DNA from: Bradyrhizobium lupini
GTDB lineage: Bacteria; Pseudomonadota; Alphaproteobacteria; Rhizobiales; Xanthobacteraceae
Assembly (NCBI RefSeq): GCF_040939785.1
Contig: NZ_CP162553.1
Span: 6,777,001 to 6,841,000, forward strand
Length of the DNA: 64,000 nt
Reading direction: 5' to 3'
Shown: in pieces, positions 1-64,000 of the stretch
Position numbering within the stretch: position 1 is the first letter of the stretch
How the letters are laid out: each line of letters opens with the position of its first letter
Translations under genes and position numbers: made by a program
The notes under the pieces: model-generated
Told to the model about the DNA's origin: nothing
Seen by the model: the letters and a program-made list of their open reading frames with translations, nothing else
The model's database searches: none

Positions 1-180
1 CGCGTCAACCACGCCGGGGATCTCCTGCCTCAGGTCGCCGCCCTCGCCGAACATGCGCCAAAGCCCCTCAGCGCCGTCGGCGCCGATCATCGAGCGGCTC
101 CGGTCGATCAGCCACGCGAACGCATCGTCCCAGCGTGTGTGCAACAAAAGGGTAAGTGCCGGATGCGGGAGATCGGTCAT
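1..180 (-). CDS. hypothetical protein, N-terminal part (runs off left edge)
   Basis: A leftward gene starts with ATG at 180 and stays open to the window edge, giving 60 residues. It begins MTDLPHPALTLLLHTRWDDA and is rich in Trp, Arg and Asp. Its ATG overlaps the TGA of the small upstream frame (177-296) as ATGA, the usual sign of translational coupling. I do not recognise the family. The context is the left part of a mobile-element-like region. The function is unknown and the C-terminus cannot be seen. Confidence 0.5.
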   Translation of the reverse strand, partial: MTDLPHPALTLLLHTRWDDAFAWLIDRSRSMIGADGAEGLWRMFGEGGDLRQEIPGVVDA

Positions 181-296
181 CGTTCGTCCTCCTCGGGCCG
201 CGGCGGGGGCGGCGGCGCGCTCTCGGCGCGGTCCTCTTCGACCGTCCGGCGCCAGTAAGCTTCGGTAGACGAATCCTTGGTAGAAGCGTATGCCAT
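177..296 (-). CDS. 39-residue acidic Pro-rich small protein
   Basis: This small leftward frame starts at ATG 296 with a weak GCAGG upstream. It encodes MAYASTKDSSTEAYW followed by an acidic stretch, six prolines and a PEEDER tail. The TGA is shared with the ATG of the next gene as ATGA, which is the main reason to believe it. The frame extends upstream without a stop, but that longer version is antisense to the gene at 370-861 and reads as low-quality protein, so the short start is preferred. It has no recognised family and could be a coupled leader peptide. Confidence 0.4.
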   Translation of the reverse strand: MAYASTKDSSTEAYWRRTVEEDRAESAPPPPPRPEEDER

Positions 297-369
297 CGTG
301 TACCAACCTGCCATCATTGGGTAGGTTTGTAGACCACAGTGTGTGCCATTGCAATGAAGGACTTGAATC

Positions 370-861
370 ATGGCTAAGGATTCGAAAATACCGGGCTTCC
401 ACGGCCACGGCCGCCTTCCGCCGCGCCCATCCGCCGAGGCGGCGAGCGAGGCAAAAGCAAATCGACTTACGCTCCGGATGCACCCAGATATTTTGGAGTT
501 GCTGTCCATGCGGGCGGCCGAGCGCGGGGTCTCGCGCTCCCACCTGGTCGAGCAAATTTTGGTTGGGATGATGAGGGCCGACCCCCGCAATCCAAGGCTG
601 GATCCGGTCGGGCGGATCGTCCCCGACTCCGAAAGCCCGCTCGCGCTCCGCGAGAGGAGCCCCGTGCAACTTGCTGACAAATGGCGCAAATTCGCCACGG
701 CTCACGAAATCGTGATCGGAGCGCCACCATCGCAAGAATGGCTCGACGATCCGAAAACATACTGGGACGGCGTCCCGCACGCGGACCGAGGGCCGGTCGA
801 ACAGGATGAGACCCCTGAGGCAGCGCGCGCCTACGTCCGTCGCCGGCGCAACCTGGACTGA
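370..861 (+). CDS. hypothetical protein with ribbon-helix-helix-like core
   Basis: This 163-residue protein starts with MAKDSKIPGFHGHG. Residues about 35-62 (NRLTLRMHPDILELLSMRAA, then ERGVSRSHLVEQIL) have the strand-helix-turn-helix pattern of ribbon-helix-helix DNA-binding or antitoxin proteins. The C-terminal 90 residues are charged and unassigned. It diverges from the coupled small genes on the left, so the 297-369 gap probably holds both promoters. A DNA-binding regulator of the mobile region, or an antitoxin without a visible toxin, are both possible. The family call is inference from the sequence pattern only. Confidence 0.55.
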   Translation: MAKDSKIPGFHGHGRLPPRPSAEAASEAKANRLTLRMHPDILELLSMRAAERGVSRSHLVEQILVGMMRADPRNPRLDPVGRIVPDSESPLALRERSPVQLADKWRKFATAHEIVIGAPPSQEWLDDPKTYWDGVPHADRGPVEQDETPEAARAYVRRRRNLD

Positions 862-880
862 GCGACGATTCTAGTCTCGT

Positions 881-997
881 AATCTCGTTTGTTGTCGGAT
901 CAATGGGTTAGCCGAGTCGGCCTCCGGTTCCGACATTACGAATCTAGAATTGTCGACGGCCAAGCCGACGATGACGACATTACGAATCTCGAATTGT
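881..997 (+). repeat. iteron-like direct repeats upstream of the rep-like gene
   Basis: Two 22-base copies beginning GACATTACGAATCT lie at 932-953 and 976-997. They differ at one base and are exactly 44 bp apart. A degenerate third copy (AATCTCGTTTGTTG) starts near 881. They sit about 120 bp before the replication-initiator-like gene. Direct repeats with regular spacing next to a rep gene are typical of iterons at plasmid origins. That role is inferred. Confidence 0.45.
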
Positions 998-1113
998 TGG
1001 AACCGGGCGAGGGGTGGCTCGGAGGCGTCCGGGCACACTAGGGCGCCACCTGTGTATTTCGAGTCCTTGCGGGTTGCGCGCGTAGCGGCTATCGTATCCC
1101 CTGGATCGACAGC

Positions 1114-3405
1114 ATGCACACCGCCCAGACCAGCCAGGACCAAGGACTCGCGCCCGCCATCTGCGGTGGCGGCGAAGCGTCGTGCGCCTACTCGCCCGAG
1201 GTCCAGGCCATGCTGCAGCCCGAACCGGGCACGCTGGAGCTGATCGCGCGCGTGGAGGCGCGGCTGGCCGAGATGGCGGATGCCGCACCTGTGCCCGCCG
1301 ACTGGACCCCGAGCTGGTCCTGGAAGCGTGGCGAGGAGTGGCAAGGATTCCCGTGGGAGCAGGAGGCGCGCCGTCGCGAGGAGATCGCGCCGACGATCGA
1401 CCACCGCCGGGTCGTCACGCTGTTCGACGCCTACGGCAACGAGCGCGTGATCACCCAGCCTTTGCCGCAGTCCGAGCGCTTCGACCCGGCGACCATCGCC
1501 CCGAGGAAGCGCGCTAATTTCGAAAAAAAAATGGCTCAAGCGCAACGCCGACGCCAAGCAGAACCGGAAGATGAGCTCCATGATGGAGCTCGCCAACCGG
1601 ATCCTCGACGAAGAGCTTGAGGACGAGAAGCCGAAGAGGGCTCGCGCTCCGAAGAAGATCGAGAACGATCCAGTGAAGGCGAAGGCCCAGGCCGAAGCCA
1701 TCGAGCGCGCCACGTTCAAGCGCGAGAAGCCGGAGCGCGAGCGCCAGCGCCGGGCGGACCGCTTGGAAGTCGGTTTCGTTCAGAACGGCATGGTGATCCG
1801 CGCCGACCGCACCTTTATGCCGTTCTCCGACTGCTATAAGGACCCCGACGGCAACGGTACGGCCCTGTCGTCCGAGCTCGGCATCATGGGTCTGGCGCTC
1901 TACAACGCCCGCCTGCCGAAGGACGCGCAGTACGGCCTGAACAAAAGGGAGGTCTACGACGGGGCCTCGGAAGAGGCGCTGTTCCTGCGCGACCGCGAGT
2001 ATCTGACGATTGGCTGGTGGAAGGTCCGGGGCCAGCTCGTCTGTGACCTCGACGGCAAGTGGAAGAGCCTCAAGCAGCTGCGTAGGGACCTCGTCCGCGT
2101 GCTCGGCGTCGGCCTGCTGCCGGCCCTGATCGTCTATCGTCTCGACAAGGACGGAAACGTCGAGAATCCACACCTCATCTGGATTCTCCCCCCGGTGCCG
2201 AAGTCGGCGTCTGCGGCAAGTCGCGGACGGCCCCGGTGAGAACATTCAACATGATCCAGGACGCGCTCGTCAGCGCGCTGATCCCGCTCGGCGCGGATCC
2301 TGGCCACGAGAACAAGGGCAAGACCAAGAATCCGCTGGCGCCCAGGTGGAGCGTCGCCTGCTTCGAGAACTTCCCGGACCTCAAGGATTTCGCCGCCGGC
2401 CTGCCGACGCTCGCCGTCGACCGCAAGGCGATGCGCCGCCAGCATGCGAAGCTGAAGAATGCGGGCGAGGAGCTGGCCGAGCCCACGCAGTCCAACTTCC
2501 GCTACAACACCATGAACGACTGCTGGAAAGAGGCGATCACCGAAGGATTCCGTACGCACGATCAGGCGTTCCTGTCGGCGCTGAAGGCGCCGTCGTCGAC
2601 CGCCTACGGCGAATGGCTCAAGGGTGCGGGCATCCCGCTCATCCGCCAGGCCCTCGGCATCCCTCCCGGCGAGGAGCTGCCGGAAGACGTGCGCAAGATC
2701 ATGCGCAAGCAGCTCAGGTGGCGCTGCGCCAACCGGCCCTCCATCAAGACCCGCTACTACGACGGCGACAACCGCGGCCGCGACGCGCTGGTTCACGAGG
2801 CCGAGGGCCTGGTCGGCGCCGAGCTGCCGGAGGCTCGTAAGGCCCAAGGCGGCAAGCGCAAGGAAACGGCGGGCACGATCACCCGAGCCAACCAGGGCGC
2901 GGACTCCCGTGCGATCATCCAGGCGCAGCTCGAGCTGTACGCTAGGCTCGGCTTCGACCTCCACGACACGGAGGGTGTCGCCAGCTTCATCATCAGGTCC
3001 GGCCGACGTGAGAAGTCTTGCGTTTACAAGTGGCTGAAGGTGCTCCTACCGTCATTCCGCGATGCTTCCAGATATATAGCAAGGAATGATACCGGCTCAA
3101 TCGAACAGCCTTCCCTCGTCTTCGAAGCCATCGAAGTCGCCATCGTGCCGGCTCCGGCCACCGTTCTCGTGTCCGATGCGAACGTCGCCAGCGCAGCGGT
3201 CGCCACCGGCAACACCGACCAGCCCCTCGCTGATCCGTCCTGTCGTCCTGCGGAGCCATCGTCGTCGACGCATGCGTGCCGTCGCCTGCCACGCCACGTC
3301 GGTAGTCCACCCTCGCATTCGTCGACGTGGATGCATTGGGGTGGTCGTCGCATCGACATCGACGGCGAGGGTGTGTTGCACGCCGACCACGAGACCGTGC
3401 AGTAG
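1114..3405 (+). pseudogene. Replicase/RepA-like replication initiator, frame broken twice
   Basis: Three overlapping frames join into one protein of about 763 residues. The first runs from ATG 1114 to the A9 run at 1523-1531, and removing one A continues it in the frame that holds MSSMMELANRILDEE. Adding one C to the C6 run at 2188-2193 then joins to the last frame. The join gives NPHLIWILPPGAEV, followed by ADPGH and KTKNPLAPRW. This is the pattern of the Replicase (PF03090-type) primase-polymerase domain in ColE2-like initiators (H-L-x-W, then aDP...tKNPL..rW). A charged N-terminal 300 residues and a helical region after residue 560 (ending near YKWLK) flank it. Both breaks are at homopolymers, so indel errors, transcriptional slippage or decay are all possible. 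Iteron-like repeats lie upstream. Confidence 0.6.
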
Positions 3406-3673
3406 GCCGACAGCCGCGAGGCCTGACGCCTCCCGACGCGCAGCCATCGCCGGCAAGCCCGGCCACTCCTAGAATCTCCTCTCCTCGACGTCTGCCGTAG
3501 CGCCGCAGGCTGGTGCCATCGATGGCGCAGCACGCTGTGGGCGCGAACGCACCGCCTGCGGCGCCCTGGTCGCATGGCCTCCGGCCTCATCGCCCACTTC
3601 GGCTTTGCAGGCGCAGCCCGTAGAATCCCCAGCAGGTGGCCGGTCAGCCGGCTGACATGTTGTGGAGGCAACG

Positions 3674-4144
3674 ATGACGAAACAGAGCATGCTCACCCCG
3701 GAGGACGTCGACAAGATCGCGGAGCTCGACGACACCAGCAAGACGATGTTCTTCCGTGACCCCATGCGGCCGGACGCGCGGTTCACCAAAAGCAGTCGCC
3801 GCGTCCCGCAGGAGGTGAAGCGGGCCCAGGGCAGGATGCGGACGGCGCGCTGGCGCTCGTCGATGGACCAGCGCACAGCTCCGACGGCCGAGCAGGTGGC
3901 CATGGCCATGGTCGTGGCGCTGACGACCATGCCGAACGTCGGAATCCTGAGCGAAGAGGACGTCGCCATCGTGCGGCGCGCGTTCGCCTATCTGAGGGCG
4001 AACGGATTCGACGTCGAGGAGGCGAAGTCGACTCTGCGTCGCATGAGAACTCGTCTCGTAGACCCGCTCGACCGTCAGGGTGAAGAATCAGAATCCTGCG
4101 GCCCGCCCATCCGGCCGGACGCGTGGGGGCCGGCGCTGTTCTAG
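3674..4144 (+). CDS. hypothetical protein of the mobile region
   Basis: This 156-residue basic protein starts MTKQSMLTPEDVDKIAELDD. The start is ATG 3674, chosen because GGAGG lies 6 bases before it; a GTG 12 bases further up would put the Shine-Dalgarno inside the gene. The middle is Arg-rich (residues 40-65). The C-terminal half is predicted helical, with the sequence ILSEEDVAIVRRAFAYLR. I do not recognise the family. It follows the rep-like gene on the same strand, with a terminator-like element downstream. Confidence 0.55.
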   Translation: MTKQSMLTPEDVDKIAELDDTSKTMFFRDPMRPDARFTKSSRRVPQEVKRAQGRMRTARWRSSMDQRTAPTAEQVAMAMVVALTTMPNVGILSEEDVAIVRRAFAYLRANGFDVEEAKSTLRRMRTRLVDPLDRQGEESESCGPPIRPDAWGPALF

Positions 4145-4171
4145 AGGCGATTGGCCCGTAGTCATACTGCC

Positions 4172-4323
4172 GTTGACCTTCGCCGGAACGCCGGCGACCA
4201 TGATCGCTCTCAGGCAGCCGGATGAAGCCCGGCTGGATGGGTTGACAAACTGGGCCGGGAGACCGGGCCTATTTTTTTGTCGGCACGACAGCGGAGCCCT
4301 GTTGACCTTCGCCGGGGCCGGCG
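4172..4323 (+). repeat. two copies of GTTGACCTT + CGCCGG hairpin
   Basis: The 15-base string GTTGACCTTCGCCGG occurs at 4172-4186 and at 4301-4315. In both copies the CGCCGG is the left arm of a perfect 6-bp hairpin closed by CCGGCG (4191-4196 and 4318-4323), although the loops differ (AACG and GG). Keeping the stem while the loop changes suggests selection on structure, for example as a protein-binding or replication site. This is an inference. Confidence 0.5.
4253..4278 (+). terminator. probable intrinsic terminator
   Basis: An imperfect GC stem (GGCC-G-GG, AGA loop, CC-G-GGCC) is followed directly by TATTTTTTT. It lies about 110 bases after the stop of the 156-residue gene, and between the two GTTGACCTT hairpins. 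Confidence 0.5.
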
Positions 4324-4380
4324 CGATCGTCCTGTTGCTGCATGTCGATCCAACTCGCTCCGCGAGGACACGCCGCACCT

Positions 4381-4425
4381 GAAGCCCCGCAGCACTCACC
4401 CCGGTGAGACCCCCTGCGGGGCTTC
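4381..4425. repeat. nested perfect palindrome (12-bp stem with inner 6-bp stem)
   Basis: GAAGCCCCGCAG at 4381-4392 pairs exactly with CTGCGGGGCTTC at 4414-4425. Inside it, CTCACC (4395-4400) pairs with GGTGAG (4403-4408). There is no T-tract, so it is a cruciform-type element or a factor-dependent terminator rather than a classic intrinsic terminator. Confidence 0.55.
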
Positions 4426-4491
4426 TCGCGTTCAGGGTCATGTCGACCGGATCGTTTGCTGACGTTGTCACCGGTGACTGACAATGCGTGC

Positions 4492-4740
4492 ATGGACAGC
4501 ACGCGCAAGCGCACAGGCAAAGACAGGACGGCGGCATACCGGGCACGCCTCGCGGACTCGCGCGAGCCTCCGGCGTACGTCGTCGCCAACGCATGCGCAG
4601 CCGCCGTCATCGAGGCAAGGATGAACGGCGAGACCGGCCTCGACCCGGCCATGTTCATCGAGCGCGCAGCCGAGATCGTCGTCGCCGGAGGCAAGTACAG
4701 CCAAAAGGGATTCGACAACGTGCTCGCCCGCTTCACATAG
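4492..4740 (+). CDS. small hypothetical protein
   Basis: This 82-residue protein starts at ATG 4492 (MDSTRKRTGKDRTAAYRARL). The N-terminus is basic. An alanine-rich middle with YVVANACAAAVIEARM is predicted helical, and the C-terminus reads FIERAAEIVVAGGKY. The whole is compatible with a small DNA-associated or recombination accessory protein, but no family is recognised. It lies just after the nested palindrome and 26 bases before the next gene on the same strand, so the two probably share a transcript. Confidence 0.5.
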   Translation: MDSTRKRTGKDRTAAYRARLADSREPPAYVVANACAAAVIEARMNGETGLDPAMFIERAAEIVVAGGKYSQKGFDNVLARFT

Positions 4741-4766
4741 CCGGGCAACCGACGCCGGAGGCTCGC

Positions 4767-5145
4767 ATGACGCTCAAGCCGCGCACGCCGATGACGGCGC
4801 TCGACGCTCAGGTCTACGGACGCCTGGCGCGGTCTCGATGCAGCCAGCCAGCGCCGACAAGCGCTTCCGAGCCCAACTCGCCGAACGCAACGTCGCGGTC
4901 CGCGGACTCGCCGCGGGCGTGCGGAAGCACATGCACGATCTGGCGCACAAGTATCGCAAGCAGATCGGGCGACCGTACGCCGAGATCAAGCCCGAGCCGA
5001 TCTGGTCCGGCGACAGGCCGACCAGATGGCGTGGGGGCGGTGGAATCGCTCGCAGTGCGTCGTGGGCCACGGCTCGCCCACGCCGGCCCTCATCACGCGC
5101 ATTGGCACGCCACCGAGGCTCGGCTTCGGGCTGGCAAATGGGTGA
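4767..5145 (+). pseudogene. hypothetical protein, frame broken twice
   Basis: A gene with a good Shine-Dalgarno (GGAGG) starts at ATG 4767 with MTLKPRTPMTALDAQVYGRL. Adding one G at 4831-4832 carries it into MQPASADKRFRAQLAERNVA. Adding one G to the G5 run at 5033-5037 then carries it into WNRSQCVVGHGSPTPALITR and a TGA at 5145. The joined protein is about 126 residues with consistent composition across both joins. The function is unknown. Each break is a single base in a G run, so sequencing error is plausible. Confidence 0.45.
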
Positions 5146-5713
5146 TTGAGCCTCACCGGTGACGCGTCACGCCTAACGGTCGTCCATAAATAGGGAAGGA
5201 AACCACTGCGAGACAGATCGGCTTTTCCGTGGATTTCTGTGAGCGCGACCTGGCTGGGGTGAGGGAGCACGGGATCCCAAAAGCTGCGCATGCGTCACCG
5301 CCGTCGCGCGCTGTTTGTGTCCGCGTCGGGGCCATCGCCGTTGTGCATTTAACTCATCTCGTCGCTGCTCGATTGTGTGGCTCGCTTCTTGACCGTCATC
5401 CGATTGGAAATTTTCCACAGCTAATCAAATGGCCCTGACGCCCGTGCAGATACAGCGATTGGACGGCTTTCCCTCGGACGGAAGTTTTGATGCAGACCCT
5501 CATCCTTGCCGCTCGCAGCTGCCTCTTCGCCGGCAGGAAGGGCCTTCTCTAAATGCCATCCGGGAAAGTCGACAATCGGTGTTGCGTGCCGACTTCTCCG
5601 CTCGCGATCGCTTTGCTCGACAGAATCGAAAGTGTATTTTCGAGATAGCGACGCCCGAAGCGCGGCAGAAAGCGAGCATATGCATGGTCATGATCTCCAA
5701 AGAGGAGCAGCCG
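5146..5713. other. intergenic stretch, nothing assignable
   Basis: No reading frame here has convincing composition or a ribosome binding site. The AT-richer part around 5340-5430 may hold the promoter of the gene at 5714. No repeat or RNA gene was seen. Confidence 0.4.
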
Positions 5714-6115
5714 ATGATGTCTGAAAGTCAGGAAGTCGCGCACGGAGCCCTCAATGCGGCGCGCGGAATGTTGCACCGGTTTGATCCTAAGCCGGGTGAC
5801 GGTGCGACGATCGCGCACCTCTACGACCGAGATGCGGGTACGGTCATTTCGGTCTCAGTCGAGAGCAACCACGTTTACGTGGTCGTGCAGGAGGATGCCG
5901 CCGTGCGGACGGAAAGTTCCGACCTGCAGACGTACGCGTACACGCCCAATCCGGAGGGACGGATTACGACGTTCCGTCGTAAAGTTTCGAGGCCTCCAAC
6001 ACTGCGTGGTGCATGGAAATGTTGCTGGCGCGATCCAGGTAGCGCGAGGTGGTACCACTCGAATGAGCCGCGTGTCACGTTCGGATACCGGCGGAAATAC
6101 AGCTCTGCTGGCTGA
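5714..6115 (+). CDS. hypothetical protein
   Basis: The start is ATG 5714 (or the adjacent ATG 5717), placed behind GAGGAG at 5702-5707. The product has 133 residues and begins MMSESQEVAHGALNAARGML. Residues about 20-75 alternate strands (GTVISVSVESNHVYVVVQED), suggesting a small beta-rich domain. The last 45 residues are Trp/Arg-rich and read less like natural protein, so the true end may be earlier or lost. It lies immediately upstream of the integrase fragment. Confidence 0.4.
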   Translation: MMSESQEVAHGALNAARGMLHRFDPKPGDGATIAHLYDRDAGTVISVSVESNHVYVVVQEDAAVRTESSDLQTYAYTPNPEGRITTFRRKVSRPPTLRGAWKCCWRDPGSARWYHSNEPRVTFGYRRKYSSAG

Positions 6116-6149
6116 GCGCTGGACTTGGACAAGTCAGACCCGAGTAATA

Positions 6150-6721
6150 GGCATGGGCCCACGGATCAAGCCCTCGCCCGAGAAGACCAAGACATGGCGC
6201 GTAGTGCCCATCCACTCGCACATCATCGAGCAAGGCCCGAAGGTCAGCGTTTCCTGGACTATGTGGCGCTCCGCACCAAGCTCAAGAAGCCGCTGTTCTA
6301 CGATCCGGAGCGCCGCCGCGGTGGAACTGTGCGGCATCCGCAATTCCACAAGATCGCCGAACGGATCGGCGAATGGGTGCATGGCCTCGGGATCCCGTAC
6401 GACGTCAAACCGAACCACGGATGGCGACACCTGTTCAAGAGCGTGGCCAGGCACGTCAAGATGGACCGCGAGGTTGAGGGTTTCATCACGGGCCACCGCC
6501 CGAAGGATTCCAATGCGGGCAACGACTATGGAGACCGTTGGATCGAGACCATGGCGGCGGAGATCGAAAAATATCCGCGCTACGACATCCCGGCTCTGAA
6601 CTCTCCGCCAGTGCCGCACAAGCGGCGTCGACGCACTAACTTCGACGTCGCGGCCGCGAAGGCAGCCAAGCAAAAGCGCAAGGCAGCACGCGCGAGGCGA
6701 GCTCCAGATGGTGCTAGTTAA
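6150..6721 (+). pseudogene. tyrosine integrase, C-terminal remnant
   Basis: The part from about 6150 (PEKTKTWRVVPIHSHIIEQG) continues after adding one C at 6236-6238 into FLDYVALRTKLKKPLFYDP. It then carries the catalytic HGWRHLF box (residue pattern H-x-x-R-H), ITGHRPKD, and a Tyr in NAGNDYGDRW. These match the second half of the phage integrase catalytic domain. The N-terminal core-binding domain and the first catalytic Arg are missing, so the gene is truncated as well as frame-broken. The tail is Lys/Arg-rich. Its position at the right end of the rep-like region fits an integrated mobile element. No tRNA or att duplication was found beside it. Confidence 0.7.
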
Positions 6722-6903
6722 CCGGAGGAGGGAGCTGGCGGCGGGGAAAGTGGGAATCTCTCCCCCGATGCCCCCAATGCGCGAAAATCCGCGGAAAACA
6801 AGGATTCCTAAAAAGCCCGGCCGAGTTTTGTGACCACCGGTGTGTACCACCTGTTCGGCCGATTCGGCCGTCAATCTCGGCCGATTTGGAGGCGAATGCG
6901 GAC

Positions 6904-7797
6904 CTAGTGCTGCAAGGCCAAGCCTTCCATGGCCTCCGCCAGCATCCAATCACGGAACGCCATCGCCGGCGCATTGCTCTCTAGCAACGGCGGATGAACG
7001 AGGAAGTGCGATAATGGCAGGCGGCAGTTATGGTCGGACAACCGGACCAATTTGCCGTTGAGCAGATCGGCGCGAGTGACCGAGCGGCGCGCGAGCGCAA
7101 TTCCTTGCCCGTCGATCGCCGCCTCCATCAGCAGATTCGCATCGGCGAAGGAGTTGCCGACGATCTTCCGGTCGATCTGCACTCCGAGCGATTTGAACCA
7201 GGTCGACCAGGGGACGTTCGGATCGATTAACAACCGCTCATTCACGAATGCCGACGGGTCTCGCGTGAACTGCCCTCCGTTGTAGCGCGGGCTGCAGACC
7301 GGGAAGATCTCCTCGTCCATCAGCCGGATGGCGTGAAGCCCCTTCCAGGTTCCGGTGCCGAGACGTAACGCGATATCGACCTTGTCCGACTTGAAATTGG
7401 CGAGTTGCCGATCCGACTTCACGTTGACGTGGATGTGGGGGTAATGCTCGTTGAATCGGGGCAAGCGCGGCAACAGCCAGCGGGCCGCCATCACCGGTAG
7501 CAAGCTCACCGTGACTTCGGCATCCATGGGGGAAGATCTCAGCGAAGTGAGTGCCCCGGTTAGTTCGGCTAACGAGCGCGCAACTCGATCATAGAGACGT
7601 CGCCCGTCCGGCGTGGGTACCATTCGGTGCCCCATTCGCTCGAAAAGCTTGATCCCGACCCGCTCTTCGATCTGCCGAATCCTTTGGCTTACCGCTCCAT
7701 GAGTGATGTGAAGTTCTTCAGCCGCTCTGGAATAGCTGCCATGACGAGCGGCGACCTCAAACACGCGCATGGCTTCGAGTGGCGGTAAACGGACCAT
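6904..7797 (-). CDS. LysR-family transcriptional regulator (GcvA-like)
   Basis: This 297-residue DNA-binding regulator has an N-terminal winged helix-turn-helix (AARHGSYSRAAEELHITHGA, VSQRIRQIEERVG), residues about 8-65. A type 2 periplasmic-binding-like effector domain follows (from about residue 85, LLPVMAARWLLPRLPRF). The start MVRLPPLEAM at 7797 is chosen because it matches the usual GcvA-like N-terminus; a TTG at 7833 would swallow the palindrome at 7806-7822. It is divergent from the MATE exporter gene at 7900, and LysR proteins commonly control the divergent neighbour. The effector is unknown. Confidence 0.85.
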   Translation of the reverse strand: MVRLPPLEAMRVFEVAARHGSYSRAAEELHITHGAVSQRIRQIEERVGIKLFERMGHRMVPTPDGRRLYDRVARSLAELTGALTSLRSSPMDAEVTVSLLPVMAARWLLPRLPRFNEHYPHIHVNVKSDRQLANFKSDKVDIALRLGTGTWKGLHAIRLMDEEIFPVCSPRYNGGQFTRDPSAFVNERLLIDPNVPWSTWFKSLGVQIDRKIVGNSFADANLLMEAAIDGQGIALARRSVTRADLLNGKLVRLSDHNCRLPLSHFLVHPPLLESNAPAMAFRDWMLAEAMEGLALQH

Positions 7798-7805
7798 TTT
7801 TAGAT

Positions 7806-7822
7806 TGTTAGTTTTGCTAACA
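7806..7822. promoter_or_regulatory. inverted repeat, candidate LysR operator
   Basis: TGTTAG and CTAACA form a perfect 6-bp inverted repeat with a 5-base spacer, and it includes a T-N11-A core as in LysR boxes. It lies between the divergent LysR and MATE genes, close to the regulator start, where an autoregulatory site is expected. Confidence 0.5.
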
Positions 7823-7899
7823 GAGCGTGTCAATTCATATGGTTGGGCCGCGTTCGGCGGCCGTGGTCATGTCGCTCTCTGCAACGAGAGGAAGTGATC

Positions 7900-9327
7900 G
7901 TGAACGGACCCGCGAATATCGCCGATTCAAAGCCGCACACGGCGCGCATGACGCTGCGCGATGACCGACTTGACGCGCTGCTAGGCCATCCGGTCGCCTT
8001 GACGATCCTCCGCTTGGCGGTCCCGAATTCGACCGTGATGCTCGTCCAGGTGCTGATGGGACTTCTCGAGGTTTACTTCATCGCAAAGCTCGGGCTCGAC
8101 GCTCTCGCCGGAGTGACGCTGGTCTTCCCGCTGCTCGCGCTTACCGTAGCGATCTCCCAGGGTGCGACAGGCGGTGGTATCGTCACTTCGGTGGCGCGGG
8201 CGCTAGGACGCGGCGAATTCGCCGAGGCAAGCTCCTACCCTTGGTACGCGATCGGGTTGGCGCTGCCGCTTGGATTGGCAACCACCGCATTCATGTATGG
8301 GCTGGGGCCCTTGATCTATCGTGCGATGGGCGGGCATGGCGCTTCGCTACAGATCTCCCTGCAATATTCGACGGTGGTCTTTGGCGGAGCGACGCTGATC
8401 TGGACATTCAACTTGCTGATGGCGGCGGTGCGCGGCACCGGAAACTTGCGACTGCCGGTCATTGTAGTGTGCTCAGGCGCAACGCTGCTGGTGCCGCTAT
8501 CACCGCTTCTGATTTTCGGCGGCTTCGGCATTCCCGCGCTTGGCCCAATCGGCGGTGGCGTCGCACTGTTGATCAACTACGCTCTCGGAACACTTGCCTA
8601 CGCAATCTACCTGTGGGGCCATATGGGCTTGTTGCGGCCTTCGCCAACCCCACCGCGCCTGGCGCTCGCGCCTGCCTTGACGATCCTCAAGATCGGCGGC
8701 GTCTCTGCCATCATCGCGGCGAGCACCAATGTAACGCTGACGCTTGTGACCGCTTACGTCGGCTCCCATGGTATCGCTGCTTTGGCAGGGTATGGCTCAG
8801 CCTCACGTCTAGAGTTCCTGCTTGTGCCGATCTCCTACGGTGTGGGCGGCCCGGTCGGCATGGTTGTCAGCGCCAGCCTTGGCGCCGGACTGATCGAGCG
8901 TGCGCGGCGCGCCGCCTGGACGGGCGCGGTTATAGGCGCTGCGGTGACCGCCACAATAGGACTCGTCGGCGCGCTGTTAGCGCGCCAATGGATCGGCCTT
9001 TTCAACGACGACCCCGCGACCATCCAGGCGGGCGTGCAGTACCTGCACGATGTCGGCCCCTTCTTTGGGTTCTTCGGTCTCGGCTTTGTGCTGTACTGTG
9101 TAGGCCAAGCCACCCGGCGGCTCGCGCCTTCGCTGCTCGGAGCTCTGACCCGCGCGCTGATCGCTGCTGCGGGCGGTTATCTGCTGCTACGCTGGAATGC
9201 GAGTCTCGACCTGAACTTTTTCGCAGTCTCTGCTGGGATGATGGCGTTCGGGTTGATACCGCTTTCTAGTCTGATGCAGCGCGTTGGCTTCGAAGCCGAT
9301 GATATCTCCAGCAAGAGAACCAGATAG
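7900..9327 (+). CDS. MATE family efflux transporter
   Basis: This is an inner-membrane multidrug/toxic-compound exporter of 475 residues with about 12 hydrophobic segments in two homologous halves. Examples are FPLLALTVAISQGATGGG in the first half and LIPISYGVGGPVGMVVSASL-like sequence in the second. It would export cationic drugs or metabolites using an ion gradient. The start is GTG 7900, because GAGAGGA lies 7 bases before it; an upstream GTG at 7894 is too close to the Shine-Dalgarno. The gene is probably controlled by the divergent LysR regulator. It is intact and of normal family length. Confidence 0.85.
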   Translation: MNGPANIADSKPHTARMTLRDDRLDALLGHPVALTILRLAVPNSTVMLVQVLMGLLEVYFIAKLGLDALAGVTLVFPLLALTVAISQGATGGGIVTSVARALGRGEFAEASSYPWYAIGLALPLGLATTAFMYGLGPLIYRAMGGHGASLQISLQYSTVVFGGATLIWTFNLLMAAVRGTGNLRLPVIVVCSGATLLVPLSPLLIFGGFGIPALGPIGGGVALLINYALGTLAYAIYLWGHMGLLRPSPTPPRLALAPALTILKIGGVSAIIAASTNVTLTLVTAYVGSHGIAALAGYGSASRLEFLLVPISYGVGGPVGMVVSASLGAGLIERARRAAWTGAVIGAAVTATIGLVGALLARQWIGLFNDDPATIQAGVQYLHDVGPFFGFFGLGFVLYCVGQATRRLAPSLLGALTRALIAAAGGYLLLRWNASLDLNFFAVSAGMMAFGLIPLSSLMQRVGFEADDISSKRTR

Positions 9328-9484
9328 TCCGCCGGCAAGAACCGACCGGAGCCGCAATCACACTCGCCCCCGACACTCTTGGCTCCCTCATACCTTCGAC
9401 TGCATTTTTCCCGGAAGCTTAACATGCCTGAATCCCCAGCCGGCAAAACCGGGCTACGCTACCCCTTTCCCTCTGGGGCGCCTC

Positions 9485-9685
9485 ATGTTTGATACGGAGA
9501 CAACCGCGCTTTTGCGCGCGGTCCTGGACGACGTCTGCGAAAGCGTTTCGCACCGCGAGATTGGAGCACGGACTCACGTCGCTTCGAAAATCCTGGAGGC
9601 CGCCACCAGAGGCGAGGTTTCGCCCGATGGGCTAAGGCGGGTCGGCCACGACGCGCTGTCCCGTGCACCCACGATGTGGCGCTGA
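9485..9685 (+). CDS. small conserved-type hypothetical protein
   Basis: This 66-residue protein starts MFDTETTALLRAVLDDVCES. It is a mostly helical, acidic-to-neutral small protein with VASKILEAATRGE in the middle, ending SRAPTMWR. Small proteins of this composition are common in Bradyrhizobium genomes (recollection, not checked). No function is known. It precedes a second small gene by 16 bases. Confidence 0.6.
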   Translation: MFDTETTALLRAVLDDVCESVSHREIGARTHVASKILEAATRGEVSPDGLRRVGHDALSRAPTMWR

Positions 9686-9701
9686 TTGATCCGGAGGGGG
9701 C

Positions 9702-10124
9702 GTGAATTTCCAGGTGACGGTCCTCAAGATCCTGGTGAGCTATCCGGACGGCTTCGCCGTGATGGAGGACCTCAAGCGCGACATGGCGATCCTGGCGACC
9801 AGCGGTCGCGACTGGGCGGACCGGACCAAGCGCCTGGCCGCGCGGGTGCCCGATCTCGACATCTTTTCGCACCGGCTGGTCGAACGGATCGTTGGCGGGT
9901 GGAAGATCACGGCAAAAGGACGGGCAGTGCTCGAGTTCATGGAAGCCCGCCCCGCTGCGACCGAACCGATCCAGGCGCCTTTGGTCGAGGAGGCTCCGGC
10001 GCCGATAGTCGCTGCGACGCAGGTTGCTCCGCTGCGGCAACCCGCTGACCGTGCCAAGCGGCGCCGCGAACGTCGCGAACGGCGGCGCGAGGCGCGCGAA
10101 CGAGCGAGGGCGAGCGCCTCCTGA
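9702..10124 (+). CDS. hypothetical protein with Arg-rich tail
   Basis: This 140-residue protein starts with GTG 9702 behind GGAGGGGGC. Residues 1-85 (VTVLKILVSYPDGFAVMEDL ... VERIVGGWKITAKGRAVLEF) look like a winged-helix domain: helix, helix, then a beta wing. An Ala/Pro linker follows, then a run of about 25 residues made almost only of Arg, Glu and Ala. It could be a small DNA-binding protein. No named family is assigned. Confidence 0.6.
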   Translation: MNFQVTVLKILVSYPDGFAVMEDLKRDMAILATSGRDWADRTKRLAARVPDLDIFSHRLVERIVGGWKITAKGRAVLEFMEARPAATEPIQAPLVEEAPAPIVAATQVAPLRQPADRAKRRRERRERRREARERARASAS

Positions 10125-10481
10125 AGTGTCCTACAGCGCCGGCAACGCGCGAAAAGAGGAGGACGGGACCCGAACCCGCGCGGTATCGCCAGCCGCTACC
10201 GCTCCGGCGGCCCTGACCACGCCCAGCACCCCGCATTTGAATGGAGGGCCCGTTTCCGCCGACGAGAGCAACTGTCGTTTCAAACCGGAAGCGTTTAGCT
10301 CCGCGCTGCAATATCGGCGGAGAGCGGCTCCTTCCGCCGGCCTTGTGCTGAGGGGACGCTTCCTTGCTTCCTTGCTTCCTTGCCGCCTTGCCACCTTGCA
10401 CCGCATCTTAAAAAAGGTGCGGCCTTAGCAGAAACAATCCGTCGCTCGCTCGGTTGAGGAGAATTGCCACGAGCATATGAC
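10125..10481. other. intergenic region with hairpin and octamer repeat
   Basis: The region has no convincing gene. On the minus strand around 10155-10215 there is a GCGGTA/TACCGC hairpin followed by a T-arm-like GCGGG-TTCGGGT-CCCGT. There is no matching acceptor stem, so it is not called a tRNA. The octamer repeat at 10358-10397 follows, then the leader of the next gene. Confidence 0.4.
10358..10397 (+). repeat. five-copy octamer tandem repeat
   Basis: Three exact GCTTCCTT units are followed by GCCGCCTT and GCCACCTT, all in register at 8-bp spacing. The array lies about 85-120 bp before the start of the secreted protein gene at 10482, so length change could alter promoter spacing. Confidence 0.6.
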
Positions 10482-10922
10482 ATGCGTAAGTCAGCTTCAG
10501 CGACCGTTCTGTTCCTCTCCTCTTTCCTAGTCGCCGGCTTCGCCCTTGCTCAACAACCCGAGACTGCACCCGGCTCGAACGAGACCCAGACGACTCCTGT
10601 TCAGCCGGACCGTACGCCGCAGCAGTCCGATCAGGCGCGCGAGAGGGAGCGTAAGGCCGCTGAAGATACCCGCGTTAAGCGTGACTGGACAACACAGCGC
10701 GATGAGGATCGCACGGGTATGGACCGCATGCGTCAGCAGCATATGGGACGTATGATGGAAGATATGGACCATCGCACCACGGGCGGCAATTGGCGGACGC
10801 AGCGCGATGATGAAGATATGGACCGTCGCTCGCGATTCCGCGATGAGGATCGGCCGCGTCGCCGCGTCAAAATCTGCTTTGAATATGAAAACGGCGACGA
10901 ATTTTGTCGTTACCGCGAGTGA
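10482..10922 (+). CDS. secreted charged low-complexity protein
   Basis: This 146-residue protein starts MRKSASATVLFLSSFLVAGF, with a clear Sec signal peptide cleaved after ALA (about residue 24). The mature part is very rich in Arg, Asp, Gln and Met, with short repeats of the type WRTQRDDEDMDRR and QRDEDRTGMDRM. It ends in a different segment, VKICFEYENGDEFCRYRE, with two cysteines that could form a disulfide. It is probably periplasmic or surface-associated. GAGGAGA lies 20 bases before ATG 10482, which is long, and a TTG at 10464 is too close, so the start is not certain. No named family. Confidence 0.65.
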   Translation: MRKSASATVLFLSSFLVAGFALAQQPETAPGSNETQTTPVQPDRTPQQSDQARERERKAAEDTRVKRDWTTQRDEDRTGMDRMRQQHMGRMMEDMDHRTTGGNWRTQRDDEDMDRRSRFRDEDRPRRRVKICFEYENGDEFCRYRE

Positions 10923-11430
10923 GTTGAACGGACGCGCTGTTCTCACGTAACGGTCGCCGCTCCGGTGTCGGGTTGCGTCCTGGTCAGTTGCGAGGTCCCT
11001 TGAGGATGTTACGCATCCCGTTCTCACCCCAGCCTTGGCTCCGCTGGAGTGGCCGTGCCTCGCGGCTCTAAGGGGGTCAATGTAGATGCTTCCATGAGAA
11101 CCGCTGATCTCGCAGCTCCCTTCGTGATCAGTTGTGGAACGCGCATCCAATTCGAGCCGAGCTCGACAGCTCCTTCTCCGAGCGCCGGATCGTCGCCTGC
11201 GTGCCGATAGGAGCACTAGACTACCGCGATCGCGGTCATCTGCTCGGCCTTGAACCGGCAGCCGATCGGTCATCCTACGAATGCTGCCTTCTCGGCCCCC
11301 GAGGTAGTTCCCGCGCCCCTCTGTAAGGGACTTCTCGCGATGCGTGAGGTTCTGGAGCAGTGTGTGCCTACATTGTATCTTTGGGGCCTCTGTGACGTCG
11401 CGGTAGGGCCATGGGGTTCATGCGTCACAC
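10923..11430. other. intergenic stretch, nothing assignable
   Basis: Several short frames exist on both strands, but none has a ribosome binding site together with natural composition. This may be decayed sequence leading into the PAS-like fragment. Confidence 0.35.
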
Positions 11431-11613
11431 CAGGTCACCAACAACAAGGCCGCGACTGAGCCAGAGGTATTTCACCTCGCGCCGGTGAGCTTGGCCATCC
11501 TCGATGCGGATCTGAGATATGTTTGTTGCGACCACCTCCTGGCAGAGATGTGCGGAACGCCAGTGTTTGGCATCGAATGTCCGGCTTGGGTCAAGGCGGC
11601 TGTCGGCCCCTGA
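11431..11613 (+). pseudogene. PAS-domain fragment
   Basis: An open stretch without a start codon encodes FHLAPVSLAILDADLRYVCC followed by DHLLAEMCGTPVFGIE and then a stop. The pattern 'aPvslaiLDadLRYv..n..LAem.G' is the first part of a PAS sensor domain as found in histidine kinases and diguanylate cyclases. Nothing before or after continues it, so it is read as a remnant of a signalling gene. Confidence 0.45.
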
Positions 11614-11717
11614 GTGGGACGACTTCCACTCTACCTATCGCTCCAGGCCTACCGCTGCGGTTTGCCAGCGGCGATGGGCAACACGCGACGCCACCGACGC
11701 GCGACGCAACGCCGCCG

Positions 11718-12099
11718 CTACCGAAGCGGGCGGGACCGGCTGAACAAGAAACGGCTGGGAGTGAACTTTCGGGCTACTGCGAGCGCGCTGCCCTCGCACG
11801 TTTCGAGCGCGATCTTCTGGGCCAGCATGACGTCTCCAATCGGAAAGGTCGCCAACGGGCAGGAAACACAAGCCGATCCTTGGACGGCCGTTTTCGCCGA
11901 CCTCGCAGACATTCGCAGCCGCTCCCGCATAGATTCTGTAGCGGTTGCCCGTGTCGCCACCGATTACCTCGAAATAACCCTTCTCCGCGAATTGCCGCCG
12001 TTGGACAGGCGAGAGGTAATGCCGCAGCAGCAGCAGCGCGCGTCCTTCCGGAGTGCTCTCGGCGCCGTGTCTAATGAACAGCGCCTTTGCAGCCCTCAT
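11718..12099 (-). pseudogene. small conserved-type protein, frame broken once
   Basis: From ATG 12099 the product reads LLRHYLSPVQRRQFAEKGYF, then GGDTGNRYRIYAG and GRPRIGLCFLPVGDL. Removing one base from the TTT (minus strand, 11844-11846) continues into PIGDVMLAQKIALETCE and FTPSRFLFS, with a stop at 11718. The join restores VGDLPIGDVMLAQKIALE, which reads as one domain of about 127 residues. I recall similar proteins in bradyrhizobia (LLR.LSP.QR ... GNRYRI ... MLAQKIALE) with no known function. The next gene upstream on this strand starts at 12374. Confidence 0.5.
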
Positions 12100-12152
12100 C
12101 CGTGAGCGTTCATCCGGCCGCGACGGCCTGAACAGCCACACGGCTCAGCAAT

Positions 12153-12374
12153 TCAGCCGCCGACCAGCCGGGGGAAGAAAAGAGTTTCTTCCGCCGTGGG
12201 GTCGAACGATCGGATCTGCGACACCTGACCTGAACCGGTCCGGACCGCAGCGGTGAAGCCGACGTTCGTCAGCTCGCGGAACCGCTGCTCCGCCTTGGCT
12301 AATTCTCGTGCATCGTCCGAGTCGAAGAAGTGACGGCTGTCGCCGGTACTGTCCATCACGGTCTGGATCGGCAT
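12153..12374 (-). CDS. small conserved-type hypothetical protein
   Basis: This 73-residue protein starts at ATG 12374, with AAGGAGGG 6 bases upstream, a strong site. It begins MPIQTVMDSTGDSRHFFDSD and has a central FRELTNVGFTAAVRTG. It ends with IRSFDPTAEETLFFPRLVGG, a tail form (rFDP...tlF.P.l.GG) that I recall from many short rhizobial proteins of unknown function. It lies 53 bases upstream of the frame-broken gene on the same strand and may be co-transcribed with it. Confidence 0.7.
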   Translation of the reverse strand: MPIQTVMDSTGDSRHFFDSDDARELAKAEQRFRELTNVGFTAAVRTGSGQVSQIRSFDPTAEETLFFPRLVGG

Positions 12375-12907
12375 GCGGATCCCTCCTTGTTGATCATGAC
12401 AGAATATTGTTGAAGCTCCGCAGTTCCTCGATCGCAGCAAAGCTACTAGCTTTCGCGCCTCGCAACCTAGGCTTCGGTATGGTTGTACGCAGATGGCCCG
12501 CAAGCCGGGGCGCAGCTTTTTGGACTTCGGCGAACAGCATCAGCCCGCCACAGCGTCACCGGATATGGCCATTGGTCGAAAGTTGGTCCGCATCCTTCAA
12601 GGTGATCGAGATGGCAAAGCCGAATGCCGCAACCAGTTCGGTGGCTCGCGACGTAGTAGCGGAGCAGGGCTGGGGGCGTGGACGGTATCCAGCAGCTTGC
12701 GCGAAGTTCGGCGGAGCTTCAGCGTTTCTGACTCAACAGGTTCCGGGCTCTTGTGCGAGGATTTGGAACTTGGCGGCCTAAGAGGCCGTCGTCGCACCGG
12801 GCCTCGGCAGTGAAAGAAGAGCAATCTGTGAATTAGCTCATTTAAGGTTGAAGGAAGCCGTGTCTTAACACTCAGGCGAGTCCGAGGATTGCACCAGGAG
12901 ACGGGCA
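12375..12907. other. intergenic region before the GMC-GH13 operon
   Basis: Open frames on the + strand between 12480 and 12815 have no ribosome binding site and unnatural composition. The promoter of the operon presumably lies in the last 100 bases, which include CAGGAGACGGGCA directly before ATG 12908. Confidence 0.4.
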
Positions 12908-15376
12908 ATGCCAATCACTACGGAAACGACCTCGTTCACCAAAGACATTCAAGGCCGCTATCTCTGCAACAATCTCGCGGAAGTTGATGCCTGGAAATCC
13001 GCAGGCGGGCGTCCGTTCGATTTCATCATCGTGGGAGGCGGGACGTTCGGTTCTGCGATGGCTGAGCATTTGTGGTTCCGCCAGAAACAAACGGGTGGCG
13101 GATTGAGGACGCTGGTCGTCGATGCCGGGATGTTCACCGTCCCTGAGCATGTTCAGAACACGGGGATCCAAGGGTTTGCCGATCCGGCTAATCCGTTCCT
13201 TTTGAACGAAAGCCTGCCGCAGCCGGAGCCCCCACGCAACGAGGTCTGGGGAATTCCATGGAAGTCGACTATTCCCTTCAAAGGACTAGCGTACACGCTC
13301 GGGGGCAGATCGCTCTATTGGGGCGGTTGGTCGCCTCGTCTGCTGGACGAGGAGATGTTGGGTTGGCCCGCAAACACCGTAGTCGATCTGAACAGCCGCT
13401 ATTTCGATGAGAGTTCTCGCCAGATCGGTGTCGACGAGGCGAACGACTTCATTTTCGGCGAATTGCAGAATGCGCTGCGTCGCCGGCTCTTCGACAGTTT
13501 GTCGAGCGTGCCCGGAGCGTTCGCGCTCGACGCGCTCCCGCCATCTCCGCTGCTGAAGTCGGGCGCCGACCCCGCACAGTTGCTTGGCCTGTCGTCGAGC
13601 GGCGGACTTTCGCAAAACGACCTCCTAAACCTGCTGAAGCTGGAAGCGCCGCTGGCTGTGCAGGCGCGCCCGCCACACGCGGGGTTCTTCCCGCTGAACA
13701 AGTTCAGCGTCGTTCCGCTGCTGATGAAGGCGGCTCGGACTGCGGCGAGCGACTCCAACGGCAATGATTCGGTCAAGGAATTCATGGTGCTGCCCGACAC
13801 GCATGTGCTGACGCTGCGCAGCGTCCCCACCGCGGCAGGGACCTGGCGCATCTCAGGCATCGACACTAGTCGAGGTCCGATAGATCTGGCACCCGGTGGT
13901 GCCGTTGTCATCGCGCTCGGCACGATCGAGAACGCGCGGCTGGCTCTCGCATCGTTCGATGCCACCGGACTTCCGACCCTGTCGCTCATCGGCAAGAATC
14001 TGATTGCGCACCTTCGCTCGAACCTTGTCATCCGCGTGCCGCGGTCGGCGATTTCCGGGCTTTCGCCGGCGGTGAACGAGCTGCAGACTGCGGCCCTGTT
14101 CGTGAAGGGACGGGCAACGCGCCCGAATGGTGATCTGATCGGCCACTTCCACCTTCAGATCTCCGCGAGCGGCGGCGGCAACACCAGCGGCGCCGAGGAC
14201 GAGCTCTACCGCAAGGTGCCCGACGTCGACTTTTTCGATCAGCTGAAGACCTCGACCGACACGCATGTCGCAATTGCAATCAGAGGGCTCGGAGAGATGG
14301 AGCCCGCCGATCCGGCCAATCCCGCCGCTCATCCAGGCCGCGTCGATCTGAGCTCGCGGACAGACGAATACGGCGTTCGTCGTGCATCGGTTGCGCTGAC
14401 ACCGACGCAGCGCGATCAGGATCTCTGGGCCGTCATGGATGCGGCGATGCAAAAGGTCGCCGCCGTCTTGGCCAACGGTCAGCCCATGCAGGTGCTCCAG
14501 AGCAACCAGGACGGGCTCGGGACGACCCATCATGAAGCCGGGACACTTTGGATGGGCACCGATCCGACCACGAGCGTCACGGACGGCAACGGACGCTTCC
14601 ATCACACCGAGAACCTGTATGCGGCCGGCCCGGCGCTCTTCCCGAGCATCGGTTCGCCCAACCCGATGCTGACCGGGATAGCGCTCTCGCGCCGCACCGG
14701 CGACCTGATCATGACGCCTCCTGCCTTCGCGGCCGAGGCGGGTTTCGAGACGCTGTTCGATGGCACCTCTCTCGGGGACTGGACAATGTCGATGATCAGC
14801 AACCAGCCCGGCCGGGACGACCCTGGCTCGTTCCGGGTCCGGCGCGGGGTTCTCGAGGCACGAACGGGGACCGATCTGGGGCTGCTCTGGCTGAAGCGCC
14901 GGACGCCGCCTCGCTATGTTTTGCGGCTGCAATGGATGACGACGGCGCCGGACGACAATTCGGGCGTCTTCATCGGCTTCCCGGACCCCCGGAACGAGGG
15001 CTACGACAACACGGCCTATGTCGGCGTCAACTTCGGCTTCGAGATTCAGATCGACGAACTGGCCCGGCCGGACAATGCGCCCATCCACAGGACGGGTGCG
15101 GTCTACTCCTTCAAGGGGCCGACCGACGGTCCGCTGACGGTCCATCCGGTGGGAGAATGGAACAGCTATGAGATCACCGTCGATGGTGCCGACATCACCG
15201 TCGCGCTGAACGAGCAGACGGTGAACATTTTCCATTTCGCGGGCGATCCGCAGTCCCCGCGCCGCGGGCTGCCGTCCACCGCTCAGGACCCGCGCTTCAT
15301 CGGCCTGCAAACTCATACGGGTCGCGTGCTCTTTCGCAACATTCAGTGGAAGTCGTTGGAGGGTCTCGTGGCATGA
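12908..15376 (+). CDS. GMC-family FAD oxidoreductase fused to a DUF1080 (3-keto-glycoside hydrolase-type) domain
   Basis: This 822-residue protein has two enzymes in one chain. Residues about 36-610 form a GMC flavoprotein. The FAD-binding dinucleotide motif is FDFIIVGGGTFGSAMAE, and the catalytic C-terminal pair is the His in THHEAGTLWMG and the Asn in SPNPMLTGIAL. Residues about 620-822 match the DUF1080 jelly-roll domain, starting FETLFDGTSLGDWTM, with DDNSGVFIGFPDP and a final GRVLFRNIQWK. GMC enzymes include glucoside 3-dehydrogenases, and some DUF1080 proteins cleave 3-keto-glycosides. A fused oxidise-then-cleave enzyme is therefore a reasonable inference, but the substrate is unknown. 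No signal peptide is visible, so it is cytoplasmic. The Shine-Dalgarno is AGGAG. Its stop overlaps the GH13 start. Confidence 0.8.
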   Translation: MPITTETTSFTKDIQGRYLCNNLAEVDAWKSAGGRPFDFIIVGGGTFGSAMAEHLWFRQKQTGGGLRTLVVDAGMFTVPEHVQNTGIQGFADPANPFLLNESLPQPEPPRNEVWGIPWKSTIPFKGLAYTLGGRSLYWGGWSPRLLDEEMLGWPANTVVDLNSRYFDESSRQIGVDEANDFIFGELQNALRRRLFDSLSSVPGAFALDALPPSPLLKSGADPAQLLGLSSSGGLSQNDLLNLLKLEAPLAVQARPPHAGFFPLNKFSVVPLLMKAARTAASDSNGNDSVKEFMVLPDTHVLTLRSVPTAAGTWRISGIDTSRGPIDLAPGGAVVIALGTIENARLALASFDATGLPTLSLIGKNLIAHLRSNLVIRVPRSAISGLSPAVNELQTAALFVKGRATRPNGDLIGHFHLQISASGGGNTSGAEDELYRKVPDVDFFDQLKTSTDTHVAIAIRGLGEMEPADPANPAAHPGRVDLSSRTDEYGVRRASVALTPTQRDQDLWAVMDAAMQKVAAVLANGQPMQVLQSNQDGLGTTHHEAGTLWMGTDPTTSVTDGNGRFHHTENLYAAGPALFPSIGSPNPMLTGIALSRRTGDLIMTPPAFAAEAGFETLFDGTSLGDWTMSMISNQPGRDDPGSFRVRRGVLEARTGTDLGLLWLKRRTPPRYVLRLQWMTTAPDDNSGVFIGFPDPRNEGYDNTAYVGVNFGFEIQIDELARPDNAPIHRTGAVYSFKGPTDGPLTVHPVGEWNSYEITVDGADITVALNEQTVNIFHFAGDPQSPRRGLPSTAQDPRFIGLQTHTGRVLFRNIQWKSLEGLVA

Positions 15377-17247
15377 ACCTGATGCCACTCGGATCCTTGG
15401 GCGCCGTGGAAAGCAACGGCGCGGTGACGTTCGGACTCTGGATGCCCTGGGTGTCGGCGGCCGACGGCAACGTCGTCACCGTGAAGATCATCCATGAGGC
15501 GGACCAGTTCCTGCAGGAGATGCCGGCCCGGGAGTTTCGGCTGGCGCACAGCGTTCGTGCTCCATATGGCGACTTCTGGTCGGTCACGGTCCCCGTCGCC
15601 GGGACGCCGCCCGCGGTGCCGGGCTCGGCCTGGGGCAGTCCGGGTCGCTATGTCTATCGCTACACCATCACCAACCCGAACGTCGGAACGCTCGACTGGA
15701 TCGTCGACCCATTTGCGCGCGAGTTCGGTGTCGGCAGGCAATCCGCCTTCACTCTGGGCTACCAGCCCTACCTCTGGAGTGCCGGCGAGGCGCAATGGCG
15801 AACGCCCGCGCTGGCAGACCTGATCCTGTATGAGGTGAACATCGCGGAGTTTGGCAACGACCTCGACCGGGCTCGCGGGCTGGTCGCCTACCTCGCCGAC
15901 CTCGGGATCAACGTCATCGAGATCATGCCGCTGTCCAACGTCGGCAACTCGGTCGATTGGGGCTATCTGCCGATCGGCTATTTCGGCGTCGACGAGCGTT
16001 TCGGCAAGCGGTCGGATTTCCAGCAGCTAGTCGACATCTGCCACCAGCACGGGATCGCGGTGATCGTGGACGTCGTCTATGGCCATACGGGCGTGGATTT
16101 CCCGTACTACGACGCCTACACGCGGCTGCGGTACCGCGATAATCCGTTCATGGGGCCGTTTGCCAAGGACTACTTCAGCAACTTCGGCAAGAGCACGGAT
16201 TTCAATCGGGAGATCACGCGGGACTACTTTTTTACGGCCAATCACCATTGGCTCGAAGTCTATCACGTCGACGGCTTTCGCTACGACTGCGTTCCGAACT
16301 ACTGGGACGGGCCGATGGGCGTGGGCTATGCGAGCCTGGTCTATGAGACGCACCAGCTGACCAGGGCGAACATCGCGGCGGGTCGCCCGTACTGGAGCCG
16401 CTTCGACGCAGGCGCCGGCAAGCCGGTGACCCTCGTGCAGATGGCCGAACAGCTCGAAGCTCCGGAGGAGGTGCTGCGCTCCACCTATTCCAACTGCACC
16501 TGGCAGAACGGCACCTACGGCGCGGCACGCGCGGTGGCCCAAGGGGATCGCGGCCGGCTCGCCGACCTCGGTCTGCAGCTTGGTCTCTTCGGCTACCCCG
16601 ACCGGGAGACCGTCAACGGCGACGCCATTCCCAAGACAGCGCTTCAATATGTCGAGAACCACGACCACGAACGCTTCCTGTGCAACTTCGGCACCTCCAA
16701 TCCGGACGAAGCCGGCAATCCGCTGTTCGCCGAGGGCGACCGGGCGCGCTGGTACATGCTGCAGCCCTATTTGATCGGCCTGCTGATGAGCAAGGGGATT
16801 CCGATGCTCTGGCAAGGCGAGGAATTCGCCGAAAACTATCATCTGCCCGATTTCGGAATGGGCCGCGTCTCTCTGCTGCGGCCATTGCGCTGGGATTTCT
16901 TCTACGATGAGTCCGGCCGGCCGATCGTGAGCTTGGTCCGCAAGCTACTGCGAATTCGGCGGCAGCGCGACCACATTCGTCAGGGCACGTACTTCTTCTT
17001 CAATGACTGGGACCGGTATCAGCAGTTCGGTGTTCTTCTGTTCGCCCGCTACGATGGCGGTCGCTACACCTTGGTGGCCGTGAATGTTGGCGATACCGAC
17101 CGGACCGTACCGTTCTGGTTTCCGATAGGCGGGGATTACGTCGAAGAGCTGCATGGCGGCGCTCTAGATCTGGGGAACGTGCCTTCGCTTCAGCGAATAG
17201 ATCTGAATATCCCATCGCACTATGGACGGATCTGGACGTTGACGTAG
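15373..17247 (+). CDS. GH13 alpha-amylase-family enzyme (TreZ/branching-enzyme-like)
   Basis: This 624-residue protein starts at ATG 15373, overlapping the upstream TGA as ATGA, with GGAGGG inside the upstream gene. An N-terminal beta-sandwich (about residues 15-130) precedes a TIM barrel. The four GH13 regions are visible: VIVDVVYGHTG (I), VDGFRYDCVPNYW with the nucleophile Asp (II), VQMAEQLEAPEEV with the likely acid/base Glu (III) and YVENHDHERF (IV). MLWQGEEFAE and the E-set domain resemble maltooligosyltrehalose trehalohydrolase or branching enzymes, but the exact reaction cannot be fixed from sequence. Tight coupling to the GMC-DUF1080 protein suggests a shared glucan or trehalose-type substrate. 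Confidence 0.8.
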   Translation: MNLMPLGSLGAVESNGAVTFGLWMPWVSAADGNVVTVKIIHEADQFLQEMPAREFRLAHSVRAPYGDFWSVTVPVAGTPPAVPGSAWGSPGRYVYRYTITNPNVGTLDWIVDPFAREFGVGRQSAFTLGYQPYLWSAGEAQWRTPALADLILYEVNIAEFGNDLDRARGLVAYLADLGINVIEIMPLSNVGNSVDWGYLPIGYFGVDERFGKRSDFQQLVDICHQHGIAVIVDVVYGHTGVDFPYYDAYTRLRYRDNPFMGPFAKDYFSNFGKSTDFNREITRDYFFTANHHWLEVYHVDGFRYDCVPNYWDGPMGVGYASLVYETHQLTRANIAAGRPYWSRFDAGAGKPVTLVQMAEQLEAPEEVLRSTYSNCTWQNGTYGAARAVAQGDRGRLADLGLQLGLFGYPDRETVNGDAIPKTALQYVENHDHERFLCNFGTSNPDEAGNPLFAEGDRARWYMLQPYLIGLLMSKGIPMLWQGEEFAENYHLPDFGMGRVSLLRPLRWDFFYDESGRPIVSLVRKLLRIRRQRDHIRQGTYFFFNDWDRYQQFGVLLFARYDGGRYTLVAVNVGDTDRTVPFWFPIGGDYVEELHGGALDLGNVPSLQRIDLNIPSHYGRIWTLT

Positions 17248-17457
17248 GCGCGCGGGGCGAACTGCCGTCTCCATCGGCCTGTTCGCGTTCGGCTTCGGGA
17301 CTGTATTCCGAATTCCGAAAGCACTGTGATCGACTGATTATGCGGCAGGCGTGCAGGGCCTTCGCCCTGCTAACCGGCGCGGACACTTTGACTTGGGCTG
17401 AGCTGTGAGCTGGTCACGCCTGTAGCGCTGATAAGACAGCCCACTTTGTGCGACCGG

Positions 17458-19239
17458 TTACTCTGCGAGCCCAGCTGCTCGCAATGCCTCTTCATATCGG
17501 TGCACGTGTTCGACGTGCCGGTAAGGTCCAAGTACGCTTTTCAACTTAGAAAGACGCAGCACTGGGTTGAGGTCCTGAAGTCGTATCACTAACTTCCTCG
17601 CTTGCTCCCCGTTACCTGCCATGGCGTTGCTTGCCGCGGCGATCCGTAGTCCCGCCTGATAATCTGGAGTTTCGCGAAGGGCGCCCACCGCTAACGATGC
17701 CGCCTGCTCGTATCGCTCCAGAAAGAAGTACGCATGCGCTATCCCGATCCGCATCCGTACGGCCCACGGGTCCAATGGGCTCAGCCGCAAAGCTCTTGTG
17801 AACCGCTGAACCGCCTCTTCGGGCTCTCCCAGCCACAACTTCGTCCATCCACCCCAATTGAGGGCTTCAATGACATTCGGGTTCAGCGCGATCGACCTGT
17901 CGATCAGCGCGGAGCCTCCATCGAGATCGCGAACAACAAGACTGAGGGTCCAGCCACATTCAGCCAGTACATTTGCATCGTGCTTTCCGAGTTCGACGGC
18001 ACGATGCACGAGCCTTGAGGCATCGCTAATTTCGTCCTCGGTCTCTGCGAGCCATCCGTTCGTTTTTGCAAAGGCGTAACAACTGGCAGCTCGGGCGAAG
18101 GCAGATGCATAATCAGGATCTAATTCAATAGCCCTCTTGAACAGTCGGAGTGCCTCCCTGTTAGCTTCCCGGTCCGCAAGCTGCTGATATAACTTGGCTT
18201 GGCCGCGCAAAAACAGGGTGTACGCATCAAGGTTGTCTGTAGGCTTTCGGGTCGCACGTTCTATTTCAGCCCTCTCCATGGCCGGCACGATCGCTCCTAC
18301 CACATTTTCGGTCATCCGGTCCTGTAGATCGAAGATGTCGGCTAAATCACCTTCGAAACGGTCAGCCCAGTGATGCGCTCCTGTTCCGGTGTCGATCAGC
18401 TGTCCCGTTATACGTACGCGGTTTGCCGACTTGCGAACGCTACCTTCCAACACGTACCGGACACCCAGTTCACGCCCGACTTGCTCGATGTCGATGAGTT
18501 TGCCCTTGTATACAAACGAGGAGTTTCGCGCGATAACAAAGAGGGATTTGAACCGCGACAACGCCGTAATGATGTCCTCGACCATACCGTCGGCGAAATA
18601 TTCCTGCTCGGGATCGCCGCTCATATTTTGGAACGGCAGCACGGCGATAGATGGCTTGTCGGGTAGGGCTAGTTTATTCGTCGGTTCGACAATTTTGAGT
18701 CCAGGCTGCTTGACACCAGCGAGCTCGAACACCCGCACGGGTCGCGCGATGTTTTTCAGCGCTATCTCCCCCTTGTCGTCGAATACGTTTTTGATACGGT
18801 CGCGGACCTGGCGATAAGCGTCATCGGAGATACAGACGCCGCCCGGCTCGGCTATGCCTTCAAGACGTGCCGCGATGTTGACGCCGTCGCCAAAGATGTC
18901 GTTGTCATCAATGATGATGTCACCGACGTGAATGCCGATACGAAATTCGATTCGCGTATGGGATAGTCCGGCAGCATCTTGCCCAGCCATACCCTCTTGC
19001 ACTTCAATCGCACAGCGCATCGCATCCACCACACTGGCGAATTCGACTAGCATCCCATCACCGGTTGTTTTGACGATGCGGCCGCGATGCGAAGCGATGA
19101 TCGGATCAACGAGGTTCCTCCTGACCGACTTGAGACGGGTCAGGGTCCCTTCCTCATCGGCGCCCATGAGGCGGCTGTACCCGGCGACATCAGCTGCCAG
19201 TACCGCCGCCAATCGCCGTGCCACCCGCTCTCCGGCCAA
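17458..19239 (-). CDS. class III adenylate cyclase with FlgO-like and TPR domains
   Basis: This 593-residue signalling protein has a cyclase catalytic domain at residues about 8-170. AADVAGYSRLMGADEEGTL carries the first metal Asp and TTGDGMLVEFASV the second, with GDGVNIAARLEGIA following. Then comes a TolB-N/FlgO-like segment (SIAVLPFQNMSGDPEQEYFA). From about residue 330 there is a TPR array (RAIELDPDYASAFARAASCY; ALRLSPLDPWAVRMRIG). This architecture is very common in rhizobia and would make cAMP from ATP in the cytoplasm. There is no transmembrane segment. It is intact and monocistronic. The region upstream holds one copy of a 24-bp repeat. Confidence 0.85.
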   Translation of the reverse strand: MAGERVARRLAAVLAADVAGYSRLMGADEEGTLTRLKSVRRNLVDPIIASHRGRIVKTTGDGMLVEFASVVDAMRCAIEVQEGMAGQDAAGLSHTRIEFRIGIHVGDIIIDDNDIFGDGVNIAARLEGIAEPGGVCISDDAYRQVRDRIKNVFDDKGEIALKNIARPVRVFELAGVKQPGLKIVEPTNKLALPDKPSIAVLPFQNMSGDPEQEYFADGMVEDIITALSRFKSLFVIARNSSFVYKGKLIDIEQVGRELGVRYVLEGSVRKSANRVRITGQLIDTGTGAHHWADRFEGDLADIFDLQDRMTENVVGAIVPAMERAEIERATRKPTDNLDAYTLFLRGQAKLYQQLADREANREALRLFKRAIELDPDYASAFARAASCYAFAKTNGWLAETEDEISDASRLVHRAVELGKHDANVLAECGWTLSLVVRDLDGGSALIDRSIALNPNVIEALNWGGWTKLWLGEPEEAVQRFTRALRLSPLDPWAVRMRIGIAHAYFFLERYEQAASLAVGALRETPDYQAGLRIAAASNAMAGNGEQARKLVIRLQDLNPVLRLSKLKSVLGPYRHVEHVHRYEEALRAAGLAE

Positions 19240-19329
19240 AAAATGCCCCCTAAAACTGGTAATTCTCAGCCACGCATCAAAGCATAACAGGCCGCTGCTG
19301 GACTAGGGCCGACTTCCGGTTTGGGCCAA

Positions 19330-19353
19330 AGGACTAAACCGCTCGCGCGGTAG
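19330..19353. repeat. 24-bp direct repeat, copy 1 (copy 2 at 22191-22214)
   Basis: An identical 24-base string beginning AGGACTAAACCGCTCG and ending CGCGGTAG occurs at 19330-19353 and 22191-22214. It contains a small CCGC/GCGG hairpin. The two copies bracket the two ABC binding-protein remnants and the hydrolase gene. Similar but diverged sequence (TTCCGG..TGGGCCA / TTCCGGGGTCA) precedes both copies. Confidence 0.7.
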
Positions 19354-19400
19354 GGCGACAGCCGGCAGGACGGCTGAGAGGATAGCGCAACGTCGCCGAG

Positions 19401-20374
19401 CTATTCGATAACATCATCAGCGCGCGCAATGAGAGCGCTGGGTAGCCGCACTCCAACTTGCCTTGCCGCTTTCTGGTTTATGATCAACTCAAACTCTGTC
19501 GGAGCCTGTACGGGCATCTCGGCAGGCTTCGCGCCTCGTAATATTCGATCGACGTATGAGGCGGCGCCAGCGTACATTTTTTCAGATCGGGCCCGTAAGA
19601 AATCAATCCGCCCGCGTCGCAAAAGAGCCGAAGCGAATAAACGGCCGGAAGTCGACACTCCGTGACAATTGCAACCATCCGATCTTTTTGAACCGCAGTG
19701 ACCGCGTCGGGCAAGAAGATCAATCCGCTGTTGGGCTTCTCCCTGAATGAAAAGATAAGCTCTTCGATCCCAGCGACATCTCTCTCGGGTGTCTCAATCG
19801 AAGCTATCCCGGTCCGTTTCGCAACCTCATCGATCGAGTGTCGGAATGCGGCCGAGTTGTTTCCCGGCTCTGGGTTATAGATCACCCCTACTCTGACCAA
19901 GTCTGGCGCAACTTCCTTCAACAGAGATATCCACTTGCCGCCAAGTGTAGGCTCAAATGGGGTAAATCCTGTCACGTTTCCGCCGGGACGGGCGAAGCTT
20001 GCGACGTAATGCATCCCGACAGGATCGCTCACCATGGCAAACACCGTGGGAACGCGGGAGCCTTCGGCTTGGAGAGCAGCCATCGACGTATTCGTTGTGG
20101 CAAATATCACGTCAGGATTTGCAGCAAGCAATTCACGGGCTCCCTGCCGCGACCGTTCGGTCTCGCCCCCGGTAATCCGATAATCGATCAGCAGGTTTCG
20201 GCCCAAGGTCCACCCCCGTTCGCCGAGAACTTTCTCGAGAACCGCTTTTGCCAAGGGGGTCGTAATAAGGGCTCCGATACGGCGAACGCGATCCTGTGCT
20301 ACTGCAAAGGAAATATCACTCACGGCTAAAACTATTGCACCGCCAACCAGCCGCGTGAACTCGCGACGCCGCAT
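19401..20374 (-). pseudogene. ABC transporter substrate-binding protein (TrpX-like), frame broken once
   Basis: From ATG 20374 (MRRREFTRLVGGAIVLA, a Tat-like signal) the protein follows the ABC_sub_bind family: RRIGALITTPLAKAV, DVIFATTNTSMAALQAEG, PGGNVTGFTPFEPTLGGKW and NSGLIFLPDAV. At the A6 run (minus strand, 19577-19582) one added A continues GLISYGPDLKK into MYAGAASYVDRILRGAKPAE and the family-typical end SALIARADDVIE at 19401. The joined length, about 324 residues, is normal for the family. It would be a periplasmic solute receptor, but no permease or ATPase gene is nearby. The break may be a sequencing indel. Confidence 0.7.
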
Positions 20375-20526
20375 GACAAAGCTCCATATCAGCCTCCGAC
20401 TTTAGAAGGTGTCGAGCGGGCAGAATCAAGTATTTTTATGTTCGGTAAGCCTCCTAATATCTGTCACAAGCGGGCCTCACGGCTTGCGCGCCGCAGGTCA
20501 GCTACGGCAGCTAAGCTGACTCTCCC

Positions 20527-20846
20527 TTATTCAATTACCGTGTCAGCCCGAGCAATCAGGCTGTCAGGAAAGGTCAGGCCGAGCGACGCCGCCGTTTTCA
20601 GGTTTATAGCGAGGTCGAAAGTTGCTGCCTGTTCGACTGGAATTTGACGAAGGGCAGTTCCCTTGAAAATATTGTCGACGTAGTGAGCTGCCCTGCGAAA
20701 CACCGGCATGAGGTTGGCGGAATAGGAAGCAAGCCCTCTAAACGCACATACGCTTGGGTTTGATAGATCGGCGGCAGCGCTGCCCCGGCTGCCAAGGAGA
20801 AAATCTCACCTCTTGTAGTATCGGCCAGAACAAACAACGAGCAGCA
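20527..20846 (-). pseudogene. ABC substrate-binding protein, C-terminal remnant
   Basis: Two frames join, by adding one base at 20727-20728, into SLFVLADTTRGEIFSLAAGA, then RLEGLLSYSANLMPVFRRAA, YVDNIFKGTALRQIPVEQ and LIARADTVIE. This is the last third of the same ABC_sub_bind family as the neighbour at 19401-20374. The N-terminal two thirds are absent, so it is a true truncation. The two copies lie head to tail and suggest an old tandem duplication. Confidence 0.65.
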
Positions 20847-21047
20847 ATTCACGTGCGCTGCACAGTTGTCTTGTTGACGGTCGCGCCAATTGCTTTGTAA
20901 GTTCGTGCGAGTAACTGGCCCCAACAAAAGTATGTCTATGGTCAGCCATGACCCTCGAAAGGCAGGATAATGCTGACGGTCGGGGAGAGGCCAGCAGATC
21001 ACTTAAAGTCATTTTACGCGTTCCTCCGTGCTGTGAAGGGTATTGTC

Positions 21048-21971
21048 ATGAAAAACCGTTTCATTGCGTGTTTGTTTGCGAGCGTGATTACAGCAACGTC
21101 GACTGCAGAAGCCCAATATGCTCGACAAGCGATGCTCGCGTTCGAGTCGAGCAACGTTTCCGCCTCCGACTTTCTTCAAGGGAAGCAGGGGACACCTGTC
21201 ATGATCGCTGGGCAGCTGAGGCTGCCAAAAATGGAAGGTAGACAGCCGGTCGTCGTCTTGATGCACGGCGCTCCTGCGGTCGGTGGAAGTGAAGGTCAAG
21301 TCGATACCTGGGCTCGTGCACTCAACGAAGCAGGAATCGGTGCCTTTGTCGTCGATAGTTTCAGTAGCCGCGGCGTTTACTCATTTGCGGATCTCGGCAA
21401 GATTTCGCCGATCGTGAGAGTTGCCGATGCCTATGGTGCGCTGAATATTCTCGCGAAACACCCGCAGGTCGACGCGTCGAAGATTGCCGTCATGGGATTT
21501 TCCCATGGCGGGCCGTCCGCCATCTACTCTGATCTGCAACGCTTCCAGAATATGTTGAACACTGAGGTGAAGTTTGTTGCGCATATTGGCGTCTACCCGA
21601 TCTGCAACGTCGCCTACAACGAGGATGCCGAAATCACGAGTCCGCTTCTTTTGCTGCATGGCTCGGCGGACGACTGGGTTCCGTCGAAGAATTGCAGGGA
21701 ATATTCGGATCGTCTCTCGAAAGCCGGCAAGAACGTTAAATATATCGAGTATCCGGAGGCGCATCACGTATTCGACGCACCTCTGTTCAGACAAGAAGCG
21801 AAATTTGCTCAAATTAATTCTCTGCGAAATTGTCATTTTGCAGAAGCAGGCGGCGGGAATATTGTGAACGTCGAAACCCAGCAGCCGACTGGGCCGAATG
21901 ATCCATGTTACGAAAAAGGGTCACCGCTGCCTACAGCGAAGGTGCTACGAAGAAGGCGCACGAAGACGTGA
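21048..21971 (+). CDS. dienelactone-hydrolase-like secreted alpha/beta hydrolase (C-terminal frame break)
   Basis: This 307-residue protein starts at ATG 21048 with a signal peptide (MKNRFIACLFASVITATSTA-EA). The alpha/beta hydrolase core has an HGA oxyanion segment (VVVLMHGAPAVGG), the nucleophile Ser in MGFSHGGPSA, an Asp in GSADDWVP and the His in EYPEAHHVFDA. Near the end, adding one G at 21918-21920 would replace the odd basic tail with AAYSEGATKKAHEDVKSFL and a stop at 22003, which is how this family usually ends. The frame is therefore probably broken after residue 290, leaving the catalytic part intact. It acts in the periplasm on an unknown ester. A terminator follows. Confidence 0.75.
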   Translation: MKNRFIACLFASVITATSTAEAQYARQAMLAFESSNVSASDFLQGKQGTPVMIAGQLRLPKMEGRQPVVVLMHGAPAVGGSEGQVDTWARALNEAGIGAFVVDSFSSRGVYSFADLGKISPIVRVADAYGALNILAKHPQVDASKIAVMGFSHGGPSAIYSDLQRFQNMLNTEVKFVAHIGVYPICNVAYNEDAEITSPLLLLHGSADDWVPSKNCREYSDRLSKAGKNVKYIEYPEAHHVFDAPLFRQEAKFAQINSLRNCHFAEAGGGNIVNVETQQPTGPNDPCYEKGSPLPTAKVLRRRRTKT

Positions 21972-22084
21972 AAAGCTTCCTGAAAAGTATTTTCGGGAGC
22001 TAACCTCGCCATAGTGCGCCTGAGGTCGACGACGCTCTCGCGATAGCAGCACAACTATTGATATCTGAAATTCGCACCGAAAGG

Positions 22085-22109
22085 CCCCGGCATCGTCCGG
22101 GGCTTTTTT
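22085..22109 (+). terminator. strong intrinsic terminator
   Basis: CCCCGG and CCGGGG form a 6-bp GC stem with a CATCGT loop, followed by CTTTTTT. It lies about 80 bases after the corrected end of the hydrolase gene, which it most likely terminates. Confidence 0.8.
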
Positions 22110-22214
22110 GTTACCAACTTTTCGAGAGTTCGTATCTTTGCGGGCTCATTGGAGTGATTACGACAAGGCCAATGTCCGTTCCGGGGTCAGAGGACTAAAC
22201 CGCTCGCGCGGTAG

Positions 22215-23022
22215 AACGCCGCGGCTGGCGACACGGCGAAGCAATAGGCGACAGCTCATTGTGACGAGCGGGGCAATTGGTGCGTAGCTGGCGACGATCC
22301 GATGATCGAGGACGTGCTGATCTGGAAGTTCGTGGCGGAGCACCAACCATTGCACAAGAGCCAGCTCGAATCCTCGATCGCGATTGTGTGCAACGTCGCG
22401 CTAGTTGGCCCCTGTCCAGGCATCTTTACGTAAGCAGACTTACAAATGCGGTGATGCTCAACGAGCAGCTCGAAACAGTTTCGGCTCTGATAGCTCCGGG
22501 GGCTTTCCAGCCGCCGGAGATCAGTTTGCCTCATGGCCTTCAAATATGAGGAGCTCACGTTTAGATTGTGTGGTGTGGTATTTTTGCTATAGCCAAGCCA
22601 TTGAAAGTACAGGTGCCGCCAAACATTAAATCCCCATAGGCGATCGTCCTGATCGTCTGAAGGTTGTTTGACGCGACTAGCTCGATCACGCGGCATCGTC
22701 CCACGTCCCCCCAGCGCGGTTTCCTCCTGTGGAGGCTTTCGGACGCCGGCCCCCGTGTGCGCGGCGACGCCGTCATGGGCCCGCATCCGAAACCCTTCAC
22801 AAAAGCTGCCGTCGAGGCAAATCCATATAGGCGTCCGGCTTATCAGCGGCAGCGGACATCACGACGCCGGGCGCTCTTCGGCTAACGGCAATAGGCGCCG
22901 CTCGGCGCGGGGTGCAAATGTCCAGTCTACTCTGAAAGACGGGACGACCTTGACTTCGGGCAGCGGATCTATTCAGACGGACGAGCCTAGACAGACGTGG
23001 AAAGTAACGGGTAGTCATTTGC
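22215..23022. other. intergenic/accessory stretch, nothing assignable
   Basis: This is about 800 bases after the second copy of the 24-bp repeat. Short frames exist on both strands without ribosome binding sites. An AT-rich patch at 22550-22640 could be a promoter. No RNA gene or mobile element was recognised. Confidence 0.35.
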
Positions 23023-23331
23023 ATGGGCTGGATTCCGAATTGGCTGCGACGGGCGGATGTCAGGCTGCGGCCCAGGCCCGGCGCTCAGGTCGACTTACAA
23101 CCGCTGTCGGAGCGGAGCGGCCGATGGCTGAAAGCGAATTTGTTTCGCTTCCCGGGCGCGGTATGGTCGCGCAAGCGAGGCTGTGTGGAACTGTCAGAGG
23201 GCGACGTGATCGCGCTGCATCTTGTTGTCGAGCGGATCACGGAAGCCGGGCTGAAGGTGCGGCTGTCGGGGCGCCTTCGCGGTTGGGACGGTGCGTCGCC
23301 TGTCTGGACTTTGCTGATGCGTAAGGGTTAG
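23023..23331 (+). CDS. small hypothetical protein
   Basis: This 102-residue protein starts MGWIPNWLRRADVRLRPRPG. The C-terminal half alternates hydrophobic and charged residues (CVELSEGDVIALHLVVERIT, then LKVRLSGRLRGWDG), suggesting a small beta barrel. No strong Shine-Dalgarno was seen and the family is not recognised. It stands alone between two non-coding stretches. Confidence 0.45.
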   Translation: MGWIPNWLRRADVRLRPRPGAQVDLQPLSERSGRWLKANLFRFPGAVWSRKRGCVELSEGDVIALHLVVERITEAGLKVRLSGRLRGWDGASPVWTLLMRKG

Positions 23332-24024
23332 CGAATTTCGGCGCGTCCTGAATCGCACAGCGACGAGTGACGGCTTGGGTCAGGAGGGTCGGCTTGGGAG
23401 CGCGCGCTATATCCAATCTCCCTCCGGCGGTCCCGTGCGTGCCAGCAACCTAGCGGCCCTTTAACGGACAACTGTCTCTCGCCATGCCGACAATGAACGA
23501 CAAAGCTCCAACTCCGTGCCGCGCGCTGATCGGGGTTATGAGTACCAAGCTCTAGTCCAACCGCGGCTCCAACGGGCGGGGGCGCTGAGCATTGCACCAA
23601 AGTTCCAGTTAGTGTTCGTGCGCCATCGCACTGGCCCTTTCTTTTTGCTGCGACCTCCGTCACGCAGCTGTCCATATTCAAACTCAAGGCGTTGCCGAGC
23701 TCGTGAAGCACGTGACCTGATCGCGATCATGGTACTTCGCCCGCCGAACGGCTCGATGAGTACGACACTAAACTAACATAGGTTTGGGGTTGCCAGAATT
23801 CCCGGCAGTCGTCAGATTTTAGTTGGCAGAAGCGAATCATCTTGGCATGCTCCTGTGACCGGGGCTGGCACGTTCATCCGCATCTATTTTCACCCGGGTT
23901 CTGAAGCAACGGCAACGCTGCGGCAGGCGTTTTAGCACGCTTTTTTAAGTCGATCTAAATGAACTTCTGGGGCCGCCTTTGGGTGGCCTCTTCGTTGGGC
24001 GTTCAATTTTGCGGGGACATTGCA
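23332..24024. other. intergenic region with possible small transcript
   Basis: Most of this region shows nothing. At 23822-23933 a short open stretch contains TGAGTFIRIYFHPGSEATAT and stops at a TAG. It is followed by a weak hairpin (GCGT/ACGC, 23929-23942) and TTTTTT. Similar DNA (ACCGGGGCTGGC, then ATCT-TTTTCACCCGG) recurs near 39155-39195, so this may be a conserved small RNA or peptide. Confidence 0.35.
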
Positions 24025-24330
24025 ATGGCAAAACCAGCCGTTTCCCGTGATGCCTTTCGTGGACTATTCGTTTTCTACGCGGCGAAAGCTCATCACGACC
24101 ACAAAGTCGAAGCCGAGGAATGCCTTATGAGGTTGTTCGGGTCTTCGGAATACATTCCTGATAGCCTTCTGAATCAATGGTCTGAAAAAGCTGATCTACT
24201 CGGTCCAGAAACCGTAGGTAGTGTAGTGGAGCCGCGGGCCCGTGAAATTGCGAGCGGCGGCGCGCGGTACGACCATGCGAGTGATTTTCTCCACTCGCTC
24301 CTGAGAGACCTCGGCCGAAAGGTGCAGTGA
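24025..24330 (+). CDS. hypothetical protein
   Basis: This 101-residue protein starts at ATG 24025 (MAKPAVSRDAFRGLFVFYAA), with GGGGAC 6 bases upstream; an upstream ATG at 23959 lacks a site. The sequence is helical and His/Glu-rich in the middle (AAKAHHDHKVEAEECLMRLF), with a conserved-looking end, YDHASDFLHSLLRDLGRK. The function is unknown. Confidence 0.5.
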   Translation: MAKPAVSRDAFRGLFVFYAAKAHHDHKVEAEECLMRLFGSSEYIPDSLLNQWSEKADLLGPETVGSVVEPRAREIASGGARYDHASDFLHSLLRDLGRKVQ

Positions 24331-24437
24331 TCAGATGCGTTCCGCTGCTCTTGTCGGGCTCTGATCAGCTTTGAGGAAATCTTCTGTCCCTCACCAGGTC
24401 GTGAGGACCGGCGCGCTTGCTTATAAGCCCCCCGATT

Positions 24438-24707
24438 CTAACCCGCGCCTTCTCCTCGAGTCTGGGAGGTGCGTCGCGCCTCAATGTTCGAGGCGAGCGA
24501 CCAGGCTGCTGGGGAAGTTTGATTTCGATACGGAGCCGTCAATAACATTTGGAAGACCGCCCTGGTGGCCTTGTAACGAGCTGCAGTCCTGCTGCACTCG
24601 CTGCCAGCCAACAGAGGGGTGCCTGACCGGTCAATGACGGACCATCGCCAGCCACGACCCCGTCTTTGTATAGACAGATCAAAGAGAGCAAAATCGCCGG
24701 CGTTCAT
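24438..24707 (-). CDS. small conserved-type hypothetical protein
   Basis: This 89-residue protein starts at ATG 24707 behind GAAGG. The core WRWSVIDRSGTPLLAGSECS and RTAARYKATRAVFQMLL fits a family of small rhizobial proteins that I recall (W.W.v.D..G..l..G...s...ARy.a.rAlF.LL). The fold would be a short antiparallel sheet and a helix. No function is known. The last 25 residues are Ser/Arg-rich and variable. Confidence 0.55.
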   Translation of the reverse strand: MNAGDFALFDLSIQRRGRGWRWSVIDRSGTPLLAGSECSRTAARYKATRAVFQMLLTAPYRNQTSPAAWSLASNIEARRTSQTRGEGAG

Positions 24708-24943
24708 CAGGGAAACCTTCACTACGCACTTGGAAATCGAGGATACATTACAAATTTGACAGGAGAACTTTCGGGCAGTGGTAGAGTTCCATGCCCGCAC
24801 AGGCCTGATCTTATTTGAAGCTTAAATGTTTGACGCTACTCGACGATCTCCGGTAGCCATCCATATAGGATGCGACCAAACATCCGCGTCGCAGATTTCC
24901 GGGATGCTTTAAGCCCGAGTTGCTCCACCGAAAGCCTGGACAG

Positions 24944-25552
24944 ATGTCCCACTCACCTGCCGATAAGATCGCGCTGTTCATCGATGGAGCCAATCTCTAC
25001 GCGACGGCAAAAACTCTGGGCTTCGATATCGATTACAAGCGCCTGCTGAAGGAGTTTCAGAGCCGCGGGACGCTGCTTAGGGCGTTCTACTACACCGCGA
25101 TCATCGAGGATCAGGAGTACTCCTCGATCCGGCCGCTGATCGACTGGCTCGACTACAACGGCTACACCGTCGTCACCAAGGCGACCAAGGAGTTCATCGA
25201 CGCCTCCGGCCGCCGCAAGGTGAAGGGCAACATGGACATCGAGCTCGCCGTGAACGCCATGGAGCTCGCTGAGCACATCGACCAGATGGTGCTGTTCTCC
25301 GGTGACGGCGATTTCCGCTCCCTTGTCGAGGCGGTGCAACGCCGCGGTGTGCGGGTCACCGTGATTTCCACGATCGCCAGCCAGCCGCCGATGATCGCCG
25401 ACGAGCTGCGGCGCCAGGCGGACGTCTTCACCGACCTCGTCGAGCTGCAGTCAAAGCTCGGTCGCGACCCATCCGAACGTCCCGCCCAGCGCGACCGGGG
25501 ACACGTCCCTAAATTCTTGCAAGAGCCGAAGGGAAACGATCCCCTCGACTAA
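24944..25552 (+). CDS. NYN-domain (LabA/DUF88-type) protein, copy 1
   Basis: This 202-residue protein starts at ATG 24944 (MSHSPADKIALFIDGANLYA). The NYN fold is a PIN-like nuclease domain with acidic metal-binding residues: FIDGANLYAT, GNMDIELAVNAMELAE and LFSGDGDFRSLVEAVQRRG. Members act on RNA or serve as regulators in the cytoplasm. The C-terminal 35 residues are a charged linker. A very similar paralog lies in inverted orientation at 36931-37560. The copies match almost residue for residue over 170 positions and keep long identical DNA stretches. No partner gene is adjacent. Confidence 0.85.
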   Translation: MSHSPADKIALFIDGANLYATAKTLGFDIDYKRLLKEFQSRGTLLRAFYYTAIIEDQEYSSIRPLIDWLDYNGYTVVTKATKEFIDASGRRKVKGNMDIELAVNAMELAEHIDQMVLFSGDGDFRSLVEAVQRRGVRVTVISTIASQPPMIADELRRQADVFTDLVELQSKLGRDPSERPAQRDRGHVPKFLQEPKGNDPLD

Positions 25553-26199
25553 ATGACCGGCGAATGCCTCTGGACGGGTCGGCCAGGAACGCTTTCGCGC
25601 TACACGGGCACCTACTATTCCTACCGCCCGGCGTGCCACACTGCATCGCTAATACCTGAGACAAGATCGAGCGCGTTCTTGTGACAGTGTCGCCGCCCGG
25701 CCATGAGCGCCATTTCGACGAGCTTGAAGTAGTTAAGGGGGGGTACTCCGGGGTCAAGTCTGGCCACTACCACGATCCTTCTGACACCCGAGCCAGCGCC
25801 AGGAAGCAAAGGCGGAGTATACGAAAGGTGCCTCACGATACGCCTCCGCCACAAAGTTGTCTGATGCACACGAGCAGATGGCCTCGGCTCGTAGCAGTCG
25901 GAAACGTTCAAGATCGTGGAGCGGCGGCTGTTGAGGCGATCATCAATTACGCCATGACCGTGACCTGGCTCGCCGGCCAAGTTCTATGCTGCGCAAGCTC
26001 AACATGCAGCCCGCCTGCACCGCTAATTCCTGCGGAAGGAATTGTGCGCTGCGTCCAAAGGTTGGATTTCCGACTGCTTAAGTGAAATGGCAGGCACGTT
26101 TCGTTGCTGCCGCGGACGCTTCTCATGCATACTCACTGATGCGCGGCTGAACAGCTCACCAGAATGGCTGAACAGTTTGTGCTTCAAGGGAGGACAACG
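25553..26199. other. intergenic region upstream of the binding-protein gene
   Basis: Frames on both strands (for example 25621-25980 minus) have no ribosome binding site and no recognisable motif. The last 150 bases should contain the promoter of the gene at 26200. Confidence 0.35.
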
Positions 26200-27429
26200 A
26201 TGCGTCATTCTTACGTCAAGCTTGTCTATTCGACCGCAATCACAGCGGCACTTGTTGCAGCGATCTCATCAAGCGCTAATGCTCAAAAGAAATACGACCC
26301 TGGCGCCTCGGACACTGAGATCAAGGTCGGCAACATTATGCCGTACTCTGGTCCTGCATCGGCCTATGCGACGATCGGAAAGACCGAAGCCGCCTATTTC
26401 AACAAGATTAACTCCGAAGGCGGCATCAACGGCCGCAAGATCAACTTCGTCTCCTATGATGATACGTACAGCCCGCCGAAGACCGTCGAGCAAGCCCGCA
26501 AGCTGGTAGAGAGCGATGAAGTGCTGCTGATCTTCAACCCCTTGGGCACGCCCGGTAACACCGCAATCCAGAAGTACATGAACTCCAAGAAGGTGCCGCA
26601 ACTATTTGTCTCGACCGGAGCAGCCAAATGGAACGACCCGAAAAACTTCCCGTGGACTATGGGATGGCAGCCCAGTTACCAGGTCGAAGCTCGCATCTAC
26701 GGCAAGTACATTCTGCAGAACTACCCCGGCAAGACTGTCGGTGTGCTTTATCAGAATGACGATTTTGGGAAAGACTACGTCACGGGCTTGAAGGATGGCC
26801 TCGGCGACCAAGCCGGCAAGCTTATCGTTGTCGAGGCAGCGTATGAGACGAGCTCGCCTACCGTCGATTCCCAGGTGGTGCAGATCAAGGGCGCAAACCC
26901 CGACATCTTCGTCAATATCGCAACCCCAAAGTTTGCCGCTCAAGCCATCAAGAAAGTAGCCGAACTAGGGTGGCATCCCGTGCAGTTCTTGACCAACGTC
27001 TCTGGCTCTATAGGCGGGGTCATCAAACCGGCGGGCTTCGAGGCCAGCCAAGGCATCCTGTCTACAGCATACCTCAAGGACCCCAAGGATTCAGAGTGGA
27101 AGAACGATGCATCGATGAACGAGTGGCGATCTTTCATGACAAAGTGGTACCCTGAAGGTGATCTCGATGACTCAGCAACCGTCTTTGGCTACGGTGTAGC
27201 TAAGGGCTTGGAGCAAGTCCTGCGTCAGTGCGGCGACACGCTGACCCGTGAGAATGTGATGAAGCAGGCAGCCAACCTCGATTTTGAGATTGGAATTTAC
27301 ATTACTGGCACACGCATCAAAACAGGCCCTGACGATTTCGCCCCGATCGAGCAGCTCCAGATGATGCGATTTAAGGGAGAAAGCTGGGAGAGATTTGGGC
27401 CGATCATGAGCGGTGCGCGAGGTTCCTGA
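26200..27429 (+). CDS. branched-chain amino acid-type ABC substrate-binding protein (LivK-like)
   Basis: This 409-residue periplasmic receptor starts at ATG 26200 with AAGGGAGG 6 bases before. A signal peptide ends at ANA-QKKYDPG. The Peripla_BP_6 fold follows: DTEIKVGNIMPYSGPASAYA, FVSYDDTYSPPKTVEQARKL, VGVLYQNDDFGKDYVTGLKD and the IKGANPDIFVN segment. Family members bind amino acids, urea, amides or aromatic compounds and deliver them to an ABC permease. No permease or ATPase is next to it, so it is an orphan that would depend on a transporter encoded elsewhere. It is intact and of normal length. Confidence 0.85.
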   Translation: MRHSYVKLVYSTAITAALVAAISSSANAQKKYDPGASDTEIKVGNIMPYSGPASAYATIGKTEAAYFNKINSEGGINGRKINFVSYDDTYSPPKTVEQARKLVESDEVLLIFNPLGTPGNTAIQKYMNSKKVPQLFVSTGAAKWNDPKNFPWTMGWQPSYQVEARIYGKYILQNYPGKTVGVLYQNDDFGKDYVTGLKDGLGDQAGKLIVVEAAYETSSPTVDSQVVQIKGANPDIFVNIATPKFAAQAIKKVAELGWHPVQFLTNVSGSIGGVIKPAGFEASQGILSTAYLKDPKDSEWKNDASMNEWRSFMTKWYPEGDLDDSATVFGYGVAKGLEQVLRQCGDTLTRENVMKQAANLDFEIGIYITGTRIKTGPDDFAPIEQLQMMRFKGESWERFGPIMSGARGS

Positions 27430-27439
27430 TTACGCTCCA

Positions 27440-27479
27440 GGCCGCTCCGCCTGTTTGTCAAAATGCTTGCGGAGCGGCC
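27440..27479. terminator. 11-bp perfect inverted repeat after the binding-protein gene
   Basis: GGCCGCTCCGC (27440-27450) pairs exactly with GCGGAGCGGCC (27469-27479) across an 18-base loop, 11 bases after the stop codon at 27429. There is no T-tract, so it could be a factor-dependent terminator or an mRNA-stabilising 3' hairpin. Confidence 0.5.
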
Positions 27480-27642
27480 AGACGTCAAAAGCATCCCCGA
27501 GGGAACATCGGTCAATACCCGAGATGGTAAGTGCCGTCACATTTTTGGCGAGACAAGCAGATATGATTCAGGCTGAAATGGAAGCCGAGCTGGTCGCACT
27601 GTTCGGAGCTGGATTCTCAGGCTGCTAGATCCAAGGACGAGT

Positions 27643-27900
27643 GCGAAAGTCTTAACTGTTTCCGATCTGAATACGCAGGGCGGCCCTGGTCCCGACCGCG
27701 GGAAGCGGGGCAAGTACCTGATCGTGCCCGCCGGCCACAAGGGTGCATTGCCGAAGGACAAGAAGGACGCCGGTGAATATTTCATCGCGCGATCTCCTTC
27801 CAACGTGAACTGGCTGATCCTTCGATGGGGCCCATCGCCCGTCTCCTTCGCGGTCTTGGGTTTACGGACGACCAGGCGACCATTCAGAGGCAGCTGAGCT
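27643..27900 (+). pseudogene. DUF1254-type protein fragment
   Basis: Without a start codon, this stretch encodes GGPGPDRGKRGKYLIVPAGH, then EYFIARSPSNVNWLILR. This is the pattern 'GPPGPDrGKGGKYLvlPpGy ... yFvvRSPTn..w.llR' of DUF1254/DUF1214 outer-envelope proteins. After LILR the frame is lost (another frame continues as GLGFTDDQATIQRQ). Both ends of the gene are missing, so this is a remnant. Confidence 0.5.
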
Positions 27901-28197
27901 GGAGTTCGAAGCCCTTGCCGGATCGTGCGGCCATGCGGCGTCGGTCTTGGTCCAGAAGGCCTTATCGCCTTCCCTTCGACCACAATGAGATCCCGTGGGC
28001 CTGGCTCCCGCCGCCGCAGGTGCAGAAAAATCCTTGTCTACGGGTGTTCCGTCGTACGGCCAGGGACCGTTACGGACCTGCACGCGGTTCAGCCTGGCGT
28101 TGTCCGCGGCTGTCGCGACAGCGTGAGCGCCAGATCGGCACGCAGATCCTATAGCGGCAGCGCCCCTGTATGAATGGATAAACTTATAGCATGAAGC

Positions 28198-28204
28198 AAT
28201 TGTA
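28198..28204. repeat. target-site duplication of the IS21 element (partner at 30957-30963)
   Basis: The 7 bases AATTGTA lie directly before the left end of the element and are repeated exactly at 30957-30963 directly after its right end. This shows transposition and a still intact insertion. Confidence 0.85.
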
Positions 28205-28464
28205 TGCGGATTCCGACGAAGTCGCCCAGGCGTACCGATATGAAGTCGCCCGTGGATTCCGAGACGATGTCGCCCAGCTTTCCGATTTGATCTCCCCCAG
28301 CGGCGAGGCGTTCTGGCCGGCTGGTTCTCTGGCATCGGTCAAGCCGCGTGGTCAATCTGGAATCGCGACTTCAACCTGTTTTTCTTCTTCTGCAGTTGCT
28401 GTGGGCATGTGGGCAACGCGATTGCGTTGTCCAAGCGCAGCGGCATGTCCACAGCGCCACGGGC

Positions 28465-29208
28465 TCAGGTCTTTCGGGCGGATTGCCGGGTTCGGCGCAG
28501 GCTCTCACCGGTGAGGTCGAGCCGATGGGCATTGTGGACGAGGCGATCGAGCACGGCGTCGGCATAGGTGGGATCTCCAATGAGCAGATGCCACTGGTCC
28601 ACGGGGAGCTGGCTGGTGACGATGGTGGAGCGATGACCGTAGCGATCTTCGAGGATTTCCAGGAGGTCGTGACGGGCACCGGCGTCGAGCGGCTCGAGTC
28701 CCCAATCATCGAGGATCAGCAGATCGACACGGCCAAGGCCGCGCAACAGGCGTGGATGGCGGCCGTCGCCGCGGGCGAGCGCCAGATCGTCGAACAGTCG
28801 CGGGACGCGCTGATAGAGCACGGAGCGATTGTCGCGACAGGCCTTGTGGCCGAGCGCCGAGGCGAGCCAACTCTTGCCAACGCCGGCCGGGCCGCAGATC
28901 AGGAGATTGACGTGGTCGTCGATCCAGCGGCCCTCGACAAGCTTAGCGAACAGCGGGCGGTCGAGACCGCGCGGGGTGCGGTAGTCGATGTCCTCGACGC
29001 ACGCCTGCTGGCGCAGCTTGGCGTAGCGCAGGCGAGTGGCGAGCCGTTTGTCGTGCCGCAGCGAGGCTTCACGTTCGAGCAGCAGCGCAAGCCATTCGGT
29101 GTGACCGAGGCTTGCGGCCTCACCGGTGGCTTCGATGTCGGCGAAGGCCTTGGCCATGCCGTGGAGGCCGAGGGCGTTGAGGCGGTCGAGGGTCGGATGG
29201 GTGAGCAA
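28465..29208 (-). CDS. istB: IS21 helper ATPase IstB
   Basis: This 247-residue AAA+ ATPase assists the IstA transposase in target capture. The Walker A is LLICGPAGVGKSWLASALGH, the Walker B is RVDLLILDDWGLEPL, and sensor 1 is STIVTSQLPVDQWH. The start is the TTG at 29208 (LTHPTLDRLNALGLHGM), placed behind AGGAG that overlaps the istA stop; no ATG fits. The frame is intact. It stays open upstream into out-of-frame istA sequence, which makes an artificial 790-residue frame. Confidence 0.85.
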   Translation of the reverse strand: MLTHPTLDRLNALGLHGMAKAFADIEATGEAASLGHTEWLALLLEREASLRHDKRLATRLRYAKLRQQACVEDIDYRTPRGLDRPLFAKLVEGRWIDDHVNLLICGPAGVGKSWLASALGHKACRDNRSVLYQRVPRLFDDLALARGDGRHPRLLRGLGRVDLLILDDWGLEPLDAGARHDLLEILEDRYGHRSTIVTSQLPVDQWHLLIGDPTYADAVLDRLVHNAHRLDLTGESLRRTRQSARKT

Positions 29209-29219
29209 GGGATGATCTC

Positions 29220-30774
29220 CTAATTGTAGTAGCGCGGTCCGCGGATGTTGGCATGCAGGATCGGCGCATCGTCCGCGGAACGCTGGTGAGCAGAACGCCG
29301 ATCGAGATTGTTGGCGAGGATCGACTTGACCGAGCCATAGGTGCGCGCGCCGATGTCGATTGCCCGCGCAGCCGCGGCGTCCAGCCGTTCGCGCCCATAG
29401 GAGGCGGCGAGCCTGAGGATGCCGAGGCAGGCGCGGAAGCCTTGCTCGGGGAGCGAGCGCTCGTCGAGAATGAGGTCGCACAACGCGCTGGTCGCCGGCC
29501 CGATCGCGGCGGCGTCCTGGCGGATACGCGCGATGGTCCAGCCGGCGTAGCGCCGATGGCTGGAGGCCATGTGCTCCGGCACGGTGGTGTGTTTGTGATT
29601 GCCGCTCATGCGCTGATGCGCGGCGATCCGCTCGCCCTTGTGGAAGATCTCGACGGTACGGGCCGTGAACCGCACCTCGACCTCGGCGCGGGCGAAGCGA
29701 TGCGGAACGCTGTAGTAATGCTTCTCCACCTCGACGTGGTAATCGAGACTGACGCGGCGGATCCGCCACTCGGCGAGGACATAGGGGGGACGCCGGCAAT
29801 GGCTTAAGCGCCGGCCGGTCGACCTCCTCGAGCAACCGGCGGCGTGTCACGCCGAGCCGCCGGATCGGCCGTTCCTCATTCAGCCTCGTGAGCAGTTCGC
29901 CGATCGCCGCATTGACCTCGGCCAGGCTGTAGAAGGTGCGATGGCGCAGGCGGCCGAGCAGCCAGCGCTCGACGATGAGGACGGCCTGCTCGACCTTGGC
30001 CTTGTCGCGCGGCTTGCGCGGCCGCGCCGGCAAGATGGCGGTGCCGTAATGCGCCGCCATCTCCGCGTAGGTACGATTGATCTGCGGGTCGTACAGGCTC
30101 GCCTTAATGACCGCGACCTTGGTGTTGTCGGGCACCACCAGCGCCGGTATGCCGCCGATCGCCGCGAAGGCGCCAACATGGGCGCTGATCCAGTCGGCGA
30201 GCCCCTGCGTCCACGTCGCCTGCGCGTAGGTGAAGCTCGATGCGCCGAGCACGGCGACGAAGATCTGCGCCGTTCTGCGCTCACCGGTCAGGCGGTCGAC
30301 CACCACCGGCACGCCATCGCCGGCATAGTCGACGAACAACTTGTCGCCGGCCGCATGGGCCTGGCGCATCGTCACCGACAGGCGGTCCTCCCAGGCGCGG
30401 TAGAGCTCACAGAAGCGCGAGTACCGGTATCCGCCGGGCTCGGTGGCGATATATTCCTCCCACAGGATCGACAGCGTCACGTGCTTGCGTTTGAGCTCGC
30501 GGTGCACGGTCGCCCAGTCGGGCTCGGCGATGCGGCGGTGACCCTGACGGTTGCCATTGCCGGTCTTCGCGAACAGGCGAAGTTCCAGAACCGTGTCGGT
30601 GACGTCGTCTGGCAACGGCCAGCTCAAGCCCGCGGCCTCGAACCGCCGGAGCGCCAGGCGCACCGTCGAGGGCGCCGCGCCCACCCGTCGCGCAATCTCG
30701 CGGCTCGGCAGCCCGGCCGCCTTCATTCTGATCACATCGCGCACACGGCGCATCGCAAGCCTCTCCGTCGGCAT
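29220..30774 (-). pseudogene. istA: IS21 transposase IstA, frame broken once
   Basis: From ATG 30774 (MPTERLAMRRVRDVIRMKAA) there is an N-terminal helix-turn-helix (GLPSREIARRVGAAPSTVRL). An rve/DDE integrase core follows: KLFVDYAGDGVPVVVD (first Asp), ALVVPDNTKVAV (second Asp) and RDKAKVEQAVLIVERW (Glu). At the C6 run (plus-strand G6 at 29784-29789) the frame breaks. Removing one C gives LPASPYVLAEWRIRRVSLDY, then HYYSVPHRFARAEVEVRF and the normal end RGPRYYN at 29220. The corrected length is about 518 residues, normal for IstA. If the break is real, the element cannot transpose by itself. Confidence 0.8.
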
Positions 30775-30978
30775 CCAGGGTCCCCTTCGCAAAGCCGAAA
30801 GAGTTGACCCTATGGGAGCCAGAAGAGGCCTCGTCACCCGGGCGACATCATCCCGGAATGGTGGGCGACATCATTTCGGAACGGGTGGGCGACTTCAAAT
30901 CGGAATGGTGGGCGAGATCATCTCGGAATCCTGGGCGACATCGATCGGAATCCGCAAATTGTATTCTGGACGGCGCTC

Positions 30979-31473
30979 GTGAGCCTTGTCTCAGGATTTG
31001 CACTTCAGTTCCCGTCACTTTCGAGTTCGCTATCGCCAACCGAGCCATCCGGTATGCTGATGCATCTGTTCGGCTGCATGGCAATGTTTTTGGGGATCAT
31101 GCTCATCGTATGTTCCCGGGACCTTACCACCCGTGCGCCGCTAGTCATGGGGGAAGCCGTTCTGCGGTTCGCCGGATTTGGTGTGATGGCTGGCTATGGC
31201 TTGTGGGGCAGTGGCGGAGCAAGCCTTATCGCAAGCGGTGCGTTCGATCTGATCGTCGCGTTGATCTACTTGATCGGGCTGCCTCGCTCCCTTCGCGTTT
31301 TCGGCCCTCGATTTGCTGTTCGATCGTCGCGTCAAGGCCGCGCGATGACCGCGGCGTCGAAAATTTCAAGTCCGGTTCGAGTTAAAGCCTGCGCAATTCA
31401 GCTTCACGTCCGGTGTACGCAGGGAAAGCAGACATCACGGCGGCTGAGGCGCTCTTTGGCAACGGAGCAATAG
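30979..31473 (+). CDS. small membrane protein, 5' end separated by IS21
   Basis: The frame is open from the right target duplication (IVFWTALVSLVSGFALQF) and has a GTG at 30979. Four hydrophobic segments are seen: around the start, MLMHLFGCMAMFLGIMLIVC, AGFGVMAGYGLWGSGGASLI and ASGAFDLIVALIYLIGL. An unrelated-looking basic tail follows, perhaps after a lost frame. Without the IS, the left flank supplies ATGAAG just upstream, which needs one extra base to read M-K-A-I-V-F-W. The IS therefore most likely hit the first codons of this gene. The function is unknown, and expression now depends on the IS end or on the internal GTG. Confidence 0.55.
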   Translation: MSLVSGFALQFPSLSSSLSPTEPSGMLMHLFGCMAMFLGIMLIVCSRDLTTRAPLVMGEAVLRFAGFGVMAGYGLWGSGGASLIASGAFDLIVALIYLIGLPRSLRVFGPRFAVRSSRQGRAMTAASKISSPVRVKACAIQLHVRCTQGKQTSRRLRRSLATEQ

Positions 31474-31500
31474 GGAAGGTGAGGTATCAGCTTCCACAGG

Positions 31501-32214
31501 TCAGCTCGTACGCCGGACGCGGAGCTTCCGAAAATGCCCGTCAGTGCCGTTGTCGACATAGAGCCCAACGCTGCCGTGCGCGTCCGGTCCGTGCTTCAGA
31601 TCGTTGACGATCAAAGCTGGTTGCAAAGCATCGCCGACAAACAGCCTTGCGGTGTTATCTTTTACCTCGATGCGCACCGGCGTCCATTCGCCCGGACTCA
31701 AGTCGACGTAGGACTCGTATTGGCCCGGTGCCTCGCGGCGGAGGCGAGCAAAGTCGTAACCTGGATACGCGAAATACTGCGTTGAGTGATTGCGCCGAAC
31801 TTGGTCCTCCGCACGGCCGTTGGTCGGGCGCACGTAAATGCCCTCGGTGGCAAAGGACCCATCACTTGTCTGGACCCGAAACACCACCCCAACGAACCCG
31901 CGCGCTCCTGGAGGTGCGTCGGGAAGTGGGCTACCGGCAAGTTCGATCTCGATGGTGCCGTTATGAAAGTCAAAGCTGGGCACGAAAGCAAAGGTGTCTA
32001 TGTCCGGAGCAGCGCCCGAGACAAGGCGGCGAACCTCGAGCGCCGGACTGCCCCGGTAATCGACCGCCTTCACCGAGACGTTTCGTGCCGCAACCTGTGC
32101 CGCGTCATCGAGGGGGAGAAAGAACTCGGGCCCTCCCAAAGAAGACGCGTCAATCGCGGTTAATGCGGCCGCAGTGCAAGCAATGACACTCACAGTAGTC
32201 ATTCTGGCAAACAT
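31501..32214 (-). CDS. secreted concanavalin-like (DUF1080-like) beta-sandwich protein
   Basis: This 237-residue protein starts at ATG 32214 behind GAGGGA. A signal peptide is present (MFARMTTVSVIACTAAALTA). The mature part has the jelly-roll pattern of lectin/glucanase-like domains: FDFHNGTIEIELAGSPLPDA, RGFVGVVFRVQTSDGSFATE, GEWTPVRIEVKDNTARLFVG and GSVGLYVDNGTDGHFRKLRV. It is related in form to the DUF1080 domain at the end of the 12908-15376 protein. It probably binds or acts on carbohydrate in the periplasm. It ends 28 bases from the convergent membrane-protein gene. Confidence 0.7.
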   Translation of the reverse strand: MFARMTTVSVIACTAAALTAIDASSLGGPEFFLPLDDAAQVAARNVSVKAVDYRGSPALEVRRLVSGAAPDIDTFAFVPSFDFHNGTIEIELAGSPLPDAPPGARGFVGVVFRVQTSDGSFATEGIYVRPTNGRAEDQVRRNHSTQYFAYPGYDFARLRREAPGQYESYVDLSPGEWTPVRIEVKDNTARLFVGDALQPALIVNDLKHGPDAHGSVGLYVDNGTDGHFRKLRVRRTS

Positions 32215-32480
32215 AGTTGTCCCTCGACATTTTGGACGATTGCGTCCGTAAGACACCTAAAGATTTTTGCGTTCGGCCCCCCTCAATTGTGTGGCAGCCA
32301 ACAAGCCGCGCCAGGGACGCACCCAGATCCGTGATCGCCGGTGCGTCCCAGTGCGCTCATGCTGAGCTTACGCGACAGGACGGGGTCAACCAGTCAAAGG
32401 TCCGTTAGAGTTACAGGGCCCCTGTTGGTCTGCTTAGCTATGCTGCTATGCTGCAATATCCGTTAGAGGAGAAGCCGCTG

Positions 32481-33461
32481 ATGATGAACCGCAACTTCGT
32501 CGCCGCGCTGGTCACGTTTGGCCTGGCCTTGCCCGCTGTCACCCGAGCGGAGGACGCGCCGGTCGAGGAGCAGATCGTCAACCAGATGAACAAGGTATTC
32601 GGCGTCCACGCTGGATTCCGTGCCAATCACGCCAAGGGGGTCGTGGCCGAGGGGAAGTTTAAGGCATCTCCGGAAGCTGCCGGCTTGAGCAAGGCCGTGC
32701 ATTTCGGCGGCACCGACATCCCGGTGACGGTGCGGTTCTCGGACTCCACGGGAGTACCAAATCTGCCCGACGGATCGGATGACGCCAATCCGCATGGCAT
32801 CTCGGTGAAATTTCACCTGCCCGACGGCAGCGACACGGATATCGTGATCAATTCGCTGAAATTCTTTCCCGTCGCGACCAGCGAGGCGTTTCGCGACCTG
32901 CTCGTCGCAATCGCGCAGAGCCCGCCGGACGCGGCCAAGCCGACGAAGTTTGAGCAGTTCGTGGCAAGCCACCCCACTGTCCCGGCTGCCTTCGCCACGG
33001 TCGCCACGCCGAACAGCTTTGCTAACGAGGCCTACTTCGGGATCAATGCGTTTGTGTTCGTCAACAAAGGTGGTCAGCGACAGGCCGTTCGCTACCAGAT
33101 GATTCCCGAGAAGCTCGTGCACCTGGACAAGGCGGAGGCTGCGAAGATGACGCCGGACTTCCTGATGGAGGAGCTGCCCTCACGACTGAAGCAGGGGCCG
33201 GTGACCTTCCGGTTCAAGGCGCAACTCGCTGCCGCCGGCGACTCAACCAAGGACCCATCGAAGCCCTGGCCTGATGATCGCAAGCTGGTGGATCTTGGCG
33301 TGCTGACGATCGACAAAGCCGTGGCGAACAGTGAGGAGGCGCAAAAGAAGCTCCTGTTCCTGCCGGGCCAACTCACCGACGGGATCGAGCAGTCCGATGA
33401 TCCAATGGTGGATGTCCGCAACGCCGCATATGCCATCTCGTTCTCGCGGCGCAATCCCTGA
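32481..33461 (+). CDS. small periplasmic catalase-family peroxidase (SrpA-like)
   Basis: This 326-residue protein starts at ATG 32481 with GAGGAG upstream. A signal peptide (ALVTFGLALPAVTRA-ED) sends it to the periplasm. The reduced catalase core is recognisable. The distal His lies in GVHAGFRANHAKGVVAEGKF, substrate-channel residues in VRFSDSTGVPNLPDGSDDAN and PHGISVKFHLP, and a possible proximal heme Tyr is in the final NAAYAISFSRRNP. It lacks the flavodoxin and long-arm domains of full catalases, as is usual for the SrpA/mini-catalase group, which act as peroxidases. It would use heme and H2O2. It is intact. Confidence 0.8.
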   Translation: MMNRNFVAALVTFGLALPAVTRAEDAPVEEQIVNQMNKVFGVHAGFRANHAKGVVAEGKFKASPEAAGLSKAVHFGGTDIPVTVRFSDSTGVPNLPDGSDDANPHGISVKFHLPDGSDTDIVINSLKFFPVATSEAFRDLLVAIAQSPPDAAKPTKFEQFVASHPTVPAAFATVATPNSFANEAYFGINAFVFVNKGGQRQAVRYQMIPEKLVHLDKAEAAKMTPDFLMEELPSRLKQGPVTFRFKAQLAAAGDSTKDPSKPWPDDRKLVDLGVLTIDKAVANSEEAQKKLLFLPGQLTDGIEQSDDPMVDVRNAAYAISFSRRNP

Positions 33462-33487
33462 TCGTAACGGTCGAACAATGTCGGCAA

Positions 33488-33691
33488 TCATGAAAGTGCT
33501 CTAGCACGAGGAGGATTTTGCAGGAGGACGCTGCTCTTCGGTGGCGCCCGTCGGGCTTTCCCGCTGGGAGCAGGCCGCCGTTCACCTCGCGAGTACGGCC
33601 TTGGCGAATCGACGAATATCCAGAACGAGGCTGCAAACAGGCCGATGTCCTTGAGGAGGAACTGGCCCGGCGCGACTGTGATCGGCTTCAT
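33488..33691 (-). pseudogene. DUF417 (YkgB-like) membrane-protein tail fragment
   Basis: The short leftward frame begins MKPITVAPGQFLLKDIGLFA followed by ASFWIFVDS. 'PGrFLLKDigLlgAalW...dS' is the last transmembrane segment of DUF417/YkgB-type proteins. The preceding membrane part is missing and the rest of the frame is unrelated Arg/Pro-rich sequence, so this is read as a remnant. Confidence 0.4.
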
Positions 33692-33837
33692 GGGTACACG
33701 GCTAGGGGGGCAGTCCTCTTTTTGTCCCGGTCTGCTCGCAGCAGCTTGCTGTTGAAGTGGCGGTCGGCTGACCGAGTGCCGAACCGGCTTGAGCCCCTCA
33801 TAAAGGAACCGAAGCCCATCCTCCTACTTAATCATGT

Positions 33838-35674
33838 GTGTCCGGGATTGAGGATTACGCGCTTATCGGTGATTGCGAGACCGCGGCCCTGGTGGGCCTC
33901 GACGGTTCCATCGACTGGCTTTGCTTGCCGCGTTTCGACTCGGACAGCGTGTTCGCCAAGCTGCTCGGCGACGAGAACAACGTGATCCGACCGGATGAAC
34001 AGCATTCAGCCTGCCGCCGCTACCGGCCGGGATCGTTGATCCTCGAGACCACCTTCAGGACCGCTAGTGGTCGCGTGCGGCTGACCGACTTCATGCCCCC
34101 CAAGGTGAACGGTTCGAAAATCGTCCGGATCGTGGAAGGGCTCGAAGGGACTGTCGAAATGTGCACCGAACTGGTTGCGCGCTTCGACTACGGCGTGACG
34201 GTGCCCTGGACGAGTCGTCTGCATGACGGCGCGCTGAGCGCCGTCGCGGGTGCACACATGCTGGTGCTCAGGACCGTAGTTGAATTGCGGGGCAGAATCC
34301 GAGAAAGCGATCGGCTCGTTTTCCGTTAGGGCCGCCCAGAAGGTGACATTCGTGCTGTCGTACCAGCCATCCTACCTCCGCCCGGAGAAGCCTATCGATC
34401 CGGAGGACGCCCTCAGCGAGACGGACCGCTTCTGGGGTGATTGGTCCGGGCGCTGCAACGAGGCTGGCCCTTATTCGGATGCCGTCCTGCGGTCGGTCAT
34501 TACGCTGAAGGCGCTAACGTTCAGGCCTTCCGGCGGGATCGTAGCAGCGGCGACCACTTCGCTTCCCGAGCAGATCGGCGGATCGAGGAATTGGGACTAC
34601 CGCTTCTGCTGGGTTCGCGATGCGACCCTGACCCTCCTGGCTCTCATGGGCGCCGGCTACTACGACGAGGCGCGCCGCTGGCGAGATTGGCTCTTGCGCG
34701 CCGTCGCCGGGAGCGCGACGCAGCTTCAGATCATGTACGGCGTCACGGGCGAGCGCCGCCTCACGGAATGGGAAGTCCCATGGCTCGCCGGGTTCGAAGG
34801 GTCCAAGCCCGTTCGCATCGGTAACGCGGCACACGCGCAGCTCCAGCTAGACGTGTACGGCGAACTCATGGACGCGCTGTACCAGGCCCGTCGCGGGGGA
34901 CTTCGCGAAAACAAGCGGGCCTGGCAGATTCAATGCGCGCTCCTTCACCATCTCAAATCGATCTGGACCGAGCCGGACGAAGGTATCTGGGAGGTTCGGA
35001 GTGGCCGGAAGCATTTCACGCATTCCAAGGTGATGGCCTGGGTCGCCTTCGACCGCGCGATCAAGAGCGCCAGCGAGTTCGGCATGGAAGGCCCTGTCGA
35101 CGAATGGAAGGAAGTCCGAGCCGACATCCACAACGATGTCTGTAGGCGCGCCTTCGATCCGGAGCGTAAATCGTTTGTCCAAGCCTACGGGGAATCTCAA
35201 CTTGACGCCAGCCTGCTCCTGATTCCGGCCGTCGGCTTTCTTCCGCCGGAAGATTCCCGCGTGATTTCCACGATCTCCGCCATCGAGCGGGATCTTGTGA
35301 CCGAGGGCTTCGTCCGGCGCTACGATACCGCTTCGACCGACGACGGCTTGCCGCCAGGAGAGGGCATGTTTCTGGCTTGCAGCTTCTGGCTCGCGGACGC
35401 CTACCACATGGTCGGCCGGCATGAGGACGCCGTAAAGCTGTTCGAGCGCCTTGTAGGTCTCTGCAACGACGTTGGGCTGCTGTCCGAGGAATATGACGTC
35501 TCGCGGCGCCGGCTGGTCGGAAATTTCCCGCAGGCGTTCTCGCACATCGCGCTGGTCAACACGGCGCACAACCTGACGCACGTCGAAAAGCCCTCGAACC
35601 AACGCGGCGGCAGAAATGCAGCCGCACAGCCAGTGACGAAACCGGATGGCGTGCCCGGAGGAAAACATGGATGA
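33838..35674 (+). pseudogene. GH15 glucoamylase/trehalase-family hydrolase, frame broken once
   Basis: The start is GTG 33838 (SGIEDYALIGDCETAALVGL, DGSIDWLCLPRFDSDSVFA), the usual GH15 start. Removing one G from the G4 run at 34289-34292 continues VVELRAESEKAIGSFSVRAA into the main catalytic part. That part contains GGSRNWDYRFCWVRDATLTL (active-site W and RD), RLTEWEVPWLAGFEGSKPVR, LDASLLLIPAVGFLPPEDSR and GEGMFLACSFWLADAYHMVG. The corrected length is about 611 residues, normal for bacterial GH15. It would release glucose from alpha-glucan or trehalose, and no signal peptide is seen. The stop overlaps the next start by 8 bases, so the SDR gene is translationally coupled. The break may be a sequence error. 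Confidence 0.75.
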
Positions 35675-36527
35675 AGCAGCTTCCGCGCCTATAGCAATCA
35701 GCCGTGACCATCCGGCCAGCCGCTACCCCCTCGTGCTCAAAGGCCAGCCGGCGCTGGTCACCGGAGCGAATTCCGGGATCGGAAAAGCGGTCGCCCTCGG
35801 ATTAGCAGCAAGCGGCGCCGACGTCGTGGTCAACTACGTGGTCGATCCGGCAGCGGCGGAGGAGGTCGCCCACTCCGTCGAGACTTCCGGCGGCCGGGCG
35901 ATCGCGATCAGGGCGGACGTCAGCGATGAAGAGCAGGTCAGGTCGATGTTCGCACAGGCCATCGAGCATTTCGGAACGTTACACATCCTGGTGAACAACG
36001 CGGGACTGCAGCGCGATGCTGCTTTCCATGAACTGACGCTCGAGCAATGGAACAAGGTGATCGGCGTGAACCTCACCGGCCAATTCCTGTGCGCGCGGGA
36101 GGCTGTCCGGGAGTTCATGAGGCGCGGGGTAGTCAGCGAGGTCTCGGTCGCCGCAGGCAAGCTCGTCTTCATGAGCTCGGTGCACCAGGAGATACCATGG
36201 GCGGGTCACGTCAACTATGCTTCTTCGAAGGGGGGCGTGATGCAATTGATGCGGAGTGTCGCCCAGGAAGTCGCCCCCTTGGCAATTCGCGCCAATGGCG
36301 TGGCTCCAGGCGCCATTCGAACGCCCATCAATCGCCCCGCCTGGGAGACCGCGGAGGCTCTCGGGGGGCTGATGTCGTTGGTGCCGTACAAGCGGATCGG
36401 AGAACCACATGACGTCGCGCAGGCGGTGGCATGGCTCGCTTCGGACGCAGCAGACTATGTGACTGGCGCCACCCTATTCGTCGACGGAGGAATGAGCCTC
36501 TACCCGGGATTCGCAAGCGGCGGCTGA
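35667..36527 (+). CDS. SDR-family oxidoreductase (glucose 1-dehydrogenase-like)
   Basis: This 286-residue enzyme starts at ATG 35667 with GGAGGAAAAC before it, inside the end of the GH15 gene. Classical SDR motifs are present: the nucleotide site TGANSGIGKAVALGLA, NNAG in ILVNNAGLQRDAAF, the catalytic Ser in VFMSSVHQEIPW, Tyr-x-x-x-Lys in YASSKGG, and the C-terminal PGAIRTPINRP and DGGMSLYPG. The motif set resembles glucose 1-dehydrogenase and related sugar dehydrogenases. Coupling to a glucose-releasing GH15 supports an NAD(P)-dependent glucose oxidation step, but the substrate is inferred. It is intact. Confidence 0.8.
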   Translation: MDEAASAPIAISRDHPASRYPLVLKGQPALVTGANSGIGKAVALGLAASGADVVVNYVVDPAAAEEVAHSVETSGGRAIAIRADVSDEEQVRSMFAQAIEHFGTLHILVNNAGLQRDAAFHELTLEQWNKVIGVNLTGQFLCAREAVREFMRRGVVSEVSVAAGKLVFMSSVHQEIPWAGHVNYASSKGGVMQLMRSVAQEVAPLAIRANGVAPGAIRTPINRPAWETAEALGGLMSLVPYKRIGEPHDVAQAVAWLASDAADYVTGATLFVDGGMSLYPGFASGG

Positions 36528-36930
36528 TCCATCCTGAGTTCGGTGTGCGGCAAATCGACAGACGTAGGCAAAAAATCGGAAACGAGCGACATCGTCGACG
36601 CTTAATTGAGCCGCGGCCGGCTGCCGCTTGGGCAGAGAGACTAAGCGTCCGGCCCGCAAGGCCAAGCGATCACCCAAGCCGAAGTGATCAGGCGATCGCG
36701 TCCGCTCTCCGTAGCAGCACGGAGAGACCGTTCTGCCGGCGGCAAATGAGGATCCTCGCTCCGAGGCTTGGGTCGGGAGTCGTCGCGCACCCAGACTGAC
36801 GGTGACGAAGTTGGAGGGCAGAGCAGCGCGCGCGGCATGCCCAATTGGCGCCGCTCGCCGAGTCGCTGCAGCCGGCTACATCGGTGTGCCGAGAGTACGA
36901 ACGCGAGCTGCCGCGTCAAAGAAATGAGAT
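36528..36930. other. convergent intergenic region, nothing assignable
   Basis: This lies between the SDR gene and the oppositely oriented NYN gene. No terminator hairpin with a T-tract and no convincing frame was found. Confidence 0.35.
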
Positions 36931-37560
36931 TTAGGAACCGCTCGAGCCTTCTCCGGAACGCCGGGTGCTGCTCCCGCGCGGCATGAAGTGCGGTAAGCGG
37001 GGTTCTCCGCGGTCGGGTGGCGGCGGGCGCTCGGGGGGATTTCGCCCCACCCTCGCTTGGAGCTCCACGAGATCGACAAAGACATCGGCCTGCCGCCTGA
37101 GTTCGTCGGCGATCATCGGCGGCTGGATTGATATCGTCGACACGACTGTCACGCGCACGCCCCGCCGCTGCACCGCCTCGACCAGCGAACGGAAATTGCC
37201 GTCGCCTGTGAACAGCACCATCTCGTCGAGACGCTCGGCCATCTCCATGGCGTCGACCGCCAGTTCGATGTCCATGTTGCCCTTGACCTTGCGCCGTCCT
37301 GAGGCGTCGAAAAATTCCTTCGTCGCCTTCGTGACCACCATGAAGCCATTGTAGTCGAGCCAGTCGATCAGCGGCCGGATCGACGAGTACTCCTGATCCT
37401 CGATAACGGCGGTATAGTAGAACGCGCGTACCAACGTGCCGCGCCCTTCGAACTCTTTCAACAGCCGTCTATAGTCAAGATCGAAGCCCAAGCTTCTGGA
37501 GGTGGCGTAGAGGTTAGCGCCGTCTATGAAGAGGGCAATTCTGTTAGATGCCGAGACCAT
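36931..37560 (-). CDS. NYN-domain (LabA/DUF88-type) protein, copy 2
   Basis: This 209-residue protein starts at ATG 37560 (MVSASNRIALFIDGANLYAT). It has the same order of NYN motifs as copy 1: FIDGANLYAT, AFYYTAVIEDQEYSSIRPL, GNMDIELAVDAMEMAE, LFTGDGNFRSLVEAVQRRG. It differs mainly at both ends; its tail is Pro/Arg/Ser-rich. It is predicted to be a cytoplasmic PIN-like nuclease or RNA-associated regulator. Long stretches of DNA are nearly identical to 24944-25552 in inverted orientation, so homologous recombination between the copies could invert the 11 kb in between. Confidence 0.85.
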   Translation of the reverse strand: MVSASNRIALFIDGANLYATSRSLGFDLDYRRLLKEFEGRGTLVRAFYYTAVIEDQEYSSIRPLIDWLDYNGFMVVTKATKEFFDASGRRKVKGNMDIELAVDAMEMAERLDEMVLFTGDGNFRSLVEAVQRRGVRVTVVSTISIQPPMIADELRRQADVFVDLVELQARVGRNPPERPPPPDRGEPRLPHFMPRGSSTRRSGEGSSGS

Positions 37561-38293
37561 TTCATGCCACTGCGGTTGCAGCCCAAGCGGAGGCGCTTCC
37601 GCACAGGCTAGGAGACACCCAAGTAAAGCTAAGGTAAATCGGAGCGGCTGATTGAGCTTGTGTCCGCTAACTCGAACTCCCAGAACGGTCGTTCAGTGTC
37701 CGAGCTCCAACGGCCACAAGCTACCCAAAACCGCTCTCGGATTCAAAACCTATTTGCCCTGCGCGAATTACATCGGGGACAGGATCGAAATCGATGGTGG
37801 ACACCTTCAATGCAGACCATCGGAGGGCTTGGCAACAACGCATGAACTTTCTCGATCGGCCGATCGCTCGCCGTTATCCACGACAGCTTGAGGCATAGAT
37901 CAGGCTGGAGGTTGCCGCACGAAGGTTCATCGAAGGCGAGATCACAAGGGACGTGCCGTAGCCGGACCAGGACCGTTGCGAGGAAACGAGCAATTGCTAG
38001 GCGGCTGCGCAGCCAGTTCGACCTGAAGCTTTGACAGACCGAGACCGGCCGGCGACCGCCGCAAACCGCGTGCAACGCGCCATCGCTCAGGCAGCTGGGG
38101 ACGAATGCCCCGGGTTTCGAGATCTCCGGACTGCGGGGAACACGCGGGGTTCGGTTCGTCGCGACCGGATAAGTATACTTTTGAACGATAGCGGTGCAGG
38201 GCAGTTGCCCTGCATCACCGGCAAAGGGCACTCGCGAGCTTCCCATAGCCAAGAGCTTTATTGTGCTCCCGCTGCACAGACCGAGAGCACTCT
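37561..38293. other. intergenic region with a strong inverted repeat
   Basis: No gene is supported. AAGTATACTT (38171-38180) is a perfect palindrome. TGCAGGGCA/TGCCCTGCA (38195-38214) forms a 9-bp stem with a 2-base loop, extended by GGTG/CACC. The stem-loop stands about 80 bases before the small gene at 38294. Confidence 0.45.
38195..38214. repeat. 9-bp perfect inverted repeat
   Basis: TGCAGGGCA pairs with TGCCCTGCA across GT, and flanking GGTG/CACC lengthens the stem with one mismatch. There is no T-tract. It could be an operator or an RNA hairpin. Confidence 0.5.
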
Positions 38294-38443
38294 ATGAACC
38301 GGCCGGTTAGTGAGGAGACGCGGAAACTTCTGGAGCGCGCACACAAAGCCATCGAACATTCCATCGTGCTCTCTCGAGGCACTCCCCGAGGCGCGCTCCA
38401 GAAGGAGCCGCGGGCTCCCCGACGAGCGTCTATCGACGAATAG
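38294..38443 (+). CDS. 49-residue small helical protein
   Basis: The frame starts at ATG 38294: MNRPVSEETRKLLERAHKAI then EHSIVLSRGTPRGAL. The first 27 residues are an amphipathic helix of a kind I recall in short bradyrhizobial proteins. The later part is Arg/Pro-rich and may be out of frame: another frame gives a continuation ending RRSRGLPDERLSTNS. The function is unknown. Confidence 0.4.
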   Translation: MNRPVSEETRKLLERAHKAIEHSIVLSRGTPRGALQKEPRAPRRASIDE

Positions 38444-39847
38444 CAGCGTTCCGGCTCTGCCGTTGCGGATGGCCCACTTAGCGGCGAACTCAGGGCGTCG
38501 CACCCCGGATGTGTGAGGACGTCAGGTTAGATTGCTCCAGAAGAGGGGTCTCAGGTTCGCGGTGCGAAGAAGATGGCGCCTGGCTGCGGCGCTTCGATCG
38601 GTCGGCTCTGGCGGTCTAGACCTGGACACCAGAGCGCCGGTGATGGTTCCGCTGTTTCAGAAACCCAAATGCGGGAGTTCAATCGACGCATCATCTCCTG
38701 GCAAGCGTGACAAGCAAAACCGGCTGGACGCGATCCCGGGTGTCGCCGGCGTTCGCGACAGCTCATCTGACCCCGGTGCCTAGAGGTCCGCACGTAATCC
38801 CAAACGCGCGGTCAAGTCGGCGCCGCCGCCAACGGGCCCATGAGGCACGGCGCTTCCTACATAAAGTAGGCGAAGCGTGTCAGCGCGAGTGTACCGTAGC
38901 TGTACCCGCGGCACGCTCCGGACGATCTTCTTTGCGCAACTCTCCTTGCGCTCCACCTACGCGCAGCGTCGCAGCAAGCACACTCCTGCCGAGGTTTCGC
39001 TACCTGGATCAGGCGGACGGAAGGGGTCGCACCGCGACACTAAAGACCCGAGACCCCTGTTCCCTGTCGGAACTAAATGCACGTAAAGTGGAGTTCGGTT
39101 CCGCCGAAATTGTATTTGCAAACGAGCTCCGGCTAAGTCAGAATTTCGGTACCGGGGCTGGCTGCATACTTCACTTGATCTTTTTCACCCGGCTTCATTG
39201 ACCAGGCGCGGGCCGCAGCGATTTCACATCACGCTGCGGCCTTCGCCGTATGGCCGCCAGCACACATGGGGCCGCCAGCGTCAACGGGCGTTCGGTGCGT
39301 CTTTTCCCCTAGGAAAAGTAGTCTTGGTTCTGCCCTGCCTAGGTCTCTCGGGGAGCGGCCCCTCTGATGGTTGAAGGAGGCGGTGCCGCGCCCCGTGCCA
39401 AAGGCCTCTCTCGTCGGAGAAAACTGGGGTCTCAGAGGGTTTCAGGCACGCTCGGGTGGCGCCCGTCGGGCGATCGCCCTTTCCGAACGACTGCCGGCTT
39501 CCGGCGAGACCATCTTGGTGGTTCTCGCCTCCGGCGACCGCGTCACCCTCCCGCGACCTGCAAGGATCGCGCGGAAGCATGTGTGGTCGTCGTGGAGCAG
39601 GCTATCGGCCGGATTATCAGTGGTCCATGCAGGACGTCGGGGGGCGCGCCGCGGGCGCGGTCGGACGGCGCGCGAGGTCGCAAGACCTCCGGCGCCGCCG
39701 CGACGGACCGGCTCGCGCCGCCCCTTCTCCGGTCGAGGGTGAGATGCTCTCGCGCGAGCGGGATCCACGGCTCGATCCCGCGACCCCGGACCGGCTTCAC
39801 CGCCGGCGCGGGGGCGGATGCCACACGAGAATTCGGTAAGCCCGGCA
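38444..39847. other. long stretch without a supported gene
   Basis: Frames on both strands are GC-driven and without ribosome binding sites or motifs. Around 39155-39195 the DNA resembles the 23860-23912 stretch (ACCGGGGCTGGC, ATCT-TTTTCACCCGG). At 39220-39265 a CGCAGCG/CGCTGCG hairpin follows. The region looks like decayed or regulatory sequence. Confidence 0.35.
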
Positions 39848-40597
39848 TCATCCACTTGCGTTTGACAAAACAAATGCAACTAAAAGCCCGACCACCACAA
39901 GCACTCCGGTAATCTTCTGCTCAACCTCGAAGGCCTCTGGGATCATGGTATTCACGACCATAGTGAGGAGCGCGCCGGCCGCTATCGCGTTCACCGTCGC
40001 AGTCAGCTTTGGCGAGGCCCCGGCCAAAAACGCTGCTCCGCAGAGCGAACTCAGACCGGACAATACGGCGATCGTGATCCACAGCCCGAAAATGTACTTC
40101 GCGCTGCGGCCCGCCTTGCGCATTCCGACCGCGCTCGAGAGCCCCTCCGGAAAGTTTGAGAGGAAGATCGCGGCGAGCATGGCGATGCTTACGCCTTTTC
40201 CACTCAAAAGCGTGAGGCCGAGAACGACGCTTTCGGGTATTCCGTCCAGGAGCGAGCCAACCGCGATCGCCATACCGGCCCCCGTTCCGGCTTGCTGCTG
40301 TTGATCGCCCGACTGCTTCCGGTGATGCCCGCCGCGTTTCGAAACGATGTGATCGGCGAGCGCATATGCCAGTGAGCCGATGAGGGCACCGGCAAGGATC
40401 GGCAATAGTCCGCCTTCCTCATAGCCATCTTCGAGCAGATCGTACGCCACCGCTGAAATCAGGACGCCGCATCCAAACGACATTATTCCGGCGACAAGCC
40501 ATCTTGGCAGTGTCGCAAGGTAAGCCACAGCTGCTCCTGCCACCAGCGACGAAGCTCCCAGTACCCCCCACAGGCCAGCGCTCAACCATACGGGCAT
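39848..40597 (-). CDS. ZIP-family metal transporter
   Basis: This 249-residue inner-membrane protein starts at ATG 40597 (MPVWLSAGLWGVLGASSLVA). About eight hydrophobic segments are present. The metal-site helices carry GSLLDGIPESVVLG and FLSNFPEGLSSAVGMRKAG (His replaced by D/N in these ZIP-like members), and a His/Gln-rich cytoplasmic loop (KRGGHHRKQSGDQQQQ) separates the halves. It probably imports a divalent metal such as zinc. It is intact and ends in VVGLLVAFVLSNASG. No metal regulator is nearby. Confidence 0.75.
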   Translation of the reverse strand: MPVWLSAGLWGVLGASSLVAGAAVAYLATLPRWLVAGIMSFGCGVLISAVAYDLLEDGYEEGGLLPILAGALIGSLAYALADHIVSKRGGHHRKQSGDQQQQAGTGAGMAIAVGSLLDGIPESVVLGLTLLSGKGVSIAMLAAIFLSNFPEGLSSAVGMRKAGRSAKYIFGLWITIAVLSGLSSLCGAAFLAGASPKLTATVNAIAAGALLTMVVNTMIPEAFEVEQKITGVLVVVGLLVAFVLSNASG

Positions 40598-40672
40598 CAC
40601 ACGCCCACTCCATTGCGGACCGACGTCCGTACGGCAGAGCACAGAACCTGCGACGAAGTCTGCAGCCAGTGC

Positions 40673-41110
40673 TCACCGCAACACCCAGAGCAGGATGGCG
40701 AATAACATGCAAACCACCGCACCTGCCAACACAACAGCTGCCGTCGGTAAGCTGGAGTGCCCGGAAGATCCATGCCAAGCCGGCTGCTCCGGCGGACGGC
40801 TCGCGAGCCAATTCGCGCCATCAGTGCGCGGCGGGTCCGTCTTGGTTAATCTCACGGTTGGTTGATGGCGACGTGCTTCGGGGGAGGGCCTGGGGGACCC
40901 AACGAGCAATTTCGGGTCCACTAGGACCTCAATGCCTTTTTCTTCAAGATAGGCCATTGTTGCCGCGACGTCTTCATCGCTCATCCGATCGATCGGAAGC
41001 GACTTGCGAATGTCGTCAACAGTAAGCGCGCCTCGGAGTTGGCCTAGAGCCGCAAGATTCCAGAGCGAGCCATTTCGCGATTGAGAGCCGTTTGTTGTGC
41101 GCGCGTTCAT
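40673..41110 (-). CDS. tail-anchored protein with sigma-70 region 1.1-like domain
   Basis: This 145-residue protein has residues about 20-70 (LAALGQLRGALTVDDIRKSL, then MSDEDVAATMAYLEEKGIEV) that follow the region 1.1 domain of primary sigma factors ('Lt.ddi.d.LP......dei...l...gI.v'). The rest of a sigma factor is absent. A charged linker leads to one C-terminal transmembrane helix (AAVVLAGAVVCMLFAILLWV), so the domain should face the cytoplasm as a tail-anchored protein. The domain may bind RNA polymerase or DNA as in sigma factors; a membrane-bound regulator is inferred. No Shine-Dalgarno is obvious at ATG 41110. Confidence 0.65.
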   Translation of the reverse strand: MNARTTNGSQSRNGSLWNLAALGQLRGALTVDDIRKSLPIDRMSDEDVAATMAYLEEKGIEVLVDPKLLVGSPRPSPEARRHQPTVRLTKTDPPRTDGANWLASRPPEQPAWHGSSGHSSLPTAAVVLAGAVVCMLFAILLWVLR

Positions 41111-41388
41111 GCGGGTACTTTCGCACAGGAGGGAGCGGAAGTGGGTGTTGCACCTACAACGCCGCGGGGCGCCAGTCGTTCGTTAGAACTCGTGCGCTCC
41201 ACGAGCCATCGTACCCGTGAGTAACAAATTTTCACCGCCCATGGCGCCCATTGACGTGGGCGGCACGAATAGCAGAGGGAGCCCCACGGCTTTGTGCGCA
41301 AGCGTACCGAAAATCGAGCCATTGAACCTCTGCGGGAGCAGGATCTGTAGCTATGATATCTGCCGATGCGCCGACGAGGATCATCGTA

Positions 41389-41604
41389 GTGCCGCGATAC
41401 TTCTTCCACATCCACAATCACAGATCCTTCAGCGACCGCGATGGAGAAGAGCTGCCGGACGATAACGCAGCGTGGCGCGAGGCGCTGCGGACCCTGAAGA
41501 CGCTCGAAAGCAATCTGGACCCTGGGCAGCAGTGGCGCCTTTCCGTGCGCGGCCCTCGTGGCCCGCTGTTTGAGATCAGCATCGACACTGCACGCCTGAG
41601 CTGA
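41389..41604 (+). CDS. DUF6894-type small protein
   Basis: This 71-residue protein starts at GTG 41389 behind GAGGA: PRYFFHIHNHRSFSDRDGEE, then LPDDNAAWREALRTLKTLES. 'PRYFFh...g....D..G.elpd...A..EA' is the signature of a small rhizobial family that I know as DUF6894. The function is unknown. A relative lies at 43669-43893 on the other strand. Confidence 0.7.
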   Translation: MPRYFFHIHNHRSFSDRDGEELPDDNAAWREALRTLKTLESNLDPGQQWRLSVRGPRGPLFEISIDTARLS

Positions 41605-41872
41605 TCCTGAATTGCGCGGTGTCCTGAATTGCGCGGTGCGCTGCGCGCATTGCGGCGCCGCGGCAACAAAAGCAGCGCGCCTCTTTGGAGCTCGCCTGAT
41701 CACGTCCAAAATAGCCCGTGCGTGTGCTAGTTCAGCGGGTCGCATCAAGGCACCTCTCGATAGGGCGCTTGGGATCTACAATACCGAGCGATACTTCGCC
41801 GGAACCACAGTTCGCGCGCTACATGTTGTACCCTCGACCGGCACTCTGGTCGTGTCGGCTATGACCGTCGAA

Positions 41873-42103
41873 CTAGTTTCGATGGTTGGCCAGCTTCCTG
41901 CGATTTCTCACCGCGCGATCGAGCGTCGCGAACATCTGAATAATGGCCCGTCGTGCGGCCGCCTGGTATGGAAACGTGCTGAACGCAACGGCGCGCGCGA
42001 TCTCCAGCTTTACTTCGTCGGTCTTATAGATCTCAGGCAGAGTTCGAAACGTTTCATCTATTGCGTCCTGCATCTGGTTGGCCATTTGGGTGTCGATCAA
42101 CAT
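41873..42103 (-). CDS. small hypothetical protein
   Basis: This 76-residue helical protein starts at ATG 42103: MLIDTQMANQMQDAIDETFR, then TDEVKLEIARAVAFSTFPYQ and AARRAIIQMFATLDRAVRN. The composition is natural and the frame has a CGAGG upstream. It is probably a member of a short rhizobial family. The function is unknown. Confidence 0.5.
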   Translation of the reverse strand: MLIDTQMANQMQDAIDETFRTLPEIYKTDEVKLEIARAVAFSTFPYQAAARRAIIQMFATLDRAVRNRRKLANHRN

Positions 42104-42629
42104 CGTGGCCTCGCTTTGGACCCTGTGAACCCGGTCCGCTATTCAGCAGGGCTGGTCGCCGCCAGCTGCCCTTCGTTTAGACGACAAGTTACTTCCGAAA
42201 GCGGAGCTAAGTCCTGCCTGCTCGTCCGAGTTTGGTACGACACCGCGCATACAACGTGTCGCAGGAGCAATGGGATGTTGCACGGGCGTGTCTGGCAGAG
42301 TGGATACAGGGAGGTGTTCGAGGGCGCCGTCGTTGGGAGATGTAGCAGCTTTCGTTCCAAGCGGCAGCCGCTGTGCATCGACCGAGACGCTCAAAGGTTT
42401 GCGAAACTCGCCTGCCGTCAGTTATCTCTCTGCTCCTGTCCCAAGTAGTGCACTAGAGGAGAGCAAATACTGCCATGCAAACAAGGCTCGGCTACGGAGA
42501 GCGACGATCGCAAGAAGCTGAGCGATACCAGCCAGGTGTCCGTTCGGCGCGGAATTTCGCCGCTTGCGCTCGGGTTTGATGTGAGGAATCATATCCCGGA
42601 AAGTCCCCCGGTTGTGCTGGAGCCCGGCC
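42104..42629. other. intergenic region before the Crp/Fnr gene
   Basis: No supported gene. Two similar short segments (GCTCAGATTAC-type and CAAGTTACTTCC / CAGGTTGCTTCC) occur at about 42185 and 42690 but are too diverged to call a repeat. The promoter of the regulator is expected here. Confidence 0.35.
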
Positions 42630-43379
42630 TTGAACGATATAGCAACGGGGAGCGAGGCGACGGCGCCGGTTTCACGGAATCGGCTACTCAGGTTGCTTCC
42701 AAAAGAGGAATTCCAATCAATCAAGTCCAGGGCAGAAGAAGTGCGGCTTCGGCCTCGCCAAATCCTTCATCACTGGCGTTCCTCGTTGGAACATGTCTAT
42801 TTTATTACGGACGGGCTGGTATCCGTGAGTGCGAAGGTCGGTGAGAACGACTATGTGGAGGCTTGGCTCATTGGCAGCGAAGGCGCTGTCGGTGCGCTTC
42901 TTCTCCTGACAGGCCAAGCTCACGCTCCACCGCACCGGCGGATCGTGCAGGTGGGCGGTTCGGCATTGCGGCTCTCCGCACCCGACTTCCTGGAGTTGGC
43001 CAACCGTCTTCCCACGTTCCGTCAGGTCCTTCACCGGTACCTTGCGGTGGTTGTGGTGCAGACGTCCCAATCTGGGGTATGCAATGCAGTCCATTCGCTC
43101 AAGCAGCGACTGGCTCGCTGGCTGCTGGTGGCCTGCCAAAGCTTGGATGATCACAACCTGCCGCTCACCCACGATGTCCTCAGCAGGTTACTTGGCGTGA
43201 GGCGCGCAAGCGTGACTGAATGCCTGAGCGACCTCGAGGATCAGGGCGTGATCAGCACTCATCGCGGGCACATCGAGATCACTAATCCTGACCTTCTTCG
43301 GCAGATCTCATGTGCTTGCTTCCAAATGATTCATCGCGAGTACGCCCGTCAGCTCACAAGCGTCGGTCCGCCGGCCTAG
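42630..43379 (+). CDS. Crp/Fnr-family transcriptional regulator
   Basis: This 249-residue protein has a cyclic-nucleotide-binding-like beta barrel at residues about 25-140 (LLRLLPKEEFQSIKSRAEEV, HVYFITDGLVSVSAKVGEND, WLIGSEGAVGALLLL) and a C-terminal winged helix (LTHDVLSRLLGVRRASVTEC, LEDQGVISTHRGHIEI). It lacks the N-terminal Cys cluster of oxygen-sensing FNR, so the signal is unknown. The start is uncertain: TTG 42630 with GGAG 7 bases before is chosen, and TTG 42612 is possible. It is convergent with the act-cta operon about 600 bases away, and control of that operon is possible but not shown. Confidence 0.75.
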   Translation: MNDIATGSEATAPVSRNRLLRLLPKEEFQSIKSRAEEVRLRPRQILHHWRSSLEHVYFITDGLVSVSAKVGENDYVEAWLIGSEGAVGALLLLTGQAHAPPHRRIVQVGGSALRLSAPDFLELANRLPTFRQVLHRYLAVVVVQTSQSGVCNAVHSLKQRLARWLLVACQSLDDHNLPLTHDVLSRLLGVRRASVTECLSDLEDQGVISTHRGHIEITNPDLLRQISCACFQMIHREYARQLTSVGPPA

Positions 43380-43668
43380 CTGATGCCCGACGGCGCAAGC
43401 TTTCTTTGTGTTGGCCCAGCCTCAAGCTGGTGATCTAGGCGGGTGGTGGCTAGGAGCGCTGTAGCGGGAGCAAAGGCGTTCACAGACCTGAACCGCCTGC
43501 CGGAAGCTGAATGCCCAGCCGCATCGGCCGGTTCTGGTTGGTTGGGTCCTCCGACGGCGATTCATTCGTCGCCGTTAGCTTCGGTCCAACCAGAGGAGTT
43601 CCGCATGCCGGCGAATGGAGCCGGACTACCCCCAGAGCGGGGGAGACGACGTCCCCCAGGTGTCAAGC

Positions 43669-43893
43669 TCAGCCCCTTTGGAGAAGACTAGTCACCGTTT
43701 CCACAACGCGTTGCTCGTTTCTGATGCGGATTGCGGGACGGGTCCCCGTGTCGGTCAGGGCGGCCTCGCGGAACGCCTCGGCCAGCTCACACAGGGCCTC
43801 CTTCCGGGCCGCATCCTCATTCGGGAGTACCATGCCCACCCGATCCAATCTCACCTTGAGCCCTTCGCACTGATCGAAAAAATAGCGCTGCAT
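43669..43893 (-). CDS. DUF6894-type small protein
   Basis: This 74-residue protein starts at ATG 43893: MQRYFFDQCEGLKVRLDRVG, then LPNEDAARKEALCELAEAFR. It has the same RYFFd...G.....D..G..L....AA..EA signature as the protein at 41389. It lies 102 bases downstream of the last oxidase gene on the same strand and could be read through from that operon. The function is unknown. Confidence 0.65.
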   Translation of the reverse strand: MQRYFFDQCEGLKVRLDRVGMVLPNEDAARKEALCELAEAFREAALTDTGTRPAIRIRNEQRVVETVTSLLQRG

Positions 43894-43995
43894 GGCGGAG
43901 AATCAACGCTGCTCGCCTTCGGCAAGATAAAACGCGGTCGGCGGCCAGCCGTTCGTCAGAATGGTACGCTGGAGCACCGGCTTTGTTTGGTGGGG

Positions 43996-44304
43996 CTAGA
44001 TCTTCCCTGTCCTGGTCAGCACATCTGCAAAAGTAAGCAAGAACATGGCCGCGAGAAAGATCAAGCCGGAGACGGCGGCAAGCCTGACCAATGCGCGAGC
44101 TTGGATGAGCTCCATGAAAAAGACCACGACCAAGCTCGACTTGATGACGGCAACGATAACTCCCGACGCGACGGTGATAGGGCCCATAGGAATGTAAGCC
44201 AGGAACATGCTCAATAAGAGCAAAGCGAGAAGTGCGACCCAGATGACCCCGTTCTTGACCCACAGAGCTGACGAACTGCTTGGATGCGATCGATTTCCAG
44301 TCAT
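43996..44304 (-). CDS. ctaF: caa3 oxidase subunit IV
   Basis: This 102-residue membrane protein has three hydrophobic segments ([40 protein letters not shown] and [20 protein letters not shown]). It matches the small COX4_pro/CtaF subunit, including the conserved K(S/A)xLVxxFFMEL core. It stabilises the oxidase core. The ATG at 44304 overlaps the subunit III stop as ATGA, and it is the last gene of the operon. Confidence 0.85.
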
Positions 44305-44945
44305 GAGGCTCTCCCTGGCAAATAAATGAGCGGATACAGAAAGATCCAGACGATATCGACGAGATGCCAATAGAGCGCGGTGACTTCTATTTCGGGATTC
44401 TCGCGCAGGCGAATTCGCCTGGTTGCTCCAAGCACGATCAGCCTGACGACAAGCACGATGCCGATCGTGAGATGGATCGCATGTACCCCGGTAACCAGCC
44501 AATACAGACCATAGAAAAGCTGCGCAGCCGCCTCTGACAGTGCAAAGCCGGCTCCGGGGACCAGATGTTTGTCGATATCCTCCTTGTATTCGAAGCCCTT
44601 CACGACGATGAACGCGAATCCGAGCGCCGCAGTCAGGCCTAGGCAGGTGAGGACGAGAGTGCGGGAGCGTTCGCTCTGGGCCGCAGCTTGGGAGGCGACC
44701 GCAATGGTGAGACTGCTCGTAAGCAGGATGGCGGTGTTGATCGTGCCGAACCAGATGTTTGTGGCGCGACCAGCTGCCGCAAATGCGTCCGGGTGCTCGA
44801 CCCGGCAGACGGCATAGGTGAGCATAAGTGCTCCGAAGAACAGGGTCTCGCTTGCAAGAAAGATCCAGATCCCGAACTTTCCCGCTCGTTGCTGGCGCTC
44901 GAAGCGCTCCCACGGTTCTCGAAGCAGTGCGGTTGCGTCGGTCAT
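44301..44945 (-). CDS. ctaE: cytochrome c oxidase subunit III
   Basis: This 214-residue inner-membrane protein starts at ATG 44945, overlapping the subunit I stop as ATGA. It has about five transmembrane helices. Conserved COX3 features include [20 protein letters not shown] (with the conserved Glu), [13 protein letters not shown] and [20 protein letters not shown], and a final [16 protein letters not shown]. It is the short five-helix form usual in caa3-type enzymes. It supports proton uptake and stability of subunit I. Confidence 0.9.
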
Positions 44946-46615
44946 CGTAGCGACCTGGCGTTCTGAACTTCGGGGGCATCGGTCCCGGCCGACTCGCGTT
45001 CGGCGTGATACTGGTAAGGGCCACGATCCACAAGCGGCTGGATATCGAAGTTGTTCGGCGGCGGCGGCGACGTCGTCGTCCACTCCAGCCCGGTAGCGCC
45101 CCAAGGATTGTTCGGCGCGCGTTTGCCGTGAAGAAGGGACCAGGTCAGGTACATCAGCGGAAGCAGATAAGCGGCGGCCAAAACGGCCGCGCCAGCGGAT
45201 GACATGACGTTGTAGACTTGAAACTCTGCCGGGTAGGTGTGATAGCGCCGCGGCATTCCGAGGTACCCGGCGAAAAATTGCGGCAGGAAAGTCATGTTGA
45301 AGCCGAAATACATCGTGATGGCGGCAAACTGCGCCCAGGACTCCGGGTACATTTTCCCCGTGATCTTTGGCCACCAGAAGTGCAGCGCACCGAAGAAGGC
45401 GGACACCGAACCGCCGACCATGATGTAGTGGAAATGCGCTACGACGAAGTAGGTGTCGGTTACGTGCACGTCGACCGGGATCGACGCCAAAAACAGCCCC
45501 GACAACCCGCCGGTCGTGAACAATCCAACGAACCCGAGGGCATAGAGCATTGGCGAGTTGAAGCTGATCTGTCCTCGGTAGAGCGATGCGGTCCAATTGA
45601 AGACCTTGATTGCCGAAGGTACGGCGATGACGAAGGAAAGGAACGAGAAGATGAGGCTCGCATAGGGCGATTGTCCGGACACGAACATGTGGTGTCCCCA
45701 AACGAAGAAGCCGATCCCCGCGATGGCAATGATGGCATAGACCATGAAGTCGTATCCGAAGAGGCGGCGTCGGGCGAAGCAAGGAATGATCTCGGAAACC
45801 ACTCCCATGGCCGGGAGGACCATGATGTAGACCGCGGGATGCGAGTAGAACCAGAACAGGTGCTGGAAGAGAATGGGATCGCCGCCGCGTGCCGGATCGA
45901 AGATCGGCAGCCCCAACCAGCGCTCTGCGACGACCAGCATCAACGAGATCGCGAGCACGGGAGTCGAGAGCACCATGACGATCGAGGTGGCGTAGATCGA
46001 CCAGACGAACAGCGGCAGTCTGAACCAGGTCATTCCCGGCGCGCGCAACATGTGCGTTGTCGCGATGAAATTCACCCCGGTTGCGATGCTGGCGAAACCC
46101 ACGACGAACACGGCGGCAGCGGCCGTGAGGACGTGCGTGTTGGAGAACATCGTCGAGAACGGGGTGTAGAAGGTCCAACCAGTATCGACGCCTCCCGCTA
46201 TCAGGGTGTAGACCGCGAACACCCCGCCGACCAGCGTCAGGTACCAGCTGAACAGGTTGAGGCGCGGAAAGGCCACATCGGGCGCTCCGATCATCAGCGG
46301 TATCAGGAAGTTGCCGAACGTGTTCGGGATCGACGGCACCAGGAAGAACCAGACCATGATGATGCCGTGGAACGAGAACAGCCGATTGTAGGTATCGGAG
46401 CTCAGAAACCAGCCGTTCGGCACGAACAGCTCGAGGCGGACCGCCGTGATCGCTGCGCCGCCCATGAAGAAGAAGACCGTGATCGTGAGCGCATAGAGTA
46501 TGGCGATGCGCTTGTGATCGGTGGTGGTGAGCCAAGATGCGAGCGTGCTCCCCGCTCGCAGATAGTCCGGACGCGGCGGAAACGGCAGTTCGCCCGCGAG
46601 CACCACGTCACTCAT
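44942..46615 (-). CDS. ctaD: cytochrome c oxidase subunit I, A2-type
   Basis: This 557-residue heme-copper catalytic subunit reduces O2 to water and pumps protons. Heme and CuB ligands are in [40 protein letters not shown] and [14 protein letters not shown]. The YSHPAVY form, with no Glu of the A1 'HPEVY' motif, marks an A2-type D-channel. Twelve or more transmembrane helices are seen. The start at ATG 46615 overlaps the end of ctaC by 8 bases. It is intact and of normal length. Confidence 0.93.
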
Positions 46616-47549
46616 GATCTTGCTCCTGTCCGAGAGAGCGAATGTAGGCGGTCAGACTTTGTACCTCCCCGTCGTCGAGCAGCCCCGCAAAGCTCGGCAT
46701 GAGTGGTTCGAACCCCGCGACGATGTCGCGCTTTGGCTGGAGGATCGAATCCCGGAGATAGGCATCGTCTGCTTTCAGTTGCCGACCGTCCGACAACTGA
46801 ACGGTCCGGCCGTAAAGGCCGTTGAGCTTGGGGGCATGCACGCTGGAAGAAGCTGCGTGGCACCCAGAGCAGCCTTGAGATACGAAGAGTTTGGCGCCGA
46901 GGTGAGCGAGGTCGTCGCCTTCGGGTTGTCTGCTCAACCACCGAGCGTAGTCGTCCTCACCCATGACCGTGATCCGGCCGCGCATCGCTGAATGGTCCGT
47001 GCCGCAATACTCGGCGCACAGCAGCGGGAAAACTCCAAGCTTGGTCGCCTTGAACCAGGTCTCCGTGTTGCGCCCCGGCAGCACGTCCTGCTTGATGCGA
47101 AACGCGGGCACGAAGAACGAGTGAATGACGTCCTGGGACGTCATGACCAGCCGAACCGGCTGTCCGAGCGGAACATGGAGCTCGTCGATTTCACGAGCAC
47201 CGTTCGAGTGCTGTGTTTTCCACATCCATTGTTTGGCGAGCACGTGCACCTCAAGCGCGTTCGTCGGAGCGGTGAGCGCGCCCACATCGGCCGAGGCGGC
47301 CCACCAGAACAGAAATACGAACAGGAACCCGGTCGCGGCCGTCCAGCTCACCTCGAATTCGCGGTTCACGATCTCTGGCAACCGGCCGCGCTTGGCGTTG
47401 GAGCCCCGGCGATAACGGATGGCGAACGTGACGAGCAAGCCGAACACGAGGGCAAGCGTGAGCGCCGACACGACCACCAGAATCGCAAATATCCCATCGA
47501 CGCGAGCGGCGTGCGTGCTTGCCTCCGGCAGGGTAAAAACGGTGGTCAT
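46608..47549 (-). CDS. ctaC: caa3 oxidase subunit II with fused cytochrome c
   Basis: This 313-residue protein starts at ATG 47549 (MTTVFTLPEASTHAARVDGI), overlapping the SCO stop as ATGA. Two transmembrane helices anchor a periplasmic CuA domain with LCAEYCGTDHSAMRG, all CuA ligands present. A C-terminal cytochrome c domain has FVSQGCSGCHAASS (CXXCH) and an axial Met in LMPSFAGLLDDGEV. The fused heme c defines the caa3 type and would take electrons directly from alternative complex III. Confidence 0.92.
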   Translation of the reverse strand: MTTVFTLPEASTHAARVDGIFAILVVVSALTLALVFGLLVTFAIRYRRGSNAKRGRLPEIVNREFEVSWTAATGFLFVFLFWWAASADVGALTAPTNALEVHVLAKQWMWKTQHSNGAREIDELHVPLGQPVRLVMTSQDVIHSFFVPAFRIKQDVLPGRNTETWFKATKLGVFPLLCAEYCGTDHSAMRGRITVMGEDDYARWLSRQPEGDDLAHLGAKLFVSQGCSGCHAASSSVHAPKLNGLYGRTVQLSDGRQLKADDAYLRDSILQPKRDIVAGFEPLMPSFAGLLDDGEVQSLTAYIRSLGQEQDHE

Positions 47550-48316
47550 GTCATCACCCCGGTGCGTCGCGACCGACGGCACATGATGACTATCGCCAAC
47601 CCAAGAAGTGCGACGGTCAATGCGCAGCCGAGCTTCAGGGCGGAGTCGACCCGCCGGGTGTAGATGCCGTGAACCGGATCAAATCCGTAGCAGAGGAGGG
47701 CGATACGGCTCCTCAGTCCGCCCACACTGGCCCCGGCTTCCAGGATCCCGAGTTTGAGATCGAGTGGTTGCAAACCCAGGCTGGAAAACGCACGGGAAAC
47801 GTGACCGTCAGGCGTGAGCGTGAGGAACGCCGCTGGGTGAGCGACCGCGCTATTTTGGCCATCGGTTTGGAGGCGATAACCGATGGCCGTGGTGAGATGG
47901 TCAATGCTTGCCTGGCTACCGACTAGAACCGATACCCCGGGGCCGCCGACTTGTCCGCCGGCGAATCTGCGAGCCGCGGCGGCATCATCCCCTGCATCGA
48001 TCCCGAACACCACGAGGCTGTAGTCGCGCCCGGCCAACAATCCCGTCTGCTGTAGCGCGCTTGCAACGATAGTGAGCGCCGGGCCGCAGATTTGGGTACA
48101 CGTGAAGTCCGCCGGCAGCAGCAAGGTCGGCCTGCCGTCGATTGCGTGGCCAAGGGTCGTTTCATTGCCATCCATGTCCCGAAACTCAAGTGTCGCCGGC
48201 GCCCTGGCTCCTTCAGGTGGCGCCAGTGCAACATCTTTGAGCTGCTGTTCCGTCAAAGCCGACAAGGCGCTCGAGGACCAGACGGCCATGAGTACCGTTA
48301 GCGCAAGCACTCTCAT
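47546..48316 (-). CDS. SCO1/SenC-like copper chaperone with C-terminal membrane anchor
   Basis: This 256-residue protein starts at ATG 48316 with a signal peptide (VLALTVLMAVWSSSALSA). The thioredoxin-like domain has the copper-binding LPADFTCTQICGPALTIVAS (C-x3-C) and a later His in SAVAHPAAFLTLTPDGHVSR. A C-terminal transmembrane helix (KLGCALTVALLGLAIVIM) anchors it to the membrane, which differs from the usual N-terminal anchor. Its place directly before ctaC fits delivery of copper to the CuA site. Confidence 0.85.
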   Translation of the reverse strand: MRVLALTVLMAVWSSSALSALTEQQLKDVALAPPEGARAPATLEFRDMDGNETTLGHAIDGRPTLLLPADFTCTQICGPALTIVASALQQTGLLAGRDYSLVVFGIDAGDDAAAARRFAGGQVGGPGVSVLVGSQASIDHLTTAIGYRLQTDGQNSAVAHPAAFLTLTPDGHVSRAFSSLGLQPLDLKLGILEAGASVGGLRSRIALLCYGFDPVHGIYTRRVDSALKLGCALTVALLGLAIVIMCRRSRRTGVMT

Positions 48317-48720
48317 TGCTGCGCTCCCTTGATGTTCTCGACCTCCGGGGCGTTTGACTTGTCCAGAGGATCGTAACCGCGGTCGCCTCTGGCAATGACG
48401 ATCTCGACGGCCTTCTCAATGGGTATTCTTGCGACACCTCTGCCTCGGTCGATCCAGCTGTACCGAGACAGAGCACTTCGTTCGCTCTGCAATGCATTGG
48501 CGAGGTCCTGGTCCGGGGCAGTTTGGAGGCCGGGCTGCGGGAATTGTCGTTCGATAGGCAGCTTGAAGGCGGCGGGTGCATCTGCCTTAACGTAAAAAAA
48601 GATCGCCACCATGGCCAGGCCGACGAAACCGAGGTAGCCGCCGACGGCAATGAGGATTTTGCGCGTGGCAACGTCGGGAGATTGCGGCAGCGCCCGGCGG
48701 TCCATCTCTTCATTCGGCAT
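48313..48720 (-). CDS. single-pass membrane protein of the ACIII-oxidase operon
   Basis: This 135-residue protein starts at ATG 48720 (MPNEEMDRRALPQSPDVATR), overlapping the end of actF. One transmembrane helix (ILIAVGGYLGFVGLAMVAIF) precedes a periplasmic part with LANALQSERSALSRYSWIDR and GVARIPIEKAVEIVIARG. I recall small proteins with a 'L..Y.WvD...g..RIPI..A..l...rG' motif from other act-sco-cox operons, but they have no assigned role. An assembly factor or accessory subunit linking alternative complex III and the oxidase is a reasonable inference. It overlaps its neighbours at both ends. Confidence 0.7.
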   Translation of the reverse strand: MPNEEMDRRALPQSPDVATRKILIAVGGYLGFVGLAMVAIFFYVKADAPAAFKLPIERQFPQPGLQTAPDQDLANALQSERSALSRYSWIDRGRGVARIPIEKAVEIVIARGDRGYDPLDKSNAPEVENIKGAQQ

Positions 48721-49771
48721 GCTGAGCCTCCAAAGCGGGACTGAGGGCAGCTCCAATCAGAAAAGAACTCATGCCCAAGGCGACCAGCGCACCCATGCCA
48801 CAGGTGAGCACGGCGTCTTGCTGATCAAAGGCAGGAACGATCAGCCAGCAGAAGTGGAGAACGGAGCCGAGCAGCACCAATATGCCGGCCGATTGTAGGC
48901 CGTAACGGCTCCGCCGACACTTGCCTACGATCAAGATGCAGAACGGCAAAGCTGCGCCCAAGGCAAACGCAATGACTATCGTCGCTGCCCAACCCGGAGA
49001 GCTTCGCTTCAGGTACCATGCGGCCTTGTCGGGCAGATCGCCGTACCAAGCGACAACATAGGTCATGAATTCCAGGTAGACGACCCCAAGCAAGACCGCG
49101 AGCAGCAGCGCACCCACATCGGATGCCGCAGACTCATCGAGGGTGGGTGCGGTCAGGAGCGCAACAAAGGCCAGCGTCGCCGCGAGCTGTTGAATCGCAA
49201 TCATCGCCGGAAAGGCAGTCGCGACGTAGTGCGGCTCGACAGAAAGAAACCAGTCCACCGCAACTAGGCTGATGGTAGCGCCGTAGAAGGCAAGTCCCAG
49301 CGCCGCGAGCAGACGGCCACCTTTGGCCAATGCAAACGTGATCCCGAGGACGCACCATCCGCCGAGTGCAACAGCGGCGCGCAAGGCATAGGAAGCCCAG
49401 TTCAGGTACCAGCGTCCAACGTCATGGGCGATGTGCGAACCGTCCAGTGCCCATGGGTAGAGTTGGCCGGACGTCGTCAGCATTGGAAGGAAGGCGATGG
49501 CCACCGCCGCGCACAGCGCGGCGGACGGTCTCAACATTGCGGCCGTTGCGGTGCCCCATTGGCCGCCGGTTAGTGAATGTATCAGCAACAAAATCATGCT
49601 GCCGATCGGCACGCAACTCCAGATGGCGAACGCGAGCAGCCATCCCTGAGAGAGGACCGGTGTCCTGTATCCGGCTGCGACGATCAGAGCGACACTCAGC
49701 AGCAGAATTCCCGAGACGGCTGGAAGCCGGCGCAGATTATGGAAGCTAACGATTGTCGCATCTGAGTTCAT
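48710..49771 (-). CDS. actF: alternative complex III subunit ActF
   Basis: This 353-residue polytopic inner-membrane protein starts at ATG 49771 (MNSDATIVSFHNLRRLPAVS), coupled by ATGA to actE. About ten hydrophobic segments are seen, such as GILLLSVALIVAAGYRTPVL, WYLNWASYALRAAVALGGW and VGALLLAVLLGVVYLEFMTY. It is a distant NrfD-like protein as known for ActF, probably forming the second quinone-side or proton-path subunit of the complex. It is intact. Confidence 0.85.
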   Translation of the reverse strand: MNSDATIVSFHNLRRLPAVSGILLLSVALIVAAGYRTPVLSQGWLLAFAIWSCVPIGSMILLLIHSLTGGQWGTATAAMLRPSAALCAAVAIAFLPMLTTSGQLYPWALDGSHIAHDVGRWYLNWASYALRAAVALGGWCVLGITFALAKGGRLLAALGLAFYGATISLVAVDWFLSVEPHYVATAFPAMIAIQQLAATLAFVALLTAPTLDESAASDVGALLLAVLLGVVYLEFMTYVVAWYGDLPDKAAWYLKRSSPGWAATIVIAFALGAALPFCILIVGKCRRSRYGLQSAGILVLLGSVLHFCWLIVPAFDQQDAVLTCGMGALVALGMSSFLIGAALSPALEAQHAE

Positions 49772-50295
49772 GGCAACCTGCTTCGTAGCTCGGGAGCATC
49801 CGCTACCTTCGCGCCCTGAGATTCCTGAAGTGCCCTTATGTAGGCCACGATCGCCCACCGGTCGTTTGGATCAACCCGGGCGGCGTACGAGTACATCACC
49901 CCGTAGCCATTGGTGATCACGTGGAAAAAGTGCTCGGCGGGCGCGGCCCGAAGTCTGCTATCGTGGTAGGATGGCGGCGCCGGAAACCCGCGCTGCACGA
50001 TCATTCCGTTGCCCGTTCCGGACAGCCCGTGGCACGGTGAACAATAGATGTCGTAGCGCTCGCGGCCACGCGCGAGCAGCCTCGCGTCGATCGGCGGGCG
50101 CTGCTGCGCTTGCCTTTGACGTTCGATGTCTCCCTGCGCCACGGCGCCCTCCGGCAGTGGCTGTGCTTCGGTCCGATTTTCGAACAGAGCCGCGCGCGAA
50201 AAGGTTCCATATCGCCGCTGCTGTGTCATCGAAATGTCGTTGCAGCCGGAAAGCAGCAGTGCCAGCGTCAGCGGGATTGCCAGGCGACCGATCAT
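49768..50295 (-). CDS. actE: alternative complex III subunit ActE (monoheme cytochrome c lipoprotein)
   Basis: This 175-residue protein starts at ATG 50295 (MIGRLAIPLTLALLLSGCND), a lipoprotein signal with the lipobox LLSGC. The heme c site is YDIYCSPCHGLSGTGNGM (CXXCH). The axial Met is probably in the segment ending GYGVMYSYAARVDPNDRW, typical for ActE. It is membrane-anchored on the periplasmic side and passes electrons towards the oxidase cytochrome. Coupled by ATGA to actD and actF. Confidence 0.88.
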   Translation of the reverse strand: MIGRLAIPLTLALLLSGCNDISMTQQRRYGTFSRAALFENRTEAQPLPEGAVAQGDIERQRQAQQRPPIDARLLARGRERYDIYCSPCHGLSGTGNGMIVQRGFPAPPSYHDSRLRAAPAEHFFHVITNGYGVMYSYAARVDPNDRWAIVAYIRALQESQGAKVADAPELRSRLP

Positions 50296-50819
50296 GGCGC
50301 ACGCACTTCCGTGACTCTCGTTGCGCCGGCCGTCCGAAGCAGGTGGCGGAGCTCGAGCGTGGTCTCGTCGCTCTCTCCGCGCGCGAGCAGGAAGTAGTGG
50401 TCCTGCGAAGCCCGTTCGAAGCCGGGGATGTCGAACAATGGATTGTGGAGCTTCGGCAACCCCGTTGACCACAGCAGAGCGATGAATCCGGCGAGGGCAG
50501 CTGCGAAGATCCCGACTTCAAAGGGTACGAGGAGAAAAACCGGCCACGAGTTCAATGGGCGCCCGCCGCTGTTGATGGGATAGTCGACGACGGCGCTGTA
50601 CCACTGCAGGGCGAAGGCGAACACTGCCGTGGAGAACCCGGCCAAAAGCATCGTGACCGGAGTAGCGGAGCGCCGGGCGGGGATCAGCTGCTCGAGATCC
50701 TCGACGGGGAAGGGGGCGAAAGCATCGAGAAGGCCACAATCGGAACGGACTTTCAGGCTCCGAGCGGCGCCAATCAGAGTAGCGGCATCCGGAAATTCTG
50801 CCAGGAGAGGCCCACTCAT
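50292..50819 (-). CDS. actD: alternative complex III subunit ActD
   Basis: This 175-residue protein starts at ATG 50819 (MSGPLLAEFPDAATLIGAAR). The N-terminal soluble part is followed by two transmembrane helices (VTMLLAGFSTAVFAFALQWY and VFLLVPFEVGIFAAALAGFI) around the family-typical WYSAVVDYPINSGGRPLNSW (DUF3341). It is a structural membrane subunit of the complex without cofactors. It is coupled by ATGA at both ends. Confidence 0.9.
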   Translation of the reverse strand: MSGPLLAEFPDAATLIGAARSLKVRSDCGLLDAFAPFPVEDLEQLIPARRSATPVTMLLAGFSTAVFAFALQWYSAVVDYPINSGGRPLNSWPVFLLVPFEVGIFAAALAGFIALLWSTGLPKLHNPLFDIPGFERASQDHYFLLARGESDETTLELRHLLRTAGATRVTEVRAP

Positions 50820-52183
50820 GCCACGTTCTCCCGGTGCGCGAGCTCGCGCATGTCGAACATCGAAACCGCAGGGATCAGCCGCACGAAGATGAGGAACAAA
50901 AACGCAAAGAAGCCCAGCGGTGCAATGACGAACGCCAAGTCCCAGATGGTGAAGTGAAACACCCGCCAAAGGCTCGGCATGTATCCATGAGAGAGTGTAT
51001 TCCAGACGATCAAAATGCGCTCAAGCCACATCCCGATGTTGATTGCGATCGCAATCGCAAATAGGGCGGCAAGGGACCTTCGCACGCGAGGAAACCAGAG
51101 CGCCTGGGGCAGGACGACATTGCAGGTCAGCAGCGCCCAGAACAGCGGTGCATAAGTCCCGGTAAACTCAAAAGCGACGAGACTGCGGTCGCTGCGGGCG
51201 CCCCCGTACCAGCCCATGAACCATTCCGTTGCGTAGGAATAGCCCATCACGATCGAGGACATCAGCAAGACACGACCGATGACGTCGAAGTGCTTGCGCG
51301 TTATGATGGCTTGAAGTCCGAACCCCCAGCGGATCGCCAAGGCAAGCACAACGACCATGGCGAACCCGGAGTACATCGCGCCCACGACGAAGTACGGCGG
51401 AAAAATGCTCTCCTGCCAGCCCGGCATCAGGCTTGCGGCGAAATCCAGCCCGACGATGGAATGCACCGAGCAAACCAGCGGTACCCCGAGTGCTGCCATC
51501 GTCGTATGAAGGATCCTCAGGGCACGCCAGTGCCGCAGCGAGCCGCTCCACCCGAGTGCAAAGGCCCCGTAGAGCAGCTGACCCGTGCGCGACCTCGTCC
51601 GATCGCGCATGGTTGCGAGGTCCGGAATGAGGCTGACGTACCAGAATAGGATCGAGAACAGCAAATAACTGATGATCGCCCAAAAATCCCAAACGAGCGC
51701 GCTCCGCCACTGCGGCCACAGCGACATCGTGTTGGGGTAGGGCGCCAACCAGTAGGCGTAGATCGGTCGTCCGAGATGCACGATAGGCATGAGCCCCGCA
51801 ATGGCGACCGCGAACAGCGTCATGGCCTCTGCGAACCGGTTGATCGAGGCGCGCCATCGCTGCCGCGTCAGCAACAGCATTGCCGAGATCAGCGTGCCTG
51901 CATTGCCGATGCCGATCCACCACACGTAGTCGGCAATCGCAACGCCCCACACGACAGTGGAATTGACCCCCCAGACACCGATGCCCTCGTAAAACACCCA
52001 GACGATTGCTGCCAGAAGCCACGCGACGAAGGGCGCGCTGACCAGGAGAGCAATCCACCAGAACTTTCCCGGGCTTGCGAACAGAGGCGCCGTCACAGCT
52101 TGCGTGATCTCGACGTCGCTGGCCCGGTACGCAGAAACCCAAGGCGCCGGCGCGGCCGCATTCGGTTCGAGGACATCGCTCAT
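50816..52183 (-). CDS. actC: alternative complex III subunit ActC (NrfD-type)
   Basis: This 455-residue polytopic membrane protein has about ten helices in the NrfD family. Examples are WWIALLVSAPFVAWLLAAIV, VAIADYVWWIGIGNAGTLIS and WQESIFPPYFVVGAMYSGFA. It forms the quinol-oxidising membrane core together with ActB, and NrfD proteins bind the quinone near the Fe-S subunit. The start at ATG 52183 overlaps the actB end as ATGA. It is intact and of normal length. Confidence 0.92.
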   Translation of the reverse strand: MSDVLEPNAAAPAPWVSAYRASDVEITQAVTAPLFASPGKFWWIALLVSAPFVAWLLAAIVWVFYEGIGVWGVNSTVVWGVAIADYVWWIGIGNAGTLISAMLLLTRQRWRASINRFAEAMTLFAVAIAGLMPIVHLGRPIYAYWLAPYPNTMSLWPQWRSALVWDFWAIISYLLFSILFWYVSLIPDLATMRDRTRSRTGQLLYGAFALGWSGSLRHWRALRILHTTMAALGVPLVCSVHSIVGLDFAASLMPGWQESIFPPYFVVGAMYSGFAMVVVLALAIRWGFGLQAIITRKHFDVIGRVLLMSSIVMGYSYATEWFMGWYGGARSDRSLVAFEFTGTYAPLFWALLTCNVVLPQALWFPRVRRSLAALFAIAIAINIGMWLERILIVWNTLSHGYMPSLWRVFHFTIWDLAFVIAPLGFFAFLFLIFVRLIPAVSMFDMRELAHRENVA

Positions 52184-55035
52184 TTGCCGTCCCCCCCGGT
52201 TGGAGGATTGCGAACGTCGGCGAGGTAGGTCGTGCGGGGACGCGTGTCCAAATGCCCAAGCAGGGCGTAGTGTCGAGGATCAGACTTGCGCCCATTGACG
52301 CTGGATCCATCCTGATTGAGATCGCCAAATACGATCGCCCCGGTGGGACATGCGTTCTGGCACGCGGTGCGGACTTCGTCGGTGCCGATTGTCCGATCAT
52401 CGCGCTCTGCCGCTCGTCGTGCCGAACTGATCCGCTGGACGCAGTAAGTACACTTCTCCATGACGCCACGAGCGCGCACCGTGACCTCCGGATTCTTTTG
52501 AGCGAGATAGGATTCGAAGCCGAGGTTGGCGTACTCCTGGCCGTCGGCGTACCCCCGAAAATTGAACCGACGTACCTTGTAGGGGCAATTGGCCTCGCAG
52601 AACCGCGTGCCGATGCACCTGTTGTAGACCTGTGCGTTGAGCCCTTCGCTATCGTGAACCGAAGCAGCGACAGGGCACACAGGCTCACACGGGGCGTGCT
52701 CGCAATGCATGCACGGGACCGGCTGGAAACCGAGCGCCGGATTGGTCGCTGTTCCATGATCGTAGGCGTCCACCCGCAACCAGTGCATGTCTCGCCCACG
52801 AGCGACCTCTTCCGGGCCGACCACGGGCACATTGTTCTCGGCTTGACACGCGACGACGCATGCATTGCAGCCGATGCACACCGAGGTGTCGATGACCATG
52901 GCCCAAGCGTTTCCATCGCCGCTGCGAGGCGGTGCTTCCGGCAGCAAACTGGGGGGGCGCTCCGCTTCCGGAGCAGAGAGCGTCCTTGCAGCAACGGCGA
53001 CTTTGCGCACCGGGTAGAGCTCGGAAACATAGTCCGAAGCGCGGACGATATTCTGGGTTGTGAGCGGTTCTTGATTTCGGCCGGTCCTTGTGATGACGGC
53101 TTCCGCGATGGTCCATGGGCTTTTTGTGGTCCGAAGCCGAGTTGCATCGCATCCGATGCCATTTCCGATAGCGCCGGCGCGATGGCGGCCATAGCCGAGC
53201 GTCAGACAACCGACACCCAGGGCAGCACTCGGCTCTACAAGCACGGGGGCCTCGATCGTGGCCCCGCCTGATCGGATCGAGATGACCTCGCCGACGGAGA
53301 CACCGAGCTGCCGAGCATCTTCAGGGTTGAGCGCGAGAGCGTTGCCCCAGACCTGTTTTGTCAGGGGCTTCGGACATTCTTGCAGCCAGGCATTGTTTGC
53401 GAACGAACCATCCCAGATACTTGGATCGGGCTGCAGCACCACCTGGAATTCGGACGCGGCACGAGGTTCCGGCATCTGCGGTAGTTTGGGCTCTGCAGGT
53501 CGCAACGGGTCCGCCGCACTGCCGGCGATGACACCATCGTGAAGCGCGCGTGTCCACCAGGTCTCGAAGTCAGCTCCGGCCTGCGCCTGCCAAGTCCGTC
53601 GAACGAGATCGCGCGGCGAGGCCATATCGCCGTTCGTGAGAAGCGCAATGTATTCGTGCTCCGTATGGCTGCGATAGAGCGGTCGGATCAGCGGCTGAAC
53701 CAGACTGGCTGTCCCGTCGATGCTACGCAGATCAGACCAGGCCTCGAGTGGATGGCTCAGGGGAACGTGCCAGTTTGAAAGCTCTGCGGTCTCGTCCGCA
53801 TAGCAGCCGGCGTGCAGTCGAAACGGCGCTTTTCTGGAAGCGTCGGAGAAATTGAGATCGGCAGGAGCGTCGTACACAGGGTTGACGCCGAGCGTGACGA
53901 GCTGATCGACGCCGCCCCCTTTCAGATCGCGAACCAGTTCATCGAGCGCTTGGGGCTGGCGCCCGGCAGGTGTGCGGCCCACTGGATCAATGAGGTCCAC
54001 TGGCGCATTGAGGCGAGCGTTGATCCAGTGCACGACCGCGTGGGCTTCGGCGGAAAGCGTTCGGCCCGCGAGAACGATGGCGCTGCCGGGACTGGAGTTC
54101 AGATCGGCGCTAATTTTCCGCACGAGTTCTTTCAAATGATCGGGCACCGCGGCGTCCCGGACAGCTGCGCCAAGCGACTTGGCAATCGCGAGCGCCACTT
54201 CGCCGATGATCGCCGGCCGGAGGGCGAGCCGATGATCAGCTTTCGCCCCGGTTAGCGTCGGGGCCGCCTCAAGGCAGTAAAAACGCGAGAAGCCCTCGTT
54301 CTGCGGCTGACGGCGCTCGGCAAATCCCCTTGCGCTTCGGAGTTGATCCGGACCATGGCCCAGCGGGTCGGCACCAAGCGCGATTACCACGCGCGCGCGC
54401 GCGAGGTGTGGCACTGTCTCGATGTCTCGTCCGTAGGCCAACATTGCGCCGGCGCGGGCACTGCCATCGTCGGCGGGATCATAGGCATGCCACGCGGCTT
54501 TCGGAAATTGCCCTAGCAGATCGTCGATCTGTCGTAGCAGGGTGGGCGAACTCACCCGACCTGTGACAAGTCGTAGCCCCTCGCCACTGCGTTGCTTGAG
54601 CAGTCGGTTCTGGCCAAGCACAGCTGCGCGGAATGCCTCAGCCGGAGCGATGGCCCCTTCGTGAAGCGTTGTCCGCGAGCGGTCCGGATCGTAGAGGGAC
54701 AAAACGGCGGCCTCCATGAACACGTCGGTCGCACCGAGGCTCGCAGGATGCTTAGGGTTGCCTTCGACCTTGATCGGGCGCCCGTCGACGGAACTAACGA
54801 GCACTCCACGCCCGTAGCCCGAGAGCGCCAGAGTGGTCGCAAATTTCAAGGGCTCGCCCGGCACAAGGCGGTCCGGCATTCTCACGTAAGGAATTATCTG
54901 TTCGTCCGGACGGCTACAAGCGGCCAGTCCCGACGCGACGCCAGCTGCGAGGAAGCTCAATGCCTGCCGGCGGTCCAGCTCGGGGCGGGCTACGCGTGAG
55001 ACCCGTTTGACGGGCAACTCATCTACCTGTGACAT
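52180..55035 (-). CDS. actB: alternative complex III subunit ActB (Fe-S/molybdopterin-like)
   Basis: This 951-residue periplasmic subunit starts at ATG 55035 (MSQVDELPVKRVSRVARPEL), inside the end of actA. A Tat-like signal (RRQALSFLAAGVASGLAAC) ends in a lipobox-type Cys. Residues about 50-690 resemble molybdopterin oxidoreductases, though ActB is known to lack the cofactor. The C-terminal ferredoxin part has Cys clusters for several Fe-S centres: CIGCNACVVACQAENN, CMHCEHAPCEPVCPV, CIGTRFCEANCPYKVRRF, CTYCVQRI and CQNACPTG. It conducts electrons from ActC towards the hemes of ActA. It is intact. Confidence 0.92.
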   Translation of the reverse strand: MSQVDELPVKRVSRVARPELDRRQALSFLAAGVASGLAACSRPDEQIIPYVRMPDRLVPGEPLKFATTLALSGYGRGVLVSSVDGRPIKVEGNPKHPASLGATDVFMEAAVLSLYDPDRSRTTLHEGAIAPAEAFRAAVLGQNRLLKQRSGEGLRLVTGRVSSPTLLRQIDDLLGQFPKAAWHAYDPADDGSARAGAMLAYGRDIETVPHLARARVVIALGADPLGHGPDQLRSARGFAERRQPQNEGFSRFYCLEAAPTLTGAKADHRLALRPAIIGEVALAIAKSLGAAVRDAAVPDHLKELVRKISADLNSSPGSAIVLAGRTLSAEAHAVVHWINARLNAPVDLIDPVGRTPAGRQPQALDELVRDLKGGGVDQLVTLGVNPVYDAPADLNFSDASRKAPFRLHAGCYADETAELSNWHVPLSHPLEAWSDLRSIDGTASLVQPLIRPLYRSHTEHEYIALLTNGDMASPRDLVRRTWQAQAGADFETWWTRALHDGVIAGSAADPLRPAEPKLPQMPEPRAASEFQVVLQPDPSIWDGSFANNAWLQECPKPLTKQVWGNALALNPEDARQLGVSVGEVISIRSGGATIEAPVLVEPSAALGVGCLTLGYGRHRAGAIGNGIGCDATRLRTTKSPWTIAEAVITRTGRNQEPLTTQNIVRASDYVSELYPVRKVAVAARTLSAPEAERPPSLLPEAPPRSGDGNAWAMVIDTSVCIGCNACVVACQAENNVPVVGPEEVARGRDMHWLRVDAYDHGTATNPALGFQPVPCMHCEHAPCEPVCPVAASVHDSEGLNAQVYNRCIGTRFCEANCPYKVRRFNFRGYADGQEYANLGFESYLAQKNPEVTVRARGVMEKCTYCVQRISSARRAAERDDRTIGTDEVRTACQNACPTGAIVFGDLNQDGSSVNGRKSDPRHYALLGHLDTRPRTTYLADVRNPPTGGDGK

Positions 55036-55676
55036 ACCGAGCAATCCGTCAGATGATCAACACGAATGTGGTACTTCGCCATTAGCTCGCGGCCGAGCTG
55101 TTCCTGATTCTTTGCTGGTGACCATCCGGTGTCGAACACCGCCTCGCGCGGGCGCAGTGCTTTCTCGGGCGCTCGGTGGCAATCGATGCACCATTGCATG
55201 GTCAGGGGCGCCGCTTGGCGCATCAGTGGCATCTGATCGACCGCGCCGTGGCAGCTTGTGCATCCAACCCCTTTCGCGACATGTATTGAATGGTCGAAGT
55301 AGACGTAGTCGGGGAGTTTGTTCACCCGCTGCCAGGCGATTGGCTCATCCTTCGCCAGGCTCGCACGCACCGGGGCGAGCATGCCTGCGTTTGTCCAAAG
55401 CTGGGAGTGGCAGGTCATGCACGTCTCGGTCGGTGGCAGCCCGGCGAAGCGCGCCTTTTCGACCGAGGTGTGACAGTAGCGGCAATCAAGCCCCAAGCCG
55501 CCGACGTGATGCTGATGGCTGAACGGAATCGGCTGGTTGCGCGTCACATCTTGTCCAGTCGCGTAAGGCGAGCTCATGATACCGTAGGCTAACCCGACCA
55601 AAAGGATCGGGGCGGCGCCGCACGAGGCCAGGAGCACCTTCGCGATCGTGTCAGCGCCTGGGCGGAAAATCTGCAT
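55023..55676 (-). CDS. actA: alternative complex III subunit ActA (pentaheme cytochrome c)
   Basis: This 217-residue protein starts at ATG 55676 (MQIFRPGADTIAKVLLASCG). An N-terminal membrane anchor precedes a periplasmic domain with five CXXCH heme sites: CRYCH, CMTCH, CTSCH, CIDCH and, at the very C-terminus, CSVCH. Five hemes is the usual number for ActA. It is the first gene of the operon, and the promoter should lie in the 55677-55780 region. The last codons overlap the start of actB by 13 bases. Confidence 0.92.
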   Translation of the reverse strand: MQIFRPGADTIAKVLLASCGAAPILLVGLAYGIMSSPYATGQDVTRNQPIPFSHQHHVGGLGLDCRYCHTSVEKARFAGLPPTETCMTCHSQLWTNAGMLAPVRASLAKDEPIAWQRVNKLPDYVYFDHSIHVAKGVGCTSCHGAVDQMPLMRQAAPLTMQWCIDCHRAPEKALRPREAVFDTGWSPAKNQEQLGRELMAKYHIRVDHLTDCSVCHR

Positions 55677-56608
55677 GCACCTGGCTCTGTCGGCGGCTTC
55701 TCATCGCCAATCCCGTTCATTGGTCAATCTCGGTTTAGGGCTGCTGGTGCCGAACTCTGCGCTCGGCCTGCTTACGTCGCCGTGAGCGTTCGTGAGCGCG
55801 CTTACTGTCGGTACGCAAGGTGGCCGAAGAAAAGGTGTGATGGATCCATCTTCCAGCATGAAGCCCCCGAACGCGCTTCAGCCTGCGGCGGCCTGCGGCC
55901 GAAGCGACTGCTCAACGATTTGACCGCAGCTCTGTGCCTCCGGGGAATGCGAGGCGCTCAGAATCTTTGCGCGGTAGCGTACAAACGGAGTTCGCGGGCG
56001 CGGCCCATTCGGAAACTTGCCCGGCTGCTTCCGATGACACATCCCGAGCACATCAACAAGATCGCGGGCGAACGGCTTTCCTAGCTATTGCCACCCCTTC
56101 GCAACTGGGTGCCGAGCTTCTAGGTACCAGATAGGTGCCTACGTGCTCCTGGATGGTCGGGGCGACGCCGCGCGGAGTACAGCTTTTGGCAGAATGACCG
56201 CAAGCGCAGCCGCAGCAGCGGCGTTCGCAAGGTTCTGCAGCCTGCCGGAGGTTCGATGCGCCCAGCCGTTCTGCTGCGTCCGCACCGGCTCAGATGCTCG
56301 ACGTTGACTCCCAAATGGGTCCTGTCCAACCGGAGCGTCAGGCGCATCCTCCCCGGGCTGTCGGCCGGAAGCGGGGAGACGAGAATCCGGACGGAGGAAG
56401 CTCGGCCATTCGGGGTAGAGACTTTAATGCGTTGCTCCAGATCCAAAGTGCGTCCGAGGCTGTGGTTCCCAAACTTGCGGGTACGCTTTCGGAGGGCGGT
56501 GCTCTCTTGGCCCGGCAAATTCATTTCCTCGAGCGGCCCTCAGCGCCCGTTGAGATGGCCATTCATCTCTCGACGATGGCGTGGAACGCCAGCAGCAGCT
56601 GAGGGGCT
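55677..56608. other. divergent intergenic region upstream of actA
   Basis: About 930 bases have no gene that I can support. A minus-strand frame at 56120-56524 contains SVRILVSPLPADSPGRMRLT followed by LRLDRTHLGVNVEHL. This looks protein-like, but it has no ribosome binding site or known family. The operon promoter is expected in the first 150 bases. Confidence 0.4.
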
Positions 56609-57527
56609 TTGTGTGCTTTCGTGAAAGCTGGCTACGGGATCAACCTGAACGGAAAGGCAAATTGCAACGTCGAGGTGGTAAGCGCCGGTGGCCCCGGACT
56701 TGTGCGCAGGCTCATCTCCGTCGCGGCCGCCGTTTGGGCCAAGCTGGACGATCACAACATTTCGATCTTGTCTGCCGCCGTCGCCTTCTATTCCTTTCTC
56801 TCGATTTTCCCCGCCATTGCCGCGCTGGTGTCAGTCTACGGTCTCGTTGCCGACCCCAACGATATCGTGCGACAGCTCAATGCGCTCCAGATCATCCTGC
56901 CAGGTGAGGCGACTGCGCTCATTTCAGAACGATTGAAAGTGCTCGAGCAAGGCACGCATCCGCCCTTCGGCCTCGGGCTGATGGTCAGTGTAGGGATCTC
57001 GATCTGGAGTGCGCGTTACGCCACCGGGACGCTCATGACCGCCTTGAACGTGACTTACGCGGTTTCCGAGGAGCGTGGGCTTGTTGTCTTCAATGCCGTC
57101 GCTCTGTCGCTGACCGTGGCGTTGATCATCCTCGCAGGCGGCGCCGTGATCCTAATTGCGTTGATTCCCCTCCTGCTCAGCTACCTCCCAATTCCAGCCG
57201 GGTGGAGGGCTACGGCAATGTTGATCCGGTGGCCGCTGCTCGTGTGCATGATCATCGCGATTGTCGCTCGCTCTACCGCTACTCACCCAACAGGTCGAAG
57301 CCGACATGGGACCTTGCTTCGGCCGGCGGGCTCCTCGCTACGACCGGATTGATTGCCGGTTCTTGTGCATTCTCAACCTACGTGAACACGTCGCAGCCTA
57401 TCAAAAGACCTACGGATCGCTCGACGCAGTTGCCGTGTTGACGACATGGCTCTGGGTCGCAGCTTACTTCATCCTGGCGGGCGCCGAGCTCAACGCCCAG
57501 ATCGGAAGGGGGCTGACTCAGCGTTAG
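56609..57527 (+). pseudogene. YihY/BrkB-family membrane protein, frame broken twice
   Basis: The first frame starts at 56609 (GTG) and contains the family pattern: KLDDHNISILSAAVAFYSFL, SIFPAIAALVSVYGLVADPN and WSARYATGTLMTALNVTYAV. Adding one base near 57266-57273 continues into LYRYSPNRSKPTWDLASAGG. Adding one base near 57385 continues into VAAYQKTYGSLDAVAVLTTW and the typical end AGAELNAQIGRG. The corrected protein, about 306 residues with six helices, is normal for the family. Both breaks lose one base, but not in a clear homopolymer. Function: an envelope protein of uncertain role, sometimes annotated as a ribonuclease BN by mistake. Confidence 0.75.
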
Positions 57528-58866
57528 CCTTTGGCGTATCAAGACCCGACAGAGGCAAGATCTCTTCGGTGAATCGCCCCATCGGACCTGCCCGGACCAT
57601 CAGAGTAAACAGCTGATGTCGGCCTTCGACGTCCTCCCTGTCGCTGCGAGCGGCAATCAGGCGATGAGCGTCCGCAAGGACGAGGTCGGCGTGGCTGGAG
57701 AGCGCCGAGAGCCGGGCGGGATCGCGCTCGCAGCTTGCGACCTGGGTCATCACCTCGATCATCCGGATCGACACTGCAGGTTGCGCGCCTGCGCTTTGCC
57801 GGATCATATGGAACATCGTCCCGAGCAATTGATCGTATTGCACATGCGGCACCACCAGGACCGGCTGACTTCCTCGGATCGACACCCCTGATGGCAGATG
57901 CAGGGGCACAAGGTCGCACAGCGCCGCGCCGAGTCGATCCAGGACCGAGAGGGCGGTGTGCGGATCGTTGATGCCGGGGGAAAGAGCCCTCACCGCGACT
58001 TCGACAAGTTGGCGAACGGCAAAGCGCAGATCGGAAGCAATGCTGCTTGTTGCGCCCAGCGCCGTCGCATTCCGGATAGCCGCTTCGGCACCGTCGACGG
58101 GAGGGTTAACCAGAGCGACGGTCGCCCCCGGGAAAACATAGTCGCCGGGGCCGATCAACAGCCGAATGGTAACTCTATGCTTAGCCGCCCAGGTGGCCAG
58201 GCCCTCTTCGTCAAGATGTTGCAGATAACCGCGCCGCGAGTCCTTCAGGGGCAGGGAGCCGATCCAGTACTCGCCCGGAGGAGGTTTCGGCTGCGGATCC
58301 TTGACGGTTAGCTGGCGCATAGCGCCGCCGAGGTCTTCACTGACGAGTTCGACGACAGTTTCCACGTTGATCCGGCCGGCAACGTGACCGACGAAATAGA
58401 CGAGCATCGCCACACAAGCCAGAGCGAGCAGAATTCCAACGCTCAGTGATAGATGAGGGACGAAGCCGCCCTCGGGCTCCGTCCGAATGCTTCTCAGCAC
58501 CACGAGGGTATAGCAGAATGTGCCGAGCAGCATCCCGAGCGTGGCTTGATTGCCGCGATCGCGGACGAAATTGCGCAGGAGCCGCGGCCCCATCTGACCA
58601 GCAGCGAGAGACAAGGCGGCGATGGTAATGGAGAACACCGTTCCCGCGACGCCGATCGTCGCGCCGGCGACTGTGCCAAGCAGGGTACGCGCGCCCGTCG
58701 CGCCGCCATCGTACAACCAACCCTGCAGATTTGCGAGCGACACATTGCTCCGGTCGATGTGAACGAGAGCGAAGGCGCCGCTCAGGCTGCAAAGCACCAC
58801 GAGCATCGGGACCAGCCAGAATGTCTCGCCCAGATCAGCCAGCAGTTTTTCAGCGCGGGCAAGCAT
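57490..58866 (-). CDS. DUF2254 membrane protein
   Basis: This 458-residue protein starts at ATG 58866 (MLARAEKLLADLGETFWLVP). Four transmembrane helices lie in the first 165 residues (FWLVPMLVVLCSLSGAFALV, LGTVAGATIGVAGTVFSITI, GTFCYTLVVLRSIR and SVGILLALACVAMLVYFVGH). A large soluble part follows, with DLRFAVRQLVEVAVRALSPG and INDPHTALSVLDRLGAAL, the most conserved DUF2254 segment. The function is unknown. The 3' end overlaps the convergent YihY-type gene by 38 bases. Confidence 0.85.
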   Translation of the reverse strand: MLARAEKLLADLGETFWLVPMLVVLCSLSGAFALVHIDRSNVSLANLQGWLYDGGATGARTLLGTVAGATIGVAGTVFSITIAALSLAAGQMGPRLLRNFVRDRGNQATLGMLLGTFCYTLVVLRSIRTEPEGGFVPHLSLSVGILLALACVAMLVYFVGHVAGRINVETVVELVSEDLGGAMRQLTVKDPQPKPPPGEYWIGSLPLKDSRRGYLQHLDEEGLATWAAKHRVTIRLLIGPGDYVFPGATVALVNPPVDGAEAAIRNATALGATSSIASDLRFAVRQLVEVAVRALSPGINDPHTALSVLDRLGAALCDLVPLHLPSGVSIRGSQPVLVVPHVQYDQLLGTMFHMIRQSAGAQPAVSIRMIEVMTQVASCERDPARLSALSSHADLVLADAHRLIAARSDREDVEGRHQLFTLMVRAGPMGRFTEEILPLSGLDTPKANAESAPFRSGR

Positions 58867-58949
58867 GCTTTAAGCCGGCAAACCGAATCGACTTGGAAGC
58901 AACAGCCGGAAGGTGGAGCGGTTCCGCCGAACCGCTCCACCTCACACTA

Positions 58950-59708
58950 TTACCCGTTGCTTGGGTACTTGAACTCAGGCGCCGACTTCAACTGGTCGGC
59001 CGTCGTGTCCATCGTAGCGGTCCACTTCTTGGCCGCATGATCGAACTTCAAATTGATCGCCGAAGGTCGTACTGCAACGTAGTGGTCACCGATGCCCAGG
59101 AATCCTCCCACGGAAAGAATATAGCCGTCGATGCCGTTTTCATTCAGCGCAACATCCTTGATCGTGCCAATGTCCTGTTTCGAGTTGTTGTACACCTGCA
59201 GACCCACCAACTGCGAGCTCAGGCCGTCCTTGGGAGGCCCCGACGTGAAGGCCCCGCCGGGGTGATCCAAAGTCGCATTGGCGCTGCCGCTGGATGAGTT
59301 TGCGTCTGAGGAGTTCTTCTGCGCATTCGCCCCGATCGTTTTCACCTCGGCGAAAGTGTTGGGGCCAACGAACATCGTCACCGGATTTCCTGACCGATCT
59401 CTAGCCTCCACCAGGAACGACTGCGGCCGTACCTTTACGTCGGAGAAACCGGCCTGCTGCAAGTCGTTGACCATCTGCTGCCGAACGCTCGCCTCGCTAC
59501 TGTTTGACTGGATCGCGTCGGCCTTGTTTGTTCCCTTGTTGCTGGTGGTGCTGCCACCATCGGCGCGGTGGTCCACCGACTGGTTGGGAGGCGAGTTCTG
59601 CACAGCGCCATGATCCGCAGGACCGGTGGCTCGCGGTGCGTTTTGCGCCACCGCAACGGATGATACGCCAACAAGAAATGCCGCAGCCAAGAATGAGGTT
59701 GCCTTCAT
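58950..59708 (-). CDS. secreted PRC-barrel domain protein
   Basis: This 252-residue protein starts at ATG 59708 behind AAGGAG. A signal peptide (TSFLAAAFLVGVSSVAVA-QN) is followed by a Ser/Asn/Thr-rich linker. A first small domain (SEASVRQQMVNDLQQAGFSD, VKVRPQSFLVEARDRSGNPV) and a PRC-barrel (LVGLQVYNNSKQDIGTIKDV, LSVGGFLGIGDHYVAVR) follow. It resembles periplasmic stress-type proteins of rhizobia. It is intact and likely monocistronic. Confidence 0.8.
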   Translation of the reverse strand: MKATSFLAAAFLVGVSSVAVAQNAPRATGPADHGAVQNSPPNQSVDHRADGGSTTSNKGTNKADAIQSNSSEASVRQQMVNDLQQAGFSDVKVRPQSFLVEARDRSGNPVTMFVGPNTFAEVKTIGANAQKNSSDANSSSGSANATLDHPGGAFTSGPPKDGLSSQLVGLQVYNNSKQDIGTIKDVALNENGIDGYILSVGGFLGIGDHYVAVRPSAINLKFDHAAKKWTATMDTTADQLKSAPEFKYPSNG

Positions 59709-59782
59709 AGGTAGATCTCCTTTTGCTCAAGTTTCGGATTTTTGACGTGCCGAACAGCGGGGTGCCGCGGGACACCTCCGGC

Positions 59783-60184
59783 CTAGGGACATGGGTGCCT
59801 GATGCCGTCGTAGCCCATGTAGGTCCCGGAGCTCGGGTCGTACGATTTGTACCGCTGGGAACAATACGTGTTGTTCTCAGCAGCTTGCGCCCGGCTATTG
59901 GCGAGGGCGCTTCCAATCGCCGCACCTGCCACAAAGCCGCCTACGGCTGGGCCCCAGCCCCGACCATAGCGGTGCCGGTATCCGTCCCGCCAATGATGCC
60001 AACCATGGCGGCGGTTATGCCTCCATTGAACCTTCACCAGATTGGCGTCGTTTTTGGCTGCTCCACTCGCCGTTATCATCGGCGCTGCCTGCATCGGCGC
60101 TGCCTGCGCCGCTCCAATCGGGACCGCCAGAGCCAGCACGGCAGCCGCGCCGCACCATTTATTCGAGTGATAACAAGTCTTCAT
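59783..60184 (-). CDS. BA14K-family secreted protein
   Basis: This 133-residue protein starts at ATG 60184 with AAGGAG upstream. A signal peptide (AAAVLALAVPIGAAQA-AP) is followed by a His/Arg/Trp/Gly-rich segment (WRHNRRHGWHHWRDGYRHRY). A glycine-zipper-like membrane segment (GGFVAGAAIGSALANS) leads to the BA14K end CSQRYKSYDPSSGTYMGYDG with two cysteines. Related proteins are immunoreactive lectin-like envelope proteins in Brucella and its relatives. Confidence 0.8.
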   Translation of the reverse strand: MKTCYHSNKWCGAAAVLALAVPIGAAQAAPMQAAPMITASGAAKNDANLVKVQWRHNRRHGWHHWRDGYRHRYGRGWGPAVGGFVAGAAIGSALANSRAQAAENNTYCSQRYKSYDPSSGTYMGYDGIRHPCP

Positions 60185-60678
60185 ACGCTCTGCTCCTTGC
60201 TGCATGCCATCAACGGAAATGCGCGAGCGGCGGTGCCGTTGCAGAGACACTCGGTACGGATGTGTACCTCAGTGCTGGCCGCAGTCGCTGCTGGCGCTGA
60301 GTGCAACTCTTGCGAAACGAGCTTCAGCTGCGAAACGAGCTTCGCCAGCCGTTGCGGAAGCGGACAAACTTTGCGCGAATTATTCGGCCGCGGCTTGATC
60401 ACCGCGATGACCAGTGACAGTCCTGCACCAACGTGAGGCCAAGGCATGTCTCCTTGTGGCGCAGAGTTCTCGGGTCAGGCAAGCGCTCGAATGCAGTGCT
60501 AGTCAGGAGTACGTTAGCGCACCCACCCTGTACCGTGGCAGGGCGTTTTGATCGGAACGCCCAAAATTCATGGCGATTGTCGCAGGGTAGGCCGACAGCG
60601 CTTTGCGAACGGTCGACCTCGATCTATCAGTCACGGAATTGGCATACCTGTCTGTGACGAAGCCGGTAGGAGCGTGGC
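60185..60678. other. intergenic region with a 15-bp direct repeat
   Basis: TGCGAAACGAGCTTC occurs at 60311-60325 and again at 60329-60343, an 18-bp period. No frame across it has a recognised family. The promoters of the divergent BA14K and DUF1328 genes should lie here. Confidence 0.5.
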
Positions 60679-60852
60679 ATGCTTAAGTGGGCGTTGATAT
60701 TTTTTCTAGTGTCAATTGTGGCAGGATTCTTGGGCTTCAGTGGAATCGCCGCTGGCGCATCCGCGATCGCCAAGTGGCTATTTTTCGCGGCCGTCGCGAT
60801 TTTCTTGATTTTCCTGGTCCTAGCCTTCGTGGCAGGTGAGGTGCTTCTCTAG
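60679..60852 (+). CDS. DUF1328 (YtjA-type) small membrane protein
   Basis: This 57-residue protein starts at ATG 60679 with TAGGAG 7 bases before it. It begins [20 protein letters not shown], then [20 protein letters not shown], and ends FVAGEVLL. Two transmembrane helices separated by [12 protein letters not shown] are the signature of DUF1328. These small inner-membrane proteins are often stress-related. The gene is intact although very short. Confidence 0.85.
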
Positions 60853-61070
60853 CTCTTGTTAGGGAGCGTCACGGCGGGCAAAGGCGATCCGTAGGTTCGG
60901 CGAACCAGCGGCCGCAGTTCGTCGTCAATCATCAACGTTCAAACCGAGGGGCTCGATAGCGATACGTGCCAGAGATTTGTGGCGTTTCAGGAGTCTGTCA
61001 CTACGGAACTCTGGCAAGCTCGCACGCGGTCGCTTCCGTTGAGAGCTCATAAGTCGTTGGAGAAGATGCC

Positions 61071-61445
61071 GTGTCCAGTAAGCAGATCGGAACTATAGCG
61101 GCCGGGATTATTGCTGCGTCCGTTGTGTTAGCGAGCTCGGAAGGAGCCAAAGCCCTGGAGTGCCCCACACCTCATCCGAACCACTCGGACTTGGCATTAC
61201 CTCAAACCCAAACGGAGATCAGATCTTATTCTAAGCTCATTGCCGCGCAGGGGGGGCGAGCAATACCTACCATCCTTTATGGGCTGAAGAGCCGCTATCC
61301 TCACGCGACCGACGCTGCGCTGACAAACTTCATGATCGGCTTGTTCTGTCCATTAATCAAAAACAATGCGGCGTTGTCGGAGGAGCAAAAGAGGCGCGCC
61401 CTGAAGGTGATCGCAAAGAAAATCTACGCCCGGATAGCCGAGTGA
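61071..61445 (+). CDS. secreted hypothetical protein
   Basis: This 124-residue protein starts at GTG 61071 behind GGAGAAG: SSKQIGTIAAGIIAASVVLA, then SSEGAKA-LECPTP, a Sec signal peptide. The mature part has two cysteines (ALECPTP and GLFCPLI) that could form a disulfide, and a helical middle, AIPTILYGLKSRYPHATDAA. It ends in a basic helix. It is probably periplasmic. The family is not recognised. Confidence 0.6.
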   Translation: MSSKQIGTIAAGIIAASVVLASSEGAKALECPTPHPNHSDLALPQTQTEIRSYSKLIAAQGGRAIPTILYGLKSRYPHATDAALTNFMIGLFCPLIKNNAALSEEQKRRALKVIAKKIYARIAE

Positions 61446-61872
61446 AGCTGTTGTTGTGGTACCCGACTGATGAGCGTTGGCGTATGCGATCGAGTGCCTG
61501 TTACTAGCCCTCGCGCAGCGACCCACCCTAAACGGGCACGACCGCACTGTGGTTAAATCGCCATGCTTGAAGACGCAGCAAAGGGGGCCGAGCAGCCTGT
61601 GCGGGTCCAGAGAGGCCAAAGCGCGGCGGCAGGAGCTAAGACGATAGCCAGAGAGAAGGGTTCTGAGCTGAACCCCGGCGGCAGTCTTTGGTTGGTCCGT
61701 TACCGCACAATGCACAGCGATAAGTCGGAACGCAAGATCCTGCGTTCATGTTGTTAGGTACCGCTGTTGTCGCTGCCGCGAAACTGTGGTGCGAGCTCCC
61801 ACGCACGCAGCTCCCTAGAACACTTCGCGTTCGAGATCCGCAGAGCGGGCCGTCAGAGCGACGAGAGGCAGA
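61446..61872. other. intergenic region, nothing assignable
   Basis: No supported frame. GAGAGG at about 61862 serves as the ribosome binding site for the next gene. The promoter presumably lies near 61700-61850. Confidence 0.4.
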
Positions 61873-63612
61873 ATGCACGACTCTGTCGAAATCAAACATG
61901 CGCGGGATGGAGCAATCAACGACACGCTGAGCTCGGCGGATGATCGGATCGTGCTTTCGAAATGGACGCCACCCCGTGAGGGCATCGTTCCGCACATCCG
62001 GCTCGGGAATCGATGGTTCAACGTTTTGTGGGTCATCCCACTCGGCGCTGCAGCATTAGTCCTCCTGATAGCCTTGGCGCAAAATCTTCGAGAGCTCTCA
62101 ACCGTCCAAAACTTCATCAGACGGTATCCAGGAATCGCGCAAAACGCACCCTCCGTCGATACTGGTTTTCCATGGTGGCTCCAGCTCCAGCATTTCTTGA
62201 ACATGCTCTTCATGATGTTGATCATGAGGGCGGGCATCCAGATACTGGCCGATCATCCTCGCCTGTATTGGAACAGGGATTGTACGCCAGGCACAGAGTG
62301 GTTCCGGTTTCAGCACCCCGTACCCAAGGATCGTATCTGGACCGCAAAGGACGATGCGGTGAGCCTTCCGGGCTGGCTCGGCATTCCCGGGCTGCGCCAC
62401 ACCATTGGCCTCGCCAGGTGGTGGCACTTCTCTGTTGATCTTCTTTGGGTGCTGAACGGCCTCGTCTTCTACGTCATGCTGTTCTCCACGGATCAGTGGC
62501 TGAGACTTGTGCCCCTGACGTGGGACGTCTTCCCGAACGCCCTCTCGACCGCCATCCAGTACGCCTCCCTGAACTTTCCGACGGAATCCAGCTGGACCCG
62601 CTATAATGGTCTGCAGCAGCTCAGCTACTTCGTGACGGTCTTCATAGCGGCGCCGGTTTCCATTGCGACAGGACTCCTGCAGGCTCCTGCGATTTCCAAC
62701 CGTCTAGGCTTGCTCGGGACCGTGCTCAACCGGCAGGTCGCCCGCTCGATACATTTTATCTCATTCACCTGGTTTGTCTTCTTCATCCTCGCGCACGGGA
62801 TAATGGTTTTTATCACTGGGTTGCGGGAAAATACCAACCACATGTTCGCTGGGGTGAAGAGCCAGCACTGGGTCGGATTTCCGCTGTTCCTGCTGGCGCT
62901 CATTTTGGTGGGCTTGGCTTGGTGGGCCGCTTCGCCGTTCACGGTCAAGCACGCCCGTCTGGTGCAAAAGACAGGGCGTCTAATGGTCGGCTGGATAAAG
63001 GCCGTCGCGGAGTGGTGGGCACCGACCGCGGAGTTGCGCAAATCTGACATATCGCCGCATTTCTGGCCGAACGGCACTATGCCCAACTCCGCCGAATACG
63101 AACGTCTGCTCAAAGGCAAGTTTCGCGACTATCGCTTGCGGGTCGGCGGGCTAGTGGAGACTAGCCGGGAATTCTCGCTGGCCGATCTCAAGCGGATGCC
63201 GAAGCAGAAACAGATCACCACCCATTTCTGCATCCAAGGATGGTCGGGCGTGGCCGAGTGGGGCGGCGTGCGCATGAGCGATATCCTTGATGCGGTGAAG
63301 CCCTTTCCAGAGGCTCGCTACGCCGTCTTCTACTCGCTCGCGGACGGCTCTGACGGAGGCCGCTACTACGACGTCCACGAGATGTTCAACATGCGTCACC
63401 GGCTGACAATCCTGGCCTACGAAATGAACGGTCATGCGCTCAGTGTGCTGCACGGCGCGCCGCTGCGGCTCCGGTGTGAGAACGAACTGGGCTTCAAGAT
63501 GGTCAAATGGATCGAAGCCATAGAGTTCGTACGCGAGTTTAGCGATCTCGGCGCCGGACAGGGCGGTTACAACGAGGATCATGAATTCTACGGCTACCGA
63601 ATGCCGATTTGA
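61873..63612 (+). CDS. membrane b-type cytochrome fused to a sulfite-oxidase-type molybdopterin domain
   Basis: This 579-residue protein has an N-terminal half with about six transmembrane helices and histidines placed as in cytochrome b561-type heme-b proteins: LQHFLNMLFMMLIMRAGI, RWWHFSVDLLWVLNG, SIHFISFTWFVFFILAHGIM. From about residue 410 a sulfite-oxidase/MsrP-like molybdopterin domain follows: FSLADLKRMPKQKQITTHFC, IQGWSGVAEWGGVRMSDIL (with the Cys that would bind Mo) and APLRLRCENELGFKMVKWIE. It would connect a Mo-centre reaction with the quinone pool through heme b. The substrate is unknown. The start is ATG 61873 behind GAGAGG. Confidence 0.8.
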   Translation: MHDSVEIKHARDGAINDTLSSADDRIVLSKWTPPREGIVPHIRLGNRWFNVLWVIPLGAAALVLLIALAQNLRELSTVQNFIRRYPGIAQNAPSVDTGFPWWLQLQHFLNMLFMMLIMRAGIQILADHPRLYWNRDCTPGTEWFRFQHPVPKDRIWTAKDDAVSLPGWLGIPGLRHTIGLARWWHFSVDLLWVLNGLVFYVMLFSTDQWLRLVPLTWDVFPNALSTAIQYASLNFPTESSWTRYNGLQQLSYFVTVFIAAPVSIATGLLQAPAISNRLGLLGTVLNRQVARSIHFISFTWFVFFILAHGIMVFITGLRENTNHMFAGVKSQHWVGFPLFLLALILVGLAWWAASPFTVKHARLVQKTGRLMVGWIKAVAEWWAPTAELRKSDISPHFWPNGTMPNSAEYERLLKGKFRDYRLRVGGLVETSREFSLADLKRMPKQKQITTHFCIQGWSGVAEWGGVRMSDILDAVKPFPEARYAVFYSLADGSDGGRYYDVHEMFNMRHRLTILAYEMNGHALSVLHGAPLRLRCENELGFKMVKWIEAIEFVREFSDLGAGQGGYNEDHEFYGYRMPI

Positions 63613-63671
63613 AACCGGACGCTTCCGTCCTCGGCCGGCTGCGACCACAGAAGAGAAACGTGAGGAAACGA

Positions 63672-64000
63672 ATGGTTAGAACATCGGCTCGGCCCACGAG
63701 TTATGGGCTTTGGGTGCTGCTCTCTAGTTCTCTAGCTGGCTGCATCGTGGCAGGGATCGCCACTTTTGATCAGGGCAATGGAATCGCCCATTCCGGCGGA
63801 GCCTATCTCGTGCTGGTCACCACCCTCCTTCTCGCCGCGGCGTCTCTGTTCCTCGCGCTTTATCAACACAAACGCAAATGGCTAAGGGTCGTTCTTGCCG
63901 TCCTCGTCTTGTTCGATCTCCTCGGCACCGCATTTGCCGCCTACTTCCTGGAGACGCCAATCCTCGTCGGATCCATGGCATTCGGGCTCGTCGGATGGAT
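63672..64000 (+). CDS. polytopic membrane protein, N-terminal part (runs off right edge)
   Basis: The start is ATG 63672 with GAGGAAACGA before it, and the frame stays open for 109 codons to the window end. It begins MVRTSARPTSYGLWVLLSSS. Hydrophobic segments include LWVLLSSSLAGCIVAGIATF, GAYLVLVTTLLLAAASLFLA and VVLAVLVLFDLLGTAFAAYF. It is 59 bases downstream of the molybdopterin protein on the same strand and may be in its operon. It could be an accessory membrane subunit. The family is not recognised from this part. Confidence 0.6.
   Translation, partial: MVRTSARPTSYGLWVLLSSSLAGCIVAGIATFDQGNGIAHSGGAYLVLVTTLLLAAASLFLALYQHKRKWLRVVLAVLVLFDLLGTAFAAYFLETPILVGSMAFGLVGW

Follow-up and report, generated by a model that had tools for sequence, protein, structure and literature searches.

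The window, the whole 64,000-nucleotide stretch of Bradyrhizobium lupini DNA that was analysed, comes from a genome of 7.83 Mb. It carries one open reading frame that joins a GMC flavoenzyme to a PF06439 domain (3-keto-disaccharide hydrolase, formerly DUF1080), followed on the same strand by a GH13 gene (Table 1). The fusion frame starts with ATG, and an AGGAG ends 7 bases 5' of it. In a Pfam profile search, residues 477-593 match PF05199 (GMC_oxred_C; 62.4 bits, cut-off 24.6), and residues 612-815 match PF06439 over its full profile (1-187 of 187; 106 bits, cut-off 26.8). The fusion in the window is thereby confirmed as a genuine single chain with two domains. The original prediction, made from the letters and open reading frames, had described this chain, a His/Asn pair in its GMC part and an ATGA overlap with the GH13 gene; all three were borne out.

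ORF calling starts the GH13 gene at GTG 15346, which adds nine residues. The ATG is the better start because it forms an exact ATGA with the fusion stop codon and because the partner ORFs of three other loci (L009, L011 and L036) start at the homologous place (query residue 10). A scan for promoters and terminators was uninformative: it found 1 of each, against 0.8 and 3.7 expected.

No signal peptide was seen on the fusion when its N-terminus was inspected by eye. There is also no PF13618 (Gluconate_2-dh3) small-subunit gene near it: of the two in the genome, the nearer lies beyond the window, about 67 kb from its fusion copy, so this gluconate-2-dehydrogenase-3 subunit was rejected as a partner. 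Together, these two observations make a cytoplasmic location likely.

Table 1. Coordinates of the fusion gene, its parts, the GH13 gene and the duplicated block, in window positions
Feature	Position	Strand	Basis or remark
Segmental duplication, ~10.5 kb	6737..17256		Shared with the same genome (G000:C1), about 6086284-6096746
Fusion gene, 822 aa, GMC flavoenzyme + 3-keto-disaccharide hydrolase (DUF1080) domain	12908..15376	+	ORF and Pfam profiles
GMC part, residues 1-601; GxGxxG G43/G45/G48, GGRSLYWGGWSP motif 132-143, His542, Asn585	12908..14710	+	Profile and alignments
PF06439 domain, residues 612-817; N684-S685-G686, E712-x-Q714, Y733, W751-N752, Q801-x-H803	14741..15358	+	Profile and alignments
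ATGA overlap of fusion stop with GH13 start	15373..15376	+	Sequence; fusion TGA 15374-15376
GH13 gene, 624 aa, ATG 15373, Asp/Glu/Asp triad	15373..17247	+	ATGA overlap, homologous starts, PF00128

Domains of the fusion and its GH13 partner

Two protein searches at E 0.001 gave 1993 and 2901 matches, of which 240 were listed. A search of these for the GMC + DUF1080 architecture found both PF05199 and PF06439 in 235 of the 240 homologues; three are without a listed PF05199 and two without PF06439. The joining is therefore not a chance event. The fused form had been put forward as one not known from a described enzyme. This stands for the open-licence literature that we searched, where no description of a GMC + DUF1080 fusion was found, and the claim is limited to that literature; in the databases the architecture is common. 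Some entries are already named '3-keto-disaccharide hydrolase/GMC oxidoreductase', and many of the listed clusters with this architecture go under the names choline dehydrogenase-like or family 16 glycoside hydrolase.

Conservation was read from an alignment of the window protein, the 240 listed homologues and 8 loci (249 rows, which are related, so that counts are not independent). GMC_oxred_N gave no listed match to the fusion at E 1, and the N-terminal half is diverged. The GxGxxG glycines are kept in at least 241 of the 249 rows. His542 (247 rows) and Asn585 (246 rows) line up with the C-terminal GMC motif, on its His and Asn, in 8qve, 9fl2, 7dve and 6a2u; the catalytic pair of PsG3Ox is given as H440 and N484 (PMC10646112).

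The best 50 Foldseek rows for a model of the fusion are all sugar-oxidising GMC enzymes, many of them chains or mutants of a few pyranose 2-oxidases. They include pyranose oxidases, the C-glycoside oxidases 7dve and 8qve, 7qva with mangiferin, and fructose, glucose and cellobiose dehydrogenases. In a profile search, the first seven GMC rows are sugar enzymes. A VIA-align listing of the GMC part did not separate sugar enzymes from choline oxidase, and the cut-off of the pyranose oxidase equivalog TIGR02462 was missed (36.1 vs 544.9 bits). Sequence and fold support a sugar-type GMC enzyme. The best Foldseek class is the bacterial pyranose oxidase / C-glycoside 3-oxidase group (8qve, 9fl2, 7dve and PsG3Ox 7qf8/7qva), which shares the GMC fold and the His/Asn pair and whose GG-x-W-x-P aligns with GGRSLYWGGWSP of the fusion. 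The fusion differs from this group in being only 14-21% identical to it, in falling below the pyranose_ox cut-off and in having DUF1080.

With the DUF1080 part alone, rows 1-18 of the best 50 Foldseek rows are DUF1080-type structures (E 4.8e-9 or better; next row 4.6e-7). Among them are 8v31/8tda, titled 3-keto-2-hydroxy-glucal-hydratase, 8rr2/9fbe, titled 3-keto-glycoside eliminase/hydratase, and 3osd (BT2157), a protein named 3-ketotrehalose hydrolase in PMC9007349. The expectation that DUF1080 relatives cleave 3-keto-glycosides needs amending: the structures with functional titles are eliminase/hydratases and not simple hydrolases. Their PDB chains (BT2157 3osd, 8tda, AL2 8v31, 8rr2 and 9fbe) are single-domain, with about 265-281 residues, and two have the molecule name 'Probable secreted', whereas DUF1080 in the fusion sits behind a flavoenzyme without a signal peptide.

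The residues conserved among solved DUF1080 proteins are kept, a comparison made by conservation and not by catalytic assignment. The original prediction would have been refuted by a DUF1080 part without its active-site residues; at the level of conserved residues, no such loss was seen. Among the 249 rows, N684, S685 and G686 are found in 247, 246 and 247; E712, Q714 and D716 in 246, 246 and 245; Y733, W751 and N752 in 246, 246 and 245; and Q801 and H803 in 246 and 243. The solved hydratase AL2 (8v31) has direct counterparts of NSG, Y733, W751-N752, Q801 and H803. For E712 and Q714, the matching Glu and Gln are seen in 4hxc, 3nmb and 3imm, whereas the pairwise alignment with 8v31 is displaced by one at this motif. 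D716 is matched in some alignments to solved DUF1080 proteins and not in others.

The stretch between the domains, from position 599 to position 613 of the window's fusion protein, is 11-13 residues long in 235 of 246 rows. Columns are conserved to a mean of 71% in the GMC half and 73% in the DUF1080 half. Median dN/dS is 0.061 and 0.065, respectively (58 of 91 pairs), calculated for 14 fusion genes from pairs with dS < 1.5 in both domains. This set leaves out the second copy of this genome, same-record duplicates, the distant L013, L014, L035 and L042, and also L012/L043. The halves have stayed joined, and both are constrained by equally strong purifying selection.

The GH13 gene matches PF00128 with 74.3 bits (cut-off 22). 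Its triad motifs RYD, AEQ and NHD are present in all 10 GH13 partners compared, and its median dN/dS is 0.077 (30 of 45 pairs, same 10 genes); the set leaves out remnants, the broken gene of G147 and this genome's second copy. By sequence, 8dge (E 3e-31) is its closest relative among solved structures. The best NCBIfam match is TreZ (121.3 bits, cut-off 538.8), and none of the best 25 of 39 NCBIfam rows reaches its own cut-off for assignment to a known equivalog (TreZ, GlgB, GlgX and others).

Occurrence and gene neighbourhoods

The fusion occurs in 14 of 242 Bradyrhizobium genomes, in one of them (G037) only as a decayed piece. Beyond the genus, named sources of homologues include Nitrospira, Nitrosospira, Archangium, Polyangiaceae, Methylococcales, Solirubrobacteraceae and Pyrinomonadaceae. 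A phylum sample of 398 genomes held it once, in the window's own genome. It was found in 16 of 120 genomes from the family of Nitrosospira briensis (G630; some matches partial), in 1 of 247 from the phylum of a Deltaproteobacteria MAG (that MAG itself) and in 2 of 247 from the phylum of a Bryobacteraceae MAG, whose own partial copy was missed at the threshold used. Occurrence is patchy and widely scattered. One Bradyrhizobium genome (G143) has two very different fusions, at L034 8514-10982 (95% identical to that of the window) and L035 8306-10927 (about 36-42%). Decayed fusion or GH13 genes are seen in relatives at L041, L043, L039 and in G188. In a B. elkanii plasmid relative (L049), the reading as a stand-alone GMC gene is uncertain because of an IS256 at its 5' end.

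The original prediction coupled the fusion to GH13, which is right for the window and does not extend to the whole family. Among 16 Bradyrhizobium fusion copies (14 genomes), GH13 lies directly behind 10, in one case (G147) as a broken gene; L039 has a 79-residue remnant and five copies are without GH13. At E 1e-60, GH13 was found in 10 of 235 Bradyrhizobium genomes, nine times beside the fusion and in G188 only as a fragment; an intact GH13 without the fusion was not found in these 235. The pair is also present on plasmid p1 of Rhizobium leguminosarum OyaliB, predicted to be conjugative (74% and 79% identical), and in the Deltaproteobacteria MAG (75% and 76%). GH13 was not seen beside the Nitrobacter copy or at 14 loci of the Nitrosospira family. 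So fusion and GH13 form a two-gene unit of one clade and not a fixed part of the fusion family. The unit is probably mobile. A GH13 gene near a 30% relative of the fusion on a Nostoc plasmid was rejected as the same pairing, being 27% identical to the window GH13.

Besides the fusion/GH13 pair, the duplicated block contains a MatE gene and a LysR-type gene. Its identity is mostly 99-100% up to about 16200, with gaps near 10.2-10.5, 11.4-11.7 and 12.3-12.6 kb. Beyond that point, over 16.2-17.1 kb towards the 3' end of GH13, the copies are only 88-92% identical, which looks like recombination in one of them. Both fusion copies in this genome are open and differ at 1 of 822 residues.

No neighbour common to every fusion locus was seen. 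Upstream of several Bradyrhizobium copies are genes for DUF1259, a DUF1080/laminin-G-like protein (~220 aa, signal-like start) and an HbpS-like protein. At L008 7706-9826 these three adjoin and have signal-like starts; the trio recurs in part near the fusion. Of the 16 Bradyrhizobium copies, 10 (in 9 of 14 genomes) have DUF1259 at a distance of 8 kb or less; it also stands beside the Nitrobacter copy (L016) and near 3 of 14 loci of the Nitrosospira family. This is an association only, as the loci are related and the counts not independent. DUF1259 was rejected as a functional partner: it is near neither copy in this genome and is present in 147 of 235 Bradyrhizobium genomes.

OsmC, MsrA and a DyP-like protein occur near other fusion loci. 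Such peroxide-handling neighbours would suit an H2O2-making oxidase, but the link is tentative, as the loci are related. In L064-L067, a gene belonging to one cluster (OsmC by Pfam in L066) adjoins the fusion. In L064-L066, so does a gene for an NhaA-type antiporter whose Pfam assignment, made on L066, includes a thioredoxin-like domain. Upstream of the fusion on the Rhizobium plasmid (L045 4298-11668), ORFs resemble by eye an ABC transporter (permease, binding protein and two ATPases) and a metallo-hydrolase.

Proposed activity and alternatives

The fusion of two enzyme classes hints at consecutive steps. On balance, we lean towards a cytoplasmic single-chain enzyme that would cleave glycosides oxidatively, first oxidising and then eliminating and hydrating. 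The FAD domain would oxidise a glycosyl hydroxyl, most likely at C3, via His542/Asn585, and electrons would pass from FAD to O2 or another acceptor. A short stretch leads on to the DUF1080 domain, which would take the 3-keto-glycoside, eliminate the aglycone and hydrate the intermediate glucal, so that a net hydrolysis sets free a 3-keto-sugar. The GH13 that one clade encodes in the overlapping or abutting next gene would probably make or trim the alpha-glucoside to be oxidised. C3 oxidation is probable by analogy with the enzyme family, and the PF06439 enzymes suggest the elimination/hydration step; the substrate, the acceptor, the hand-over between domains, the location and the role of GH13 are inferred, whereas the gene pair, the domains and their residues, the fold class and the selection on both domains are shown. 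The two-step activity of one protein, as originally proposed, is likewise a prediction from sequence.

Oxidation-first cleavage of glycosides is known as the work of multi-protein sets. In one of them, LacABC, LacA is of the GMC type. The LacABC dehydrogenase and DUF1080 proteins are suggested by mutant fitness data to cooperate in lactose use by Caulobacter (PMC9007349), and in Agrobacterium elimination is shown to follow the oxidation of plant glucosides at C3, with an unrelated Mn enzyme (PMC10628242); both are multi-protein sets. Like LacABC + DUF1080, the fusion would bring C3 sugar dehydrogenation and DUF1080 together in a single pathway, but the Caulobacter proteins are described as products of separate genes, membrane-bound and periplasmic (PMC9007349). 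The fusion is one chain, and, compared with LacABC, the nearest PF13618 gene in its genome is distant. A non-Koshland glycan pathway of gut bacteria based on Gfo/Idh/MocA enzymes (Nature, 2024) reportedly also proceeds by oxidation and by elimination/hydration with a DUF1080 hydratase; its oxidoreductase is said to be NAD-dependent and to re-reduce the product itself. The logic of oxidation, elimination and hydration is alike, whereas the oxidoreductase of the fusion is a flavin GMC enzyme.

A broader proposal is offered tentatively, as somewhat doubtful in its entirety. The fusion may be a whole non-Koshland glycosidase in one cytoplasmic chain, in which GMC C3 oxidation and DUF1080 elimination/hydration pass the reactive 3-keto-glycoside between domains. 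It may have spread horizontally among soil bacteria and chemolithoautotrophic nitrifiers, with one lineage operon-locked with a substrate-supplying GH13.

The DUF1080 part might instead serve only to bind carbohydrate, as a module keeping a glycan close to a GMC sugar oxidase or dehydrogenase, in which case sugar ends would be oxidised and bonds left uncleaved. We consider this unlikely: the PF06439 match is specific at 106 bits, nearly all rows retain the residues conserved in solved DUF1080 structures, and purifying selection on the domain is as strong as on the GMC half. Alternatively, the GMC part might act on a non-sugar alcohol, like choline or alcohol oxidases, or on an aglycone, with DUF1080 acting on a separate glycoside and the steps not consecutive. 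This appears quite improbable given the sugar enzymes in the best 50 Foldseek rows and first seven GMC profile rows, and the glycan-type partner domain in 235 of 240 listed homologues.

It could also be argued that this strain has no present use for the fusion/GH13 block, which would be a mobile passenger in decay, since the block is patchy (14 of 242 genomes), lies inside a recent duplication and has decayed elsewhere (the fusion in G037; GH13 broken or a remnant in G147, G150 and G188). However, both copies in this genome are open with a single residue difference, and dN/dS is about 0.06, which makes a passenger very unlikely. If the favoured oxidative glycoside-cleaving activity is true, the one-chain form would make substrate range, electron acceptor and channelling testable with a single purified protein. 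It would also assign a function to at least 235 listed protein clusters with the GMC + DUF1080 architecture, and prompt one to ask what nitrifying autotrophs use the fusion to oxidise.

Other genes in the window

A stand-alone DUF1080-like protein with a signal-peptide-like start is encoded at 31501-32256 (26.7 bits in one search and 27 in another, cut-off 26.8). Back to back with it, at 32448-33461, is a gene for a catalase-family protein, also with a signal-peptide-like start. A GH15-like gene at 34280-35674, about 17 kb from the GH13 gene, is overlapped by a short-chain dehydrogenase gene at 35646-36527. IS21-type integrases and IstB-like ATPases are usually encoded separately; at 28465-30837, a single 790-aa ORF combines an IS21-type integrase (HTH, rve) with an IstB-like ATPase.
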